Shown here in pieces: positions 1 through 64,000 of a stretch of DNA of 64,000 bases. Each line of letters starts with the position of its first letter. Position 1 is the first letter of the stretch. The stretch lies in the NCBI GenBank assembly GCA_030651575.1, contig JAUSFB010000048.1:186001-250000 (forward strand), given 5' to 3'. The DNA comes from Phaeospirillum sp. GTDB taxonomy: Bacteria; Pseudomonadota; Alphaproteobacteria; Rhodospirillales; Magnetospirillaceae. Both the position numbers and the translations under genes were made by a program. The notes beneath the pieces are model-generated. The model saw nothing but the letters and a program-made list of their open reading frames with translations. It ran no database searches and was not told the origin of the DNA.

Positions 1-2
1 GC

Positions 3-542
3 GACCGCGAACTGGCGGAGGAAGCCTTTCCCGGCGACATCATGGGCATCCCCAATCACGGCCAGCTGCGCATCGGCGACACGCTGTCGGAGAGCGAGGA
101 GCTCAACTTCCTCGGCATTCCCACCTTCGCCCCGGAAGTGCTGCGCCGCGTCCGCCTGGACGACCCCATGAAGGCCAAGCAGTTGCGCAAGGCGCTGGAA
201 GACCTCGCCGAGGAAGGCGTCTCCCAGGTGTTCAAGCCACTGGACGGCTCGACCTGGATCGTCGGCGTGGTGGGGGCGTTGCAGTTCGACGTGCTGACCA
301 CCCGCATCGAAAGCGAATACTCCATCAAGGCCGGCTTCGAGGAAGCCCCCTTCGTCACCGCCCGCTGGGTCGCCTGCGACTCCGAGGTCGAGATGAAACG
401 CTTCATGGACGCCAACAAGTCCAACATGGCCGAGGATCGCGACGGCGGCATCGTCTACCTTGCCCGCAACACCTGGCAGATGAACCGGGCGCAGCAGGAC
501 TTCGAGACGGTGCGGTTCACCTCAACGCGTGAGCAGCATTAG
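3..542 (+). CDS. prfC: Peptide chain release factor 3, C-terminal part (truncated by window edge)
   Basis: The reading frame is open from the first bases, so only about the last 179 residues are present; the GTPase domain lies outside the window. RF3 is a cytoplasmic GTPase that recycles RF1/RF2 from the ribosome after termination. The visible part matches the RF3 C-terminal domain: GIPNHGQLRIGDTL near the start, then FLGIPTFAPEVLRRV, GVVGALQFDVL and a final NRAQQDFETVRF stretch. The stop is TAG at 540-542. The last 21 nt overlap the end of the convergent gene on the other strand. Identification is confident because this C-terminal pattern is distinctive of RF3 rather than EF-G. Confidence 0.93.
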   Translation, partial: DRELAEEAFPGDIMGIPNHGQLRIGDTLSESEELNFLGIPTFAPEVLRRVRLDDPMKAKQLRKALEDLAEEGVSQVFKPLDGSTWIVGVVGALQFDVLTTRIESEYSIKAGFEEAPFVTARWVACDSEVEMKRFMDANKSNMAEDRDGGIVYLARNTWQMNRAQQDFETVRFTSTREQH

Positions 543-2417
543 ATCACGGACCTGGGCGGCGGCGATGATGGCGTCCCAGGTGGCGGCGACCGGGTCGCCG
601 ACCACGCCCAATCCACACAGATGGCCCAGCAGGCGATCCCGGTCGGGGACGATTCCGCTTTTCAGCGCCCCGGCCAATTGCGCCGCATCATCGACGATGA
701 CCGCGCCGGGCAACAGATCGGCGGTGATGGTGCTGGGAAGCGGCCGCATCACGTAATAGGGCTTCCCGCCGGCCACGGTTTCCAGGAAGGTGCTGCTTCC
801 CACCGGCCCGACCACCACATCGGCCCAGGCGACATGCTGTTCGAACGAGCCGCCGGCATGAACCTCGCAGGGCAGGTCGAGCCGTTCGACCAGATGCCGG
901 TAGAACCCCACCACGTCCTTGCTGGGATGAAGCTTCAGGCGGATGCCGGTAAAGCCGAGATCGGCCATCATGCGGACCGTCTCGACCAGACTCGAAATGA
1001 TCCGGCTGCGGGTGGTCTCCATGTCGTTGGACCAGGCATAGCCGGGAAGAATCAGGCCGTGGCGCAACTTCGGCGGCGCCAACGGCCCCGGCTGGGGGCG
1101 GCCCAACGCCGGGTAGCCGGTGACCACCCGCTCGATCCGCGCCCCTTGATCGTTAAGCCAACGTTCCGATCCGGGGCCTTGGGCCAGCTCTCGCGTCACC
1201 GTCGCCGGCATGGAACGGTCGCCGCAACGCGGCGCGTTGCGAAACGGCAGGACAAAGACGCCGTTCAAGGTCTCGTCGGCGGGAATGCCGCGCGCCAGGG
1301 CCAGCTCGCACATGGCGCGGCCCAGCGGACTGCCGGAATCGCCGGTGACCACCCGGTCGATTCTCAACCGGTCGAGCAGATGGGCCAACTGGTCCACCAG
1401 CGCCATCAGGGAGGTCAGGATGCCCGGCCGGAACAGGCTGGAGCGGACGGTCTCGCGCTGGACGGCCTCCAGACCGGCGGTGGGGTGGGACCGCCAATGC
1501 GCCTCCATGGCCGCGATGATCCGCGCTTCCTCGGCCCGGCGTTTACCATCGGAACCGGCTGCTTCCATGGCGACCGGCCAAATGCCGCCCCTCCAACAGG
1601 TCGTCAGGAAGGAGCGGGTCTTGGGCGAGGGGCCGAAGGGAATCACCGGCACGATGCCGCGTCCGTCAAAGCCGTCCACCAGATGGCGAAGACTGAGCAG
1701 GCTGATATAGAAAAACACCCGTGGCCGGCGACGACGGGCCAGCAGGTGCAACCGGAACAACGCCTCCACCCTGCCGGCGACCCATTCGCGCAGCCGGTCC
1801 TTCAGTCCGGGCGGCCGCGCCGGTTTCGGCGTCATGCACCCTTGAAGAAACGGCAGGGCGTTCTCGGTCGCCGCCGGCGGGTCGAGGCGGTCATCGACCT
1901 CGGCGTCCACGGCGGCGGCGGCATCGGCGGCGATGGCCCGCTTGGCGGCGGCGGTCAGGACGTCATAGGGGGCCGACAGGTCGAACAGCACCAGTTGCTC
2001 GGGCCTGAGATCGCGGCACAGCCGCAGCAAGCCGTGACGAAGAGTCGCGGCGGCGTGCCAGGCGATGCTGAGATAGGTGGAATACAGCCGCCCCAGCGAG
2101 ACGTCGCGATAAACAGTGGGATCGACCTCGCCCGCCCAGACCCAGCCGGTGCCGCGCGGAGCCAGATCCAGCGGCGGGCCGGCATCGGCGGCGGGCCAGC
2201 TGGGATCGGCGCATTCGAAATGCACGGCGTCGAACCCGCGCGCACGGGCCTCGCGCCAGGCCAGCCACTCGGTGGCGACGATCAGGTCGGCGGGGGCGGC
2301 GGGGTCGAAGCCGTCCAGGTGGCGGGGAACCGATATCAGGACCAACCGGCGATAGCTGGCCCGCTTCGGCTTGACGGTCAGGGCGTCGACCGCCAACATC
2401 TCATTCACCGCTGTCAT
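522..2417 (-). CDS. Putative surface-carbohydrate (sialyltransferase-like) glycosyltransferase
   Basis: A 631-residue protein with no clear signal peptide. I chose ATG at 2417 (MTAVNEML) over the in-frame TTG at 2432. The C-terminal third looks like a GT-B nucleotide-sugar half: IRLKLHPSKD (LHP at about residues 496-498), then DVVVGPVGSSTFLE (SST at about 541-543) and GGKPYYVM. An HP motif followed by an S-(S/T) motif is characteristic of bacterial sialyltransferases and polysialyltransferases (GT38/GT52 type) and is shared with some capsule glycerophosphotransferases. The N-terminal half is unrecognised. It is divergent from the nonulosonate operon starting 133 nt away, which suggests it uses the CMP-sugar made there. 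That role is inference; the family assignment is tentative. Confidence 0.55.
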   Translation of the reverse strand: MTAVNEMLAVDALTVKPKRASYRRLVLISVPRHLDGFDPAAPADLIVATEWLAWREARARGFDAVHFECADPSWPAADAGPPLDLAPRGTGWVWAGEVDPTVYRDVSLGRLYSTYLSIAWHAAATLRHGLLRLCRDLRPEQLVLFDLSAPYDVLTAAAKRAIAADAAAAVDAEVDDRLDPPAATENALPFLQGCMTPKPARPPGLKDRLREWVAGRVEALFRLHLLARRRRPRVFFYISLLSLRHLVDGFDGRGIVPVIPFGPSPKTRSFLTTCWRGGIWPVAMEAAGSDGKRRAEEARIIAAMEAHWRSHPTAGLEAVQRETVRSSLFRPGILTSLMALVDQLAHLLDRLRIDRVVTGDSGSPLGRAMCELALARGIPADETLNGVFVLPFRNAPRCGDRSMPATVTRELAQGPGSERWLNDQGARIERVVTGYPALGRPQPGPLAPPKLRHGLILPGYAWSNDMETTRSRIISSLVETVRMMADLGFTGIRLKLHPSKDVVGFYRHLVERLDLPCEVHAGGSFEQHVAWADVVVGPVGSSTFLETVAGGKPYYVMRPLPSTITADLLPGAVIVDDAAQLAGALKSGIVPDRDRLLGHLCGLGVVGDPVAATWDAIIAAAQVRDLMLLTR

Positions 2418-2437
2418 TTCTCGCCTGCGCAAGGTGG

Positions 2438-2466
2438 TTTACCGATCCGGTAGGCATCGATAAACT
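2438..2466 (+). promoter_or_regulatory. Candidate sigma-70-type promoter of the nonulosonate operon
   Basis: TTTACC at 2438-2443 and TAAACT at 2461-2466 are separated by exactly 17 nt. Each hexamer matches its consensus at four of six positions. It lies in the divergent gap between the putative glycosyltransferase and neuC and would give a leader of roughly 77 nt before the ATG at 2550. Seen by eye only; no other good pair was found in this gap. Confidence 0.35.
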
Positions 2467-2549
2467 GTTCCTGGGGACGATGTCCAGGCCGGCTCGTGCC
2501 TGCTTGCCCATTGCGGCAGACAACGGAGTGTTCCGCCCTGACCCAACAC

Positions 2550-3737
2550 ATGTCGCCGCCGCCGATTCGCCGCACCATCTGCGTGGTCACAGGCAGTCGG
2601 GCCGAATACGGCCTTCTCCTTCCCCTGATGAAGGCGATCGAGGCGGATTGCGGGCTCTCGCTGCGGCTGGTGGTGACCGGCAGCCATTTGGAGCCGCGTT
2701 TCGGCGCCACCGTGACCGCCATCGAGGCCGACGGTTTCGCCATCGACGCCCGCGTCGGCATGGACCTGTCCGGCGACGCCCCGCTGGATACGGCGCACGC
2801 CATGGCGCGCGGCCTGTCCGGCATGGCCGAGGCGTTCCAGCGGCTGCGCCCCCATCTGGTGGTGGTGCTGGGCGACCGCTACGAGATTCTCGCCGCCGCC
2901 CAGGCGGCGCTGCTGCTGCGGCTTCCCATCGCCCATATCCATGGCGGCGAGGCCAGCGAGGGCGCCATGGACGAGGCCATTCGCCACGCTCTGACCAAGA
3001 TGTCGCATCTGCATTTCGCCGCCGCCGAACCCTATCGCCGCCGGATCATTCAGATGGGCGAGCAGCCCGGCCGGGTGTTCACGGTCGGGGCCATGGCGCT
3101 CGACACCCTGGCGACGCAGCGCGCCATGCCCCGCGCCGACTTGACGCGGCGGCTGGAACTGCCCGACGACGCCCGGTATTTCCTGGTCACCTATCACCCG
3201 GCCACCCTGGACGACGCCGATCCGGGCAAGGCGGTGGACGCCCTGGCCTCGGCGCTGGACGCCTTCGCCGGCCACCATGTCCTGGTGACCGGGGTCAACG
3301 CCGATCCCGGCTTCGACGCCGTGGCCAGGGCCGTGGATCACTGGCGGCGACGGCGTCCCGGACAGGTCCGGGCGGTCGCCTCCCTGGGTCAGACCCTCTA
3401 CGCCGCCGCCATGGGCGGGGCCGAGGCGGTGGTGGGCAATTCGTCCAGCGGCATCATCGAGGCTCCGTTTCTCGGCACCCCCACCGTCAATCTCGGCATC
3501 CGCCAGCGCGGCCGCGTTCGCGCCGCCTCGGTGATCGATTGCGGCGAGACCGAGCCCGAAATCCGCGCCGCCCTGGCCAAGGCGCTCGACCCCGCCTTCC
3601 GGGCCGAGGCGGCCAAGGCGGCCTATCCGTTCGGGACGCCGGGAGCGGCCCACCGGGTGGTCGAGGTGCTGAAATCCACGCCGCTGGAGGGATTGCTGCT
3701 AAAGCCGTTCCACGACCTGCCGGGAGACTGGGCATGA
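2550..3737 (+). CDS. neuC: UDP-GlcNAc 2-epimerase, hydrolysing (NeuC/LegG family)
   Basis: A 395-residue cytoplasmic enzyme of the family that converts UDP-GlcNAc (NeuC) or its 4-amino-6-deoxy relative (LegG) to the free ManNAc-type sugar with loss of UDP, the first committed nonulosonate step. Evidence is CVVTGSRAEYGLLLPLM near the N terminus, VLGDRYE, the signature HIHGGEASEGAMDEAIRHA followed by TKMSHLHF, and GNSSSGIIEAP in the C-terminal domain. I start at ATG 2550 (MSPPPIRR), because upstream in-frame residues from 2496 do not look like the family. The end overlaps neuB by 4 nt (ATGA). The sequence does not separate the NeuC substrate from the LegG substrate. Confidence 0.9.
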   Translation: MSPPPIRRTICVVTGSRAEYGLLLPLMKAIEADCGLSLRLVVTGSHLEPRFGATVTAIEADGFAIDARVGMDLSGDAPLDTAHAMARGLSGMAEAFQRLRPHLVVVLGDRYEILAAAQAALLLRLPIAHIHGGEASEGAMDEAIRHALTKMSHLHFAAAEPYRRRIIQMGEQPGRVFTVGAMALDTLATQRAMPRADLTRRLELPDDARYFLVTYHPATLDDADPGKAVDALASALDAFAGHHVLVTGVNADPGFDAVARAVDHWRRRRPGQVRAVASLGQTLYAAAMGGAEAVVGNSSSGIIEAPFLGTPTVNLGIRQRGRVRAASVIDCGETEPEIRAALAKALDPAFRAEAAKAAYPFGTPGAAHRVVEVLKSTPLEGLLLKPFHDLPGDWA

Positions 3738-4813
3738 GCGTCTTCGTGATCGCCGAGGCCGGCGTCAACCATAACGGCGATCTCGACCGGGCCTTGGCCC
3801 TGGTGGACGCCGCCGCCGCCGCCGGAGTCGACGCGGTCAAGTTCCAGACCTTCAAGGCCGCCGCCATCGTCACCGGTGGGGCGGACAAGGCGGAGTATCA
3901 AAAGCGCGCCACCGGCGCGGCGGAAAGCCAGCAGGAGATGCTGGCCCGGCTGGAGCTGGACGAAGCCGCCCACCGGGCCTTGATCGCCCGCGCGGACCAG
4001 CGGGGAATCCGGTTCCTGTCGACGCCGTTCGATCTGGAAAGCCTGCACCTGCTGACCGGGATCCTCGGCCTCGACACTTTGAAAATTCCATCGGGCGAAA
4101 TCACCAACGCGCCGCTACTGCTGGCGGCGGCGCGGTCGGGCCGGCGGGTGATCCTGTCCACCGGCGCCAGCACCCTGGACGAGGTGGAGCAGGCGCTGGC
4201 GGTGCTGACCTTCGGCTATTGCCAGCCGCCGGACGCCGCGCCGGGCCTGCCCGCCTTCGCCGCCGCCTTCGCCACCGCCGCCGGACGGGCCGCCTTGACG
4301 GCGCATGTGGAGCTGATGCACTGCACCAGCGAATATCCCGCGCCATTCGCCGAGGTCAATCTGCGGGCCATGGACACCTTGCGCCAAGCCTTCGGCCTGC
4401 CGGTGGGCCTGTCCGATCATACCGAGGGCATCGTCATGGCCGTCGCCGCCGCCGCCCGGGGCGCCGATTCGGTGGAAAAGCACTTCACCCTCGACAAGAC
4501 CCTTCCCGGCCCCGATCACGGCATGTCGCTGGACCCGGCCGAGCTGGCGGCCATGGTCACCGGCATCCGGCAGGTGGAACAAGCCCTGGGCGACGGCCAT
4601 AAAGGGCCGTCCAGCTCGGAATTACGCAACCGCGCCATCATCCGCAAGGCGCTGGTGGCGGCGCGGCCGATCCGGCGAGGCGCGGCGATCGGCCCGGCCG
4701 ACATCGCGGCCAAGCGTATTTCCGGCGAGGGTCTGTCGCCCATGCGGCTATGGAGCCTGCTGGGAACCACCGCCGGGCGGGATTACGCCCCCGATGAGGC
4801 AATCGAGCCATGA
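3734..4813 (+). CDS. neuB: Nonulosonic acid synthase (NeuB/LegI family)
   Basis: A 359-residue PEP-dependent synthase that condenses a ManNAc-type sugar with phosphoenolpyruvate to give a nine-carbon keto acid (N-acetylneuraminate, legionaminate or a relative). It begins MSVFVIAEAGVNHNGDL, the standard NeuB start, followed by VDAVKFQTFK, the barrel segments LKIPSGEITN and LMHCTSEYPAP, GLSDHTEG and VEKHFTLDKTLPGPDH. The C-terminal part (about 295-359: IIRKALVAARPIRRGA onward) is an antifreeze-like SAF domain, as in full-length NeuB. ATG overlaps the neuC stop and its own TGA overlaps the next ATG, so the three genes are translationally coupled. Confidence 0.93.
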   Translation: MSVFVIAEAGVNHNGDLDRALALVDAAAAAGVDAVKFQTFKAAAIVTGGADKAEYQKRATGAAESQQEMLARLELDEAAHRALIARADQRGIRFLSTPFDLESLHLLTGILGLDTLKIPSGEITNAPLLLAAARSGRRVILSTGASTLDEVEQALAVLTFGYCQPPDAAPGLPAFAAAFATAAGRAALTAHVELMHCTSEYPAPFAEVNLRAMDTLRQAFGLPVGLSDHTEGIVMAVAAAARGADSVEKHFTLDKTLPGPDHGMSLDPAELAAMVTGIRQVEQALGDGHKGPSSSELRNRAIIRKALVAARPIRRGAAIGPADIAAKRISGEGLSPMRLWSLLGTTAGRDYAPDEAIEP

Positions 4814-5433
4814 GCAAAATCGTCATCGTCGGGGCAGGGGGGCACGGCAAGGTTCTGGCCGACACGCTGATGGCCGGCGGCAAGGTGGTGTCGGGCTTCC
4901 TCGACAGCGACCCCAGCCTGCACGGCTGCCATGTCATGGGTCTTCGGGTGCTGGGCGACGACGACGCGGCCCAGCCCGGCTGGCTGCTGGTCAACGGCGT
5001 CGGCTCGGTGGGACGGCCCCTTGGGCGCATGGCGGTCGATCGCCTGTTCGCCGGGCGCGGTTTTCAGTTCCTGACGGTGATTCATCCCGGCGCCATCGTG
5101 GCGCGGGAAACCGTTCTCGGCGAGGGCTGCCAGATCATGGCCGGGGCGGTGCTGCAACCCGACGCGGTGCTGGGACGCGGCGTCATCGTCAACACCAGGG
5201 CGGCGGTGGATCATGATTGCCATCTGGCGGACTTCGTCCATGTGGCGCCCGGCGCCACCCTGTCGGGCGGGGTCCAGGTCGGCGAGGGCAGCCATGTCGG
5301 CACCGGCGCGGTGGTGGTCGAGGGCATCCGCATCGGCAGCGGCTGCATGGTGGCGGCGGGCGCGGTGGTGATCGACGACGTTCCCGATGGGGCGATGGTG
5401 GCCGGAGTCCCGGCCAAGGTGAAACGGCGATGA
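4810..5433 (+). CDS. neuD: NeuD/PglD-type sugar acetyltransferase
   Basis: A 207-residue protein with the two-part NeuD/PglD architecture. The N terminus is a small Rossmann-like nucleotide-sugar pocket (KIVIVGAGGHGKVLADTL, about residues 3-20). A left-handed beta-helix of hexapeptide repeats follows from about residue 95 (HPGAIVARETVLGEG through VGTGAVVVEGIRIGSG). VDHDCHLADFVHVAPGA contains the usual catalytic histidine region. In sialic acid loci NeuD O-acetylates sialic acid; in legionaminic or bacillosamine loci the same fold N-acetylates a 4-amino sugar nucleotide. The sequence does not tell these apart. It is coupled by ATGA overlaps to neuB upstream and the cytidylyltransferase downstream. 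Confidence 0.85.
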   Translation: MSKIVIVGAGGHGKVLADTLMAGGKVVSGFLDSDPSLHGCHVMGLRVLGDDDAAQPGWLLVNGVGSVGRPLGRMAVDRLFAGRGFQFLTVIHPGAIVARETVLGEGCQIMAGAVLQPDAVLGRGVIVNTRAAVDHDCHLADFVHVAPGATLSGGVQVGEGSHVGTGAVVVEGIRIGSGCMVAAGAVVIDDVPDGAMVAGVPAKVKRR

Positions 5434-6122
5434 TCGGCGGCCTGTCCGTCCTGGCGCTGATCACCGCGCGCGGCGGGTCCAAGGGATTGCCGGGCAAGAA
5501 TATCCGTCCGCTCGGCGGCAAACCGCTGGTGGCGTGGAGCGTCGAACAGGCGCGGGCCGCGACCCTGGTCGACCGGGTCGTCATCTCTTCCGACGATCCG
5601 GCGATCATCGCCGCCGCCGTGGCGGCCGGGTGCGACGCGCCGTTCGTGCGGCCGGCGGCGCTGGCCGACGACGGCGCCACCTCCGCCGATGTCGTGGCCC
5701 ACGCCCTGACGGCCTTGGACCGCCGCTATGATCTGCTGGCGCTGTTGCAGCCGACCTCGCCGCTGCGGAGCCCCGCCGATATCGACGCCTGCATCCGGCG
5801 GGTGGCCGAGGACGGCGCCCCGTCTTGCGTCGGCGTCACCGTGGCCGCCAAATCGCCATACTGGATGCAGACCATGGATGCGGCGGGGCGGCTGTCGCCG
5901 TTGCTGCCGCCGCAAGACGCGGCCCGGCGTCAGGACCTGCCGCCGGTCTATTGTCTCAACGGCGCGGTCTACGTGGTGCGGGTGGAGTGGTTCTTGAGCC
6001 ATCGCGCCTTTGTCGGAGCCGGCAGCGTCGGCCATGTCATGCCAGCGGAACGCTCGATCGACATCGATACGTTGCTGGACTTCCGTCTGGCGGAGGCGAT
6101 CATCGCCGCGGACGAATCATAG
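5430..6122 (+). CDS. neuA: CMP-nonulosonate (acylneuraminate) cytidylyltransferase
   Basis: A 230-residue enzyme that activates the nine-carbon acid with CTP to the CMP-sugar donor. The nucleotide-binding signature ALITARGGSKGLPGKNI lies at residues 9-25. It is followed by PLVAWSVEQA, VVISSDDP, LLALLQPTSPLRSPADID and, near the C terminus, ERSIDIDTLLDF, the metal-binding region of the family. ATG at 5430 overlaps the preceding stop (ATGA). The length fits a single-domain NeuA/LegF/PseF enzyme with no fused esterase. Which nonulosonate it uses cannot be read from the sequence. Confidence 0.9.
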   Translation: MIGGLSVLALITARGGSKGLPGKNIRPLGGKPLVAWSVEQARAATLVDRVVISSDDPAIIAAAVAAGCDAPFVRPAALADDGATSADVVAHALTALDRRYDLLALLQPTSPLRSPADIDACIRRVAEDGAPSCVGVTVAAKSPYWMQTMDAAGRLSPLLPPQDAARRQDLPPVYCLNGAVYVVRVEWFLSHRAFVGAGSVGHVMPAERSIDIDTLLDFRLAEAIIAADES

Positions 6123-6164
6123 CGCGTGTTGAATTCCTCGCACGCCTCGGCTATGGGATAATTC

Positions 6165-7216
6165 ATGAAAAACTGGTCGAAGATACTGGTCGGTCCCAAT
6201 ACCCCGATCATCGACGTCATCAAGATACTCGACCTGTCCGCGGCCCAGATCGCCCTGGTGGTGGATGGCGACCGCCGTCTGCTGGGCACCATCACCGATG
6301 GCGACATCCGCCGCGGCATCCTGCGGGGCGAGCGTCTGGAGGCCCCGGCCGCCACGATCATGAATCCCAAGCCTCGGGTCGCCTCGCCGGCCATGCCGCC
6401 GCATGAGCGGCTGGCCCTGATCCGGGGGGGGAAACTGCGCCACCTGCCGGTGGTCGACGCCAACGGCGTTCTGGTGGGGCTGGAAACCGAGGGGGAGCTT
6501 CTGGCCGGCGAGGACCTGCCCAACTGGGTGGTCCTGATGGTCGGCGGGCTGGGCGAGCGGCTGCGGCCGCTGACCGCGACCACACCCAAGCCGCTGCTGC
6601 CGGTGGGGGGGCGGCCCTTGCTGGAGACCATCTTGCTGCAACTGGCCGGTTCGGGCTTCCGGCGGGTGTTCCTGGCGGTCAATTACATGGCCGAGAAGTT
6701 CGAGGAAACCTTTGGGGACGGCTCGCGCCTGGGGCTGGAAATCCGCTACCTGCGCGAGGACGGCAAGATGGGAACCGCCGGCGCGCTGGCGGCGCTGCCC
6801 GAGGTTCCGACGGCGCCGCTGCTGGTGATGAACGGCGACGTGCTGACGGCGATCAACTACCGCGCCCTGCTGGACTTCCACCACGAACATGCCGCCACCG
6901 CCACCATGTGCGTGCGCGAATACGATATCGAGGTCCCCTATGGGGTGGTCGAGGTCGAGAATTCGCGGGTGCGCGGCTTGCAGGAAAAGCCGGTGCTGAC
7001 CCATTTCATCAATGCTGGCATCTATGTGCTGAACCCCGTGGTGCTGAACCGGCTGGAGCCGGGCGCGCCCTGCGACATGCCCTCGCTGTTGCAACGGCTG
7101 ATGGACGACGATCAGCCGGTGGTGGCCTTCCCCATTCGGGAATACTGGCTCGATATCGGCCGTCTCGACGACTTCGCCAAGGCCAACGGCGATTTCGATC
7201 AGGTTTTCGGAGGGGA

Positions 7217-7220
<4 letters not shown>
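6165..7220 (+). CDS. CBS-domain sugar-1-phosphate nucleotidyltransferase (PtmE-like)
   Basis: A 351-residue fusion of two CBS repeats (about residues 1-120) with an NTP-transferase domain (about 125-345). The catalytic signature is MVGGLGERLRPLTATTPKPL, then MGTAGAL, VMNGDVLT and FINAGIYVL. This architecture is that of PtmE, which in Campylobacter makes the GDP-glucosamine precursor of legionaminic acid; related proteins exist in other glycan loci. Its place directly after neuA supports a nonulosonate role, but partner enzymes PtmA/PtmF and LegB/LegC are not recognisable in the window. Start ATG 6165 follows GGGA at a normal distance. Its stop overlaps galE (ATGA). Confidence 0.8.
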
Positions 7221-8196
<976 letters not shown>

Positions 8197-8200
<4 letters not shown>

Positions 8201-8826
8201 TCTTCGACGTCACCTTGGCCTTCGGCAGCGGCGTTCCGCCTTGGCCGGGCGAACCGGCCCCGTCGATCACCCGCCTGTCCGACATGGCCAAGGGCGATTC
8301 GTGCAATGTCACCCGCATGGACTTCGCGGTTCATTACGCCACCCATCTCGACGCCCCGATTCACTTTGTTCCCGGCGGCGCAGACGTGGCCAGCCTGGAC
8401 CTGAACGTTCTGATGGGGCCGTGTCATGTGGTCCGGATTCCCGACCACATGAATGATATCGGTCCCGAATCGTTCGCGATTCCGTCCGGCTGCACCCGCC
8501 TGCTGGCGCGGACCCGCAATTCGGCGCTGTGGGACAATCCCGCCCATGCTTTCGAGCGTGATTTCGTCGCCTTCACCCCCGAAGCGGCCGCATGGCTGGT
8601 GGAGCGCGGCGTCCGGCTGGTGGGAATCGACTATCTGTCGGTCCAACGCTTCTCCGACGCCGAGCCCACCACTCACCGCATTCTGCTGGGGGCCGGGGTG
8701 ATCGCGGTGGAGGGGCTCGACCTGCGCGGCATCGAACCGGGGGAATACGATCTCGCCTGCCTGCCGCTGAAATTGATCGGCGCCGACGGCTCGCCCTGCC
8801 GGGTGGTCTTGACGACTCGGCGCTGA
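8197..8826 (+). CDS. Cyclase family protein (kynurenine formamidase-like fold)
   Basis: A 209-residue metal-dependent hydrolase-like protein of the cyclase family (PF04199). The metal motif appears as HYATHLDAPIHFVPGG (about residues 46-61), with VGIDYLSVQRF and HRILLGAGVIAVEGLDL further on, which is the standard order. The start is GTG at 8197 overlapping the galE stop (GTGA), so it is coupled to the sugar genes. Members hydrolyse amide or lactone bonds, for example formylkynurenine. In a glycan locus it might deacylate or open a lactone, but its substrate is unknown. The family assignment is firm; the role is not. Confidence 0.8.
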
Positions 8827-8869
8827 CGCGCGAGAAAGAGACTTGTATTAGCAAAGCATCGGAGCTCCC

Positions 8870-9805
8870 ATGACCTGGAATGTCCTGATCAGCGCCCCCT
8901 ACATGATCCCGGTCATCGACCGCTTCCGGCCGTGGTTCGCCGAACACGACATCGAAATCACCGTGGCCGACGTCAACGAGCGTCTGGAGGAGGCCGATCT
9001 GCTGCCGATCATCGGCCGCTACCACGGCATCGTCTGCGGCGACGACCGCATCACCAAGACGGTGATCGACGCCGCACCCAACCTGAAGGTCATCTCCAAA
9101 TGGGGCACCGGCATCGATTCCATCGATTCGGTCTATGCCGCAACCAAGGGCATTCCCACCGGCCGCACCCTGGACGCCTTCACCCAGCCGGTCGCCGATA
9201 CCGCGCTTGGCTATATCTTGTGCTTCGCCCGCAACCTGCCGTGGATGGACCGCATGATGAAGGCCGGCATCTGGGACAAGATCCCCGGCCGGGCGCTCAA
9301 TGAATCCACCATCGGAGTGGTGGGCGTGGGCTGCATGGGCTCGGCGGTGCTGCGCCGCGCCAAGCCGTTCGGCGCGCGGCTGCTGGGCAACGACATCCGC
9401 GAGATCGACCCCGCCTTCGTCGCCGAGGTGGGGGTCGAGATGATGGGCCTGGACGCCCTGCTGGAGCAGTCGGACTATGTCAGCGTCTGCTGCGACCTGA
9501 ACCCGACCTCGCACCACCTGTTCAGCCATGCCCAGTTCACCCGCATGAAGAAAACGGCGGTGGTCATCAACACCGGTCGCGGTCCGGTGGTGCAGGAAGA
9601 GGCGCTGATCCACGCCCTGCGCGCCGGCGAGATCGCCGGCTGCGCCCTGGACGTGTTCGAGCACGAACCGCTATCCGCCGACAATCCGCTGAAATCCATG
9701 GATAATGTGATGCTGGCCCCGCACAACAGCAATTCCAGCCCCAAGGCGTGGGAGCGCATCCATCACTCCACCCTCAAGAACCTGCTGGACGGCCTGCGCG
9801 CCTGA
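8870..9805 (+). CDS. D-isomer-specific 2-hydroxyacid dehydrogenase (SerA-like)
   Basis: A 311-residue NAD-dependent dehydrogenase of the D-3-phosphoglycerate dehydrogenase superfamily. It has [13 protein letters not shown] before the Rossmann domain, the dinucleotide motif [12 protein letters not shown] (about residues 144-155), the catalytic Arg in [16 protein letters not shown], Glu in [10 protein letters not shown] and His in [10 protein letters not shown]. The C-terminal ACT domain of SerA is absent, so a catabolic or sugar-acid substrate is as likely as 3-phosphoglycerate. It starts 43 nt after the cyclase gene with GGAG upstream and probably belongs to the same operon. If the FkbH-type unit downstream uses a C3 acyl unit, this enzyme could act on a C3 acid; that is speculation. 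Confidence 0.8.
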
Positions 9806-9881
9806 CCGGAACGTTCAGGCCTGCCCCCCTACCCCTTCCTTGTCATTTCCCGGCGAATGCCGTAGAAGGCAGGGCATCACA

Positions 9882-10847
9882 ATGGGACGAAATCCGATGA
9901 AATATGGTCGCAAGCGGGTACTGGTGACGGGGGGCGCCGGCTTCCTGGGGTCGCATCTGTGCGAACGCCTGCTGGCCGAGGGAAACGACGTGCTGTGCGT
10001 CGACAACCTGTTCACCGGCACCAAGGACAATATCGTCCACCTGCTGGACAATCCCTATTTCGAGCTGGTTCGCCACGACGTGACCTTCCCCCTCTATGTG
10101 GAGGTGGACGAGATCTACAATCTGGCCTGTCCCGCCTCGCCCATTCACTATCAGCGCGACCCGGTCCAGACCACCAAAACCTCGGTGCACGGCGCCATCA
10201 ACATGCTGGGACTGGCCAAGCGGGTCGGAGCCAAGATCTTCCAGGCCTCCACCTCCGAGGTCTATGGCGATCCCGAGGTCCATCCCCAGACCGAGGATTA
10301 TCGCGGCAGCGTCAATCCCATCGGCCCGCGCGCCTGTTACGACGAGGGCAAGCGGTGCGCCGAAACCCTGTTCTTCGACTATTGGCGCCAGCACGACCTG
10401 CGCATCAAGGTGGCGCGCATCTTCAACACCTTTGGTCCGCGCATGCATCCCGACGACGGACGGGTGGTCTCGAACTTCATCGTCCAGGCGCTGGAAGGCC
10501 GCCCGATCACCCTGTATGGCGACGGCAGCCAGACCCGGTCCTTTTGCTTCGTCGACGACCTGATCGAGGGCTTTATCCGCCTGATGGGCTCGGACGACAC
10601 GATCACCGGCCCGATCAATCTTGGAAATCCCCGCGAAATGACGGTGCGGGAACTGGCCGAAATGGTGGTCGCCATGGTGGGGAACAAGGCCGAGATCGTC
10701 TATCGCCCGCTGCCGGCCGACGACCCGTTGCAACGCCAGCCGAACATCGCCCTGGCCAAGGAAAAGCTCGGCTGGGAGCCCAAGGTGACCCTGGAGAACG
10801 GGCTGGAGCGCACCATCGCCTATTTTCGCGAACGCATGAAGGTTTAG
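9882..10847 (+). CDS. UDP-glucuronate decarboxylase-like NDP-sugar epimerase/dehydratase
   Basis: A 321-residue extended SDR closely patterned on UDP-xylose synthase: [64 protein letters not shown], the catalytic YDEGKR and [16 protein letters not shown]. The family oxidatively decarboxylates UDP-glucuronate to UDP-xylose in the cytoplasm. I prefer ATG 9882, because AAGGCAGGG ends 8 nt before it; ATG 9897 is also possible. It is separated from the dehydrogenase by a 76-nt gap without an obvious terminator. A second, more divergent relative occurs at 28451. Confidence 0.85.
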
Positions 10848-10871
10848 GATCGGGCCGGAGCACGGAACGCC

Positions 10872-12389
10872 ATGCCTCCTTGCCGGGATGATATGCCGCG
10901 ACGGATCGCCACCGGTTTGGCGGTTCTCGGCTCCCTCCTGGCGATCGCGTTCTTTACCGCCCGGCTGGGCTCCGCCATCTCGTTCGGTCAACCGTTGCAG
11001 GCCGGAACCAGCGGCTGGGAACAAGAGAACATGTTCGCGGTGTGGCTCTGGCTGCACGGCAAGCCGGTTTACACCCGTCTGACCGATATCCCCTTCGCCA
11101 TGGCGGTCTATAACTGGCTGTTCTACGCCTTCTACGGCACCGGCGCCGGCTGGCTGCTGGGGGCGCTCCATCTGAACGACGCCTGGATTCCCACCGTCAG
11201 CCGCCTGCTGACCCTGGCGGCGCTGCCATTGGCCGGGCTGGGCGCGTTCCGTTGCTTTCGTCATCCCTCATCCGAGAGCGGTCCCCCCCCGGCCATGGCC
11301 GCCGCCGCCGCCGCCCTCTACGTCGCATGCGGTCCACTGATCGGATTCTGGGGGATGACCATCCGCCCCGATTCCAACGCCATGATGCTGGAAATTCTGG
11401 CGGTGGCGGCCTTTTTGGGCCGGACTCCCGCCCGGCCCTGGGGCGGCTTGCTGGCGGCGGTGGTGCTGGCCTATCTGGCGTGGTCGTTCAAGCACACCGC
11501 CATCAACGCGGCCGGGGCCATCTTCCTGCTGTTGCTGTCGCGCCGCCGGTTTGCCGAGGCGGCGGGATTCGCCGTCGCGCTGGGAGGGTTGGCCGCCCTG
11601 ACCCTGACGCTGGGAACCGAAGCCTATTTGCGCAACATCCTGCTGCTGGACTACAAGCGCAGCCTCGACCTGGGCCGAACCGTGGCCGTCCTGGCCAACG
11701 CCGCCTCCAAGACCGCACCCGCCATGGCCGGAATGGCCGTCCTCGCCGGTCTCGCCCTTCTGCGCCCCGCCATCCGCCAGGTGATCGCCGGAAACGAAAG
11801 GCTGCTGCTGGGGGTGACGGGAGCGGTGATATCGACGGCCCTGGCGCTGGCGACCTCGACCCATTCCGGCGCCGCCGAAAACTATTACTTCACCGCCCAT
11901 TTCTTCATGCTGCTGGCCGTGCTGGCGGCTTGGCCCCACCGTCTCCTGACCCCGGTCGTCACCGCCTTCGCCGCCGGCTGGACCGTCCAGGCGGCACTGT
12001 TGGCCTATGCGCTGGGCGGCGGCGCCGTCATCTCGCTGGCGGCGGTGGAGCAGCGCATCGCCACCGCCGCCGCCTGCCTGAAGGGGTTGCCCCAACCGCT
12101 TTACGTGGAAGATCTGTCGCTGGCGCTGCCCTGGATGTCGGGAGGCTCGGTCCCCTATGGATCGAGTTACGCCTATATCGGCGCCCGGCTGGCCGGCACG
12201 CCGATGCAAGAAGACGGCATCGGCGGCATGATCCGGTCCGGCCGGTTCGGATCCCTGGCTCTCAACAGCGAGGATACGCACCAGTTTGACGGAGGCAGCC
12301 TTTTGGGCTACGAGAGGGTGTCGCCTCCTTGTGGCGGCATGACCATCTATCTGAGAAAGGGGACGGCGGCGCCGTCCGATCCGCGATGA
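10872..12389 (+). CDS. Multi-spanning membrane protein, possible GT-C glycosyltransferase
   Basis: A 505-residue integral membrane protein with about ten hydrophobic segments, beginning with RIATGLAVLGSLLAIAFFTA. After the first segment there is a loop EQENMFAVWLWLHGKPVYT that resembles the first-loop pattern of ArnT/PMT-type lipid-linked sugar transferases (acidic residue, then a short 'G-P-V-Y' stretch). KHTAINAAGAIFLLLLSRRR follows mid-protein. No specific family could be named. ATG 10872 is used; ATG 10893 is equally plausible. The stop overlaps the next ATG (ATGA), so it is translated with the methyltransferase-glycosyltransferase fusion, which suggests joint action on a lipid-linked sugar. 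Confidence 0.65.
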   Translation: MPPCRDDMPRRIATGLAVLGSLLAIAFFTARLGSAISFGQPLQAGTSGWEQENMFAVWLWLHGKPVYTRLTDIPFAMAVYNWLFYAFYGTGAGWLLGALHLNDAWIPTVSRLLTLAALPLAGLGAFRCFRHPSSESGPPPAMAAAAAALYVACGPLIGFWGMTIRPDSNAMMLEILAVAAFLGRTPARPWGGLLAAVVLAYLAWSFKHTAINAAGAIFLLLLSRRRFAEAAGFAVALGGLAALTLTLGTEAYLRNILLLDYKRSLDLGRTVAVLANAASKTAPAMAGMAVLAGLALLRPAIRQVIAGNERLLLGVTGAVISTALALATSTHSGAAENYYFTAHFFMLLAVLAAWPHRLLTPVVTAFAAGWTVQAALLAYALGGGAVISLAAVEQRIATAAACLKGLPQPLYVEDLSLALPWMSGGSVPYGSSYAYIGARLAGTPMQEDGIGGMIRSGRFGSLALNSEDTHQFDGGSLLGYERVSPPCGGMTIYLRKGTAAPSDPR

Positions 12390-13879
12390 CTTCACGCCCC
12401 GCCGCCATTGACGTCCTGGAACGTCGCGAGCGGACCCGCGACGAGTATACCGCCCATCGCGATCCCATTGCCGCCGACCGCCTGCGCTGGCTGGCGCAAT
12501 CCTTCCGCCACCTCGTCCATCTGCTGCCCGGCGAAAGCATCCTGGAGATCGGCGCCGGCGACGGAGAGCTGACCCGGATCCTGGTCGAGATGACCCGTGG
12601 CCGCAATCCCATCACCACCGTGACCGCCCTGGAGCGGCCGGCGGAGATCGAGGGTGCCGAATGCATCCGGGTCGAGGATCTGCCCGGCGCCCTGGCGGGC
12701 CGCCGCTTTCGCTATGTGGTCACCAACAATATCCTGGACAGCGACAATACCGGCTATCTGCTGGAACGCATCTTCGACCTGCTGGAAGACGGCGGGCGGG
12801 CGGTCTTCATCGAATCCAATCCGTGGAATCCGCTCTTCGCCATCCGGCGGCTGATCAACGGCTGGCTCGGCCGTCCGGTGGTCCAGGCCCTGCTGGACCG
12901 GACCCTGCTCTACGAGCTGTTCTCCGAAATCGGCTTTATTCGCATCTCGGCCCGCTTCACCGATTTCGTCTATGCCCCGCTGGCGCCCACCGCCCGCATG
13001 GCTTGGCTGTTGCGCAACGCGTCGGTTCTGCTGGAAAACCTGCCCATGGTGCAAGACCTGGCCGGACGTATCTTGCTGCACGCGCAAAAGCCACCGCGCA
13101 GCCTGCCCCGGCCCGAGATGTCGCTGTGCCGCCACGCATCGCTGGAAGGCGCCATTTCCTTCGTCATTCCCTGCCATAACGAGGAAATGAACATCCCGCC
13201 GCTGGTGCATGGCCTGCGCACCTATTATGGCGGCTACATCCACCAGATCGTGCTGGTCAACGACAACAGCCGCGACGGCACCGCCGCCGTCATGGATGCC
13301 CTGGCCGCCGAGGACCCGCGCATCACTCCGGTTCACCGCACGCCGCCCAATGGCGTCGGCCGCGCCCTTCGGGACGGTTACGCCGCCGCCACCGGCCGTT
13401 ACGTCATGTCCATGGATTGCGATTTCCAGCATCTTCTGCCGGAAATGGAAGACATGTTCGACGCCGCCGCCGATGGGGCCGATGCCGTGTTCGGATCGCG
13501 CTTTTCGCGCCAGAGCGTGCTGATCAACTATCCATTCGGCAAGATCCTGGCCAACCGCTCGTTCCATCTGCTGGCCAACCTGGTGTTTCGCTTCGGCCGC
13601 CGCGACGTCACCAACAATCTGAAGCTGATGACCGGAGATCTGGCCCGGCGTCTGGTGATCGAGGAACCGTGGTTCGCCGCCAACGCCGAAATCGGGCTGC
13701 AACTGGCGCTGCTGGGCACGACGGTGCGAGAGGTTCCCATTTCCTGGATCAACCGCACCTTCGATATGGGGCAAAGCTCGTTCAAGGTGCTGGCCTCCGG
13801 CGGCGGCTATGCCCGCGTGCTGTGGCGCATGGCCCGGCTCACCGGGTTCGGCCGGCGGCGGCTGGGCGACATCCGCTGA
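12386..13879 (+). CDS. Fusion: SAM methyltransferase + GT2 glycosyltransferase
   Basis: A 497-residue two-domain protein. Residues about 20-230 are a class I SAM-dependent methyltransferase (ILEIGAGDGELTRIL at 52-66; VTNNILDSDNTGYLLERIF). Residues about 255-490 are a GT-A family 2 transferase of dolichol-phosphate-mannose-synthase type (ISFVIPCHNEEMNIPPLV; QIVLVNDNSRDGTAAVM; metal-binding MSMDCDFQHL at about 342-351). There is no membrane anchor. The frame is continuous across both domains, so this is not two genes. Start ATG 12386 overlaps the preceding stop, and its stop overlaps the next methyltransferase by 1 nt. It may methylate and then transfer a sugar to polyprenyl phosphate; substrate unknown. 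Confidence 0.8.
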   Translation: MTSRPAAIDVLERRERTRDEYTAHRDPIAADRLRWLAQSFRHLVHLLPGESILEIGAGDGELTRILVEMTRGRNPITTVTALERPAEIEGAECIRVEDLPGALAGRRFRYVVTNNILDSDNTGYLLERIFDLLEDGGRAVFIESNPWNPLFAIRRLINGWLGRPVVQALLDRTLLYELFSEIGFIRISARFTDFVYAPLAPTARMAWLLRNASVLLENLPMVQDLAGRILLHAQKPPRSLPRPEMSLCRHASLEGAISFVIPCHNEEMNIPPLVHGLRTYYGGYIHQIVLVNDNSRDGTAAVMDALAAEDPRITPVHRTPPNGVGRALRDGYAAATGRYVMSMDCDFQHLLPEMEDMFDAAADGADAVFGSRFSRQSVLINYPFGKILANRSFHLLANLVFRFGRRDVTNNLKLMTGDLARRLVIEEPWFAANAEIGLQLALLGTTVREVPISWINRTFDMGQSSFKVLASGGGYARVLWRMARLTGFGRRRLGDIR

Positions 13880-14778
13880 TGCGCCATATCGGCTCCTGCC
13901 CGGTCTGCGACGGCGGGCGGTTCGACGAACGCTTCGCCGCCACCTTCCAGGGCGACTGGCGAGACGCGGTTCCCTACTTCCTGACGGAGCGGGTCAAGGC
14001 GGTGCACGGCCGGGTGGTGCGTTGCGCCGATTGCGGCTTTTGCTTCACCACGCCGCAATTCACCCCGGAGGACTACGACCGCATCTATGCCGCGGTGCAT
14101 CTGTCGCGACAAGGAGAGGCATCGACGCCGCAGGGCTCGGGCGTGCGGCTGGCCGAACTGGCGCGCCGGGTCGGGCAGCACGAGACGACAGGGCGGTTTC
14201 TCGACTTCGGCTGCGGCCGGGGAGAGTTCCTCGACGCCATGGGGGCCGGGCATGACGGCCTGGGCTTCGAAGTCGCCGCCGATATTCCCGGCGGGGTTTC
14301 CCGGTCCGGGCGCATCGTCACCGGCAATATCCTGACCCAAGGCCCGGCGGCGGAGCAGGCGGGGCTAACCGATGCCGGCTTTGATTTCATCGCCGCCTGG
14401 GATGTGCTGGAACATCTGCCGGAGCCGGAGGCGCAGATGCGGCGGCTGGGCGATCTCCTCAGGCCGGACGGGCGGCTGTACCTGACCCTGCCCGATGCGG
14501 CCAGCGCCGCCGCGCGGCTGTCGGGGGGCAAGTGGAATCTGCTGTTGCTGGAACATCTGTGGTATTTCGACCCGGCCACCCTGGCGCGGTTCCTGACCCG
14601 TTGCGGCTTCGTGGTCGAGGAAATATCCAAGATCGGCTACCCGGTCGATCTGGAGACCCTGGCGCGCCGCCTCCGCCAGACCTATGGCGACTGGGTGCCG
14701 CCGTTGCCGTCGTTTCTCGGACGGCCGGTGATCTCCCTTCCCATCGGCCTGATGTTCGTGCGCGCCCGCCGGGCCTGA
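13879..14778 (+). CDS. Class I SAM-dependent methyltransferase with N-terminal zinc-type cysteines
   Basis: A 299-residue methyltransferase. Two cysteine pairs (SCPVCDGG, residues 7 and 10; RCADCGF, residues 49 and 52) resemble a zinc knuckle often found at the front of glycan-locus methyltransferases. The SAM motif is RFLDFGCGRGEFLDAM, then FDFIAAWDVLEHLPEPEAQM and LRPDGRLYLTLPD. LLLLEHLWYFDPATL is a common segment of the family. Its ATG shares one base with the previous stop. It probably O-methylates a sugar or lipid-linked intermediate; the target is not visible. Confidence 0.82.
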   Translation: MRHIGSCPVCDGGRFDERFAATFQGDWRDAVPYFLTERVKAVHGRVVRCADCGFCFTTPQFTPEDYDRIYAAVHLSRQGEASTPQGSGVRLAELARRVGQHETTGRFLDFGCGRGEFLDAMGAGHDGLGFEVAADIPGGVSRSGRIVTGNILTQGPAAEQAGLTDAGFDFIAAWDVLEHLPEPEAQMRRLGDLLRPDGRLYLTLPDAASAAARLSGGKWNLLLLEHLWYFDPATLARFLTRCGFVVEEISKIGYPVDLETLARRLRQTYGDWVPPLPSFLGRPVISLPIGLMFVRARRA

Positions 14779-14874
14779 CCCATCCGGGCAAGCGCTTGAC
14801 TATGAACCGACGATATGACATTGACGCTGGCGACCCCCCGGCGAACACACATTCCAAACGCAAGGACGCTTCAC

Positions 14875-15123
14875 ATGGCGGACAGGGCTGAAATCGGGAA
14901 ACGTTTGCTGCTGGTATTCCGCGATGTTTTCGACGACGACTCCCTCGAAATCTTCGATGCCATGACGGCCGAGGACCTCGACGAGTGGGACTCCGTCTCG
15001 CATATCAGCCTGGTGCTGGCGGTAGAGCGCGAATTCGGCGTCAGCCTCAACGCGACCGAAATCGGCGCCCTGGCCAATGTGGGGGCCATGACCGACCTGC
15101 TGTCGGACCGGGCGACCCGGTGA
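14875..15123 (+). CDS. Free-standing acyl carrier protein
   Basis: An 82-residue acidic ACP. The phosphopantetheine site is Ser40 in DEWDSVSHISLVLAVE, followed by the helix-III region FGVSLNATEIGALANVGAM. I start at ATG 14875 because AAGGA lies 8 nt upstream; an earlier in-frame ATG at 14815 would add a basic, non-ACP tail. It is not the fatty-acid ACP (the site is DSVS rather than DSLD, and no fab genes flank it). It is 1 nt from the MaoC gene and leads the MaoC-radical SAM-FkbH group, so it probably carries a short acyl unit made by them. Confidence 0.9.
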   Translation: MADRAEIGKRLLLVFRDVFDDDSLEIFDAMTAEDLDEWDSVSHISLVLAVEREFGVSLNATEIGALANVGAMTDLLSDRATR

Positions 15124-15124
15124 C

Positions 15125-15562
15125 ATGACCGGGCTGGTCGCGGGCCTGCGCCCCAGGGACATCGAAATCGGTCAGTCGGCACGGTTCGAACATCGGGTGA
15201 CCGACGACGACCTTGATCGTTACGCCGCCTTGACCGGCGACATATCGCCGTTGCACATGGACGCGCATTTTGCCCGCTCACGCGGCTTTCGCGGTCGGGT
15301 TGCTCATGGAACTTTCCTGGCGGGGCTAGTATCCCGGCTGTTCGGTGTCCATTTACCAGGACGCGATTGTGTTTTGCACTCCATGTCGGTCAAGTGGGTT
15401 GCGCCGGCTTGCGTCGGCGATCGCGTCGTGGTGGTGGCGACGGTGACCCAGATCTCCGTGGAAGCCGCCGCCATGGCCGCCGAATTGACCATCACCCTGG
15501 CCGAGACCGGGGCCGTCTTGGCCAAGGGCAAGGTACAGGCTGGGTTCACCGGGAGCGATTGA
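15125..15562 (+). CDS. MaoC-like hotdog (R)-enoyl hydratase/dehydratase
   Basis: A 145-residue single-hotdog protein of the MaoC/PhaJ family. The hydratase signature ALTGDISPLHMDAHFARSRG is followed by FRGRVAHGTFLAGLVSRL, with the catalytic Asp at 39 and His at 44. PhaJ-type enzymes hydrate or dehydrate enoyl/3-hydroxyacyl thioesters on CoA or ACP. It starts 1 nt after the ACP stop, and its own stop shares a base with the radical SAM start, so ACP-linked chemistry is likely. The natural substrate is unknown. Confidence 0.87.
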   Translation: MTGLVAGLRPRDIEIGQSARFEHRVTDDDLDRYAALTGDISPLHMDAHFARSRGFRGRVAHGTFLAGLVSRLFGVHLPGRDCVLHSMSVKWVAPACVGDRVVVVATVTQISVEAAAMAAELTITLAETGAVLAKGKVQAGFTGSD

Positions 15563-17196
15563 TGAGCGACGGATACGACTTAATTCTGATTTGCCAGTCC
15601 AATATCGTCGATTACGAGAGCTACTCGCACCTGCCCATCGAGGCGATCGATCGCTACAAGACGCTGGTCTATCCCCGCATGGTCCGCCATGACGACCGCT
15701 TTGTCGGCCATCTGGACGCCATCAACCTGTCGCGGCATGGCGGCACCTATTTCGACGCCGATTACGCCACCCGCCGCCAAAGGCTGAACATCTGGAACAT
15801 GCCGTCGGCCAGCGGCCTGCATCTGGCCAATATCTTGTCGGCCCACGGCATCCGCACCCGCATCATCAACAATATCGATTCCGAATGGGATTGGTTCGAG
15901 GAAGCCTATAACCGCTGCTCGACGCCGCCGCTGGTCGGGATCTCGTCCACCTTCTATCTGGGCTTCAAGGAAGTGGGACGGGTGGCGCGCCGCCTGCGCG
16001 CCTTCGATACCGACATGGAAATCGTGCTGGGCGGCGCGTTCACCAATTCCCGCGCATTGTCAGGCGGGGCCGAAAGCCTGGAACGGCCCATGCGCAAATA
16101 CGGCATCGACTACGTCTTGCACGCCTTCAACTCCGATACGGACCTGCTCGCTCTGATGCTGGCGCGCAAGGGCGGCGCCGACCTGGATCAGGTGGCCAAT
16201 CTGTGCCGCTTCGATGGCGGATTCGCCAAGGGTCGTTTCACCGCCAGCGCCAGCCGCTGGAACCCCCCCATGCTGGACGAGGTTCCGGCCAATTGGGACA
16301 AGGTGGAAGCGCCATACCTGAACCGCACCTTGCAGATCCGCACCGCGTCGGGCTGCCCGTTCTCGTGCTCGTTCTGCTCGTACCCCACCACGGCGGGGGG
16401 GTGGAAAACCATCGAGCCCGAGCGGGTGCGCGCCCATCTGGACGCGGTCAAGCGCATTCCCGGCATCGACCGGCTGATCTTCATCGACGACACCTTCAAC
16501 GTGCCCAAGCACCGCTTCAAGGAATTGCTGGAGATCTTCAAGGACTACGATTTCGAGTGGTTCTCCTTCCTGCGGGTGCAATACGTGGACGAGGACATCG
16601 TCCGGGCCATGAAGGATTCGGGCTGTCGCGGCGTTTATCTGGGGGTCGAATCGGCGGATGACCGCGTGCTGGCCAATATGAACAAGAAGGCGCGGCGCGA
16701 GGACTTCGCCCGTGGCATCGAGCTGCTGAACCGCTTCGACATCACCTCGCTGTCGGCCTTCGTTCTGGGCTTCCCCGGCGAAACCGACGCGTCGATCCAG
16801 GCCAATGTGGACTTCATCGAGAATTGCGGAGTGGATTTCTATTCGCTCAAGGAATTCTTCTATATGGAACACACCGACATCCATAAGAAGCGCGACCAGT
16901 ACGGCCTGACCGGCATGGGCAACCGCTGGTCCCACGACACCATGACCTCAGACCGGGCTTCCGACATCAAGCTGGAGATGTTCCGCTCCATCAAGAACGC
17001 GGTATCGCTCGATCCCGACACCAGCCTGTGGTATCTGGCCTATCTGTACGATCAGGGCTACGGCGTGGACGGAATCAAGGACATGCAGCGTTCCATCAAC
17101 GCGATCAGCATGGATCAGATGGACGGCGACATGAGCTCGAAAACCGCCGCCTGGGACTCGCTTCGGGTCAATGCGGTGAGGAGCGCAGCCGGTTGA
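15562..17196 (+). CDS. Radical SAM protein with N-terminal B12-binding-like domain
   Basis: A 544-residue protein. Residues about 1-210 have the layout of a cobalamin-binding domain seen in B12-dependent radical SAM enzymes (PLVGISSTFYLG, then MEIVLGGAFTNS). The radical SAM core follows, with the [4Fe-4S] motif Cys265-x3-Cys269-x2-Cys272 in SGCPFSCSFCSYP, then RLIFIDDTFNVPKHRF, GCRGVYLGVESADDRVL and SAFVLGFPGETDASI. A C-terminal region of about 120 residues has no recognised fold. Such enzymes commonly methylate unactivated carbon or phosphorus; the layout recalls PhpK-type P-methyltransferases, but this is a weak impression. It sits between MaoC and FkbH with overlapping stop/start codons on both sides. 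Confidence 0.8.
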   Translation: MSDGYDLILICQSNIVDYESYSHLPIEAIDRYKTLVYPRMVRHDDRFVGHLDAINLSRHGGTYFDADYATRRQRLNIWNMPSASGLHLANILSAHGIRTRIINNIDSEWDWFEEAYNRCSTPPLVGISSTFYLGFKEVGRVARRLRAFDTDMEIVLGGAFTNSRALSGGAESLERPMRKYGIDYVLHAFNSDTDLLALMLARKGGADLDQVANLCRFDGGFAKGRFTASASRWNPPMLDEVPANWDKVEAPYLNRTLQIRTASGCPFSCSFCSYPTTAGGWKTIEPERVRAHLDAVKRIPGIDRLIFIDDTFNVPKHRFKELLEIFKDYDFEWFSFLRVQYVDEDIVRAMKDSGCRGVYLGVESADDRVLANMNKKARREDFARGIELLNRFDITSLSAFVLGFPGETDASIQANVDFIENCGVDFYSLKEFFYMEHTDIHKKRDQYGLTGMGNRWSHDTMTSDRASDIKLEMFRSIKNAVSLDPDTSLWYLAYLYDQGYGVDGIKDMQRSINAISMDQMDGDMSSKTAAWDSLRVNAVRSAAG

Positions 17197-19055
17197 CCGC
17201 CCAAACCGGAACAATCGATTGGGCGTCGGTGAAGGCCTGCGCCGCGGCGGGCGACGCCGTCGGCGCCTTTGCCATGCTGGGGCAACTGGCGCGGCCCGAG
17301 GATGACTTCACCACCCAGCGGCGTCATGCCCGTCTGGTTCAGCGGCTGCCCCGCCAGGGGCTGGGCCTGCAACCGCTGAAAGTGGCGCTGCTGGCGCAAT
17401 CGACCACCGACCATTTCGCCGAGATCCTGGGCCTGTGGCTGGCGCTGGCCGGCTATGACGCGGAGATTCACCAGCCCCCCTTCGGGCAGGCGGTGCAAAG
17501 CATCATCAATCCCGCCAGTCCGCTTTACGACTTCGGCGCCGATGTGGTGTGGATGTTCGGCACCTGGCGCGATGTGGGGCTGGAGGTGACGCCCGGCGCC
17601 GACGCCGACGCGGTGGCCGACGCCGTGGCGCGGGCGGTCGAGCGGGAAGCCTCGCTTTGGCAGGCGCTGCGCCAACGCTCGGACGCGCTGATCGTGCAAA
17701 ACACCGCCGATATTCCGGCGGTCGACGTCTTTAGCCATTTCGCCGCCAATGTCGCCTGGAGCCACCGCTCCTTGCTGCACCGCTACAATCTGGCCCTGGC
17801 CGACAGCCTGACGCCCGGCGTGGTGCTGTTCGACCTGGACCACGTCTCGGCCTGCCATGGCAAAAGCCGCTGGACCGATCCCCGCTACTGGCACCACTCC
17901 AAGCACGCCTTCGCCTTCGACGCCATCGGTCTGGTGGCGCATCAGTTCACCCAGCTGGTCCTGGGCGCCAAGGGCCGGGCGCGCAAATGCCTCGTGCTGG
18001 ATCTGGACAACACCCTGTGGGGCGGGGTGATCGGCGATGACGGGCTGGACGGCATCAAACTGGGCAATGGCGCCGCCGGCGAAGCCTTCGTCGATTTCCA
18101 GGCCTATATCCGCCGCCTGAAGGATCGCGGCATCATCTTGGCCGTGTGCAGCAAGAACGAGGACGCCAACGCCCGTGAGCCGTTCCTGAAGCACCCGGAC
18201 ATGCGGCTTGGTATCGACGACATCGCGGTCTTTCGCGCCAATTGGGACAACAAGGCCGACAACATCAAGGCCATCGCCGAGGCCTTGAATATCGGCCTCG
18301 ATTCCCTGGTCTTCGTGGACGACAACCCGGCCGAACGCGCCCTGGTGCGCCGCTTCCTGCCCATGGTTGCGGTCCCCGAGATGCCCGAGGACCCCAGCCA
18401 TTACGTGGAGACGCTGCAACGCGCCCATCTGTTCGAGACGGTCTCGTTCTCCAAGGAGGACGGCGAGCGCAACGAATACTACCGCGCCAACGCGTCGCGC
18501 CAGGAAATCCGGGGCCAGTTTGCCGATCTGGGCGCCTATCAGCGCAGCCTGGAGATGATCGGCCGCGCCGCCGCCATCGAGGCCTTCACCCTGCCGCGCT
18601 CGGCGCAGCTGATCAATAAAAGCAACCAGTTCCACCTGACCGGAACCCGGTATGGCGAGGCCGAGATCGGCGACCTGCTGGCCCAGGATCACTGGGCGGG
18701 ACGCTGCTTCACCCTGAGGGACCGCTTTGGAGACAACGGCCTGATCGCGGTGGTGCTGCTGAGGCGCGATGGCCGGACCGCCCATGTGGATACCTGGGTG
18801 ATGTCGTGCCGGGTCCTGGGGCGCGGCATGGAGGAGTTCATCGTCAACGACATGATGGCGATGGCGCGGACCTGGGGCTGTACCGCCCTTGAGGGCCGTT
18901 ATGTGCCCAGCAAGAAGAACGCCCTGGTCGCCCGGCTTTACCCCCGGCTGGGCTTTGCCGAGGCCGCCGGCCCCACCGGCGAGACCCGCTGGCGGCTCAA
19001 CCTCGGGACCGCCGCTCCCCTGGTCACCCAGATCACGCCGGATTCCGGTCCGTAA
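17193..19055 (+). CDS. FkbH-like protein (HAD-IIIC phosphatase plus GNAT-like domain)
   Basis: A 620-residue protein with the three-part FkbH architecture: an N-terminal region with VALLAQSTTDHFAEIL, a HAD-IIIC core (CLVLDLDNTLWGGVIGDDG at about 266-284; AVCSKNEDANA; FVDDNPAERALVR) and a C-terminal GNAT-like part (SAQLINKSNQFHLTGTRYG; DRFGDNGLIAVV; SCRVLGRGMEEF). FkbH-type enzymes take the C3 unit of 1,3-bisphosphoglycerate, dephosphorylate it and load a glyceryl group on an ACP. The start must be TTG at 17193: it overlaps the previous stop (TTGA), and GAGGAG lies 9 nt upstream. The partner ACP is two genes upstream. Glyceryl-ACP formation is a family-based inference. Confidence 0.88.
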   Translation: MTAQTGTIDWASVKACAAAGDAVGAFAMLGQLARPEDDFTTQRRHARLVQRLPRQGLGLQPLKVALLAQSTTDHFAEILGLWLALAGYDAEIHQPPFGQAVQSIINPASPLYDFGADVVWMFGTWRDVGLEVTPGADADAVADAVARAVEREASLWQALRQRSDALIVQNTADIPAVDVFSHFAANVAWSHRSLLHRYNLALADSLTPGVVLFDLDHVSACHGKSRWTDPRYWHHSKHAFAFDAIGLVAHQFTQLVLGAKGRARKCLVLDLDNTLWGGVIGDDGLDGIKLGNGAAGEAFVDFQAYIRRLKDRGIILAVCSKNEDANAREPFLKHPDMRLGIDDIAVFRANWDNKADNIKAIAEALNIGLDSLVFVDDNPAERALVRRFLPMVAVPEMPEDPSHYVETLQRAHLFETVSFSKEDGERNEYYRANASRQEIRGQFADLGAYQRSLEMIGRAAAIEAFTLPRSAQLINKSNQFHLTGTRYGEAEIGDLLAQDHWAGRCFTLRDRFGDNGLIAVVLLRRDGRTAHVDTWVMSCRVLGRGMEEFIVNDMMAMARTWGCTALEGRYVPSKKNALVARLYPRLGFAEAAGPTGETRWRLNLGTAAPLVTQITPDSGP

Positions 19056-19075
19056 TCCGTGCCCCCGCCCCGAGA

Positions 19076-21175
19076 ATGGCTCATATGAGACCCAATCGAT
19101 CATTCCCCGTCCCGTTCGACCTGGACAGGCCGGCCCTCATCTTCCTGGCGGCGGCGCTGGTCATGGCCGTTCTGAGCTATGGACTGGGACCGGCGTCGTT
19201 CATGCGCTGGCACGACCTGGGCGACAGTCACCTCACCCGCTACATGGCGACCGCCGCCACGGTGAAGGCGGTGGGACTGCACAGCCTGTTTCCATGGGCA
19301 GCCTCCGGAGTCGACCTCGAAGCCACCGGAACCCGGACCACCGACGCCTTCCTGCTGCTGTTCCTGATCCTGCCCGGCTGGGCCGCCATCGCGGCGATGC
19401 GCGTCGCCCAGCTGTTCATCGCCGGCTATTTCATGGACCGGCTGCTGGATCGCCATCTGGGCCTGCCGCGCTGGGCGGCGGTCTGCGGCGGTCTGTTCCA
19501 CCTGCTGTTGCAGGAAAACATGCTGGAACACTATTTCGGCATCGGGGCCATTCCGCTGATCTTGTATGTCCTGACCGGCCTGCTGGCGCGGCGGCCCTGG
19601 CAGGGTCTGGCGTTGGCCGGACTGGCCGGACTGATCTACAGCCAGTTCGTCTTCGCCCCGCTGACGGTGGTGTTCCTGCCGCCCCTGCTGGCCGGCTGGC
19701 TGATCGCCATGCGTCCCCGGCAATGGCCCCTGGCCCTGGGAGTGGGAGCGGCCTTCAGTCTGGCGGCGGTGGTCGGACAGGTGGACATGGTGGCGGCCAT
19801 GGCGGTCAACGGGCCGCTGTCGCACCGCATCGGCCACGGCTTCCAGATGCCGTGGAAGATCATCGGCGGCCCGCGTATCTTGTCCCAGCCGGTGCTGTGG
19901 ATCGGCCTGATCGGAATCATGGCGGCCCGAGGCGACCGGCGCATGGGCTGGGCCTTGCTGGGCGGCCTGACCGGGATCGTGGCGCTGATGATCGTCCAGC
20001 ACCCGATTCGGTTGCTGTTGGCGCCGCATATCCCCCTCGCCGCCGCCTTCACCGGCTATCGCTTTTTCGTGGACGCCCCGGTCCTGATGGCGGGATTGGC
20101 GGCCTGGGGATTGGAACGCATGGTCGCCCGGCTGCGCGGCGACGGCGGTTGGACCCGCAAGACGCGGGGAGTGGTGGCGACGGCGCTGCTGGCAGCGGCG
20201 GCCCTGCCGCTAATGCAGATGGCCGAGGATGCCCGCACCTGGATTCAGTGGGGCGGCTACCGCGCCAATCTGGAGGCCCCGGCCCTGAAGCGTCTGGCCG
20301 CCGAGACGCGGGCCGACGACCCCTTTCGCGTCGCCACCATCCAGGAAAACGGCCTGCAAGCGGGCTTCATGAACGCCTATCCCCTGGAAACCGCCGACGG
20401 CTACATCAACCTGTACCCCCGGCAATATCACGAACTGTGGGAGCTGGTGATCGAGCCCTATCTGGCCCGCAGCCCCGAAATCGCCAGATATTTCACCGAG
20501 AATGGCGCCCGCATCAGCCTTTATACCGATGACGGGCACAGCCTGCCCCTGCCGGTGGAACGCTATTTCCGCACGCCGCTGCTGGCCCTGCTCAATGTCC
20601 GCTATCTGGTGACGACCGTGCCCCTGGACGATGCCGGCCTGGAGCTGTTGCCCGAGACCCGGCCCGACCGCTGGTGGGACGAACTGACCACCGGCGAGAA
20701 GATCCGCCGCCGCCTGGGCGAGAACGTCCACGGCCGCCATGTGGCCCTCTACCGGGTAAAGGACGCCGTGGCCCGCTATCGACTGGTCGGCACGGTCCGG
20801 CTGCACGACAACCGCGCCGGAATGGAGGCCGCGTTACGAACCGCCTCGACCCTGGACCTGGAACACGAGGCCCATCTGTGGCGGGCCGACGCCCCGCGGT
20901 TGGGCCTGGCCGAGGGCGCGGTCCTGGGCAAGGGTGAGGTTCGGATCCAACGCGCCACCCCCGACCGCGTCGAGCTGAACGTGGAAACGGACGCCCCCGG
21001 CCTGCTGGTGGCGGCCAACGCCTTCAGCCCGTTCTGGCGGGCCGATATCGACAATGCCCCGGCAACCCTGACGCCGGCCTATGGCGGAGTGATGGCGGTC
21101 GCCGTTCCCGCCGGCCGGCACACGGTGACGCTAACCTACCGGCCACCGTATTTGCCTGGGGGCGGAGCGCGTTGA
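19076..21175 (+). CDS. Large YfhO-like membrane protein
   Basis: A 699-residue membrane protein with about ten to twelve transmembrane segments in residues 15-390, then a large extracytoplasmic C-terminal domain. The C-terminal domain has LLALLNVRYLVTT and ends NAFSPFWRADIDNAPATL, AVAVPAGRHTVTLTYRPP, the pattern of YfhO-family proteins. YfhO is linked to glycosylation of lipoteichoic acid in Bacillus, and the family resembles GT-C transferases. ATG 19076 is used (19085 also possible). It follows the FkbH-like gene by 20 nt. A lipid-linked sugar transfer outside the inner membrane is plausible but unproven. Confidence 0.7.
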   Translation: MAHMRPNRSFPVPFDLDRPALIFLAAALVMAVLSYGLGPASFMRWHDLGDSHLTRYMATAATVKAVGLHSLFPWAASGVDLEATGTRTTDAFLLLFLILPGWAAIAAMRVAQLFIAGYFMDRLLDRHLGLPRWAAVCGGLFHLLLQENMLEHYFGIGAIPLILYVLTGLLARRPWQGLALAGLAGLIYSQFVFAPLTVVFLPPLLAGWLIAMRPRQWPLALGVGAAFSLAAVVGQVDMVAAMAVNGPLSHRIGHGFQMPWKIIGGPRILSQPVLWIGLIGIMAARGDRRMGWALLGGLTGIVALMIVQHPIRLLLAPHIPLAAAFTGYRFFVDAPVLMAGLAAWGLERMVARLRGDGGWTRKTRGVVATALLAAAALPLMQMAEDARTWIQWGGYRANLEAPALKRLAAETRADDPFRVATIQENGLQAGFMNAYPLETADGYINLYPRQYHELWELVIEPYLARSPEIARYFTENGARISLYTDDGHSLPLPVERYFRTPLLALLNVRYLVTTVPLDDAGLELLPETRPDRWWDELTTGEKIRRRLGENVHGRHVALYRVKDAVARYRLVGTVRLHDNRAGMEAALRTASTLDLEHEAHLWRADAPRLGLAEGAVLGKGEVRIQRATPDRVELNVETDAPGLLVAANAFSPFWRADIDNAPATLTPAYGGVMAVAVPAGRHTVTLTYRPPYLPGGGAR

Positions 21176-21201
21176 CAACATCACGGCTCCTGCCATATCG
21201 T
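21172..21201 (+). promoter_or_regulatory. Candidate internal promoter before the acyltransferase genes
   Basis: A perfect -35 hexamer TTGACA (21172-21177) is followed after 18 nt by TATCGT (21196-21201), four of six matches to the -10 consensus. The -35 overlaps the stop codon of the YfhO-like gene, and the next start codon is about 50 nt downstream. This would let the MBOAT/SGNH and following genes be transcribed independently of the long upstream operon. Visual call only. Confidence 0.45.
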
Positions 21202-21251
21202 TCCGCGCCGGCATGGATGGGTTTGTCCGGCCGGGGCTGACCGGAGCTTTT

Positions 21252-22787
21252 ATGCTTTTCAACTCGGCTAATTTTATTTTCTGGTTTCTGCCGATCACCT
21301 TTATCGGCTGGACGATTATACGGACTCGCGCCTCTTGGACTTTATCCCTGATCTGGATGACGGGGGTATCATTGTTCTTCTACGGCTGGTTCAAGCCGGT
21401 CTATGTCCTGATCCTGATGGGATCCATCGTCTTTAATTATCTGGTGGGATTGACCATAAGCGCCGACCGCGCGGCCGGGCGGCGGCGCGGCTGGGTGCTG
21501 GTGGGAGCGATTGCCGCCAATCTCGGTTTCCTCGGCTATTTCAAATACACCAACCTGCTGGTGACGTCGGCCAACCAGCTGCTGGGCAAGTCCTGGGAGA
21601 TCGAGGCCATTCTTCTGCCGCTGGCCATCTCCTTCCATACCTTTCAGCAGATCGCCTATCTGGTGGATATCCAGAAAGGAAAGTGCGAGGAGCACAGCTT
21701 CCTCAACTACTGTCTGTTCGTCACCTTCTTTCCCCAGCTGATCGCCGGCCCCATCGTCCATCACAACGAGATGATGCCCCAGTTGCGCCGGCCGGTGAAC
21801 CGGGGCTTTCTGTCGCCCTGGACCTCGCTGGGTCTGACCGTGTTCGCGGTCGGACTGTTCAAGAAATCGGGCATCGCCGACACCTTCGCCCTTTACGCCG
21901 ACACGGTGTTCGACGCCGCCGCTCAAGGCGGACGGATCAGCCTGATCGAGGCCTGGGGCGGGGCGCTGTCCTACACCTTCCAGATCTATTTCGACTTCTC
22001 GGGCTATTCCGACATGGCCATCGGCCTGGGCCTGCTGTTCGGGGTAAGGCTCCCCATTAACTTCAATTCGCCCTACAAATCGATCAGCATCATCGAATTC
22101 TGGCGGCGCTGGCACATTACCTTGTCGCGCTTCCTGCGGGACTATCTATACATCCCGTTGGGAGGAAACCGCTTTGGGCCGCTACGGCGCTCTACCAATC
22201 TGATGATCACCATGTTGCTGGGCGGGTTGTGGCACGGAGCCAACTGGACCTTCCTGGCCTGGGGCGGCCTGCATGGATCCTACCTGCTGCTCAATCACCT
22301 GTGGCGCACCACGACGGGCCGCGCCGCGCCATCGTCGCCGCTGGGTCGGGCGGTCGGCTGGGGCCTCACCTTCCTGGCGGTGGTGGTCGCCTGGGTATTC
22401 TTCCGCGCCGCCAGCTTCGAAGCCGCCTTCGTGGTCATCAAGGGCATGGCCGGGCTGAACGGCGTGGCGCTGCCCTCGGTCATCCTGGCCCAGGCGGGGG
22501 CGCTGGGCGAAACGCTGGGCCGCTGGGGGGTCGAGGCGCTGCCCGGCAAGATGCCGTATTTCTTCGGCGCGACCGAAATTGCCGCCCTGGCGGGAGCGCT
22601 GGCGGTCTGCCTGCTGCTTCCCAATGTGAACGAGGCCCTGATCCGCCGCCGGCGCGGACGGGCGGGCGGGCGGGCCTGGACTCTCTGGCGCGAAGCCCCA
22701 CTCTGGGCCGTGGCCGGCGGAGCGGCGGCGGCATTCTCCCTGTTCGGCGTCATGCGCGAGAACAGCTTCATCTATTTTCAGTTCTAG
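21252..22787 (+). CDS. MBOAT family membrane-bound O-acyltransferase
   Basis: A 511-residue polytopic membrane protein of the AlgI/DltB type, which passes acyl groups across the inner membrane for polysaccharide O-acylation. It shows QIYFDFSGYSDMAIGLG, FNSPYKSISIIEFWRRWHIT and the catalytic His328 in LGGLWHGANWTFLAWGGLHG. The start is ATG 21252 (MLFNSANFIFWFLP), with GGAG 5 nt upstream; an earlier ATG at 21213 would add a non-family tail. The next gene encodes an SGNH-type protein, the usual extracytoplasmic partner. The acyl donor could be acetyl or, speculatively, the group on the nearby ACP. Confidence 0.9.
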   Translation: MLFNSANFIFWFLPITFIGWTIIRTRASWTLSLIWMTGVSLFFYGWFKPVYVLILMGSIVFNYLVGLTISADRAAGRRRGWVLVGAIAANLGFLGYFKYTNLLVTSANQLLGKSWEIEAILLPLAISFHTFQQIAYLVDIQKGKCEEHSFLNYCLFVTFFPQLIAGPIVHHNEMMPQLRRPVNRGFLSPWTSLGLTVFAVGLFKKSGIADTFALYADTVFDAAAQGGRISLIEAWGGALSYTFQIYFDFSGYSDMAIGLGLLFGVRLPINFNSPYKSISIIEFWRRWHITLSRFLRDYLYIPLGGNRFGPLRRSTNLMITMLLGGLWHGANWTFLAWGGLHGSYLLLNHLWRTTTGRAAPSSPLGRAVGWGLTFLAVVVAWVFFRAASFEAAFVVIKGMAGLNGVALPSVILAQAGALGETLGRWGVEALPGKMPYFFGATEIAALAGALAVCLLLPNVNEALIRRRRGRAGGRAWTLWREAPLWAVAGGAAAAFSLFGVMRENSFIYFQF

Positions 22788-22789
22788 CC

Positions 22790-23791
22790 ATGTCGCCTCC
22801 CCCACGGCCTCATTCCCGACATCGGCGGCGAACCGTCCGCTATCTGTGCTGGTTCGCGGCCAGTTTCGTGCTGAGTGCGCTCCTGGGCATGGCCTATCTG
22901 GTTCATAGCCGGGCGCGGATCACCGAATGCGTCGGCGCCCATTACAGCGATGACGACTACATGGCCTGGTGCGGCTCGGCCGAGTTCCAGGACTACGAGC
23001 ACGGGGCCTACTTCTGGGATCTGGAACCGCCGGTCATGGACAATGTCCGCAAGGCCGATGTGCTGTTTCTCGGAAACTCGCTGGGCCAAAGCGCCTTTTC
23101 CACCGAGCATATCCGCCGCTATTTCGCCGAGCGGGGGCTGACGCATCACCTGCTGGGATTCGGCTTTGGCGAGGCCAATTCCTTCCCCGAGGCCATCTTC
23201 CGCAAATTCGGCCTGACTCCCCGGATCGTGGTGGCCAATGCCGCCTCCTTCTTCCTGGACAATCCCACCGGGCTGGCCAGCAGCGTGATGTTTCCCAGTT
23301 CGGCCACCATGCTGGAATACAAGATCAAACGCTGGCTGCAACCCGTTCATCGCCGGGCCTGCGAACAGGGCGGCGCGACCCTGCGCAAGCTGGTCTGCGG
23401 CGAGGCGCCGACCATCTACCGCTCCCGCAGGGACGGGCATTGGCGCCACCGCAACTTCCCCGACGGCAAACGGCCGCTGATCTTCACCGGGCCGCCGGAA
23501 AGCCTGCCGCCGTCTCATCCCCATGTGCTGGCCGCGCTGCGGTTGCGCGACGCCGTCGCCGCCTGGGGCGGCTGCCTGGTACTGAGTTCAACCCCGTCCA
23601 GCGACGGCCGCTATGTGGCCAATGCCCGCGCCATCGCCGCCGCCAGCGGCATTCCCCTGATCGTTCCCGATCAGTTAAGCGACCTGACCGCCTATGACGG
23701 CGAGCACCTCGACCCTCCCAGCGCAGAACGGTTCTCGGCCGGCTTCACCGCCGGACTGGATCAGGCGCTGACCCATTGCCGCACCCCATAA
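22790..23791 (+). CDS. Membrane-anchored SGNH/GDSL-like protein (MBOAT partner)
   Basis: A 333-residue protein with one N-terminal membrane segment (about 16-38, YLCWFAASFVLSALLGMAYL) and a periplasmic domain. The SGNH block I appears as VLFLGNSLGQSAF with Ser97, and the terminal Asp/His pair as DGEHLDPP (Asp303, His306). This is the arrangement of AlgJ/AlgX/DltD-type acyl-transfer partners. Its ATG is 2 nt after the MBOAT stop. The overall sequence is divergent and I could not assign a named family, so the role rests on motifs and the neighbour. Confidence 0.7.
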   Translation: MSPPPRPHSRHRRRTVRYLCWFAASFVLSALLGMAYLVHSRARITECVGAHYSDDDYMAWCGSAEFQDYEHGAYFWDLEPPVMDNVRKADVLFLGNSLGQSAFSTEHIRRYFAERGLTHHLLGFGFGEANSFPEAIFRKFGLTPRIVVANAASFFLDNPTGLASSVMFPSSATMLEYKIKRWLQPVHRRACEQGGATLRKLVCGEAPTIYRSRRDGHWRHRNFPDGKRPLIFTGPPESLPPSHPHVLAALRLRDAVAAWGGCLVLSSTPSSDGRYVANARAIAAASGIPLIVPDQLSDLTAYDGEHLDPPSAERFSAGFTAGLDQALTHCRTP

Positions 23792-23804
23792 GGACATCCC
23801 CGTC

Positions 23805-25250
23805 ATGACCGACAAGCCCCGCCTGCTCTCCGTCGCCGATGCCGAAGCGTTGTCCATCCAGGATGTGTGGCGGCTGCACCGCGACCATATCAGCCCCCGG
23901 CAGGTGAACATCTTCTCGTCATTCGGCTATGGCCACGACCTGTTCACCGAGGCCGAGGGTGTATGGCTGACCACGTCGGAAGGGCGGAAGATTCTCGACT
24001 TCACCGGTGGATTCGGGGTGCTCAACCACGGCCACAACCATCCGCGCATCCTGAAGGTCCGCCGCGAATATCAGGACAAACGGCGGGTGGAGGTGCACAA
24101 GATCGTCTTCTCGCCGATGATGGTGGCCCTGGCCCACAACGTGGCGGCCTTGTTGCCCGGCGACCTCAACAAGTGCTTCTTCCCCAATTCGGGCGCCGAG
24201 GCGGTCGAAGGCGCCCTCAAGGTCGCCTACAAATCCCGGCCGGCGCGGCGCGACCATGTGCTTTACGCCGAGGATTCCTTCCACGGCAAGCTGATCGGGT
24301 CGGGCACCATCACCGGCTGCCAGTCCAAGGTGTGGGACTTCCCGCGCATGGCCAACACCGCCAGCTTCCGCCGCAACGACCTGGACTCGGTGGAGCGTCA
24401 GGTTGCCGCCCTGCGCAAGACCGACGGATCGTCCAATATCTACGCCATCGCCATCGAGCCGTTCCACGCCACCACCATGACCACCTGCACCGGCGAATTC
24501 CTGATCGGCCTGCGACGCATCTGCGACCGCGAGGGCATCGCGCTGATCTTCGACGAGGTCTATTCCGGCTGGGGCAAAACCGGCCATCTGTTCTATTTCA
24601 TGGCCCACGACGTGGTGCCCGACATCTTGTGCATGTCCAAATCGTTCGGCGGCGGCAAGGCCTCCATTTCGGGTCTGGTGGTGCGCGATCCGGTGTTCGC
24701 CGCCGCCTACGGCACCGACGCCTCGGCCCTATTGCAGTCCAGCACCTATAACGGTTTCGGCGAGGAGTGCGCCACCGCCCTGGAAGCGGTCAACATCATG
24801 ATCGAGGAAGACCTGCCCGGCCGGGCGCGCCACATCCACGAGGTGCTGAACGCCGGCCTGACGGCGCTGGCAGCCAAATATCCCGGCACCATCCGCGAGA
24901 TCCGGGGCTATGGCGGCTTCAACGGCGTAGTGCTGGACTCGCCGTTCGACCTGATCGAAAAGGCTCTGGCCCATGTGCCGAATCTGCTGGGCGATAAGCG
25001 CTTCTTCATCAACAAGATCGCCGCCGCCGCGGTGGCCGACGAGATGTATCGCACCCACGGCATCCTCACCACCATGATCGACAACGGCGATCTGGTGGTC
25101 TATGCCGCCCTGCCCAGCCTCGTGGTGAACGATTCCGAGCTGCGCCAGTTCCTCGACGCCCTGGACAAGGTGCTGGACAAGGGCCTGACCCGGGTCTCGG
25201 CCGAGTTCGTCGGCTCCAAACTGATGATGATGCTGAAAGGTCTGACCTGA
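23805..25250 (+). CDS. Class III PLP-dependent aminotransferase
   Basis: A 481-residue fold-type I aminotransferase resembling diaminobutyrate/ectoine-type enzymes (EctB/Dat-like). It has FTGGFGVLNHGHNHPRIL, CFFPNSGAEAVEGALKVAY, the PLP aspartate in LIFDEVYSGWGKTG (Asp250) and Lys279 in CMSKSFGGGKASISG as the Schiff-base lysine. AAGGAC lies 9 nt before ATG 23805. It is not of the DegT/DnrJ family normally used to aminate NDP-sugars, so its substrate in this locus is unclear; a small keto acid or an open-chain sugar derivative are options. Confidence 0.85.
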   Translation: MTDKPRLLSVADAEALSIQDVWRLHRDHISPRQVNIFSSFGYGHDLFTEAEGVWLTTSEGRKILDFTGGFGVLNHGHNHPRILKVRREYQDKRRVEVHKIVFSPMMVALAHNVAALLPGDLNKCFFPNSGAEAVEGALKVAYKSRPARRDHVLYAEDSFHGKLIGSGTITGCQSKVWDFPRMANTASFRRNDLDSVERQVAALRKTDGSSNIYAIAIEPFHATTMTTCTGEFLIGLRRICDREGIALIFDEVYSGWGKTGHLFYFMAHDVVPDILCMSKSFGGGKASISGLVVRDPVFAAAYGTDASALLQSSTYNGFGEECATALEAVNIMIEEDLPGRARHIHEVLNAGLTALAAKYPGTIREIRGYGGFNGVVLDSPFDLIEKALAHVPNLLGDKRFFINKIAAAAVADEMYRTHGILTTMIDNGDLVVYAALPSLVVNDSELRQFLDALDKVLDKGLTRVSAEFVGSKLMMMLKGLT

Positions 25251-25252
25251 GC

Positions 25253-26644
25253 ATGACCCCGGTTCCGGGAGCGGTTGGACAAGTCCTGCGCGGCTGGGCG
25301 CGGCGACACGCCGCCGGATGCCAGGTCATCACCCCCGCCGACACGGATGAAGCGGTCCGGGCCTTGTCCGCCTGCGCCGGGCAAGGCCTGTCGCTGGTAC
25401 CGCGCGGGCATGGCTGCTCCTATACCGGAACCGCGCTGAACGCCGGCAATGTGGTCCTCGACACCCGACGGCTGAACCGCGTCACGGCCTTCGATGTCGA
25501 AACCGGCATATTGACCGCCGAGGCCGGGGTCAGCATGGCGGCGATTTTGGACCTGGCGCTGCCTCGGGGCTGGATGCTGGGCGGGGTGCCAGGCGGCCCG
25601 TGGATCACCGTCGGCGGCGCCATCGGCAACAATGTCCACGGCAAGGACTCGTATCTGGTCGGCACGTTCGGACGCTCGGTGGTGGCGTTGACCGTGATGG
25701 CTCCCGATGGCGGCCTTCACCGGCTGCGCCGCGACGGCTCGGCCGAACAGCGCCAATGGTTCGACTTCGTCATCGGCGGCATGGGTCTGGTCGGCGTGGT
25801 GCTGGAGGCCGATATCCAACTGCGTCGGGTTGCCGGTCCAGTGGTGGCGGCGACCACCCTGGTCTTCCGCGATCTGGCCGAGATGGTCGATCTGATGGAG
25901 CGTCACAAGACCTCCGCCGACATGATGCTGGGCTGGGTGGACGCCTTTTCGCCCGATGGCCGGGGCAGCCTGGAGGTCAGCACCTTCTCGCCGGTAAAGC
26001 CGGGAGACAGGACGCCGCCGATCATGGGCCGGCCCGAGCGACTGTTCGGCCTGCTGCCCACCGGCCCGACCTATCCCCTGTTGCGCTCGGTCATCAGCGC
26101 CCGGGTGATGGCGCTGCACAACGTCTACAAGTTCCGCTCGGATTCCCGGCGGGGATCGGTCCACACCGATATGGGCGCCCATGCCTTTCCGCTGGCCTTC
26201 CACGTTCCCGACGTGGCCGGACTGTTTCCCGGCGGCTTCGTGGAGGCTCAGATTCTGCTGCCCCTGGCGCGGGCGCTGGAGGGGCACCGGGCGGTCCTGG
26301 CGCTGTGCCGCAGCCATGGCTTCGAGTCCTGGCTGTGCTCCAGCAAGCTGTTTCGCGGCGACGACTATCCCTTGTCCTATTCCATGGAGGGGATTTCCCT
26401 GTGCATCTGCCTGCCGGGGCGGCTGGCGAAGCGAGGCGATTTCCGCGCCTTCTACGACCGTCTGGTGGACCTGACCGCCGAGGCCGGCGGGCTGATCAAC
26501 CTGACCAAGGACGAATTCCTGACCACGCCCCAGGCCCACCGGCTTTATCCCGGCCTGAAGGCGTTCCTCGACTTCAAACGCCGCATGGACCCGGAAACCC
26601 GGTTCGACAGCGACTTTCACCGCCGGCTGACGCGTCCCGCCTAG
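25253..26644 (+). CDS. FAD-binding oxidoreductase, DprE1/GlcD family
   Basis: A 463-residue VAO-type flavoprotein. The FAD domain shows LVPRGHGCSYTGTALNAGN and WITVGGAIGNNVHGKDSY, close in pattern to decaprenylphosphoryl-ribose oxidase DprE1. The C terminus HRLYPGLKAFLDFKRRMDP then RFDSDFHRRL also matches the DprE1 tail. DprE1 oxidises the 2'-hydroxyl of a polyprenyl-phosphate pentose and a partner reductase (DprE2) completes epimerisation; no adjacent DprE2 was seen. A UDP-xylose-type synthase upstream could provide a pentose, which makes a lipid-linked pentose substrate attractive but unproven. Confidence 0.8.
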   Translation: MTPVPGAVGQVLRGWARRHAAGCQVITPADTDEAVRALSACAGQGLSLVPRGHGCSYTGTALNAGNVVLDTRRLNRVTAFDVETGILTAEAGVSMAAILDLALPRGWMLGGVPGGPWITVGGAIGNNVHGKDSYLVGTFGRSVVALTVMAPDGGLHRLRRDGSAEQRQWFDFVIGGMGLVGVVLEADIQLRRVAGPVVAATTLVFRDLAEMVDLMERHKTSADMMLGWVDAFSPDGRGSLEVSTFSPVKPGDRTPPIMGRPERLFGLLPTGPTYPLLRSVISARVMALHNVYKFRSDSRRGSVHTDMGAHAFPLAFHVPDVAGLFPGGFVEAQILLPLARALEGHRAVLALCRSHGFESWLCSSKLFRGDDYPLSYSMEGISLCICLPGRLAKRGDFRAFYDRLVDLTAEAGGLINLTKDEFLTTPQAHRLYPGLKAFLDFKRRMDPETRFDSDFHRRLTRPA

Positions 26645-26736
26645 CAAGTGCCCCTTGTCACCCCTTGGGGCGGCGAGCTAAAAGAAACCCGTCCGGCCGC
26701 CAAGGGATTTCCCGGACCATCAGGAGAGGCCGCCCC

Positions 26737-27201
26737 ATGTGCTCCGACCACGACCACGATCACCCCCAGCTTCATCCCAAGATTCGGCCGCTGACCGAGG
26801 CCGAACGCGCCACATGGCCCAAGACCGTGATCGTGCCGCTGGAAAAGCCCCATGTGGATGAGCGCGGCTCGATCCAGCCGCTGGTGGACATGCCCATGGA
26901 AAGCTGCGTCCTGATCACCACCAAGAAGGGCGCGGTCCGGGCCAACCATTATCACCGTAGCGACTGGCATTTCTGCTACGTGGTCGAGGGCGAGATCGAA
27001 TATTACGAGCGCCCCCATGGCAGCGCCGAGGAACCCAAGAAATTCGTCATCAAGAAGGGCGAACTGTTCTTCACCGGCCCCATGGTGGATCACGCCATGG
27101 TGTTTCCGGTGGACGGCGCTTTCCTGACCTGGGGTCGCAATTCACGCTCGCAAGATGTGTACGAAGCCGACGTGATCCGCATTCCGGCCATCAATCCTTG
27201 A
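26737..27201 (+). CDS. Cupin-fold sugar-locus protein
   Basis: A 154-residue single-domain cupin. Metal-ligand candidates are in NHYHRSDWHFCYVVEGEIEYY (the H-x-H motif) and VDHAMVFP. The N terminus is rich in His and Asp (CSDHDHDHPQLHP). I chose ATG 26737 because AGGAGAGG lies just upstream at 26722-26729. Similar cupins occur in capsule loci as ketoisomerase- or epimerase-like proteins, or have no assigned function. It follows the flavoprotein by 92 nt and immediately precedes the C-methyltransferase, so a role on a keto-sugar is reasonable. Confidence 0.75.
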   Translation: MCSDHDHDHPQLHPKIRPLTEAERATWPKTVIVPLEKPHVDERGSIQPLVDMPMESCVLITTKKGAVRANHYHRSDWHFCYVVEGEIEYYERPHGSAEEPKKFVIKKGELFFTGPMVDHAMVFPVDGAFLTWGRNSRSQDVYEADVIRIPAINP

Positions 27202-27203
27202 TC

Positions 27204-28451
27204 ATGGGCAGTGGCAATCATCATCGCCGCGACACCTGCCGTCTTTGCGGCGGCAAGCGCCTGTCGCTGGTGGTCCAGCTGGCGCCGACGCCGCCGGCCA
27301 ACGCCTTTGTCGCCGCCGCGGAACTGACCGTCGCGCAGGAACGGTTTCCGCTGGACGTGTTCTTTTGCGAGGACTGCGCCCATGTGCAGCTGCTGGACGT
27401 GGTCGATCCGCGCGTCTTGTTCGAGCATTACGTCTATGTGTCTGGAACCTCGCCGGTCTTCGTAAAGCATTTCGAGGATTACGCCGCCTTCGTCATGGAC
27501 CGTTTCAAGCCGGTGGCGGGAGGGTTGGTCCTCGATATCGGTTCCAATGACGGAACCCTGCTGTCATTCTTCCAAAAGGCCGGCATGACCGTCCTTGGGG
27601 TCGACCCCGCCCAGGAGATCGCCGCCGCCGCCACGGCCGGCGGCGTCGAGACCATCTGCGGCTTCTTCGGCGCCGACATGGCCGCCGAAATCGCAGCCGG
27701 ACGCGGCAAGGCCCAGGTGATCACCGCCAACAATGTTTTCGCCCATATCGACGACCTATCCGGGGTGGTGGACGGGGTGCGGAGCATGCTGGCCCCCGGC
27801 GGCGTCTTTGTGTTCGAAGTGTCCTATCTGGTGGACGTGGTCCGCGACACCCTGTTCGACACCATCTATCACGAGCATCTGGACTATCACTCGGTCAAGC
27901 CGCTGATCCGGTTCTTCGCCGCCAAGGGCATGGAACTGGTGGAAGCCATCCGGGTGGGAAGCCATGGCGGATCCCTGCGCGGCATCGCCCAACTGAAGGG
28001 CGGCCCCCATAGGGTGGGCGTCTCGGTGGCCGACGCGGTGGCCGAGGAAGAGCGCATGGGGCTGGACAAGGCCGATACCTTCCGCGCCTTCTCCCGCGAT
28101 ATCGACACCCTGGGAGCCGGGCTGCGCGATCTGCTGGGCCGTCTCAAGGCCGAGGGCAAGCGCATCGCCGGATTCGGCGCGCCGGCCAAGGCCACCACCT
28201 TGATGTACCATTTCGGCATCGGTCCCGAGCTGGTGGACTTCATCATCGACGACAGTCCGCTAAAGCAGGGCCTGTACACCCCCGGTATGCATGTCCCGGT
28301 TCTGTCATCCGCCGCCATCACCGAGAAAAAGCCGGATTACCTCGTGATCCTGGCCTGGAACTTCGCCCGCCCCATCATCGACCGGAACGTCGCCTTCCGT
28401 CAGGCGGGCGGCAAATTCATTATCCCCATTCCCAAGATTGAGGTCGTCTGA
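27204..28451 (+). CDS. Sugar C-methyltransferase (TylC3/NovU family)
   Basis: A 415-residue protein with the three-part layout of NDP-deoxysugar C-methyltransferases. There is an N-terminal zinc domain (Cys12/Cys15 in DTCRLCGG; Cys55/Cys58 in FFCEDCAHVQLLD), a SAM domain (VLDIGSNDGTLLSFF; ANNVFAHIDDL; FDTIYHEHLDYHS with the catalytic Tyr/His region) and a C-terminal Rossmann-like domain (IAGFGAPAKATTL; FIIDDSPLKQG). Family members methylate carbon 3 of an NDP-4-keto-6-deoxysugar to give a branched sugar. ATG 27204 is used; a TTG at 27198 overlapping the cupin stop is the alternative. Its stop shares a base with the next start. Confidence 0.88.
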   Translation: MGSGNHHRRDTCRLCGGKRLSLVVQLAPTPPANAFVAAAELTVAQERFPLDVFFCEDCAHVQLLDVVDPRVLFEHYVYVSGTSPVFVKHFEDYAAFVMDRFKPVAGGLVLDIGSNDGTLLSFFQKAGMTVLGVDPAQEIAAAATAGGVETICGFFGADMAAEIAAGRGKAQVITANNVFAHIDDLSGVVDGVRSMLAPGGVFVFEVSYLVDVVRDTLFDTIYHEHLDYHSVKPLIRFFAAKGMELVEAIRVGSHGGSLRGIAQLKGGPHRVGVSVADAVAEEERMGLDKADTFRAFSRDIDTLGAGLRDLLGRLKAEGKRIAGFGAPAKATTLMYHFGIGPELVDFIIDDSPLKQGLYTPGMHVPVLSSAAITEKKPDYLVILAWNFARPIIDRNVAFRQAGGKFIIPIPKIEVV

Positions 28452-29512
28452 TGGCCGAGTTTCTGCTGCAATCCGATATCACCGAGATCTGTGAGCGATT
28501 GGGTGACGCCGCCCATGATTTCGCCGGCAAGACCGTGCTGCTGACCGGCGGTCGTGGTTTCCTTGGCCGTTATTTCATGGAAATCTTCGCCCATCTCAAC
28601 GCGAACATCTTGAAAAAGCCGGTGACGCTGGTGGCCGCCGATAACCTGATTTCCGCCGGCAAGGAAGGCGCGCGGGTGACGGACTATCCGCACACCACCT
28701 TCCTGCAACACGACGTGATTCAGCCCATGAAGTGGAAGGGCAAGCTGGACTACGTCATCCACGCCGCCGGCATCGCCAGCCCGTTCTACTACCGCGCCTA
28801 TCCGCTGGAGACCCTGGAGGTCGCCATCACCGGCACGCGCAACATGCTAAAGCTGGCCACCGAACACAACGCCCGGCTTACCTTCTTCTCGTCCTCGGAG
28901 ATTTACGGCGATCCCGACGCCAAGCATGTGCCCACCCCCGAAAGCTATCGCGGCCATGTGTCGTGCCAGGGACCGCGCGCCTGCTATGACGAGTCCAAGC
29001 GGGTCGGCGAAACCCTGTGCTACATCTTCCACGGCGAGCACGGCACCGCGACCAACACCATCCGCCCATTCAACGTGTTCGGGCCGGGCATGCAGGAAAC
29101 CGATTACCGGGTGCTGCCCAATTTCGCCAACCGCATCAAGGCCGGCCTGCCGCTCAACGTCTACGGCTCGGGCAACCAGACCCGGACCTTTTGCTACATC
29201 ACCGACGCCATGGTGGGCTTTTTGCTGGTGATCTTGAAGGGCGTGCCGGGCGAGGCCTATAATATCGGCAATCCCAAGCCGGAAATCTCCATGGTCGAAC
29301 TGGTCCAGCGCATCGAGGCCGTCACCGGCAAGCCGGTCGCCCACAACATCATCGAGTACCCGGATTCCTATCCCGCCGACGAGCCCAACCGCCGCTGCCC
29401 CGACATCAAGAAGGCGCGGTTGCAGCTGAAGTTCGAGCCCCATGTGGACCTGAACGAAGGCCTCAAACGCTTCCTGACCTGGGCCGATGGCGTCTATACC
29501 GGCGAGCAGTGA
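28451..29512 (+). CDS. NAD-dependent NDP-sugar epimerase/dehydratase
   Basis: A 353-residue extended SDR. An N-terminal extension of about 27 residues precedes the NAD motif VLLTGGRGFLGRYFMEIF. The catalytic elements are FFSSSEIYGDPD and CYDESKRVGE (Tyr-x3-Lys), with TNTIRPFNVFGPGMQETDYR and the family-typical DEPNRRCPDIKKA near the end. It is related to UDP-glucuronate decarboxylases and dTDP-glucose 4,6-dehydratases; the sequence does not decide between them. The start shares a base with the C-methyltransferase stop, so it may make the keto-sugar that enzyme needs. Confidence 0.82.
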   Translation: MAEFLLQSDITEICERLGDAAHDFAGKTVLLTGGRGFLGRYFMEIFAHLNANILKKPVTLVAADNLISAGKEGARVTDYPHTTFLQHDVIQPMKWKGKLDYVIHAAGIASPFYYRAYPLETLEVAITGTRNMLKLATEHNARLTFFSSSEIYGDPDAKHVPTPESYRGHVSCQGPRACYDESKRVGETLCYIFHGEHGTATNTIRPFNVFGPGMQETDYRVLPNFANRIKAGLPLNVYGSGNQTRTFCYITDAMVGFLLVILKGVPGEAYNIGNPKPEISMVELVQRIEAVTGKPVAHNIIEYPDSYPADEPNRRCPDIKKARLQLKFEPHVDLNEGLKRFLTWADGVYTGEQ

Positions 29513-30440
29513 CCCCATCCGTCTCGCCCTGATCGGGGCGGGGCGCTGGGGCCGCAATTATCTGCGGACGCTGACGGCGACGGAGGGCGTAGCCCTGGCC
29601 GCCGTGGCCAGCGGCAATCCCGACACCGCCGCCCTGTGCCCGCCGGGCTGCCGCCTGTTTACCCATTGGCGCGCCATGCTGGCGGCCGGCGGACTGGACG
29701 GCGTGATCATCGCCAGCCCGCCGGCCAGCCATGCCGAGATCGCCGAGGCGGTCATCCGCCAGGGACTGGCGGTGCTGATCGAAAAGCCGCTGACCCTCGA
29801 CCATGGCCAGGCGCTTCGCCTGCGACAGGTCGCCGCCGACCATCCGGTCCTGATCCAGGTCGGCCATATCCACCTCGCCGCCCCGGCATGGCGTCGCCTG
29901 AAGCAGCTGGTGGACCGGATCGCCCCGGTACGCGGCATCCGCGCCGTGGCCGGCGCTCGCGGCCCTTATCGTCCGGATGTGGGGGTTTTGTGGGATTGGG
30001 GCGCCCATGACGTCGCCATGTGCCTGGACATCGCCCGGACCATGCCCGACCGGGTGGACGCCCGGCTGCTGGACCGCCGGGCGGTGGCGGACGGCACGGC
30101 CGAGCGGATAAGCATCCGGCTCGGCTTCGGCGCCCTGGAGGCCGAGATCGTCCTGGGCACCGACATGGACAAGACCCGCCGGTTCGAGCTGACCGGCGCG
30201 GGCGGAACCCTGGTCTATGACGATCTGGCCCCCGCCAAGCTCACCCTTGACGGCCAAGCCGTTCCCATCGAACGGCACCCCCCCCTGGCGGTTCAGGTCC
30301 AGGACTTCGCCGCCGCCATCCGCGCCGGCTCCACGGATATGTCCGGCCTGGAACTGGGCATCGCCGTGGTCGAGATTCTCGACCGCTGCCAGTCGCTGTC
30401 GGCCTCGTGGCGCGACGACCAGGGCCATGCTGGGATTTGA
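29487..30440 (+). CDS. Gfo/Idh/MocA family oxidoreductase
   Basis: A 317-residue NAD(P)-dependent sugar oxidoreductase. The Rossmann motif is LALIGAGRWGRNYLRTL, followed by the family lysine in LIEKPLTLDHGQALRL and a C-terminal domain with VLWDWGAHDVAMCLD. The ATG lies inside the preceding gene, giving a 26-nt overlap in another frame; no later in-frame start precedes the Rossmann motif. Enzymes of this family in glycan loci oxidise or reduce C3 of NDP-sugars or inositols. The substrate is not identifiable. Confidence 0.82.
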   Translation: MASIPASSDPIRLALIGAGRWGRNYLRTLTATEGVALAAVASGNPDTAALCPPGCRLFTHWRAMLAAGGLDGVIIASPPASHAEIAEAVIRQGLAVLIEKPLTLDHGQALRLRQVAADHPVLIQVGHIHLAAPAWRRLKQLVDRIAPVRGIRAVAGARGPYRPDVGVLWDWGAHDVAMCLDIARTMPDRVDARLLDRRAVADGTAERISIRLGFGALEAEIVLGTDMDKTRRFELTGAGGTLVYDDLAPAKLTLDGQAVPIERHPPLAVQVQDFAAAIRAGSTDMSGLELGIAVVEILDRCQSLSASWRDDQGHAGI

Positions 30441-30471
30441 CAAACCGGGACCAAGAGGCGAGGGTGTCGCC

Positions 30472-31764
30472 ATGAGCCGCAAACCCACCACCTCCCCCCG
30501 CTCCCTCGCCCTCGACCTGCTTTCCGCCATACTGGACCGCAACCGGCTGCTGGACGACGTTCTCGACGATTCGCGCCTTACCGCCCTCGACGAGCGCGAC
30601 CGGGGCTTCGTCCGCCTGCTGCTGGCGACCACCTTGCGCCGGCTGGGACAGATCGACGACCTGATCCTGCGCTGCATGGAAAAACCGCTGCCGGCCAAAT
30701 CCATTGCCGCCACCCATGCGCTACGGCTGGGAATCGCCCAATTGCTGTTTCTGGGCGTGGCGGCGCACGCCGCCATCTCCACCAGCGTCGATCTGGTCAA
30801 GGGAACCCAGCTGGCCGGTTTCGCCAAGCTGATCAACGCCGTGCTGCGCCGTCTCGACCGCGAGGGAGCCGCCCTGGCGGCGGCTCAGGACGCTCCCATG
30901 CTGAACACGCCCGACTGGCTGTGGCGTTCCTGGGTCGGCACCTATGGCGAGGATAAGGCGCGGGCCATCGCCACCGCCCATCTGACCGAGGCCCCGGTGG
31001 ACATCACGGTTCCCGCCGACGCCCAGGGCTGGGCCGAAAAGCTGGAAGCCGAAATCCTGCCCACCGGCACCCTGCGCCGGCGCGGTGGCGGCGCGGTGGC
31101 GGGTCTGGCCGGCTTTGACGAGGGGACGTGGTGGATTCAAGACGCGGCCGCCGCCCTGCCGGCCCGCCTGCTGGGAGACGTGACGGGCAAATCGGTCGCC
31201 GATCTGTGCGCCGCGCCCGGCGGCAAGGCGCTGCAACTGGCCGCCGCCGGAGGCATGGTCACGGCGGTTGACCGCTCGGCCAAGCGGCTGGTCCGCTTCA
31301 CCGCCAATCTGGCCCGGCTCGGCCTGTCGGCCACCGTGGTCGAGGCGGATGCCGGAAGCTGGACGCCGCCCGCGCCGTTCGACGCCATCCTGCTGGACGC
31401 CCCATGCTCGGCCACCGGCACCCTGCGGCGTCACCCCGACGTGGCGCGGCACAAAAACCCGGCCGAGATCGCCAAGCTGTCCCTGGTGCAGGAACGCCTG
31501 CTCGGGGCGGCGGTTCCCATGCTGAAACCCGGCGGCATGCTGGTCTACTGCGTCTGCTCGCTGGAACCCCAGGAAGGCGTCGATCAGGTCGAGCGCCTGC
31601 TGGCCTCCGGCGCGCCGCTGCGGCGGGTGCCGATCCGGGCCGACGAGATCGGCGGCCTCGCCGAGGCGATCACGCCGGCCGGCGATCTGCGCACCCTGCC
31701 CTGCCATCTTGCCGAACAGGGCGGCATGGATGCATTCTTCGCGGCGCGACTGCAAAGGATCTGA
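30472..31764 (+). CDS. rsmB: 16S rRNA (cytosine-C5)-methyltransferase RsmB
   Basis: A 430-residue enzyme that methylates C967 of 16S rRNA. An N-terminal NusB-like domain (about 1-140; LLLATTLRRLGQIDDLILRC) is followed by the SAM domain with DLCAAPGGKALQLAAAGG, the catalytic-cysteine motif LLDAPCSATGTLRRHPD and the second cysteine in LVYCVCSLEPQEG. The length is typical of RsmB. I start at ATG 30472 (MSRKPTTS); ATG 30427 is an alternative. It is a housekeeping gene within the glycan block, 1 nt upstream of the heptose phosphatase gene. Confidence 0.92.
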   Translation: MSRKPTTSPRSLALDLLSAILDRNRLLDDVLDDSRLTALDERDRGFVRLLLATTLRRLGQIDDLILRCMEKPLPAKSIAATHALRLGIAQLLFLGVAAHAAISTSVDLVKGTQLAGFAKLINAVLRRLDREGAALAAAQDAPMLNTPDWLWRSWVGTYGEDKARAIATAHLTEAPVDITVPADAQGWAEKLEAEILPTGTLRRRGGGAVAGLAGFDEGTWWIQDAAAALPARLLGDVTGKSVADLCAAPGGKALQLAAAGGMVTAVDRSAKRLVRFTANLARLGLSATVVEADAGSWTPPAPFDAILLDAPCSATGTLRRHPDVARHKNPAEIAKLSLVQERLLGAAVPMLKPGGMLVYCVCSLEPQEGVDQVERLLASGAPLRRVPIRADEIGGLAEAITPAGDLRTLPCHLAEQGGMDAFFAARLQRI

Positions 31765-31765
31765 G

Positions 31766-32308
31766 ATGAGTCAGCGACGTTTCGTGCTGATCGACCGCGA
31801 CGGCACCATCAATGTGGAAAAGAATTACCTGTCCGATCCCGATCAGGTGGAACTCTACCCCGGCGTGGCGGCGGCGATCCGGCGGTTGAACCGGCTGGAC
31901 CTGGGCGTCATCGTGGTCACCAATCAATCGGGAATCGCGCGCGGTTACTTTGATCTGGCGCGACTGGAAGAAATCCACACCCGCCTTTACGCCTTGCTGG
32001 AGGCCGAGGGCGCCGCCATCGACGGCCTTTACATCTGCCCCCATGGCCCCGATGACGATTGCGATTGCCGCAAGCCGTTGCCCGGCATGGTCGACCAGGC
32101 GGTGGCCGATCATCATTTCGACCCGGCGCGGGCCTTCATGATCGGCGACAAGGAAGTGGACGTAGAGCTGGGTCGGGCGGTGGGCGCGGCCACCTTCCTG
32201 GTGCGCACCGGCCACGGCCCCAAGTTTGTCGAGGGCACCAAGGCCGACCATGTGGTCGACGATCTGGCGGCGGCAATAAGGATCATCGAAAAGAGCGTGG
32301 GGGCATGA
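31766..32308 (+). CDS. gmhB: D-glycero-D-manno-heptose-1,7-bisphosphate 7-phosphatase
   Basis: A 180-residue HAD phosphatase of the GmhB/HisB-N group. The nucleophile motif is FVLIDRDGTINVE (Asp10, Asp12), then VTNQSGIARGYF, the zinc cluster CPHGPDDDCDCRKPLPGM, and MIGDKEVDVELGRAVGA. The zinc loop is short (C-x-H-x5-C-x-C), nearer the histidinol-phosphatase spacing than the longer loop of E. coli GmhB. No his genes are nearby, while two GmhA-like isomerases are, so a heptose role is more likely. Its start is 1 nt after rsmB and its stop overlaps the next gene by 4 nt. Confidence 0.82.
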   Translation: MSQRRFVLIDRDGTINVEKNYLSDPDQVELYPGVAAAIRRLNRLDLGVIVVTNQSGIARGYFDLARLEEIHTRLYALLEAEGAAIDGLYICPHGPDDDCDCRKPLPGMVDQAVADHHFDPARAFMIGDKEVDVELGRAVGAATFLVRTGHGPKFVEGTKADHVVDDLAAAIRIIEKSVGA

Positions 32309-34104
32309 CCGGATTCGCGTCCACGTTTCTGCCGACCGCGACACAGCTGCTGTCCCTGGGCGGTCTGGCCGTGGTCGCCTTGTGCTTCTCCACCATCGGC
32401 GCCGCCCTGGGCGGCCGCGACCGCCTGCCCGAGGCCGATCTGCTGGTGGGCTGGTCCCTGGTCGCGGGCCTGTTCACGGTGGCGGGCGGCGTCTTTGACG
32501 CGTCCCTGACCGCCGTGGCCGTGGTCGCGGCGCTGATGACCGTGGCCTCGGCCGTGGTGCTGTGGCGTCGCCGCGAGCCGCCGGTGGACGGCGGCAATCT
32601 TGCGGTGCTGCTGTGGATGCTGCCCTTGCTGATCGCCACCGCATCCATGCGGCCCTCCCAGTGGGACGAGTTCTCCCAGTGGCTGCCCAACGCCCGCTAC
32701 CTGATGCTGTTCGACGCCTTTCCCGGCCCCGGCCACCCGGTCAGCGACAGCGTTTTCCCCGGTTATCCCCCCGCCGTGACCGTGATCTACTATCTGGTCG
32801 GCCGGCTGATCGGACAGTTCACCGACACGGTGGCCCCCTGGTTCAATCTGCTGCTGCTGGCCGGCGGCGCCCGGCTGATGGTGCGGCTGTTCCGGGGCGA
32901 CGGCGCGGTCGGCGGCGCCGCCGCCTGGGGTGTCCTGGGGGTGACCGTCCTTGGCACCACCTTCGTGCCCAAACTGGTTCTCAGCGGCTATGCCGATACC
33001 GCCACCGCGGTGGCGGTGGGATTCTCGGCAGTGCTGGGATTGCGGCTGTGGGAGACCGGCAAGACAGGCGGCGGTTGGGGCCGAGCCCTGCAATTCGCCC
33101 TGGTCTTCGCCCTGCTGCCCATGACCAAGCAGGGCAACTTCGCCTTGATGGGGCTGCTGGTCCTGGCGCTGGCATGGGAGTCCTGGCGACAAGGCGACGA
33201 ATGGGGCCGGCACTGGATGACGCTGGCCGCCGCCCTGGCGCCGGCGGCGGTGGCGACCCTGGCCTGGCGGCTGCATGTGGCCAGCAGCGGCGGCGACATG
33301 TCGCTTCGGGCGGTGGCGGATTGGCAATGGGACCTGCTGCCCGAAATCCTGACCAGCATGCGGCATGTGGCCTCGGCCAAGGGCGGCTATTTCGGCCTGG
33401 GTCTGGTGGTTGTGGTCCTGGCCCTGTGGAAGCGGTCGGAACAGCGACTGATCCCCCTCTTCGCCTTCGTGTTCGTCGGCTATAACGTCTTTTTGCTCTT
33501 CGTCTATCTGGCCATCCTGGGCGGCTATGAAAGCGCCAACGCCGCCTCGTTCTGGCGCTACAACACCCATCTCGGCAGCCTGGAGATGCTGGTGGCGGCG
33601 CTGCTGGCCGGACAGATCCGGCGGCGGCTGGGCGACAGACGCTCTCTGAGCCGCGCGGCAGTGATCTTTGGCGGACTGGCGGCGATCATCGTCCCGTTCG
33701 CCACCCAGAAATACATCCGATTCGACCGGCAGCCGACCAAGATGAACGCCCTGGCCACCATCGCCGAGATGGCGCCCCTGATCCCGTCCGATGCGCGTCT
33801 GATGCTGATCGACGCGCGTGGCACCGGATTCTTCGCCAACTTCACCAATTATCACCTGGGGTTCGGCCGCCATGTGATCGGCAGCGTGACCGCCTTCAAC
33901 CCCGGCGGCCCCGGGGCGGGCGTCGCGGCGCTCAACCCCGACTTCATCTGGGTCCGCACCGTGCTGCCGAACACGGCGGCGGAGCTGGGCCTGCCCCTGG
34001 ACGAGACGGCCTCCAACCTTGTCGCGGTGGAGAACGGGACGCTGCGGCTGGTGAAATCGTGGCCCTACCCGGCCAATCTGGACCCGGCGTCGGATAAGGA
34101 CTGA
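32305..34104 (+). CDS. Polytopic membrane protein, possible GT-C transferase
   Basis: A 599-residue integral membrane protein with about twelve hydrophobic segments and a C-terminal soluble tail. The first large loop contains MRPSQWDEFSQWLPNARYLM, in which the Asp-Glu pair could correspond to the catalytic acidic residues of GT-C enzymes. HVASAKGGYFGLGL and DFIWVRTVLPNTAAELGLPL occur later. No named family is recognised. ATG 32305 overlaps the gmhB stop (ATGA), and it ends 3 nt before fcl. It may transfer a lipid-linked sugar at the periplasmic face. Confidence 0.65.
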   Translation: MTGFASTFLPTATQLLSLGGLAVVALCFSTIGAALGGRDRLPEADLLVGWSLVAGLFTVAGGVFDASLTAVAVVAALMTVASAVVLWRRREPPVDGGNLAVLLWMLPLLIATASMRPSQWDEFSQWLPNARYLMLFDAFPGPGHPVSDSVFPGYPPAVTVIYYLVGRLIGQFTDTVAPWFNLLLLAGGARLMVRLFRGDGAVGGAAAWGVLGVTVLGTTFVPKLVLSGYADTATAVAVGFSAVLGLRLWETGKTGGGWGRALQFALVFALLPMTKQGNFALMGLLVLALAWESWRQGDEWGRHWMTLAAALAPAAVATLAWRLHVASSGGDMSLRAVADWQWDLLPEILTSMRHVASAKGGYFGLGLVVVVLALWKRSEQRLIPLFAFVFVGYNVFLLFVYLAILGGYESANAASFWRYNTHLGSLEMLVAALLAGQIRRRLGDRRSLSRAAVIFGGLAAIIVPFATQKYIRFDRQPTKMNALATIAEMAPLIPSDARLMLIDARGTGFFANFTNYHLGFGRHVIGSVTAFNPGGPGAGVAALNPDFIWVRTVLPNTAAELGLPLDETASNLVAVENGTLRLVKSWPYPANLDPASDKD

Positions 34105-34107
34105 GTC

Positions 34108-35049
34108 ATGACCGAACGGATATTTCAACTGGCCGGCAAGCGGGTCTGGGTGGTCGGCCATCGCGGCATGGCCGGCTCGGCCATCATGCGGCGGCTGCAA
34201 GGCGAGGGCTGCCACATCCTGACCGTGGGGCGGGACGCTCTGGACCTGCGCCGTCAGGCCGAGGTCGAGGACTGGATGGCCGCCAACAAGCCCGAGGCGG
34301 TGTTCCTCGCCGCCGCCACGGTGGGCGGAATTCTCGCCAACAGCACGCGGCCGGCGGAGTTCCTCTACGACAACCTCGCCATCGAGACCAACGTCATCCA
34401 CAGCGCATGGCGGACGGGAGTGGCCAAGCTGCTGTTCCTGGGCTCCAACTGCATCTATCCCCGTCTGACGGACCAGCCGCTGACCGAGGACATGCTGCTG
34501 ACCGGCCCGCTGGAGCCCACCAACGAGTGGTACGCCATCGCCAAGATCGCCGGCGTCAAGCTGTGCCAAGCCTATCGCCGCCAGTATGGCTGCGACTTCA
34601 TCTCGGTGCTGCCGGCGGGACTGTTCGGCCTGGGTGACCGCTACGACCCGGCTCATGGCCATGTGGCGGCGGCGCTGATGATGCGCATCCACGACGCCAA
34701 GCTCCGGGGCCTGGACAGCGTCACCCTATGGGGTACCGGCACACCGCTGCGCGAGTTCATGTATTCGGAAGACATGGCCGACGGCGCCGTCTTCCTGATG
34801 CAGCATTACTCCGGCGAGGAGATGCTGAACATGGGCAGCGGTGCCGAATACTCCATCCGCCAGCTGGCCGAGGCCATCGCGCGGGTGGTGGGGTGGAGCG
34901 GCAGCTTCGCCTTCGACGCCTCCAAGCCCGACGGCATGCCGCGCAAGTTCATGGACTCCGCCAAGGCGCACGCCCTGGGCTGGACGCCGCGCACCTCGCT
35001 GGATGACGGACTAAGGGCCGCCTACCAGGATTACATGGCTCGTCATTGA
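34108..35049 (+). CDS. fcl: GDP-L-fucose synthase
   Basis: A 313-residue extended SDR that converts GDP-4-keto-6-deoxymannose to GDP-L-fucose by 3,5-epimerisation and reduction. It matches the family strongly: VWVVGHRGMAGSAIMRRL, LGSNCIYPRLTDQPLTEDML, TGPLEPTNEWYAIAKIAG (catalytic Tyr-x3-Lys) and CQAYRRQYGCDFISVLP. The segment after that, AGLFGLGDRYDPAHGHV, departs from the usual PTNLYGP-type sequence, so altered substrate preference is possible. The expected partner GDP-mannose 4,6-dehydratase (Gmd) is not in the window. It ends 25 nt from the convergent SIS gene. Confidence 0.88.
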   Translation: MTERIFQLAGKRVWVVGHRGMAGSAIMRRLQGEGCHILTVGRDALDLRRQAEVEDWMAANKPEAVFLAAATVGGILANSTRPAEFLYDNLAIETNVIHSAWRTGVAKLLFLGSNCIYPRLTDQPLTEDMLLTGPLEPTNEWYAIAKIAGVKLCQAYRRQYGCDFISVLPAGLFGLGDRYDPAHGHVAAALMMRIHDAKLRGLDSVTLWGTGTPLREFMYSEDMADGAVFLMQHYSGEEMLNMGSGAEYSIRQLAEAIARVVGWSGSFAFDASKPDGMPRKFMDSAKAHALGWTPRTSLDDGLRAAYQDYMARH

Positions 35050-35074
35050 GCCAACCCGCAGCCCGGCTAAAAGC

Positions 35075-35695
35075 CTAAAACCGCCGTGCGGCGACCAGAT
35101 CCCGAGGCATGCGGTTCATGCGGATGAACTGGGCCAGCACATGCATCAACGACTGATGCACGTCTTCGATCACGCCGTAATTGTCGGCGGCGACGTGAAG
35201 ATTGACCTCGGCCAGCTTGGCGGCCCGACCGCCGGTGAAGCCGGTCAGGGCGATGGTCCGCACCCCGTTGTCGCGCGCCCATTGGACGGCGCGGACGATA
35301 TTTTCGGAATCGCCCGACGAGCTGATGACGATCAGCACGTCGCCGGGCCGCGCGAAGGTTTTCAGCTGGTAGGCGAACACCTCGGCATAGTCCAGATCAT
35401 TGGCGATGGCGGTAATGATCTCGATGGTGGCCGACAGGCTGTGAACCCTGGGCTTCAGGCAGGTATCGGTCTGGATGCCCTTGACGTGATCGCAGATCAG
35501 GTGGTTGGAGATAGCCGCCGAGCCGCCATTGCCGCAGGCATAGACATGGGCGTCGGCCTCCAGCGCCTCGGACAGCACGATCCCGGCCGCCGCCAGGGCG
35601 CTTTTCGGAACCGTGGCCAGGGCCTGGGTGATCTGGCCGCTATAGGACTCGTAAAAGGCGGCGATGCTGGAATAAGGCTTGGTTGGAAACGTCAT
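35075..35695 (-). CDS. SIS-domain sugar isomerase (GmhA/DiaA-like)
   Basis: A 206-residue SIS protein: CGNGGSAAISNHLICDHVKG, SLSATIEIITAIANDLDYAEVF and VLIVISSSGDSENIVRAVQWA show the phosphosugar pocket. It is more divergent from sedoheptulose-7-phosphate isomerase than the second copy at 42552. I start at ATG 35695 with AAGGA about 9 nt upstream; the open frame upstream lies inside the polymerase gene. The start overlaps that gene's stop (ATGA). It could make a heptose precursor for a capsule-type GDP-heptose or act on another phosphosugar. Confidence 0.8.
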   Translation of the reverse strand: MTFPTKPYSSIAAFYESYSGQITQALATVPKSALAAAGIVLSEALEADAHVYACGNGGSAAISNHLICDHVKGIQTDTCLKPRVHSLSATIEIITAIANDLDYAEVFAYQLKTFARPGDVLIVISSSGDSENIVRAVQWARDNGVRTIALTGFTGGRAAKLAEVNLHVAADNYGVIEDVHQSLMHVLAQFIRMNRMPRDLVAARRF

Positions 35696-36942
35696 GGACG
35701 AGATCCTTGGGGTTCCGGGGCGGATCGGGAATCGGCGCTCGGGTCGCGCCTGGCCGAAACCGCCACGCACAGCGCCGATGTAAGCCATAAGGTTCCCAAC
35801 CACCAGCTCTGCCACACGCCATAACTGACGCTGGCGACGATAAAAGCGCAGGCCATGGAGGCCGCCATCATGGCCGCGTCAACCCGCGTCGGCGCCGTAG
35901 CGACGACACGGCCCAGCGCCAGCATCAGACCGCAGACCAGCAAGGCCCCGACGCCACCCAGTTCCAGCCAGATCTGACCGGGACTGTTATGGGGGTGCAG
36001 CGGCATCAGCTGTTCGTCCACCACTTCATTTCCGGGCCGCCTGACCTCGACCTTGTCCTCGCCGCCGGGGATGGATCGCGCCGCCTCGATCCCCCATCCC
36101 CGCAGCGGGTGGTCCATGGTCCGGGTCGCGCTGAAGACCCAGATGGTCAGGCGATGATGGGCGGAATTGGGCAAAAAGGCAAAGTCGTCGGATGTCTGCT
36201 GCGGCGAGGGCGCCCAGGCCAGCAGGGGAAAGGCCAGAATGACGACGGCGAACGCGGCGCTCAGGCCATGACCGGCCGATCGCCGCCACCGCCACGCCGC
36301 CAGAAACACCACGGGCAGGGCCAGCAGGGACAGCTTGGCCGACAGGGTATGCCCGCCGATGAAGGCAAGGCCGCCCATGATCACGATGGCGACCGGCCAG
36401 AGACGGAAACCATTCCGCCAGGCCGCCACCGCGGCGGGAGCCAGCAAGACGGCGCAAACGGTCATTCCACGACCCAATCGCGGCGTATAGAGGTCGTATG
36501 CGGGATGATTGGCGTAAAACCGCATCCCCCCCGGACCACCCACATAGACCTCGATCAGAATCATGGTCAGGGCTCCGGTCACCCCGATGGCCAGGGCGGA
36601 CCGCACCCGCCGTTGCCCCGGCTCGTCGAAACGACCGGCCAGGGCGACCAGCAGCAATCCGCCGGCCGCCAGGGCGACCAACCGCAGCACCGTGTGGAGG
36701 CCTTGTGGCGCCTCGATGGTCCAGACCATGGACACCGCCGCCCAGGCGATGATCGCCGCCAGAATCGCCGCGCCTGGCCGCCAGACATGGCGCCAGGGCC
36801 GGTGACGGCGGCCGAGAATCAGGGCGGCAACCGCCACGACCGTGAACAGCGGCGCCATGCCCAAAGGCGCATAGAGGGCGAGAGTCGGACCGGCCAGCGC
36901 CGCCAGGGCGAGGGGATGGGACTCGTCGGCGCGGCCCACCAT
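35692..36942 (-). CDS. O-antigen polymerase/ligase family membrane protein
   Basis: A 416-residue protein with about ten to twelve membrane segments and one large loop (about 235-325). The loop ends HPHNSPGQIWLELGGVGALL, the family motif of PF04932 (Wzy polymerase/WaaL ligase). Wzy and WaaL cannot be distinguished from sequence alone. It lies between wecB (1-nt gap) and the SIS isomerase (4-nt overlap), forming a three-gene minus-strand operon that converges on the main cluster. It would polymerise O-units or attach them to lipid A-core in the inner membrane. Confidence 0.82.
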   Translation of the reverse strand: MVGRADESHPLALAALAGPTLALYAPLGMAPLFTVVAVAALILGRRHRPWRHVWRPGAAILAAIIAWAAVSMVWTIEAPQGLHTVLRLVALAAGGLLLVALAGRFDEPGQRRVRSALAIGVTGALTMILIEVYVGGPGGMRFYANHPAYDLYTPRLGRGMTVCAVLLAPAAVAAWRNGFRLWPVAIVIMGGLAFIGGHTLSAKLSLLALPVVFLAAWRWRRSAGHGLSAAFAVVILAFPLLAWAPSPQQTSDDFAFLPNSAHHRLTIWVFSATRTMDHPLRGWGIEAARSIPGGEDKVEVRRPGNEVVDEQLMPLHPHNSPGQIWLELGGVGALLVCGLMLALGRVVATAPTRVDAAMMAASMACAFIVASVSYGVWQSWWLGTLWLTSALCVAVSARRDPSADSRSAPEPQGSRP

Positions 36943-36943
36943 A

Positions 36944-38053
36944 TCAGAAACGCTCCTCCAGAACCGCGGCGATCCGCCGGGCCGCCTGACCGTCCCAGTA
37001 TTCGGGAATCCGGCCGGCCTTGCCGCCGGTCGCCAGACTGTCGCGGGCGGCGGCGAGAATCAGGGCGGGGTCGCGGCCGATCAGGATATTGGTGCCGAAC
37101 TCCACCGTCACCGGCCGCTCGGTATTGTCGCGCAGCGTCAGGCACGGAATGCCCAGCGCGGTGGTCTCCTCCTGGATACCGCCGGAATCGGTCAGCACCA
37201 GACGGGCGGACTTCATCAGCCCCAGCATGGCAAGGTAACCCTGCGGCCCCAGGGCCAGGATGCGGCGGCCGTCCAGCAGGCCGGTCAGGCCGGCGGCGTC
37301 GATCCGGGCGCGGGTGCGCGGGTGCAGTGGCAACACCACCGGCAGGGTCTCGCCGATCTCGGCCAGACAGCCCAGCAATCGCCGCAGCACCGCCGGGTCA
37401 TCCACATTGGAGGGGCGGTGCAAGGTGGAAACCGCAAAGCCCGCCGGCGCGACGAACCCGGCGACGGCCAGGGTCGCGGCCGGGGCGATGGCGCGGGGCA
37501 GATTGGCGATCAGGGTGTCGATCATGACATTGCCGACAAAGTGGATGCGGGCGGCGTCGATACCCTCGGCGGCAAGATTGGCGGCGGCGGTCCGCTCGGT
37601 GGTGAACAGCAGGTCGGACAGCTGATCGGTCAGAACCCGGTTGATCTCCTCCGGCATGGCGCGATCGCCCGAGCGCAGGCCGGCTTCCACATGCACCACC
37701 GGAACGCCTTTCTTGGCGGCCACCAGGGCGCAGGCCAGGGTTGAATTGACGTCGCCCACCACCAAGACGATGGGATCGCGGGCGGCGTCCAGCACCGGCT
37801 CGAACCGGATCATCACTTCGGCGGTCTGCACCGCGTGGCTGCCCGAACCCACTTCCAGGTTGGCGTCGGGGGCCGGCATGCCGAGTTCGGCGAAGAATCT
37901 CTCGTTCATATCGGGGTCGTAATGCTGACCGGTATGGACCAGAAACGGCGACAGACGGGCGGAGTCCCTCAAGACGGCGACGATGGGAGCCGCCTTCATG
38001 TAGTTGGGGCGGGCTCCGACCACGCAGACAACCGTTCTGGAGCGCTTCGGCAT
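36944..38053 (-). CDS. wecB: UDP-GlcNAc 2-epimerase, non-hydrolysing
   Basis: A 369-residue enzyme interconverting UDP-GlcNAc and UDP-ManNAc. Signatures are CVVGARPNYMKAAPI, VHTGQHYDPDMNERFF, VVGDVNSTLA, HVEAGLRSGDRAMPEEINR, STLHRPSNVDD and LTDSGGIQEETTALG. ATG 38053 is preferred to the TTG just before it. It differs in family subtype from NeuC at 2550: this one keeps UDP on the sugar. It heads the minus-strand operon with the polymerase/ligase gene. UDP-ManNAc dehydrogenase (WecC) was not seen. Confidence 0.93.
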   Translation of the reverse strand: MPKRSRTVVCVVGARPNYMKAAPIVAVLRDSARLSPFLVHTGQHYDPDMNERFFAELGMPAPDANLEVGSGSHAVQTAEVMIRFEPVLDAARDPIVLVVGDVNSTLACALVAAKKGVPVVHVEAGLRSGDRAMPEEINRVLTDQLSDLLFTTERTAAANLAAEGIDAARIHFVGNVMIDTLIANLPRAIAPAATLAVAGFVAPAGFAVSTLHRPSNVDDPAVLRRLLGCLAEIGETLPVVLPLHPRTRARIDAAGLTGLLDGRRILALGPQGYLAMLGLMKSARLVLTDSGGIQEETTALGIPCLTLRDNTERPVTVEFGTNILIGRDPALILAAARDSLATGGKAGRIPEYWDGQAARRIAAVLEERF

Positions 38054-38112
38054 CAACGAAACCTTTTGCAGTGCCGGCTGTATATAGCCGCTGCCCTGGT
38101 GTGAATCCAGCG

Positions 38113-38139
38113 TTTACGGCGGCGTCAATTTGCTATATC
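38113..38139 (+). promoter_or_regulatory. Weak candidate promoter for purH
   Basis: In the 121-nt divergent gap between wecB and purH, TTTACG (38113-38118) and TATATC (38134-38139) are separated by 15 nt, shorter than the preferred 17. The -10 is good and the -35 is poor. A GGAGG ribosome site at 38161-38165 stands 9 nt before the purH ATG. Confidence 0.25.
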
Positions 38140-38174
38140 CCCCACAAATCCCGTCCAGCCGGAGGCCTCGCCCC

Positions 38175-39755
38175 ATGACCGATCTGTCCCCCGTTCGCCG
38201 CGCCCTGTTTTCGGTCTCGGACAAGTCCGGGCTGCTTGAGTTCGCCCGCTTCCTCGCCGGCCAGGGCGTCGAGATCCTGTCCACCGGCGGCACCGCCAAA
38301 GCCATCCGGGACGCCGGCATCGCGGTAAAGGACGTGGCCGACCATACCGGCTTTCCCGAGATGCTGGACGGACGGGTCAAGACCCTGCACCCCAAAGTCC
38401 ACGGTGGATTGCTGGGCATCCGCGGCAATGCCGAACACGAAGCGGCCATGGCCGCACACGGCATCGCCCCCATCGACCTGCTGGTGGTCAACCTCTATCC
38501 GTTCGAGGCCACCGTGGCCAAGGGCGCCGGTTATGACGAATGCGTCGAGAATATCGATATCGGCGGCCCCGCCATGATCCGCGCCGCCTCCAAGAATCAT
38601 GCCGCCGTCACCGTGGTGGTGGATGTGGAGGATTACGCGGTTGTGATGGCGGAAATGACGGCCAATGCCGGCGCCACCACCCTGGCCCTGCGCAAGCGTC
38701 TGGCCGCCACCGCCTATGCCCGCACCGGCGCCTATGACGCCGCCATTTCCCAGTGGTTCGCCAAGGAATTGGGCGACGCCTTCCCGCGCCGGGTCGTGGT
38801 TGCCGGCGAGTTGAAGCAGTCCCTGCGCTATGGCGAGAATCCGCATCAGCAGGCGGCCTTCTACGTCACCGGCCGTCACCGCCCCGGCGTTTCCACCGCC
38901 CGGCAGCTTCAGGGCAAGGAACTCAGCTACAACAATTTGAACGACACCGACGCCGCCTTCGAGCTGGCCGGCGAGTTCGACGAGCCGGCCGTGGCCATCA
39001 TCAAGCACGCCAACCCTTGCGGCGTCGCCATCGGCTCCGACCTGAAAAGCGCCTATCTCCGCGCCCTGGCCTGCGACCCGGTCTCGGCCTTTGGCGGCAT
39101 CGTCGCGGTCAACCGCAAGCTGGACGGCGCCACGGCGGAAGAAATCGCCAAGCTGTTCACCGAAGTGGTGATCGCGCCCGAGGCCGATGACGCCGCCGTG
39201 GCCGCCTTCGCCACCAAGAAAAATCTGCGCCTGTTGGTGACCGGCGGCATGCCGGACCCGTCCGAGGCGGGCATGACCCTGCGGCCGGTGGCCGGCGGCT
39301 ATCTGTTCCAGACCAAGGATAACGGCCGGATCAGCCTTCAGGAGCTGAAGGTGGTGACCAAGCGCGCCCCCACCGAGCAGGAGCTGAAAGACCTGCTCTG
39401 CGCCTTCCGCATCTGCAAGCATGTCAAATCCAATGCCATCATCTATGTAAAGAACGGCGCCACCGTGGGCATCGGCGCCGGCCAGATGAGCCGGGTCGAC
39501 TCCTCGCGCATCGCCGCCTGGAAAAGCCAGGAGGCCGCTAGCGCCGCCGGTCAGGCCCAACCCGGCACCATCGGTTCGGTGGTGGCGTCCGACGCCTTCT
39601 TCCCCTTCGCCGACGGCCTGCTGGCGGCGGCGGCGGCGGGAGCCACGGCAGTGATTCAGCCGGGCGGGTCCATGCGTGACGCCGAGGTGATCGCGGCGGC
39701 CGATGAAAAGGGCCTTGCCATGGTGTTTACCGGCATGCGTCACTTCCGGCATTAA
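38175..39755 (+). CDS. purH: Bifunctional AICAR formyltransferase/IMP cyclohydrolase
   Basis: A 526-residue enzyme catalysing the last two steps of IMP synthesis. The N-terminal IMP cyclohydrolase part shows [43 protein letters not shown] and [17 protein letters not shown]. The formyltransferase part shows [43 protein letters not shown] with the catalytic Lys-His, and the C-terminal GMRHFRH. ATG 38175 has GGAGG 9 nt upstream. It is a housekeeping gene separating the minus-strand glycan operon from the next glycosyltransferase. Confidence 0.97.
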
Positions 39756-39772
39756 ACTCTAGGAGCGGGTCC

Positions 39773-40486
39773 ATGGCCGTCAGCAAACTGTCCGTCGTCA
39801 TTCCTTGTTACAACGAGGAAAAGACTCTCGGGGCCATTGTCGAGCGCGTCCTGGCGGCGGATCGTTGCGGCCTGGACATCGAGATCGTCATCGTCGACGA
39901 CGCCTCTCGCGACCAGTCCGTGGCGGTGATGGCGGAGCTGGCGGCCCGGCATCCCGAGATCACCACCGCCGGGCATACGGTCAACCAGGGCAAGGGCGCC
40001 GCCCTGCGCACCGGCTTCGCCAAGGCCACCGGCGACATCGTGCTGGTGCAAGACGCCGACCTGGAATACAGCCCGAGCGATTATCCCAAGCTGTTGAAGC
40101 CCTTCCTGGACGGCCGCGCCGACGTCGTCTTCGGTTCGCGCTTTCGCGGCGGCGAGGAGGTGCGGGTGCTGTATTTCTGGCACTCCATCGGCAACACGGT
40201 TCTGACTCTGGCGTCGAACATGTTCACCGACCTCAATCTCACCGACATGGAGACCTGCTACAAGGCCTTCAGGCGCGAGATCATCCAGGGCATCACCATC
40301 GTCGAGAACCGCTTCGGCTTCGAGCCGGAAATCACCGCCAAGGTGGCGAAGCTGCGCCCGCGCCCGCGCATCTACGAGGTGGGAATCAGCTATTCCGGCC
40401 GCACCTACGAAGAGGGCAAGAAGATCGGCTGGCGCGACGGCGTTCGCGCCATGTACTGCATCGCCCGCTACAACCTGTTCGACTGA
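39773..40486 (+). CDS. GT2 glycosyltransferase, dolichol-phosphate mannose synthase-like
   Basis: A 237-residue soluble GT-A enzyme with [59 protein letters not shown] (metal-binding DAD) and [11 protein letters not shown]. It lacks the C-terminal membrane segments of some homologues. Such enzymes load a sugar from an NDP donor onto polyprenyl phosphate on the cytoplasmic face. AGGAG precedes ATG 39773, 17 nt after purH. The following tiny membrane protein and GT-C-like protein could be its anchor and user of the lipid-linked sugar. Confidence 0.87.
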
Positions 40487-40500
40487 GCCCCGGAGCCGGA

Positions 40501-40614
40501 GTGAAACGCGCGGTTCCAGCCATGGCCTGGATGTGGGTGACCTTGGTCCTGGTCGCCTATCTGGCCCAGTTTCGCGGCATTTTTCCTGCCCTCGCCTCCA
40601 TGTGGCTATCGTGA
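40501..40614 (+). CDS. Small single-span membrane protein (37 aa)
   Basis: A short frame starting GTG at 40501, with GGAG-containing sequence just upstream. It encodes 37 residues: a basic N terminus (MKRAVPAM), one hydrophobic segment (WMWVTLVLVAYLAQF) and a short tail. Its TGA at 40612-40614 overlaps a GTG that starts the next large membrane protein (GTGA), as with most real gene pairs in this locus, and this supports translation. It might anchor the soluble GT2 enzyme, as small subunits do for eukaryotic dolichol-phosphate mannose synthase; that is only an analogy. Confidence 0.5.
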   Translation: MKRAVPAMAWMWVTLVLVAYLAQFRGIFPALASMWLS

Positions 40615-42536
40615 GCTGGGGCATCGTCGTCCTGATGTCAGCGTCCTGCCTGGGCTGGGGCGCGCTGGTCCTGCGGGCGGCCGGCATTGCCGGGGATCTG
40701 GCATGGCGCGAGCGTGCCGCATGGTCGTTCGGCCTCGGCATCGGCGCGATCGGCTGGCTGGGGTTCTTCGCCGCCCTGGCTGGACGTGTGGAGCCGGTGG
40801 TCTTCGCCGTGGTCTGTGCCGCCGGTCTGCCGGGCCTGTGGACCCTGCGCCGGATCGAGGTCTCGGGCGAGCGCCTCACCGCCTGGACCTGGGCCTTGCT
40901 GGCCCTGATCCTCGCCGTCCTGGCCGGCGACCTGATCGAGGGTCTGGCGCCGCCCACCGACGCCGACAGTCTCGCCTATCATTTCGCCATTCCCCGCCGA
41001 ATCTTGCTGGATCATCGGCTGGCCTTCGTGCCGCGCGCCGTCGATGGGGCGGTTCCCCTGCTGTTGCAGATGACCTATCTCGCCACCCTGGCCCTGGGGG
41101 GCGAACAGGCCATGACCTTATGGTGCGGGGTCTCGGGCTGGGCGGCGGTGGCGCTGACCTATGCCTTGGGGCGCACCGTTCTCGGCCGCGACTGGGCGCT
41201 GGCCGGGGCGCTGGCCATGGCGACCCTGCCTGCCTTCCTCTATGGCGCCGGCTCGGGTCAGGTCGAGGCGCGGCTGGCGGCCTTTACCGTGATCGCCGTC
41301 GCGGCGGCTCTCCGGGCGCGGGACCAGACCCGGCCGGGTTTCGCCGCCATTGCCGGCCTTGCCGCCGGTTTCGCCATGGGAGCCAAGTATCCCAGCCTTC
41401 TCCTGGTGTTCTTCTGCGGCCTCGCCCTGCTGATCCACCGCCGGGGCGTGCTGCTGGCGGCGGTCTTCTCGGCAGCGGCGCTGCTGGCCGGGCTGCAATG
41501 GTATGGCTGGAACTGGTGGAATACCGGAGACCCGCTGTTTCCGGTACTGTACGACGTCCTGCCCTATCACCCCGGCGTCGCCTGGAACACCGCGCAGAAC
41601 GCCATCTTCCAGCAATGGACCCGCGAGGTCGAGGCTCCGTTGCCGCGCGGCCTGCTGGATTTCCTGTTCTATCCCCTCCTGGCCACCTTCAATCCCCCCA
41701 GCGACATCGATGCCGGCCGGACCGGGTTGGGGGTATTGCCGGCCCTGCTGGTCCCGTTCGCCGCCATGGGGGCCTGGAGTCGCCGCCACCAGCCGGCGGC
41801 GCGGTCATGGATCGTCGCCGCCCTGATCTGCCTGGGATTCTACACCCTTTGGTTCGTGTTCGGCGCGTCGCAGCGGGTGCGGCACTATCTGCCGCTGATG
41901 CCGCTGATCATCGTGGGCCTGCTGGCCGCCGCCGAACGGGCCGGTTCGTCCACCGCTTCGCGGCACGCCCTCACGGCGGGAATCGCGGCGGTGCTGCTGC
42001 TTCAATCGGCGGGACAAGCGGTGTTCGCGCGCAACTTCGTCCACCGCCTGACCCAGGGCGAAAGCCGCCAGGCCTTTATCGAGCGCAATGTCCCCTGGGG
42101 ATTCGCCGCCGGTTGGGCCAATGCCAACCTTCCCGCCCATGCCAAGATCGCCGTGCAGGTCCGCCAATGGATCTACCTGCTGGACGCTCCCGCCTTCTTC
42201 GCTCATCCCATCGATCAGGCCGAGTTGGAGGTCCGCGAGGATAACAGGGACGAATGGCGGTTCTGGCGTCAGATGCGCGGCCTGGGCGTCACCCATCTTT
42301 TATTGGCCAGCGTCGATCCCACCGCCATCTCCAGACCCACCGACGAAGGCGGCCTGAACGGCATGCTGGGCCGCGCCATATCGGCCGGCTGCGGCCGTAC
42401 CGTCCAGACAATCACCGGGGCCGGGCCGGTGGCGTCCCGAACCTTGGGCGGGCAGCTGCCATACGCGTCGGAGGTTGCGGTGGTGGTGGTGGAACTGACC
42501 CCGGAAAGCTGCCGCCTTATACCGGCGAGCCAATGA
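40611..42536 (+). CDS. Polytopic membrane protein, probable GT-C glycosyltransferase
   Basis: A 641-residue integral membrane protein with about eleven hydrophobic segments. The first long loop contains LAPPTDADSLAYHFAIPRRI, whose Asp-x-Asp recalls GT-C catalytic loops of the ArnT/PMT type. AAGFAMGAKYPSLLLVFFCG follows in a membrane segment, and FGASQRVRHYLPLMPL near residue 420 is a common pattern in such enzymes. I take GTG 40611 because it overlaps the small upstream gene's stop; GTG 40602 is the alternative. It converges with gmhA, 15 nt away. Confidence 0.7.
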   Translation: MSWGIVVLMSASCLGWGALVLRAAGIAGDLAWRERAAWSFGLGIGAIGWLGFFAALAGRVEPVVFAVVCAAGLPGLWTLRRIEVSGERLTAWTWALLALILAVLAGDLIEGLAPPTDADSLAYHFAIPRRILLDHRLAFVPRAVDGAVPLLLQMTYLATLALGGEQAMTLWCGVSGWAAVALTYALGRTVLGRDWALAGALAMATLPAFLYGAGSGQVEARLAAFTVIAVAAALRARDQTRPGFAAIAGLAAGFAMGAKYPSLLLVFFCGLALLIHRRGVLLAAVFSAAALLAGLQWYGWNWWNTGDPLFPVLYDVLPYHPGVAWNTAQNAIFQQWTREVEAPLPRGLLDFLFYPLLATFNPPSDIDAGRTGLGVLPALLVPFAAMGAWSRRHQPAARSWIVAALICLGFYTLWFVFGASQRVRHYLPLMPLIIVGLLAAAERAGSSTASRHALTAGIAAVLLLQSAGQAVFARNFVHRLTQGESRQAFIERNVPWGFAAGWANANLPAHAKIAVQVRQWIYLLDAPAFFAHPIDQAELEVREDNRDEWRFWRQMRGLGVTHLLLASVDPTAISRPTDEGGLNGMLGRAISAGCGRTVQTITGAGPVASRTLGGQLPYASEVAVVVVELTPESCRLIPASQ

Positions 42537-42551
42537 ATCGGCTTGTCAGTA

Positions 42552-43133
42552 TTAACTGGCCGGAGCCGCCTTGGCTTCGACCTGATCGCAAAGCGCATGG
42601 CCGATCAGAATATGCATTTCCTGGATTCGGGCGGTGACGGTGCTGGGAACGATCAGCAGCGGATCGGCCAAGCCTACCATCTTGCCGCCATCGCGTCCGG
42701 TCAGGCCGGCCGCCACCAGCCCCATGTCGCGGGCCACCGCCAGCGCCGTCAGCACATTCGGGCTGTTGCCCGAGGTGGTGATGCCGATGGCGACGTCGCC
42801 CGGCCGCCCCAACGCCTCGATCTGACGCGAGAAAATCTCCTCGAACGAAAAGTCGTTGGCGCAGGCGGTCAGGGTCGAGGTATCGGTGGTCAGCGCCAGC
42901 GCCGCCAGGGCCTTGCGGTTATAGCGATAGCGAATCACCAGTTCGGCGGCCAGATGCTGGGCATCGGCGGCGCTGCCGCCATTGCCGAAGAACAAGATCT
43001 TGCCACCGCCGGCCAGACTGGCGAGGCAGGCTTCCACCAGCCTTTGAAACGGCTCGCGCACGGCGGCGCCGGTCTTGCCGAGGGTTTCGGCGTGCTCGGC
43101 GATCTGACGATCCAGGAAAGCGGCGAATTCCAT
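42552..43133 (-). CDS. gmhA: Phosphoheptose isomerase
   Basis: A 193-residue SIS-domain enzyme converting sedoheptulose 7-phosphate to D-glycero-D-manno-heptose 7-phosphate, the first LPS-core heptose step. Motifs are GGKILFFGNGGSAADAQHLAAEL, TDTSTLTACANDFSFEEIFSRQI and ITTSGNSPNVLTAL, all matching canonical GmhA. It is the standard copy; the paralogue at 35075 is divergent. It starts 37 nt downstream of the end of the glutamate dehydrogenase gene on the same strand, so it may be co-transcribed with it. Confidence 0.9.
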   Translation of the reverse strand: MEFAAFLDRQIAEHAETLGKTGAAVREPFQRLVEACLASLAGGGKILFFGNGGSAADAQHLAAELVIRYRYNRKALAALALTTDTSTLTACANDFSFEEIFSRQIEALGRPGDVAIGITTSGNSPNVLTALAVARDMGLVAAGLTGRDGGKMVGLADPLLIVPSTVTARIQEMHILIGHALCDQVEAKAAPAS

Positions 43134-43170
43134 TGAGTCCCTACCCGTGTTGACGGCGGATCGTTACTCC

Positions 43171-46100
43171 TTAGCCGGTCTCGACGCCTCCGGCAACGGT
43201 TGTCTCGGTCAGAGTCCGCAGCTGACGCCCGGCCACCATGATCATGGGCAGATCGATATGGGACGCCGCCTTAAGCTCGGCCAGCAGCGCCTCGGCCCGC
43301 TCCACCGCCGCCCTGCTGCCCTCGGCCCAGGCCCGGATCGCCTCCTCGGGCTCGAGTCCCGGCTGCGACGCCGCCACCACATTGGTAATGTCGCGCTGAT
43401 GGCCGTAAAGATCCTCGATGGCCGCCGCCGCCGCCAGCTTCAGCCAATGGCCGCGCCCCGACAGCTGCTCGGCCGAAGCCCGCAGCCAGCCCAGCGAGAA
43501 CCGGGCGCCGATCGCGAAATACAGCCGCCCGGCCTCGTTGATGGAGACGCCCTGGCGGGCGGCGATGCGAAGGATATCGGCGGCCGAGGCCAGCACGATC
43601 AGATTGCCCACCCGCCGGGCCAGATCCTCCGGGACGCCCTGATCGACGAATTGCTGGATACGCACCGCCTGGGCGGCGGCGGCGGTGGGCGACAGCACCG
43701 CCGGCACGGCCTCCTCCAAGGCCCTCACCCCCGGCGACAGCTCGGCGATGCCGGCCCCCAGGGCGAAGGGCGACGGCATGGAACGCAGCACCCACAAGGT
43801 GGCGCGTTCCACCAGCCGATTGGCCTCGGCCAGCATGGCGGTCTGGGCCGCCGCCGGCACCTTGCCGTCCAGGGCCTCGATCTCGCGCCAGACCTCGCGC
43901 AGCCGGAAGGCGTCGCGGGCCACGATATAGGCGCGCGCCACCTGGGCCGGGGGATGGCCGGTGGTCTCCATCAGCTCGGCGACAAAGGCCCCGCCGACCC
44001 GGTTGACGATGGAATTGGTCACCACCGTGGCGACAATCTCGCGCCGCAGCCGGTGGCGGCTGATATCGGTACCGAAACGTTGCCGGAGGGCGGTGGGAAA
44101 ATAGTTGACGAGGTCCGTGGCCATGAACGGATCTTGCGGCAGGTCGGAATGCAAGATGTGCTCGTACAGCCAGATCTTGCCATAGGCCAGCAGCACCGAC
44201 AGTTCCGGGCGGGTGAAGCCCTGCTTGCGGGCAGCCCGCTCGGTCAGGGTCTCGTCGGAGGGCAGGAACTCGATGCCGCGATCCAGCCGGCCGGCCTTTT
44301 CCAGCAGGCGCATGAAGCGGGCCTCGGCATCCAGCAGATCGGTTCCCTGGGCCTCCATCATGGAAATGGCCTGGGTCTGGAGATAGTTGTCGCGCAGCAC
44401 CAGGGCGCCGACCTCCTCGGTCATCTCCACCAGCAGCTTGTCGCGCTGCTTGGGGGTCAGGTCGCCGGCGCTGACCAGATCGTTGAGCAGGATCTTGATA
44501 TTGACCTCGTGATCGGAGCAATCGACCCCGGCCGAATTGTCGATGGCATCGGTGTCGAGACGGCCGCCATTGCCGCCGGCCCCCATTTGGGCATATTCGA
44601 TGCGGCCCAGTTGGGTGAAACCGAGATTGGCGCCCTCGCCCACCACGCGGGCGGCGATATCGCGGCCGTCGATCCGCAGGCTGTCATTGGCGCGGTCGCC
44701 GGCCTCGGCATTGCTTTCGCCCGAGGCCTTCACATAGGTGCCGATGCCGCCGAAGAACAGCAGGTCCACCGGCGACTTCAGCAGGATGCGAATCAGGTCG
44801 GTGGGAGGCAGGCTATCGGATTCGATTCCGAAACGAGCCTTTACCTGAGGTGAAATCGGGATGGTCTTGGCGGTACGGGGAAAGATCCCGCCGCCTTGCG
44901 AGATGGTCGAGGCATCGTAATCGGGCCAGGCCTTGACCGCGTTGAACTGACGTTCGCGCTCTTGAAAAGCGCGCTCGGGATCGGGATCGGGGTCGAGGAA
45001 GATATGGGCGTGGTTGAAAGCCGCCACCAGCTTGGTGTGAGGCGAGCGCAGCATGCCGTTGCCGAACACGTCGCCCGACATGTCGCCGACCCCGATGGCG
45101 GTGAAGTCCTGAACCCTGGTATCGACGCCCATCTCGCGGAAGTGGCGCTCCACCGCCACCCAGGCGCCGCGCGCGGTGATGCCCATCTTCTTGTGGTCAT
45201 AACCCTGGCTGCCGCCCGAGGCAAAGGCGTCACCCAGCCAAAAGCCGTAACCCAGCGAGATGGAATTGGCGATGTCGGAGAAGGTGGCGGTTCCCTTATC
45301 GGCCGCCACCACCAGATAAGGATCGTCGCCATCCTTGCGCAAGACATCGGGCGGCGGCACCACCGCCTCGCCGGCCAGATTGTCGGTGATGTCCAGCAGG
45401 CCGCGCATCAGGGTCTTGTAGCACTCGATCCCCTCGGCCAGGAACGCCTCGCGGCCGCCGGTGGTCGGCGGACGCTTGACCACGAAACCGCCCTTGGCTC
45501 CCACCGGCACGATCACCGCGTTCTTGACCATCTGGGCCTTCATCAACCCCAGGATTTCGGTGCGGAAATCCTCGCGCCGGTCGGACCAGCGGATGCCGCC
45601 GCGCGCCACCTTGCCGCCGCGCAGGTGAATCGCCTCCACCCGAGGCGAATAGACGAACACCTCCACCAACGGTCGGGGGGCCGGCAGATCGTCAATCTGG
45701 CGCGAATCCAACTTGAACGAGAAATACGGCTTCGGGCCACCCTCGGGCATGGTCTGAAAGTAGTTCGTTCTTAACGTAGAATGAATCAGATTGAGGAATC
45801 GGCGCAAGATCCGATCGTCATCGGCGCTGACCACGGCTTCAAGCCCGTCCTTCAACCGGGACTCGGCCAGGACGGCGGCGCCCGACGCGCCCTTGGGATC
45901 AAAGCCGGCCAGAAACAGCCGCACCAGACCCTGCGCCATGACCGGATTGCCGCACAGGGCCTGCTCGATATAACTCTGGCTATAGGTGGTGCCAACCTGG
46001 CGCAGATACTTGGTATAGGCGCGCAGCACCATCACCTCCCGCCAACCGAGCCCCGCCGCCAGAATCAAGCGGTTGAAACCGTCGCTCTCGGCGTCGCCCC

Positions 46101-48000
46101 GCCAGACCGCCGCCAGGGCATCATGGAAAGCGTCGCGCCGCTCGGCCACATCCAACGCCGCTCCATCGGCGCTTTCCACCTCGAAATCGTGAATCCACAC
46201 CGCCGCCACGCCGGTCGCCGCGGGCTGAATTTCGTGCGGAACCTCGGCGATCACCACCAGCCCCATGGCCTCCAGCATGGGTAGCACCGAAGACAGCGCC
46301 ACCGGCTCGCCGGCGCGATACAGCTTGAGCCGGCCCTGATGGGGCGCCGCCGCCACCGGACGGTAAAGGTTGAGGCCGATGCCGCCGCCGGCGGCCACCG
46401 CCTCGATCCGGTCCACGTCGGACACCGCCACCAGGACGGAATAACGCTCGCGGTAGGAGGCGGGGAACACCGACGCCCAGCGCCGGGCCAAAATCAGTCC
46501 GGCGGCCTCGCCATGGGACTGGATCAGGCTGCTTTGCAGGTGTTCGGCCCAACTGCGCGAGGCCTCGCCGATCCGGGCCTCCAGCGCGGCGCTGTCGATG
46601 AACGGCAATGCGCCCGGCGAGGTGCGGATGATGAAATGCAGCCGCGCCTGCGGCTGGTCGGCCACCTGGGTATAAAAAGTGTCCAGGGCTCCGGCAAAGC
46701 TTTCCTCGAGAATAGCGGTGATGGCCAGGCGAAGCGGCGTGTCATACCGATCCCGCGGCACGAACACCAGACACGAGACGAAGCGTTCGAACTCGTCCTT
46801 GCGGACGAACACCGCCACATGCTGGCGCTCTTGCAGGTGCAAGATGCCGATGGCGGTGTCGTGCAGCGCCTCCTCCGTGGTCTGGAACAGCTCGTCGCGG
46901 GGATAGGTCTCCAAGATATTGGCCAGGGCCTTGGCGGCATGGCCCGAGCGCAAAAAGCCGGCCCGCTCCTCCACCCGGTCGATCTTGCGCCGCAGCAGCG
47001 GAATCTGCGCCGGACGGTCGGTATAGGCCGACGAGGTGAACAGGCCGAGGAAGGCGTGCATACCGATGACGCCGCCCTTGGGTCCGAACCGCTTCAGCCC
47101 GATGATGTCCATGCGCACCGGCCGATGAACCACGGCGTGACGGGCCGACTTGGTCACCAGCACCGGGTCGGGCCGCTTGAGGAAGGCCCGCATCTCCAGC
47201 GGCATGGCGGCCAGGGTGACGGTGTCGTCGAACACATGCGCCTCGGGATTGCGCAAAATCCCCAGGCCGCTGGCGAGATCGGCGGTCACCGAATCGTCGT
47301 CGCCCAGCTCGAACCAGCGATAGCCCAGAAAGGTGAAGTGGTTGTCGGACAGCCAGCCGAGGAAGGCCAGGGTCTCCCGCTTCTCCTCGGCGGCCAGACC
47401 GTCGGTCCCGGCCTCGAACTCCGCCACCGCGCCGCTCATGCGTTCAAGCGTCGGACGCCAATCGGTCACAGCGGCCCGCACCTCGGCCAGCACGCCCAGC
47501 AGGGCCTCGGCCAGGACGGCATGAGTCTCGACCGGCTGGCGGTCGATCTCGATATGCATCACCGATTCCCGCACCCCGTCCGCGCCGTTTCCATTGCCCA
47601 GCACGTCCTGAAGCAGGCCGGACTCGCTCCGACTGGCCGAAATCACCGGATGCAGCAGCAGGTGGACCCCGATGCTACGCCGGGTCAGCTCCATGGAAAC
47701 GGAATCCACCAGGAACGGCATGTCGTCGTTGACGATCTCGATCACCGTATGACTGGAAACCCAGCCGTGGCGGTCAAGATCGGGATCGAACACCCGAAGA
47801 CCGGGGGTCCCCGCCCGGCGTTCCCGCAAAAAGGTGAATAATCCCAGCGCGCCGCCGAACAGAAGGTCGGGATCGGCTCGGGCGATATCTTGGACCGGCA
47901 TACCGGAAAAGTATTGGCGGATCAGCCGCTCGGCGCCACTGCGGATCAGAGGCTCCGGCAGTTCGCCAAGACGCTGATGCAAAAAATTCGCGAAGTCCAT
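43171..48000 (-). CDS. Large NAD-dependent glutamate dehydrogenase
   Basis: A 1,609-residue member of the large bacterial GDH family (about 180 kDa), which deaminates glutamate to 2-oxoglutarate. The N-terminal half (about 1-700) carries regulatory ACT-like regions. The catalytic part shows RGGKVARGGIRWSDRREDF, KNAVIVPVGAKGGFVVKR, YLVVAADKGTATFSDIAN and AIGVGDMSGDVFGNGML. The C-terminal part is the helical family domain. Two ATGs are possible; 48000 is preferred because GAGGGG lies 10 nt before it but abuts ATG 48009. A 74-nt gap without a clear terminator separates it from holA. Confidence 0.95.
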   Translation of the reverse strand: MDFANFLHQRLGELPEPLIRSGAERLIRQYFSGMPVQDIARADPDLLFGGALGLFTFLRERRAGTPGLRVFDPDLDRHGWVSSHTVIEIVNDDMPFLVDSVSMELTRRSIGVHLLLHPVISASRSESGLLQDVLGNGNGADGVRESVMHIEIDRQPVETHAVLAEALLGVLAEVRAAVTDWRPTLERMSGAVAEFEAGTDGLAAEEKRETLAFLGWLSDNHFTFLGYRWFELGDDDSVTADLASGLGILRNPEAHVFDDTVTLAAMPLEMRAFLKRPDPVLVTKSARHAVVHRPVRMDIIGLKRFGPKGGVIGMHAFLGLFTSSAYTDRPAQIPLLRRKIDRVEERAGFLRSGHAAKALANILETYPRDELFQTTEEALHDTAIGILHLQERQHVAVFVRKDEFERFVSCLVFVPRDRYDTPLRLAITAILEESFAGALDTFYTQVADQPQARLHFIIRTSPGALPFIDSAALEARIGEASRSWAEHLQSSLIQSHGEAAGLILARRWASVFPASYRERYSVLVAVSDVDRIEAVAAGGGIGLNLYRPVAAAPHQGRLKLYRAGEPVALSSVLPMLEAMGLVVIAEVPHEIQPAATGVAAVWIHDFEVESADGAALDVAERRDAFHDALAAVWRGDAESDGFNRLILAAGLGWREVMVLRAYTKYLRQVGTTYSQSYIEQALCGNPVMAQGLVRLFLAGFDPKGASGAAVLAESRLKDGLEAVVSADDDRILRRFLNLIHSTLRTNYFQTMPEGGPKPYFSFKLDSRQIDDLPAPRPLVEVFVYSPRVEAIHLRGGKVARGGIRWSDRREDFRTEILGLMKAQMVKNAVIVPVGAKGGFVVKRPPTTGGREAFLAEGIECYKTLMRGLLDITDNLAGEAVVPPPDVLRKDGDDPYLVVAADKGTATFSDIANSISLGYGFWLGDAFASGGSQGYDHKKMGITARGAWVAVERHFREMGVDTRVQDFTAIGVGDMSGDVFGNGMLRSPHTKLVAAFNHAHIFLDPDPDPERAFQERERQFNAVKAWPDYDASTISQGGGIFPRTAKTIPISPQVKARFGIESDSLPPTDLIRILLKSPVDLLFFGGIGTYVKASGESNAEAGDRANDSLRIDGRDIAARVVGEGANLGFTQLGRIEYAQMGAGGNGGRLDTDAIDNSAGVDCSDHEVNIKILLNDLVSAGDLTPKQRDKLLVEMTEEVGALVLRDNYLQTQAISMMEAQGTDLLDAEARFMRLLEKAGRLDRGIEFLPSDETLTERAARKQGFTRPELSVLLAYGKIWLYEHILHSDLPQDPFMATDLVNYFPTALRQRFGTDISRHRLRREIVATVVTNSIVNRVGGAFVAELMETTGHPPAQVARAYIVARDAFRLREVWREIEALDGKVPAAAQTAMLAEANRLVERATLWVLRSMPSPFALGAGIAELSPGVRALEEAVPAVLSPTAAAAQAVRIQQFVDQGVPEDLARRVGNLIVLASAADILRIAARQGVSINEAGRLYFAIGARFSLGWLRASAEQLSGRGHWLKLAAAAAIEDLYGHQRDITNVVAASQPGLEPEEAIRAWAEGSRAAVERAEALLAELKAASHIDLPMIMVAGRQLRTLTETTVAGGVETG

Positions 48001-48074
48001 GATTTCCATCCCCCTCGCCGGCGCCTGCCTTCAAAGGTGGGACTGAAGTCATGATTCGACAAGGGAAATGATGA

Positions 48075-49097
48075 TCAGCGCCGCGCCGCCGCCCGAGCGA
48101 TCATCATCAAGGCGCGCGAGGTAATCTCGGTGGCCGGCATTCCGGTGGTCTTGCAATCCATCTCGGCCTCGGTCAACACATCCAACGCTCGCCCCAACCG
48201 ATCCACCGGCCAGCGCGACAGCTGGCGTCGGAAACGCTCGGCGGCCTTGAAAATCACCGGCGGCTTCAGCGCCGCCATGGCCTGATCCACCGTCTTTCCC
48301 TGGGCCAGATGGCCTGCCGCCAGATGCAGCCGCAGAAAATGCCGCGATGCCGCCCGCAACATGCCCACCGGGTGCATTCCTTCCCGCAGCAGCCGGTCCA
48401 GCACCCGCTGCGCCCCGGCATGGTCGCCATCGGCGGTGGTCAGGGCAAGGTCGTCGAGACCAAGGGCGGCGCTGTCGCCGATACATGCGGTGGCGTCTTC
48501 CAGACCGACACGGCCCGGCCCGCCCATATAAAGGGCCAGCTTGCCCAATTCGGCGCGGGTAAGCCGCCGGTCGCCGCCGAGATGCTCGACCAGATAAGCC
48601 ATGGCGTCGGGCTCGGCCATCAGCCCGGCCGCCTTCAGCTCTTCTTGAATCACCGCCGCCAGCGACCCACCCTCGTCGCCATAGCAGGCCAGGGCGGCGG
48701 CGTTGTCGGCGCCCTCGAACAGCTTGCGAAGCGACGACCGGGGCCCCAGCTCGCCGCCCTCGATCACCACCAGGGCGTCACCCATGGGTCGGGCCAGAAA
48801 CGGCGCGATCGCCGCGGTCTGAGCATCGCCGGCATCGCGCAGCACCACCACCCGGCGCCCGCCGCCCAAGGCGATGGCGGCGGCCTCGTCGGCAAGGCGC
48901 GACGGTTCGGCCTTCAAGATCGCGGGGGTCAGTTCGGCAACGCGGAAAGGATCGGACGTATCCTTGACCACCCCTCGCATCAGGCGCTGAACCCGTTCAT
49001 GCACCAGACCAAGGTCCGGACCAAAGACCAGCACGGCGCGAACCGAGGGATCGGGCGCCCGAAGAAAAGGCTCGATCCGGGCGCCGGCAAGCTTCAC
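48075..49097 (-). CDS. holA: DNA polymerase III subunit delta
   Basis: A 340-residue clamp-loader subunit that opens the beta clamp. The N-terminal part has AVLVFGPDLGLVHERV with the degenerate P-loop region, then VVVLRDAGDA and FLARPMGDALVVIEGGEL; the helical end carries LGGDRRLTRAELGKLALYMG and GMHPVGMLRAASRHFLRL. The start is GTG 49097, overlapping the lptE stop (GTGA). The order leuS-lptE-holA is conserved in many Gram-negative bacteria and supports the call. Confidence 0.9.
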   Translation of the reverse strand: MKLAGARIEPFLRAPDPSVRAVLVFGPDLGLVHERVQRLMRGVVKDTSDPFRVAELTPAILKAEPSRLADEAAAIALGGGRRVVVLRDAGDAQTAAIAPFLARPMGDALVVIEGGELGPRSSLRKLFEGADNAAALACYGDEGGSLAAVIQEELKAAGLMAEPDAMAYLVEHLGGDRRLTRAELGKLALYMGGPGRVGLEDATACIGDSAALGLDDLALTTADGDHAGAQRVLDRLLREGMHPVGMLRAASRHFLRLHLAAGHLAQGKTVDQAMAALKPPVIFKAAERFRRQLSRWPVDRLGRALDVLTEAEMDCKTTGMPATEITSRALMMIARAAARR

Positions 49098-49684
49098 CGC
49101 CGCTCTGCCGGGCGGTCCGGCCCCTCCGGCCTGATAAAGCCGGAATCGCTGGATTTGCGGTATCGGGCGTTTTTAGGGTCGGCCTTGTAGCGGGTGATGG
49201 CCACCGCCACCTGACTGCGGATATCGTCGGCCAATTGGGTGATCGCCCGATCCTCGGCATCGCGTTCGGTCGCCACGCTGGCGTAACGCGGCCCCAGATA
49301 ATCGAAGCTGACCACCGTGATGGCCGTCCCCAAAAGGATACCGACGCCGTCGCCTTGCAGGCTGAAGCCCGCCGACATGGTCAAATTGCCCAGGGTGGCG
49401 AAGGAATCCCGGCGATAGCCCAGATCGCTGGCGGATTCCGTCAAGGTGACCGACAAGGAATAGCGGTAATCCCCCGGCTCGCCCTGCGGCGTGATCCGCT
49501 GCAACAGGGCATTGCGGAGCTTCTGCCCCATCCGATCCTTGATGGGAGCGATGCGAATATCCGCCAGATCCGCGCTTATCCCGGTCCTGTCGCCCCCGCC
49601 CTTGGCATACATGGGGCCAAAGCCGCAGCCTGTCGGCCCCAGCATCAGAACAGCAATCAGGACAAGGGCCTTAGACCACCACAT
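49094..49684 (-). CDS. lptE: LPS-assembly lipoprotein LptE
   Basis: A 196-residue outer-membrane lipoprotein that plugs the LptD barrel for LPS export. The signal sequence is [18 protein letters not shown], with the cysteine as the likely lipidation site, although the residues before it (PTG) are an imperfect lipobox. [10 protein letters not shown] follows, and [19 protein letters not shown] is the usual LptE segment. ATG 49684 is used rather than the TTG at 49690. The gene begins within the end of leuS and overlaps holA. Confidence 0.85.
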
Positions 49685-52247
49685 TGACAATCCGGTTCGG
49701 CACGACCACGACCTTGCGCGCGGGTTTCCCCGACATTGCCGAAATCACCTGGGGCAGCGCAAGCGCCGTCTGCTCCGCCAAGGTGGAATTCGCATCCATG
49801 GGCAGTTCGATGGTGGCCCGCAGCTTGCCGTTGACCTGCACCGCCACCGTGACCGAATCCTCGACCAGCAGGGACAGGTCGGCATCGGGCCAGGCGGCAT
49901 CGGCCAGCAGACCGGCGCCGCCGAGCGCGGCCCACATCTCCTCGGCCAGATGGGGCAGCATCGGCCCGATCAGGCGGGCGGTGACTTCCAGCCCCTCGCG
50001 CAGCACCCAGCCGGCTCCGGCCGCGTCGGCCGGCAGCTCGCCCAGGCCGTTGGTCATCTCGCGGATGCGCGCCACCGCCTTGTTGAAGTGAAAGCGTTCG
50101 AGATCCTCACCCACCAGGACGACGGTCTTGTGAACCAGCCGCCGCGCCTTGACGGCGTCCGCGCCCAACTCCGGCATGGGCGTCCCCGTGGCCGGCAACT
50201 CGGCCGCCGCCACCATGCGCCACAGCCGGTTGACATAGCGCCATGCGCCGTCGATGCCGGATTCGGTCCAGTCGAGGTCGCGCTCGGGCGGGCTGTCCGA
50301 CAGCATAAACAGACGCGCGGTGTCCGCGCCGTAGCCATCGATGATACCGGCGGGATCGACCACGTTCTTCTTGGACTTGCTCATCTTCTCCGAACGGCCG
50401 GCGACGGCCGGCGCGCCCGTATCCACATGGACCAGCGATCCGTCCGGCCCCGTGGTCACCTCGGTGGGATAAAGCCACTGGCCCTCGGCCGACTTATAGG
50501 TCTCGTGACAGATCATGCCCTGGGTCAACAGGCCGGCAAACGGCTCCTTGACCCCCAGATAGCCGCAATCCTTCAGCGCCCGCGTGAAAAAACGGGAATA
50601 CAGCAGGTGCAGCACCGCATGCTCGATCCCGCCGATATACTGATCCACCGACATCCAATAATCGGCGGCCTCGCGGTCGAACGCCACGTCCGAGCGGTCC
50701 GGCGAGGTATAGCGGGCAAAGTACCACGACGACTCGAAGAAGGTGTCGAAGGTGTCGGTCTCGCGCCGGGCCGGCTTGCCGCAGGCGGGGCAGGCCACAT
50801 GTTTCCAGGTGGGATGACGGTCGAGCGGGTTGCCCGGCTTGTCGAAATCGACATCCTCGGGCAGGCGCACCGGCAATTCCGCCGCTGGCACCGGCACCAC
50901 CCCGCAGGACTCGCAATGGACGATGGGGATGGGACAGCCCCAGTAACGCTGACGCGACACGCCCCAGTCGCGCAGACGGTAGTTGATGGTGTGGCTGCCC
51001 CGACCCATCTCCTCGATCCGGCGAATGGCCTCGGCCTTGGCGGCATCCACCGCCAGACCATCGAGGAAACGGGAATTGATGGCGATACCGTCGCCGGTAT
51101 AGGCCTCGCCCCTGGCGATGGCGGCGGCGGCGGCGTCCTTATCGGTGGCCGGCTCGACCACCTGAGTATAGCCCAGGCCGTATTTATTGGCGAAGTCCAG
51201 GTCGCGCTGATCATGGGCGGGGCAGCCGAAAATGGCGCCCGAGCCGTAGTCCATCAGTACGAAGTTAGCCACATAGACCGGCAGGGTCCAACTGGGATCG
51301 AACGGATGGGCGACGCGCAGACCGGTGTCGACGCCCTTCTTCTCGGCGGTCTCGATCGCCGCCTCCGAGGTGCCCATGCGGTTGCATTCGGCTATGAAGC
51401 CGGCCAAGGCGGCATTGCCCGCCGCCAGTTCGGCCGCCAGGGGGTGATTGGCGGCGATGGCGACGAATTTAGCGCCGAACAGCGTGTCGGGCCGGGTGGT
51501 GAAGACCTCCAACTGGTCGGAGCGGCCCTCCAGGTCGAACATCAGCCGGGCGCCGTCCGAGCGGCCGATCCAATTTTCCTGCATCAGACGCACCCGGTCG
51601 GGCCACCGCTCCAGCGTCGCCAGACTGTCGAGCAGATCCTGGGCATAGGCGGTGATCCTGAGGAACCACTGGGACAGCAGCCGCTTTTCCACCAGGGCGC
51701 CCGAGCGCCAGCCGCGCCCGTCGATTACCTGTTCGTTGGCCAGCACCGTGTTCTCGACCGGGTCCCAGTTGACCCAGGATTCCTTGCGATAGACCAGACC
51801 GGCCTGGAGAAAATCCAGGAACATCTTCTGTTCGTGGCGGTAATATTCGGGTTCGCAGGTCGCCAGCTCGCGCCGCCAGTCATAGGACAGGCCCATGGAC
51901 TTCAACTGCTCGCGCATGGCGGCGATATTCTCGCGCGTCCATTTCGCGGGATGCACGTTGTTTTGAATGGCGGCGTTCTCGGCGGGCAGGCCAAAGGCGT
52001 CCCAACCCATGGGATGCAGCACATTGAAGCCCTTGGCGCGCTTATAGCGGGCAACCACGTCGCCCAGCGTATAATTGCGCACATGGCCCATATGGATGCG
52101 GCCCGATGGGTAGGGAAACATCTCCAGGACGTAATATTTTGGCCTGGAAGCATCCACCTCGGCCTCGAAACAGCCGCGTTCTTCCCAGACGCGCTGCCAC
52201 TTGGCCTCGGTTTCCTTGACATTATAGCGTTCGTCGGCCAGCGACAT
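49671..52247 (-). CDS. leuS: Leucyl-tRNA synthetase
   Basis: An 858-residue class I synthetase, normal length for bacterial LeuRS. The HIGH-type motif is in [19 protein letters not shown]. The CP1 editing domain includes [18 protein letters not shown]. The zinc-ribbon cysteines lie in [16 protein letters not shown], and the KMSKS loop in [14 protein letters not shown]. It attaches leucine to tRNA-Leu in the cytoplasm. It is followed directly by lptE and holA on the same strand and preceded by the DUF3576 gene. Confidence 0.98.
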
Positions 52248-52298
52248 TTCGTCGTCCGTTACTGATGATGTGAAATTTCACCCGCGATGGGCGGAGGA

Positions 52299-52832
52299 TT
52301 ACTCGGTCGACACGACACGCAACTGGCGCGCCCGGGTCAGGATCGAGTTTTCCAGGTCGACCACCATGCGGGGATCGACCCGGACATCGGCCCAGCCGCC
52401 GCTGGAATCACGGATCTGCTTGAACAGCGAGACCTTGACCCCGTCCGCCCGCAAGGTGCGGTCGAGGATGAAAACGTTGACCTTGTAACGCTCGTTGGGC
52501 GTCTCGGGCAGCTGGTACCAGTCGGTGATGATCGTGCCGCCGAATGCGTCCGCCGTGGTGATCGGCATGAACGAGATGGTGTCGAGCGAAGCGCGCCACA
52601 GGAAGGCGTTGACGCCGATGCCGCCGCCGCCCTCGCCCTCGGGCTTGCTCTTGCCGAACATGCCTTCCGGCCCAAAGATGGTTTCGCGCTTCTCGTTGGA
52701 CATGCGAGGCGCGTTCTGACCCTTCTCGTAGGTCGGGTAGACGGCTTGGGCCTGATCGCAGGCCGACAGCGCCAAGGCGGCGCCCAAAGCGGCCAGGGCA
52801 GCGAAAACGCCCGTGAAATTCTTCCTCATCAT
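52299..52832 (-). CDS. DUF3576 family lipoprotein
   Basis: A 177-residue predicted lipoprotein with a signal peptide ending in the lipobox ALSAC (Cys at about residue 25). The mature part begins DQAQAVYPTYEKGQNAPR and contains GIGVNAFLWRASLDTISFMP, DAFGGTIITDWYQLP and VNVFILDRTLRADGVKVSLF. These are features of the DUF3576 family, widely found just upstream of leuS in alphaproteobacteria. Function is unknown; an outer-membrane envelope role is likely from its neighbours. ATG 52832 and 52829 are both possible starts. Confidence 0.85.
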   Translation of the reverse strand: MMRKNFTGVFAALAALGAALALSACDQAQAVYPTYEKGQNAPRMSNEKRETIFGPEGMFGKSKPEGEGGGGIGVNAFLWRASLDTISFMPITTADAFGGTIITDWYQLPETPNERYKVNVFILDRTLRADGVKVSLFKQIRDSSGGWADVRVDPRMVVDLENSILTRARQLRVVSTE

Positions 52833-53172
52833 GTCACTTCTTCATCCCGCCGCACCCGGTTGTACGGCCTGTTGGCTGACGATCGCCCCGCGCAACCGAC
52901 CGAACCGATTCCGCCGGGCGAGAATGCAACGAGAGGCACCCCGGCGGCAAGCGTGAAAGCCGGCGCGACATTTGTTTATATGGAGCCAGACGCCGGGGCG
53001 GGCGCGTCCTGACTGTTGCACTCCTGCCACAGTGCGCGTGTTTCGACACAGGAGGCGTCCGGTCCGCTTGATCTTTGCCGGTTGCTGTGGCGTCATGACC
53101 GTCGTTCGTTCATTTGGATAGCGGGTGCGGCCATTGAGGGCCAGTATCCGGAGGCCAAAGAGAGGAGATACC
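52833..53172. other. 340-base divergent intergenic region upstream of the porin
   Basis: This gap separates the minus-strand DUF3576 lipoprotein from the plus-strand porin. It holds AGAGGAGA at 53161-53168, the porin ribosome-binding site. A short TTTATATGG element at 52975-52983 is the most AT-rich spot but has no convincing -35 partner on either strand. TTGCTG and TTGATC near 53068-53087 also lack a matching -10. No coding frame here looks real. A long leader for the porin mRNA is possible. Confidence 0.5.
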
Positions 53173-54495
53173 ATGAAGAAGATTCTTTTGGCCAGCACCG
53201 CCCTGGTCGCCGCCAGCATGATGTATGCCGGCGCTGCCGAGGCTGCTGAGAAGATTAAGTTGAACATTGGCGGCTACAGCAAGTGGTGGGTCGTTGGCGT
53301 TTGGCAGTCCGACGCGTTCCAGCGTACCTCCGCCAATGGCCCCGGCGGCTCCGGCAACACCGTCAACAACACGACCAACGGTTCTGGTCAGCGCGTCAAT
53401 GCCGACGTCAAGGGCGACAACGAGATTTGGTTCTCGGGCTCGACCGCGCTGGACAACGGCCTGAAGGTCGGCGTGTTCGTCAGCATGGAAGCCGGTGGTC
53501 ACTCCGATCTGCAGACCGACGTCATCGACGCCAGCTACGCCTGGATCGAAGGCGGCTTCGGTAAGGTCTTGGCCGGCGCCCTGGTCAACGGCACCGTCAT
53601 GACCCATGTGCAGGCTCCCGATGCCGCCAACGGCAACATCGGCGGCTCCATGCTGGGTCTGAACTTCGCCGTCGCCAAGCCGTCCTCGGTTCTGACGATG
53701 AACAACATCGTCGGCTACAGCCAGTCGACCAACACCACCGCCATCGGCATCGACGACAAGGCCGAGAAGATCACCTATGTCGCGCCGTCCTTCTACGGCC
53801 TGACCCTGGGCGCCAGCTACATTCCGAACGCCATGCGTTCCGACAGCCGCGTCACCCCGCTCGGCCGCGCTTCGGCTTACGGCGCCACCGCGCTGTACAC
53901 CAACACCTTCGGCCCGGTTGGCGTGAAGGCCTCGACCGGCTACGTCTATACCGACCTGTCGGCCCTCGGCAACTTCGGCGTCCTTGACTACCAGGCGCTG
54001 TCGTTCGGTACCCAGTTGTCCTATGCCGGCTTCACCCTGGGCGGTTCCGCTCAGAAGTCCGTCCAGAACAACGACCGGGTCGGCCAGTCGAACCTGACCA
54101 ACACCCTGCTGGGCGCCACCTTTACCGCTGGCACCTCCGCCAACGGCCTGGCCGGTATCGGCACCAACAAGGGCAGCGCTCCGCTCGACTTCGGCGGCGT
54201 CGCCTACGACGTCTCTCTGATGTATGCCAGCGGCCCGTATGCCGTCAGCTTCGGCTACTACCACTCGGAAGTTAACGGTATCATGACCCCGACCGCCGCT
54301 CAGAGCGGCAAGAAGGACACCGTTGAGTTCTACCAGGCGTCCGGCAAGTACAACCTCGGCCCGGGGGTCGATGCTTTGGCCACCATCGGCTACGCCGACT
54401 ACAAGGACCAGCGTAAGGGCACCATGGGTATCTCTGACGCTGCCTACGAGAACAGCGGCTGGGCCGCCATGACCGGTCTGTCGCTGACCTTCTAA
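53173..54495 (+). CDS. Gram-negative outer-membrane porin
   Basis: A 440-residue precursor. The signal peptide is MKKILLASTALVAASMMYAG with cleavage near AEAA, then the mature beta-barrel starts EKIKLNIGGYSKWWVVGVWQ. Alternating Gly/Tyr/Ser-rich strands run to the end (GLTLGASYIPNAM; GPVGVKASTGYVYTDL), and the last residues SLTF end in the C-terminal Phe needed for barrel assembly. GLKVGVFVSMEAGG and KVLAGALVNGTV match alphaproteobacterial general-diffusion porins. Codon use is visibly different from neighbours, with more GGT, GCT and CGT, which suggests strong expression. It has its own ribosome site and terminator. Confidence 0.9.
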   Translation: MKKILLASTALVAASMMYAGAAEAAEKIKLNIGGYSKWWVVGVWQSDAFQRTSANGPGGSGNTVNNTTNGSGQRVNADVKGDNEIWFSGSTALDNGLKVGVFVSMEAGGHSDLQTDVIDASYAWIEGGFGKVLAGALVNGTVMTHVQAPDAANGNIGGSMLGLNFAVAKPSSVLTMNNIVGYSQSTNTTAIGIDDKAEKITYVAPSFYGLTLGASYIPNAMRSDSRVTPLGRASAYGATALYTNTFGPVGVKASTGYVYTDLSALGNFGVLDYQALSFGTQLSYAGFTLGGSAQKSVQNNDRVGQSNLTNTLLGATFTAGTSANGLAGIGTNKGSAPLDFGGVAYDVSLMYASGPYAVSFGYYHSEVNGIMTPTAAQSGKKDTVEFYQASGKYNLGPGVDALATIGYADYKDQRKGTMGISDAAYENSGWAAMTGLSLTF

Positions 54496-54528
54496 TCGGT
54501 CAAACGACGACGGTTATACGTCTAGGGG

Positions 54529-54560
54529 AAGAGGGTGGCTTCGGCCACCCTCTTTTCTTT
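54529..54560 (+). terminator. Rho-independent terminator of the porin gene
   Basis: A perfect 9-bp stem GAGGGTGGC/GCCACCCTC (54531-54539 with 54544-54552) closes the extra-stable loop TTCG and is followed by TTTTCTTT. Two further A-T pairs can extend the stem. It lies 35 nt after the porin stop. Confidence 0.92.
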
Positions 54561-54640
54561 GTGCGCTCCGCTGTTTCATCCGGTGGCCGGCACCATCCCA
54601 CATCGGGCCATATGGCGACGGCACTGCGCCGGGTGAAGCC

Positions 54641-56716
54641 TTAGCCGATGGCGAAGGCCTCCGGCGGCTGGCCGGCGCGCCACCGTTCCCACATGCGGGT
54701 ATAGGCGGCTTCCAGGTCGCGGGTGAAGCCGGCGCTGTCGAACAGCGGCGCGGTATCCCGTTCGTGCTGCAATCGCCGTCGCAATCCCTCCAGCCGCAGC
54801 GGATCACGCGCCAGGGTCAGGGCCAGGGCCTCGTACTCCTCCGGCGAAGAGGTGATCAGCTCCGGCAATCCGACCGCGCTCAACAGGCTGGCGGCGACCC
54901 GGCCGGCAAAGGTTTCGCCCAGGCAGGTCAGCACCGGCAACCCGGCCCATAGGGCGTCGCTGGCGGTGGTATGCGCGTTATAGGGCAGGGTGTCGAGAAA
55001 CAGGTCGGCACAATCGTGGCGCGCGAGATGGTCGGGCATGTCGCACCGTTCGGCGAAGATCAGGCGGTCAGGAGCGATGCCGCGCCGAGCCGCCTCGGCC
55101 TTCAGCCGCTCGCCCACCGTATCGTTGGCCCGCAGCAGCCACAGCACGCTGCCCGACGCCTCGGCCAGCAGGCGCATCCAGACATCGAACACCGCCGGAG
55201 TGATCTTGAAGGTGTTGTTGAAACAACAGAACACAAAACCCCGCTCGGGCAGACCGCACTCGGCCCGCGATGGCCGGCGCGGGGCGATGGGACGCCGGGT
55301 ATCGTTGGCCTGATAGGAATGGGGCAGCCGGACAAGCCGTTCCGCGAAGTTCGGCTGTTGCTCCGGGGGCGTAACGATCCTGTCGCCGATGATGTAATCC
55401 ATGAAATCGGCCCCCATCGTGCCGGGAAAGCCCAGATAATTCACCTGAACCGGGGCCGGCCGAGCCGCCAGGATGGCGGTCCTGGCGCCGGTGGTATAGC
55501 CGGTCAGATCCACCAGAATATGGACGTCGTCGTCTTCGATCCGGCGGACGGCCTCGGCATCGTCCAGCGGACACAGATCGACGAAGCTGTCGAAACCGGC
55601 CTCCAGCCGCCGGCGCATGGCGCTGCCGTCATCGACGCCGCAGGAATAGGCGGTGATGCGGAAACGATCGCGATCGTGACGCTCGAACAGCTCGGCCGCC
55701 AGATGGGCCACCGGATGATTGCGCAGATCCACCGACAGATAACCCACATGAATGCGTCCACCCGGCGCAGGCGGGCGGTGAGGGCGGCAACCCCCCGGCG
55801 GCGGCTGGAGCCCCGTGGCCCAATGCCGGGCGCCGGTCAGCTGATCGGCGGCGGTGGCGGCGGTGGCAAGGGTGATGAAGGGCGGGATACGCACGGTCTG
55901 GCGGCGCGCCAACTCCACCAGCCGGGCGTCATCGGCGGCGAAATCGTCCCAGCGGCACAGCTTGCGCCTCAGATGCACCAGATTGGGCAGCGGTTCTGAA
56001 AAGGCGGGGTCGAGGGTCAGGGCGCGCCGAAGGGCGGCCTCCGCCGCCTCGATCTCGCCGGCCTCCTCCAGGGCAAGGCCAAGATTCGCGTGAAAGCGGG
56101 CATGGTCTGGGCGGCTGGCAACGGCCTGACGGAACAGGGCGACGGCCTCGGCCACCCGACCGCCCTCCTTGAGGATCAGGCCAAGATTGGACAGGGCCTC
56201 GGCATGATCGGGACGCAGGGCGATGGCGCGGCGCAGGCTGTCGGCGGCCTCGGCCGGCCGGTCCCGCTCCTTGAGGGCCAAACCAAGGTTGGACAGGGCG
56301 TCCACGTAATCGGGCCGCGCCTCCAAGGCCTTGCCATAGGCGTCGATCGCTTCGTCCCGACGCCCCAGCTCGTGCAGCACGCTGCCGAGATTGAACCAGG
56401 GCTCGGGAAACGCGGGCTTCAAGGCGATGGCGCGCCGGTAGGCCTGCATGGCCTCATCGACCCGACCCAGCTGCTTCAGCGCGTTGCCCAGATTGGAATA
56501 GGCCTCGGCGAAATCGGGATTGACCGCAACGGCCCGACCGATCCGCTCGACCGCCAGTTCAAGGCGACCGGTCTGATAGGCGACGACCCCCAGCAGATGC
56601 AGCGCCACCGCGTGATCGGGCTGAACCGCCAACAGGTCGAGATACATCCGTTCGGCGTCTTGCAGGCGTCCGGCGCGATGCCGGGCGAGAATCTCATCGA
56701 TGGTCGCGGGCGGCAC
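54641..56716 (-). CDS. TPR protein with SPINDLY/O-GlcNAc transferase-type GT41 domain
   Basis: A 691-residue protein. Residues about 5-235 are at least six 34-residue TPRs (for example AEAYSNLGNALKQLGRVDEA and YVDALSNLGLALKERDRPAE). Residues about 300-680 are a GT41 domain: RIHVGYLSVDLRNHPVAHL, QVNYLGFPGTMGADFMDYII, FVFCCFNNTFKITPAVFDVW with the conserved Lys, and LDTLPYNAHTTASDALWAGL. It starts at GTG 56716 with GGGAGGG upstream. GT41 enzymes transfer GlcNAc or another sugar to Ser/Thr of proteins. The donor and target here are unknown; outer-membrane or flagellar proteins are candidates only by context. Confidence 0.88.
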   Translation of the reverse strand: MPPATIDEILARHRAGRLQDAERMYLDLLAVQPDHAVALHLLGVVAYQTGRLELAVERIGRAVAVNPDFAEAYSNLGNALKQLGRVDEAMQAYRRAIALKPAFPEPWFNLGSVLHELGRRDEAIDAYGKALEARPDYVDALSNLGLALKERDRPAEAADSLRRAIALRPDHAEALSNLGLILKEGGRVAEAVALFRQAVASRPDHARFHANLGLALEEAGEIEAAEAALRRALTLDPAFSEPLPNLVHLRRKLCRWDDFAADDARLVELARRQTVRIPPFITLATAATAADQLTGARHWATGLQPPPGGCRPHRPPAPGGRIHVGYLSVDLRNHPVAHLAAELFERHDRDRFRITAYSCGVDDGSAMRRRLEAGFDSFVDLCPLDDAEAVRRIEDDDVHILVDLTGYTTGARTAILAARPAPVQVNYLGFPGTMGADFMDYIIGDRIVTPPEQQPNFAERLVRLPHSYQANDTRRPIAPRRPSRAECGLPERGFVFCCFNNTFKITPAVFDVWMRLLAEASGSVLWLLRANDTVGERLKAEAARRGIAPDRLIFAERCDMPDHLARHDCADLFLDTLPYNAHTTASDALWAGLPVLTCLGETFAGRVAASLLSAVGLPELITSSPEEYEALALTLARDPLRLEGLRRRLQHERDTAPLFDSAGFTRDLEAAYTRMWERWRAGQPPEAFAIG

Positions 56717-56876
56717 CTGAACCCTCCCCAGAACAAGAACCGGCGCAGCCTATCGCCTGATCCCATGAGTGGCAATCGGTTAGGCCGTCCCGGCAGAAAT
56801 TTCCCCGACCCGTCCCCCGAGAGCCATATTTGCCGGGTCGGCTTGAAAAATCACTGTGAAATCAATGCGATCAGAC

Positions 56877-56893
56877 TTGGCATTCAAGTTGCA
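56877..56893 (+). promoter_or_regulatory. Sigma-54 (RpoN) -24/-12 promoter
   Basis: TTGGCATTCAAGTTGCA places GG (56879-56880) and GC (56891-56892) exactly 10 nt apart, as required for sigma-54. It matches the TTGGCAT-N5-TTGCA form of the consensus across both elements. Transcription would begin about 12 nt downstream, near 56904. The ribosome site GAGGTGA (56915-56921) and the ATG at 56925 follow immediately. Confidence 0.72.
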
Positions 56894-56924
56894 AGACTGC
56901 TGACGTCTTTCATCGAGGTGAGTC

Positions 56925-57953
56925 ATGTCGGTCTCAGCCGTGTCATCCTACCAGCCATCCGACATGCCGGATTCGCTGGTGCCGCGACTACCGTCGGAAA
57001 ACGCGACCACCTCGGTCTCTTCCGGCACGCCCCATCTTCATATGTTCGAGGCGGATGACGACTCGCCGTCGTTCAGCGACCTGCTCGACGTCATCAATCC
57101 GCTTCAGCACATTCCCATCATCAACGACATCTACCGCGAGCTGACCGGCGATAAAATTGGGGTCGGCGCCCGTCTGGCGGGGGGCGCCCTGTTCGGCGGC
57201 CCGATCGGCCTGATCGGTTCGGCGGTCAATGCCGTGCTGGAAGAAGCCACCGGCCACGATGTGGGCGGCCACATCATCGCGTTTTTCAAGGATGACGAGC
57301 CCGCCGCCTCCGGCACCGCCCTGGCCTCGGCCCAGGCCCAGGCCCCGGCATCCGGCCCCACCGCCCTCCCCGAGACCGCCGCCCAACCCTTGGCGCTCGA
57401 CGCGGCCAAGGATGGCGGCGACAAGACCGCCGCCGCGCCCATGTTGCTGCCCGATCCGGCCGAGACCACCCAATTGGCCCAGGCCCCCGCCGCGCTGGCG
57501 CTCGCCACGCCCGCACCGACCAGAATCACCCCCGACGCCGCCAGGGTAATGGCCGACGCCACGATCCCGCCGCCGCCCGCCGCCGCGCCCCAGGCCCCGG
57601 TCGCCGCCGCCGAAGGCCGGCAGATGCCGCTCTGGGGCGGACGCGAGCCCCGCGCCATGCCGGTTCCCGCCCGCACCACTCCCATGGCCACCAAGTCGCC
57701 GCCGGCGCTGGGCATGGCGATCTCCAACACCAGCGGACGCTCCAATACCCCGGTGACCGGCGCCCGCACCTACCAGCCCCCCATGAGCCCGGCCCTGGTC
57801 CAGGAAATGGCGGCGACACAGGCTTCCACCCAGGCCGGCAATGCCGCCTCCGGCGACTGGTTCAGCGGCGCCATGATCCAGGGGCTGGCCAAATACGAGC
57901 GTAATTCCAAGCCGGCGCAGGCCTCCGGTGGCAACGTTTCCATATCACAATGA
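56925..57953 (+). CDS. Hypothetical Ala/Pro-rich protein behind a sigma-54 promoter
   Basis: A 342-residue protein of unknown function. Residues about 45-115 form the only ordered-looking part: FSDLLDVINPLQHIPIINDI, then a glycine-rich hydrophobic stretch (GGALFGGPIGLIGSAVNAVL). The rest (about 125-342) is low-complexity Ala/Pro/Thr sequence, probably disordered. There is no signal peptide. The ATG follows GAGGTGA. The stop overlaps the next gene (ATGA), so it is coupled to the L,D-transpeptidase-like protein. The sigma-54 promoter suggests control with motility or nitrogen genes. Confidence 0.7.
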   Translation: MSVSAVSSYQPSDMPDSLVPRLPSENATTSVSSGTPHLHMFEADDDSPSFSDLLDVINPLQHIPIINDIYRELTGDKIGVGARLAGGALFGGPIGLIGSAVNAVLEEATGHDVGGHIIAFFKDDEPAASGTALASAQAQAPASGPTALPETAAQPLALDAAKDGGDKTAAAPMLLPDPAETTQLAQAPAALALATPAPTRITPDAARVMADATIPPPPAAAPQAPVAAAEGRQMPLWGGREPRAMPVPARTTPMATKSPPALGMAISNTSGRSNTPVTGARTYQPPMSPALVQEMAATQASTQAGNAASGDWFSGAMIQGLAKYERNSKPAQASGGNVSISQ

Positions 57954-58453
57954 ATTTGATCGTCTCCGCTGATGGCCATTTGAGCTGGAACGGACGCAGA
58001 TTGGCCTGCGCCCTGGGGCGGTCCGGCCTGCGCCGTGACAAGGCCGAGGGCGACGGCGCCACTCCCATCGGCGACTTCGCCCTGAAAACCGTCTATTACC
58101 GGGCGGATCGGCTGACCGCCGCTCCGCTCACCCGCCTGCCAGTGATCGCCACCCGGCCCGATATGGGCTGGTGCGACGATCCCGGCCATCCCGATTATAA
58201 TCGGCCGGTCCGCCTGCCCCACCCGGCGCGGTGCGAGGCCCTGTGGCGCGATGACGGCGTCTATGACGTGGTGGTCGTACTGGGCCATAACGACAACCCG
58301 CCCATACCCAATCTGGGCAGCGCCATCTTCCTCCATGTGGTCCGTCCCGGTTGGGAGCCCACCGAAGGCTGCGTCGCCCTACCCCTGGCCGATCTGCTGG
58401 CGGTCCTGGCGGAATGCGGTCCTGGCGACCGATTGGAGGTCGTATCCCCGTAA
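57950..58453 (+). CDS. L,D-transpeptidase (YkuD) family protein
   Basis: A 167-residue protein with the catalytic region GSAIFLHVVRPGWEPTEGCV, giving His129 and Cys141 in the H-x11-C spacing of the YkuD fold. GHNDNP at about 111-116 is another conserved segment. The Arg usually following the catalytic Cys is Ala here, as in a subset of the family. No signal peptide is evident, so export is uncertain. Such enzymes form 3-3 peptidoglycan cross-links or attach proteins. The ATG overlaps the preceding stop, and the downstream gene is an AmpG-type permease. Confidence 0.8.
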   Translation: MNLIVSADGHLSWNGRRLACALGRSGLRRDKAEGDGATPIGDFALKTVYYRADRLTAAPLTRLPVIATRPDMGWCDDPGHPDYNRPVRLPHPARCEALWRDDGVYDVVVVLGHNDNPPIPNLGSAIFLHVVRPGWEPTEGCVALPLADLLAVLAECGPGDRLEVVSP

Positions 58454-58478
58454 TTTGTCCTGGCGCATTTCCGGGCAT

Positions 58479-58508
58479 TTGACGCTAGACTACGGTCATC
58501 GACATCAT
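58479..58508 (+). promoter_or_regulatory. Weak candidate promoter for ampG
   Basis: TTGACG (58479-58484) and CATCAT (58503-58508) are 18 nt apart in the 107-nt gap before the permease. Five of six and four of six bases match the sigma-70 consensus. It would allow expression independent of the sigma-54 promoter upstream. Confidence 0.33.
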
Positions 58509-58560
58509 CTCGTGGGTCACCCGTGCAGCACACCCAACCTCTCGCCGCGGCATCGGCCTC

Positions 58561-59895
<1,335 letters not shown>

Positions 59896-59953
59896 AACTA
59901 ACCGGGCAAGCGGTCATGCTAAACCCAGGAATCATTCCAAAGGTTGCCTCGGC

Positions 59954-61072
59954 ATGCGTGTCGGAATCCCCAAGGAGATCAAGACCCGCGAGTATCGGGT
60001 CGGTTTGACGCCGGGCTCGGTGCGTGAATTGACGCATCACGGGCATCAGGTGGTGGTCGAGACCGGCGCCGGTGACGGAATCGGCTGCCCGGACGCCGCC
60101 TATCGCGCCGCCGGAGCCGACGTGGTCGGCAGCGCGGCCGAGGTCTTCGCCGCCGCCGATCTGGTGGTCAAGGTCAAGGAGCCGCAGCCCTCGGAACTGG
60201 CCCTGCTGCGCGACGGTCAGATTTTGTTCACCTATCTGCATCTGGCGCCCGACCCGGCCCAGACCCGCGCCCTGGTGGAGTCCGGCGCGACCGCCATTGC
60301 CTACGAAACGGTGACCGACGGCCTGGGACGGCTACCCCTGCTGGCGCCCATGTCCGAGGTCGCCGGCCGCATGTCGATCCAGGTCGGCGCCCATTGCCTG
60401 GAAAAGGAGCAGGGCGGCGCTGGCATCCTGCTGGGCGGAGTACCCGGCGTGGCTCCGGCCAAGGTGGTGGTGGTGGGCGGCGGCGTGGTCGGCGGCAACG
60501 CCACCCGGATGGCGGTGGGGCTGGGCGCCCGCGTCGTGGTGCTGGACCGCTCGCTGGCCCGGCTGGCCCAGATCGACGAGCTGTTGCTGAACACTGTGGA
60601 AACCGCCTTCGCCACCCTGGACAATATCGAGCATCATGTGCTGGAGGCCGATCTGCTGATCGGCGCGGTGCTGGTGCCCGGCGCGGCGGCGCCCCGGCTG
60701 GTCAGCCGCCAGCTGGTGGCCGCCATGCGTCCGGGTTCGGTGCTGGTGGATGTGGCCATCGATCAGGGCGGCTGTTTCGAGACCTCGAAGCCGACCACCC
60801 ACGCCGCGCCGACCTTCGTGGCGGAAGGCATGGTGCATTACTGCGTCACCAACATGCCCGGCGCGGTTGCCCGCACCTCGGCGTTTGCGCTAAACAACGC
60901 CACGCTTCCGTTCGTGCTGGCGCTGGCCGATAAAGGCCTCGTCCGCGCACTGTCCGAAGACCCGCATTTTCGCGCGGGTCTCAACGTTCACCACGGCCGG
61001 GTTACCCATGCGGCCGTGGCCCGCGACCTTGGCTACGCCTTCACGGCGCCCGAGGCCGCCCTCTCTGACTAG
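59954..61072 (+). CDS. ald: Alanine dehydrogenase
   Basis: A 372-residue NAD-dependent enzyme interconverting L-alanine and pyruvate plus ammonia. It starts [20 protein letters not shown], then [14 protein letters not shown], the Rossmann motif [20 protein letters not shown], the segment [19 protein letters not shown] and [20 protein letters not shown], all standard for Ald. ATG 59954 fits the family start; upstream in-frame residues do not. It follows ampG by 58 nt and precedes ppa by 15 nt. Alanine from recycled muropeptides would be a natural substrate. Confidence 0.95.
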
Positions 61073-61087
61073 GGATACAAAGCAGCA

Positions 61088-61633
61088 ATGGACCTCAAGA
61101 AGATCCCAATCGGCAAGAACCCGCCTCGCGATGTCAACGTGATCATCGAGATCCCGTTGCGCGGCGATCCGGTGAAGTACGAAGTCTGCAAGGAATCGGG
61201 CGCCATGTATGTGGACCGCTTCCTCAATACCGCCATGTACTATCCGGTCAATTACGGCTTCATTCCGCACACCCTGTCCGAGGACGGCGATCCGGCGGAT
61301 GTGATGGTCGTGGGCCGTATTCCGGTGGCGGTGGGCGCCGTGATGCGCTGCCGTCCCATCGGCGTCCTGCTGATGGAAGACGAGGCCGGCATGGATGAAA
61401 AAATCCTGGCGGTGCCGCACTCCAAGCTTCACCCGTTCTATGACGGCGTGAACAGCTACGAAGATCTGCCCAAGATCCTGGTGCAGCAGATCGAGCACTT
61501 CTTCGTCCATTACAAGGATCTTGAAGTCGGAAAATGGGTCAACCTGAAGGGTTGGGGCGGACCGGACAAGGCCGCCATCATCATCCAGGAGTCCATCGAT
61601 CGCGCCATCGCCGCCAAGCCGAAGAAGAAATAG
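61088..61633 (+). CDS. ppa: Inorganic pyrophosphatase
   Basis: A 181-residue family I soluble pyrophosphatase. Motifs are VNVIIEIPLRGDPVKYEVCK, YPVNYGFIPHTLSEDGDPAD (metal-binding aspartates), DVMVVGRIPVAVGAVMRCRP and VQQIEHFFVHYKDLE. It hydrolyses pyrophosphate from nucleotide-sugar and tRNA-charging reactions. It is 15 nt after ald, so the two may be co-transcribed. Confidence 0.95.
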   Translation: MDLKKIPIGKNPPRDVNVIIEIPLRGDPVKYEVCKESGAMYVDRFLNTAMYYPVNYGFIPHTLSEDGDPADVMVVGRIPVAVGAVMRCRPIGVLLMEDEAGMDEKILAVPHSKLHPFYDGVNSYEDLPKILVQQIEHFFVHYKDLEVGKWVNLKGWGGPDKAAIIIQESIDRAIAAKPKKK

Positions 61634-61647
61634 CAAACCTCGGTCAA

Positions 61648-61674
61648 CAGGCGAATCCCCAAAGGATTCGCCTG
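61648..61674. terminator. Stem-loop after ppa, possible terminator
   Basis: A perfect 11-bp stem CAGGCGAATCC/GGATTCGCCTG (61648-61658 with 61664-61674) with a 5-nt loop CCAAA lies 14 nt after the ppa stop and just beyond the end of the convergent small gene. It is not followed by a clear T-run on either strand, so intrinsic termination is uncertain; it may stabilise 3' ends. Confidence 0.5.
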
Positions 61675-61683
61675 TCCTGACTT

Positions 61684-61890
61684 TCAGAATACTTCGACGT
61701 CGCCATCCCTGACGTCATCGCCGCGAATCACGATTCCGGCCCCCATCCCAGGATCGAGAAAGGCGCGAACCTCCACATCGGAGATCGTGCGGGCAATATA
61801 GCGCGCCAACCCGAACAGATATTCCGGGCCATTGACGGTCAGGGGTGAATAGGTTGGATGCGGATGACGGCCGAAGTCGACGATGAACAT
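61684..61890 (-). CDS. Small hypothetical protein (68 aa)
   Basis: An unrecognised 68-residue acidic protein with mixed hydrophobic content (MFIVDFGRHPHPTYSPLTV at the start, YLFGLARYIARTISDVEVRA mid-protein, IVIRGDDVRDGDVEVF at the end). Two adjacent ATGs (61893, 61890) follow a strong AAGGAGG; the second has the better 5-nt spacing. That ribosome site is the main reason to accept it. It has no signal peptide or convincing membrane segment. Its promoter would lie in the AT-rich patch upstream. Confidence 0.6.
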   Translation of the reverse strand: MFIVDFGRHPHPTYSPLTVNGPEYLFGLARYIARTISDVEVRAFLDPGMGAGIVIRGDDVRDGDVEVF

Positions 61891-61953
61891 CATGGCCTCC
61901 TTATTCGTAGGCCAGAGTATACATCAATTTCGGCACTATCGGCACCAACAAAT

Positions 61954-61988
61954 AATACTATGGTTCAATGCGCTGAAATCATAGTATT
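61954..61988. repeat. Inverted repeat in an AT-rich intergenic patch
   Basis: AATACTATG (61954-61962) and CATAGTATT (61980-61988) are perfect 9-nt inverted copies separated by 17 nt, and TTCA/TGAA inside the spacer can pair further. The surrounding 61905-62030 stretch is much richer in A and T than the rest of the window. It could be an operator for the small minus-strand gene, or a 3' hairpin for the gene ending at 62028; read on the minus strand it is followed by ATTTGTTG. Confidence 0.55.
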
Positions 61989-62027
61989 CAATTTACATAC
62001 AATTTTATCTATATTGTTACTTTCCGA

Positions 62028-63641
62028 CTATGCCAATGCGGGAAGTGTGCGCCCGATCCGGTCATAGGCCTGACCGATCTGCATCAGGCAGGCGGAACGC
62101 TCGGGGGTCTCGCTGGTCAGAACCTCGCGCACCATCTGGCCGATGGCGATGAAAGTCGGTTCCTCGGAATCGTCGGCAAAGGCCATGGGAAAGCCTCCGA
62201 TCACCGCCAATCCGGCGTCCAGCTCGCCGTTAAAGCGTTTCCGACCCATCACCTGCCAGCACTGGATCAACATATCCACCGCCGCCAGCACCACATCCAC
62301 ATGCAGCCGCCGGCGCAAGGCCTCGCGCAGTTGGAACGCCAGTTCACGCGGCCGCCGTCCGATCTCGTGGGTGACGAAGGGGCGCTTCAGGCTGACCGCG
62401 CTTTTATCGCGGGCCGCCCCGATGCAGATTGCATAAAATTCGGGAAAGCCAAAGCGGGCGTCGCCATGCTGAGTGAACAGCATCATGGCCAGAATATCGG
62501 CCAGGGTATGGCTGAGGGCCTCGTCCACGGCCTTGAACCGCTCGATCAGGAATTGCTGGCTGGTCTCGGCATGGCCGGCCAACCCCATCAGTTCATCCCG
62601 CGACTGCATGAACAGCCGGACATTGAACTCCAGCAGGGTCCTCAGAAACTGGAAGTCCACACTGGCCGGCAAGTCCAACCCCGCATGGGAGGCGGCATGG
62701 TGCAGCTTGGCGATCAGATCGAGGGCGTCTTGTTCCAGCGGCTCCAGCTCGTATGACGGTGCGACCTTGACCCGCACCCGCTTGATGCTGGTCTCCTGCC
62801 CCAGGGTGAACCGCACCCCCAGGATGCTGTAAAGCCGGGGCTGGCTTACCGGCATCTCGACCATTTTGTACTCCGGCAGGCCGGTTTCACCGACCGCGGC
62901 GGCCAGCAGCTTGGCCTCGGCGGTTTTATGGGCGGCGGCCAGCTTGCTCAGGCTGGAGATCAGGATCTTCCAGATCGTATCGCGCTTATCCGCCATGAAG
63001 GCTTTCCAGGCCTCGGAATCGGCCAGGATCGCCGGCTCGGCATGGCGGTAAACCCGCCGGTCGAGACCCAGGCGGCAATGCTCCAGCAGAGCCCCGACCA
63101 CGAAGCCGCGCAAGATATCGGGAAAGGCCGGCGCAAAGAGAAAGAACGGCTGGGTATGGCAATAGGCGATGGAGGGAAGCGAGGGGGGCGCGACCCGCAA
63201 CAACGCCAGCCGGCGCAGCACGATATCGGCGACATACTCACCCAGCCGGGCCTCGACGGAATCGGGTTCGGGCGCCGGGACAGCGGGCGGCTTGATTTCC
63301 TGATCGGCGGCGCGCCGATGTACCGGCGGCGGCGTCCCCGCGGCATGCATCGCCTGCCAGGCGCGGGCGATCTCCGGACGCTTGTCGATCACCACCCGGA
63401 CCACTTCGCGGGCCAGGGCCTTCTGCTCGTCCCAACTCAGGCCGGCAATGCCGGTGGTGAAGGCGTCTTGAATGGTGATCAGAAACTCGGCATCGCCCTG
63501 ACGCCGCAGCAGGGTCCGCAGCACCTCGGCCATGAGCCGCAGCAGGGCCGGCGGGCCAGCGACGCCGTCCAGCTTGGCCATGAGGCCGTCCAGCAGCAAC
63601 CGCTGATCATCGGGCAAGGCGGCGGGGGCAGTGGCTGACAT
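62028..63641 (-). CDS. Conserved-looking hypothetical protein (537 aa)
   Basis: A 537-residue, mostly helical soluble protein with no signal peptide or membrane segment. Recognisable landmarks are QRLLLDGLMAKLDGVAGPPA at the start, a Pro-rich linker near 100-130, IAYCHTQPFFLFAPAFPDIL mid-protein and DELMGLAGHAETSQQFLIER towards the end. Two regions, about 1-95 and about 430-537, look like helical bundles. I recognise no family. The coding frame is clean with normal third-position GC, so it is real. It starts 2 nt after the creA stop and is probably co-transcribed with it. Confidence 0.7.
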   Translation of the reverse strand: MSATAPAALPDDQRLLLDGLMAKLDGVAGPPALLRLMAEVLRTLLRRQGDAEFLITIQDAFTTGIAGLSWDEQKALAREVVRVVIDKRPEIARAWQAMHAAGTPPPVHRRAADQEIKPPAVPAPEPDSVEARLGEYVADIVLRRLALLRVAPPSLPSIAYCHTQPFFLFAPAFPDILRGFVVGALLEHCRLGLDRRVYRHAEPAILADSEAWKAFMADKRDTIWKILISSLSKLAAAHKTAEAKLLAAAVGETGLPEYKMVEMPVSQPRLYSILGVRFTLGQETSIKRVRVKVAPSYELEPLEQDALDLIAKLHHAASHAGLDLPASVDFQFLRTLLEFNVRLFMQSRDELMGLAGHAETSQQFLIERFKAVDEALSHTLADILAMMLFTQHGDARFGFPEFYAICIGAARDKSAVSLKRPFVTHEIGRRPRELAFQLREALRRRLHVDVVLAAVDMLIQCWQVMGRKRFNGELDAGLAVIGGFPMAFADDSEEPTFIAIGQMVREVLTSETPERSACLMQIGQAYDRIGRTLPALA

Positions 63642-63643
63642 GA

Positions 63644-64000
63644 TCAGGGCTTCCAGTTCTTTTCCATGGCCACCGCCGACACGGAATTCTTGGGCGAGCC
63701 ATCGATGATCTTGTCGCTATAGACCAGATAGACCAGCACGTCGCGCTTGCGGTCATGGAAGCGGACCACCTGAATCGTCTTGAACAGGAAAGAGGTATCC
63801 TTCTTGAACACCGTCTCGCCATCCTTGAGGGTGTCGAGAATCCGGATCGCTCCCACCTGCCGGCAAGCGATCGCGGCGTCGGAGGTGTCTTCGGCCACTC
63901 CCAGGCTGCCCTTGATGCCGCCGGTCTTGGCCCGCGACAGGTAACAGGTGACGCCGGCGACCTTGGGATCGTCAAAGGCCTCGACCACGATCTTGTCATT
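63644..64000 (-). CDS. creA: CreA family protein (5' part outside window)
   Basis: The last 118 codons of a CreA protein; the frame stays open to the window edge, so the signal peptide and N terminus are missing. The pattern [60 protein letters not shown] and [17 protein letters not shown] is diagnostic. CreA is a small conserved protein, usually with a signal peptide, of unknown function. It is followed directly by the hypothetical gene at 62028-63641. Confidence 0.92.

Follow-up and report, generated by a model that had tools for sequence, protein, structure and literature searches.

A conserved gene cassette in a glycan locus

We found that four consecutive genes at positions 14875 to 19055 of the window (the whole 64,000-nucleotide stretch of Phaeospirillum sp. 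DNA analyzed here) belong to a cassette whose composition is conserved across phyla, with intact motifs. We propose, with a little less than even confidence, that the cassette acylates an extracytoplasmic glycan. As the first-pass annotation had read them, the four genes code for an acyl carrier protein (ACP), a MaoC hydratase, a radical SAM protein and an FkbH protein, and key motifs are present in all four. All lie on the + strand, and the junctions are as described earlier (ACP/MaoC, gap of 1 nt; MaoC/radical SAM, overlap of 1 nt; radical SAM/FkbH, overlap of 4 nt). The unit is larger than these four genes, since it takes in a DltB-like MBOAT acyltransferase and, outside polyketide synthase (PKS) clusters, an adjoining SGNH-type gene. 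The conserved unit with an MBOAT was borne out, while its extent, its independence of PKSs, the type of methylation and the match with Campylobacter had to be amended. The genes considered are the following.

2480-4813, + strand: NeuB-type nonulosonate synthase with an N-terminal extension, context (TIGR03569, 435 bits, cut-off 399.65)
5217-6122, + strand: CMP-nonulosonate cytidylyltransferase-like, context (PF02348, 79 bits, above cut-off; true start probably further in)
12386-13879, + strand: GT2 glycosyltransferase, context (PF00535, 88.9 bits, above cut-off)
13879-14778, + strand: SAM-dependent methyltransferase, context (PF13489, 87.7 bits)
14875-15123, + strand: free-standing acyl carrier protein (phosphopantetheine Ser40 in W-D-S-V)
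15125-15562, + strand: MaoC-type hydratase/dehydratase (PF01575, above cut-off)
15562-17196, + strand: radical SAM protein, PhpK-like (PF04055, TIGR04479; CxxxCxxC at residues 265-272)
17193-19055, + strand: FkbH-family HAD protein, proposed glyceryl transferase/phosphatase (TIGR01686, above cut-off; the TTG start at 17193 is our choice, and the open frame extends further upstream)
19076-21175, + strand: large protein, DUF6044/YfhO-like, membrane type, context (PF19510, 56.6 bits, above cut-off)
21213-22787, + strand: MBOAT O-acyltransferase, DltB-like (PF03062, above cut-off)
22784-23791, + strand: SGNH-type protein bearing an N-terminal helix, putative extracytoplasmic MBOAT partner (fold, Ser/His)
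25253-26644, + strand: DprE1-like FAD oxidase, context (NF053785, 231 bits, under the cut-off of 500)

Two methyltransferases had been placed upstream of the cassette. The gene at 13879-14778 is one, but that at 12386-13879 is a GT2 glycosyltransferase whose N-terminus matches a methyltransferase family just under the cut-off (PF13489, 25.8 bits, cut-off 27). The former is not conserved with the module, a similar protein being present in one of 21 related loci (L052). The cytidylyltransferase-like protein scored under the cut-off for PseF (TIGR03584), as did the large membrane-type protein for PF09586.

Conservation across related loci

Each of the 21 related loci encodes a relative of the window's radical SAM protein (49 to 74% identity); 15 come from metagenome-assembled genomes, and they include two sets of near-copies (L041, L042, L044 and L051; L043 and L046). 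The four genes form a real conserved unit, clustered in most of these loci. MaoC was found in 20, FkbH in 18 (the remaining three genomes encode it elsewhere), MBOAT in 18 and the ACP in 18 (17 by tblastn; the ACP of L039 is just 28% identical), and 14 of the 21 have all four besides the radical SAM gene. FkbH is encoded in all 21 genomes, compared with none of 14 control genomes. Among 99 relatives, it occurs in 9 of 9 genomes with a close radical SAM relative versus 14 of 90 without one (Fisher p 5e-7, a value that ignores relatedness); this comparison and the set of 21 loci share eight records. As for departures from the full set, MaoC and FkbH are missing at the L039 locus, FkbH and the ACP are missing at the L043 and L046 loci, L036 has no ACP within 21.6 kb, and the only ACP and MaoC of L034 lie about 6 kb off, beside a second FkbH. 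L052 and L053 are more divergent (FkbH 40-41%, MaoC 32-34% identity). Co-occurrence of the set, which the first-pass annotation suggested looking for, is seen in the related loci, but not always without a PKS. The cassette was also seen in cultured strains, e.g., Paramagnetospirillum marisnigri.

Predicted building of the acyl group

The FkbH protein scored 282.5 bits against TIGR01686 (cut-off 146.65), and its sole solved sequence relative is B. fragilis BF1531 (3SLR; 255 bits over residues 54-421). The HAD aspartates D270, D272, D376, and D377 and the C-terminal C539 are invariant in 16 of 16 aligned proteins; in FkbH, the glyceryl group is carried on a cysteine. The ACP gave no Pfam match at E 0.001 and 22.7 bits against NF002148, which represents one ACP subfamily (cut-off 71). 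Its residues W38, D39, and S40 are invariant in all 13 aligned ACPs, with the phosphopantetheine serine in a D-S motif. The MaoC protein matches PF01575 (63.3 bits, cut-off 27), and its Asp-His pair, D39 and H44, is invariant in 18 of 18. Judging from these residues, FkbH and the ACP appear equipped for the glyceryl-ACP route originally suggested for them; FkbH-type enzymes have been proposed to load glyceryl onto free ACPs or PCPs in published pathways (PMC7489565, PMC13122637, and PMC8949500).

The radical SAM protein scored 86.6 bits against PF04055 (cut-off 29.5), and cysteines 265, 269, and 272 of its CxxxCxxC motif, common to radical SAM enzymes generally, are invariant in 20 of 20 aligned proteins. 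Its best family is PhpK (TIGR04479), matched over the full length at 381.8 bits, under the cut-off of 600, and the match to the B12-binding family PF02310 was sub-threshold (21.2 bits, cut-off 32.1). Of the previous label, a B12-type radical SAM protein, the second part holds, and the B12 part rests on these last two matches. The best fold matches of the structure model (pLDDT 85) were MgmA, TsrM, AprD4, CysS, and OxsB, mostly B12 radical SAM enzymes, with MtaB, MiaB, and RimO, which we take not to be B12 enzymes, close behind (Z 20.9-22.8 over the full length for the B12 enzymes, 21.4 for AprD4 and 19.7-20.6 for the latter three). CysS and TokK, both among the fold matches, have deposited complexes with pantetheinylated substrates. 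The protein probably acts as a PhpK-like, B12-dependent methyltransferase, with cobalamin use and chemistry predicted from these likenesses. The acyl group had been thought possibly methylated, and with PhpK as the nearest family to the radical SAM protein, C-methylation would be a better guess than O-methylation.

We consider it unlikely that the protein is instead an AprD4-like 1,2-diol dehydratase acting on the glyceryl diol, which would give a deoxygenated C3 acyl group rather than a methylated one. Among solved structures, AprD4 (6fd2) matches the radical SAM alignment best by sequence (66 bits, radical SAM core only) and ties by fold, glycerate is a 1,2-diol, and the B12-binding score is weak; however, the AprD4 family is matched at 74 bits over the core only, against 382 bits over the full length for PhpK, and the five conserved proteins include no reductase.

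The MBOAT and the adjoining SGNH-type protein

The MBOAT expected downstream of the cassette was confirmed, 2.2 kb beyond FkbH with another membrane protein gene between. It scored 166.9 bits against DltB (TIGR04091), under the cut-off of 375, the only solved structures related to it by sequence are of DltB (two sequences), and H341 is invariant in 19 of 19 aligned proteins. The SGNH-type gene overlaps it by 4 nt, and a gene of this type directly follows the MBOAT in all nine non-PKS loci that have one. A profile built from the non-PKS partners and that of the window found no match in the nine PKS-clade loci. G97, S99, P271, and H308 are invariant in 10 of 10 aligned partners despite 15-21% identity. 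The protein of the window had no Pfam match at E 0.05, DltD (PF04914) included, although DltD was matched weakly in one relative, a gene listed under both L028 and L038 (E 0.0014, under the cut-off). When the partner alignment was compared with solved structures, AlgX was the only match with E under 0.1 (E 0.0009). The structure model (pLDDT just 66) matched SGNH folds, chiefly those of esterases; PatB, OatA, and an LPS acetyltransferase from Salmonella scored Z 10.8-11.6.

Acylation might instead take place in the cytoplasm, on an amino sugar or nonulosonate, as presumably in Campylobacter, with the MBOAT acting separately. The window has the NeuB-type synthase and the cytidylyltransferase-like gene, NeuB and a UDP-GlcNAc 2-epimerase also occur at L024/L034, NeuB at L047 and L050, and the epimerase at L030 (same record as L047), and L034 has no MBOAT within 21.6 kb. 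Among the 21 fetched loci (flanks to 10 kb), however, NeuB was matched in just three, compared with the 18 that have an MBOAT. Moreover, a second FkbH locus in the same genome (L033), near a flagellin gene, has a KAS III and ACPs, which we take to resemble cj1303 and cj1304, and neither a radical SAM nor an MBOAT gene within the 20 kb examined. We know of no set of radical SAM, MBOAT, and SGNH genes in the C. jejuni cj1302 region. The precedent from Campylobacter invoked earlier is matched more closely by L033 than by the cassette. The C. jejuni flagellin glycosylation locus likewise holds an FkbH-domain gene, cj1302, in a nonulosonate glycan setting (PMC7099621), and its flagellin bears di-O-methylglyceroyl pseudaminate, a glyceroyl derivative on a sugar (PMC3068675). 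Overall, we regard cytoplasmic attachment as improbable here.

Relation to polyketide synthases

Our search for ketosynthases in the assembly (99.99% complete) gave one full-length match, which lies in an open frame of 465 aa, plus two that are short and partial, none on the contig of the cassette; we found no modular PKS in this genome, in agreement with the earlier claim. A PKS-free module is not the general rule because one clade of nine loci (support 98/98), the only one so linked, is tied to modular PKS genes, seven on the same contig and two through an FkbH copy elsewhere.

The cassette is therefore very unlikely to be a methoxymalonyl-type extender-unit operon, a reading refuted here unless the assembly lost a PKS. 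According to PMC7489565, FkbH and an ACP are the proposed start of the methoxymalonyl pathway, and the cassette resembles tetronate and methoxymalonyl glyceryl-ACP pathways in having FkbH beside a free ACP, but the FabH-like enzyme, dehydrogenase, and O-methyltransferase given there are absent from the conserved set. A methoxymalonyl-ACP operon would have two dehydrogenases and an O-methyltransferase beside FkbH and the ACP. That set was not matched here: in a Pfam scan of 31 window proteins (621 to 40957), none fell in an acyl-CoA or 3-hydroxyacyl-CoA dehydrogenase family, and the methyltransferase at 13879-14778 has a counterpart in just one of the 21 related loci. In L043 and L046, a gene that by eye resembles acyl-CoA dehydrogenase does precede MaoC, and the nine PKS-tied relatives also speak for such a role.

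A possible route of glycan acylation

Under the acylation model that we prefer, FkbH would dephosphorylate 1,3-bisphosphoglycerate and load the glyceryl group onto the dedicated ACP, as its family and intact residues suggest. The radical SAM protein would then C-methylate the ACP-bound unit and MaoC would dehydrate or hydrate it at C2-C3, the order of these two steps being left free. At the membrane, the completed acyl group would pass from the ACP to the MBOAT, which, together with the adjoining SGNH-type protein, would attach it to a hydroxyl of an extracytoplasmic glycan, the product of the surrounding locus. We infer every chemical step, and the glycan acceptor, from the genes.

The logic would be that of the Dlt system, in which the acyl group is borne on a carrier protein and passed on by an MBOAT and an SGNH-type partner, with FkbH replacing the adenylating enzyme DltA. 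Compared with teichoic acid D-alanylation (DltA, DltC, DltB, DltD), the cassette is alike in its presumed carrier-borne acyl group, its MBOAT nearest to DltB, and its adjoining SGNH-type gene; it differs in FkbH, the additional radical SAM and MaoC proteins, an MBOAT under the DltB cut-off, and Gram-negative hosts. No AMP-binding family, as a DltA counterpart, was found among the same 31 window proteins.

We found no description in the literature of such a carrier-protein route to surface-glycan acylation. It is possible, although on balance doubtful, that this is a new route of glycan decoration, in which a cobalamin radical SAM enzyme C-methylates an ACP-bound acid derived from glycolytic 1,3-bisphosphoglycerate and a Dlt-like MBOAT/SGNH pair exports the product onto a polysaccharide, and whose acyl-building set was recruited once by PKS clusters, mostly in Acetobacteraceae and relatives. 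If so, secondary-metabolite-style enzymes would channel a glycolytic intermediate into a surface glycan, a radical enzyme would methylate a carrier-bound acid, MBOAT/SGNH acylation would reach past acetyl and D-alanyl to a custom-built acyl group, and one shared cassette would link PKS clusters and glycan loci. The cassette is a compact, testable gene set.

A role in a phosphinate pathway, as a P-methyltransferase, is scarcely credible for the radical SAM protein, considering that PhpK (phosphinothricin P-methyltransferase) is its best family but is matched under the family cut-off, and that a search for PEP mutase at E 1e-10 found nothing in 7 of 22 genomes, this one included, with matches above the cut-off in 4 of the 22. 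The pairing of an MBOAT with an SGNH-type partner is shared with AlgI and AlgJ/AlgX and with PatA and PatB, machines that transfer acetyl groups, whereas here the ACP and the acyl-building enzymes are conserved together with the MBOAT-SGNH pair.

Gene set and genomic context

The four genes that the first-pass annotation read as ACP, MaoC, radical SAM and FkbH are confirmed as such; all lie on the plus strand and are tightly joined. Downstream, the end of the MBOAT gene is overlapped by a further gene that this annotation did not include.

14875-15123, plus strand, ACP
15125-15562, plus strand, MaoC
15562-17196, plus strand, radical SAM
17193-19055, plus strand, FkbH
21213-22787, MBOAT, DltB-like
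22784-23791, protein overlapping the end of the MBOAT gene

The surrounding glycan locus codes for a NeuB-type synthase (score above the curated cut-off), a GT2 protein, a methyltransferase, and cytidylyltransferase-like and sugar-nucleotide epimerase-type genes. The assembly (4.23 Mb) is that of a Magnetospirillum-like alphaproteobacterium.

Conservation of the cassette

The cassette is real and conserved, a new combination of known parts, and that it forms a functional unit is well supported. A close radical SAM gene (58 to 74% identity) was found in 9 of 99 relatives, the own genome counted in; the tenth match is only 31% identical and lies in locus L032, used as outgroup and contrast, where no MaoC, FkbH, ACP or MBOAT match was detected in 17.9 kb. 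In L032 the radical SAM relative, with a B12-binding match above the Pfam cut-off, adjoins an open frame of 2678 aa (541-10387). A scan of GTDB contigs with an alignment of eight yielded 21 named loci with 49 to 74% identity (15 from MAGs, eight being the same records as among the 99 relatives), a number that is not exhaustive since the scan detects only loci with one of two short peptide patterns. By profile search, MaoC is present in 20 of the 21, and FkbH, ACP and MBOAT in 18 each; all four are found together in 14, as well as in the window. In two of the loci devoid of MBOAT, L049 and L053, the contig stops close to the module on one side; the third, L034, is not truncated in this way, and its ACP and MaoC sit next to a second FkbH at a distance of about 6 kb. 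Among the named loci, L036 comes from Paramagnetospirillum marisnigri and L035 from a Magnetospirillum MAG. FkbH is encoded somewhere in all 21 genomes versus none of 14 control genomes, and in 9/9 relatives with the close radical SAM gene versus 14/90 without it.

A plasmid search with the radical SAM protein returned 119 records, all below 60% identity and none covering 80% of the query (21 to 27% identity in the best 30 of the 119), and a search of 385 genomes across the class (cut-off E 1e-60) recovered nothing beyond the window's own copy. We found no description of the FkbH/MaoC/radical SAM/MBOAT set in the open-access literature, with glycosylation, O-antigen, polysaccharide and lipopolysaccharide contexts covered. 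Among Magnetospirillum relatives, locus L025 has two asparagine-synthase-like genes ahead of the module (3175-7851) and a heparinase-like gene after MBOAT (15293-17005), with counterparts in L026 by clustering.

Catalytic residues and the radical SAM enzyme

The HAD aspartates and the C-terminal Cys of FkbH are kept in 16/16 sequences (alignment A4: 12 of 18 loci, the window, the L034 second copy, L058 and L033, the second FkbH locus of the own genome), the W-D-S of ACP in 13/13 (A6: 10 of 18 loci, window, L058, L033), the Asp-His of MaoC in 18/18 (A5: 16 of 20, window, L033) and the CxxxCxxC of the radical SAM protein in 20/20 (A2: 18 of the 21 named proteins, minus L039, L050 and L052, plus window and L032). 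Another radical SAM alignment, A1, holds the window and seven of eight close relatives, with L032 and the close-relative locus L029 omitted. His341 of MBOAT is invariant (19/19).

The radical SAM model (pLDDT 85) matches MgmA, TsrM, AprD4, CysS and OxsB over most of its length (Z 20.9 to 22.8), but MtaB, MiaB and RimO follow so closely (Z 19.7 to 20.6) that the fold by itself is no proof of a cobalamin site. Family scores favor a putative methyltransferase, since PhpK reaches 382 bits and AprD4 only 74. A diol dehydratase of the AprD4 type is nevertheless a live rival: the low AprD4 score speaks against it, while two points are in its favor, namely a PhpK score below the cut-off and a B12 Pfam match that stays under threshold.

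A second FkbH locus and the Campylobacter precedent

The first-pass annotation had invoked Campylobacter flagellin as precedent. That precedent holds up: the flagellin of C. jejuni bears di-O-methylglyceroyl pseudaminate (PMC3068675), and cj1302 in its flagellin-glycan locus is an fkbH-domain gene (PMC7099621). Nonetheless, the better counterpart is not the window cassette but L033 (G000:C68:114001-134000, 4729-19644), since it has a flagellin gene some 6 kb away, codes for ACP, SDR, KAS III, a MaoC-SDR fusion, FkbH, ACP and methyltransferase (some read by eye), and has no radical SAM or MBOAT match within the 20 kb examined. Ligase-like and N-acetyltransferase-like genes were also identified there by eye. 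L033 is likely a flagellin-glycan acyl pathway, and the window cassette is something different from such a Campylobacter-like route.

Locus L034, which also contains NeuB, holds a second ACP-MaoC-SDR-FkbH set (about 17580-20750) some 6 kb from its radical SAM-FkbH pair, with an FkbH 44% identical to that of the window. For bryostatin, MaoC and a reductase reportedly convert glyceryl-ACP to lactyl-ACP. Nothing tying bryostatin to FkbH and lactate was found in the open-access literature, and we rejected lactyl-ACP as the product of the window cassette, the SDR-bearing second FkbH loci L033 and L034 being the better fit.

Association with polyketide synthases

The ketosynthase (KS) search of the own genome gave a single full-length KS (frame of 465 aa) plus two short partial matches, hence no sign of a modular PKS; on this ground we rejected a PKS extender pathway there, and the result speaks against the PKS near the window that the first-pass annotation had named as a possible user of the module. 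A phosphinate pathway was rejected as well, since the own genome gave no match to PEP mutase.

The PKS-free setting that this annotation described for the window is not general: nine of the 21 loci are PKS-linked. L039, L041, L042, L044, L045 and L051 have a KS motif in a frame above 2000 aa on the examined stretch, L054, tied to contig G499:C86 through its number and FkbH position, has a KS on the cassette's contig, and the genomes of L043 and L046 carry, away from the cassette, an FkbH copy with a KS some 2 kb from it. The nine form one clade in the radical SAM tree (support 98/98; 98% of 200 bootstrap trees), although six of its rows are near-copies in two groups, and labeling L043 and L046 otherwise, there being no KS on their stretches, would break the single-clade pattern. 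The window and the other 12 loci fall outside, L052 and L053 as sisters of the clade. The deepest rows belong to Desulfobulbaceae and Omnitrophota, where forks are unsettled and a very long branch leads to the outgroup. The simplest reading of the tree would be a single recruitment of the cassette into PKS clusters, with the direction not proven.

Outside the clade, the genomes of L034, L035, L036, L037, L038, L040, L049 and L050 show no long-frame KS among the matches listed (E 4e-36 or better), and modular-type KS frames do occur in those of L047, L048, L052 and L053, on contigs other than the cassette's. In L041 and L045 a small minus-strand gene (about 6100-7330) directly follows the ACP gene, ahead of the PKS; judged by eye, its product resembles an HxxxD condensation-type acyltransferase, and the L045 protein has no Pfam or PDB match.

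Putative membrane acyltransferase pair and proposed function

In 9/9 non-PKS loci that have MBOAT, it is directly followed on the same strand by a gene whose product aligns with 22784-23791, weakly alike (15 to 21% identity to the window's) but sharing an invariant Gly-x-Ser and His. The window protein is modeled with modest confidence (pLDDT 66) as an SGNH fold with a helix at the N-terminus, matching mostly esterases, with PatB, OatA and a Salmonella LPS acetyltransferase among them. A profile of these partners and the window protein had no match in the nine PKS-clade loci (L043 covers 428 nt past MBOAT); as the genes were chosen by eye as MBOAT's neighbor, the profile recovers their own loci by construction and this silence is its only real test. 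No such partner was seen inside PKS clusters. Given the conserved partner and its modeled fold, the cassette outside them looks to end in an MBOAT/SGNH pair apparently made for work on the extracytoplasmic side.

We tentatively propose, giving it not quite an even chance, that the cassette decorates an extracytoplasmic glycan from an acyl-ACP, the acyl group and the acceptor being putative. FkbH would load the ACP, the radical SAM enzyme and MaoC would edit the glyceryl group, MBOAT would transfer it and the SGNH-type protein would place it; what is established of this scheme is limited to which genes are present, how far they are conserved and which motifs they keep. On chemical reasoning, C-methylation at C3 followed by MaoC could give a 2-oxobutyryl-type group, and MaoC acting first a pyruvyl-type one. 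A version that specifies C-methylation by a cobalamin radical SAM enzyme, Dlt-like export to a polysaccharide and one PKS recruitment is rather doubtful. Both estimates are held down because the fold list does not cleanly part B12 enzymes from MtaB, MiaB and RimO, and because the ACP and MaoC of L034 may belong to its second FkbH.

The same glycan locus continues at 23805-26644 with a class III aminotransferase and then a DprE1-like FAD oxidase, a pair hinting at polyprenyl-linked sugars.
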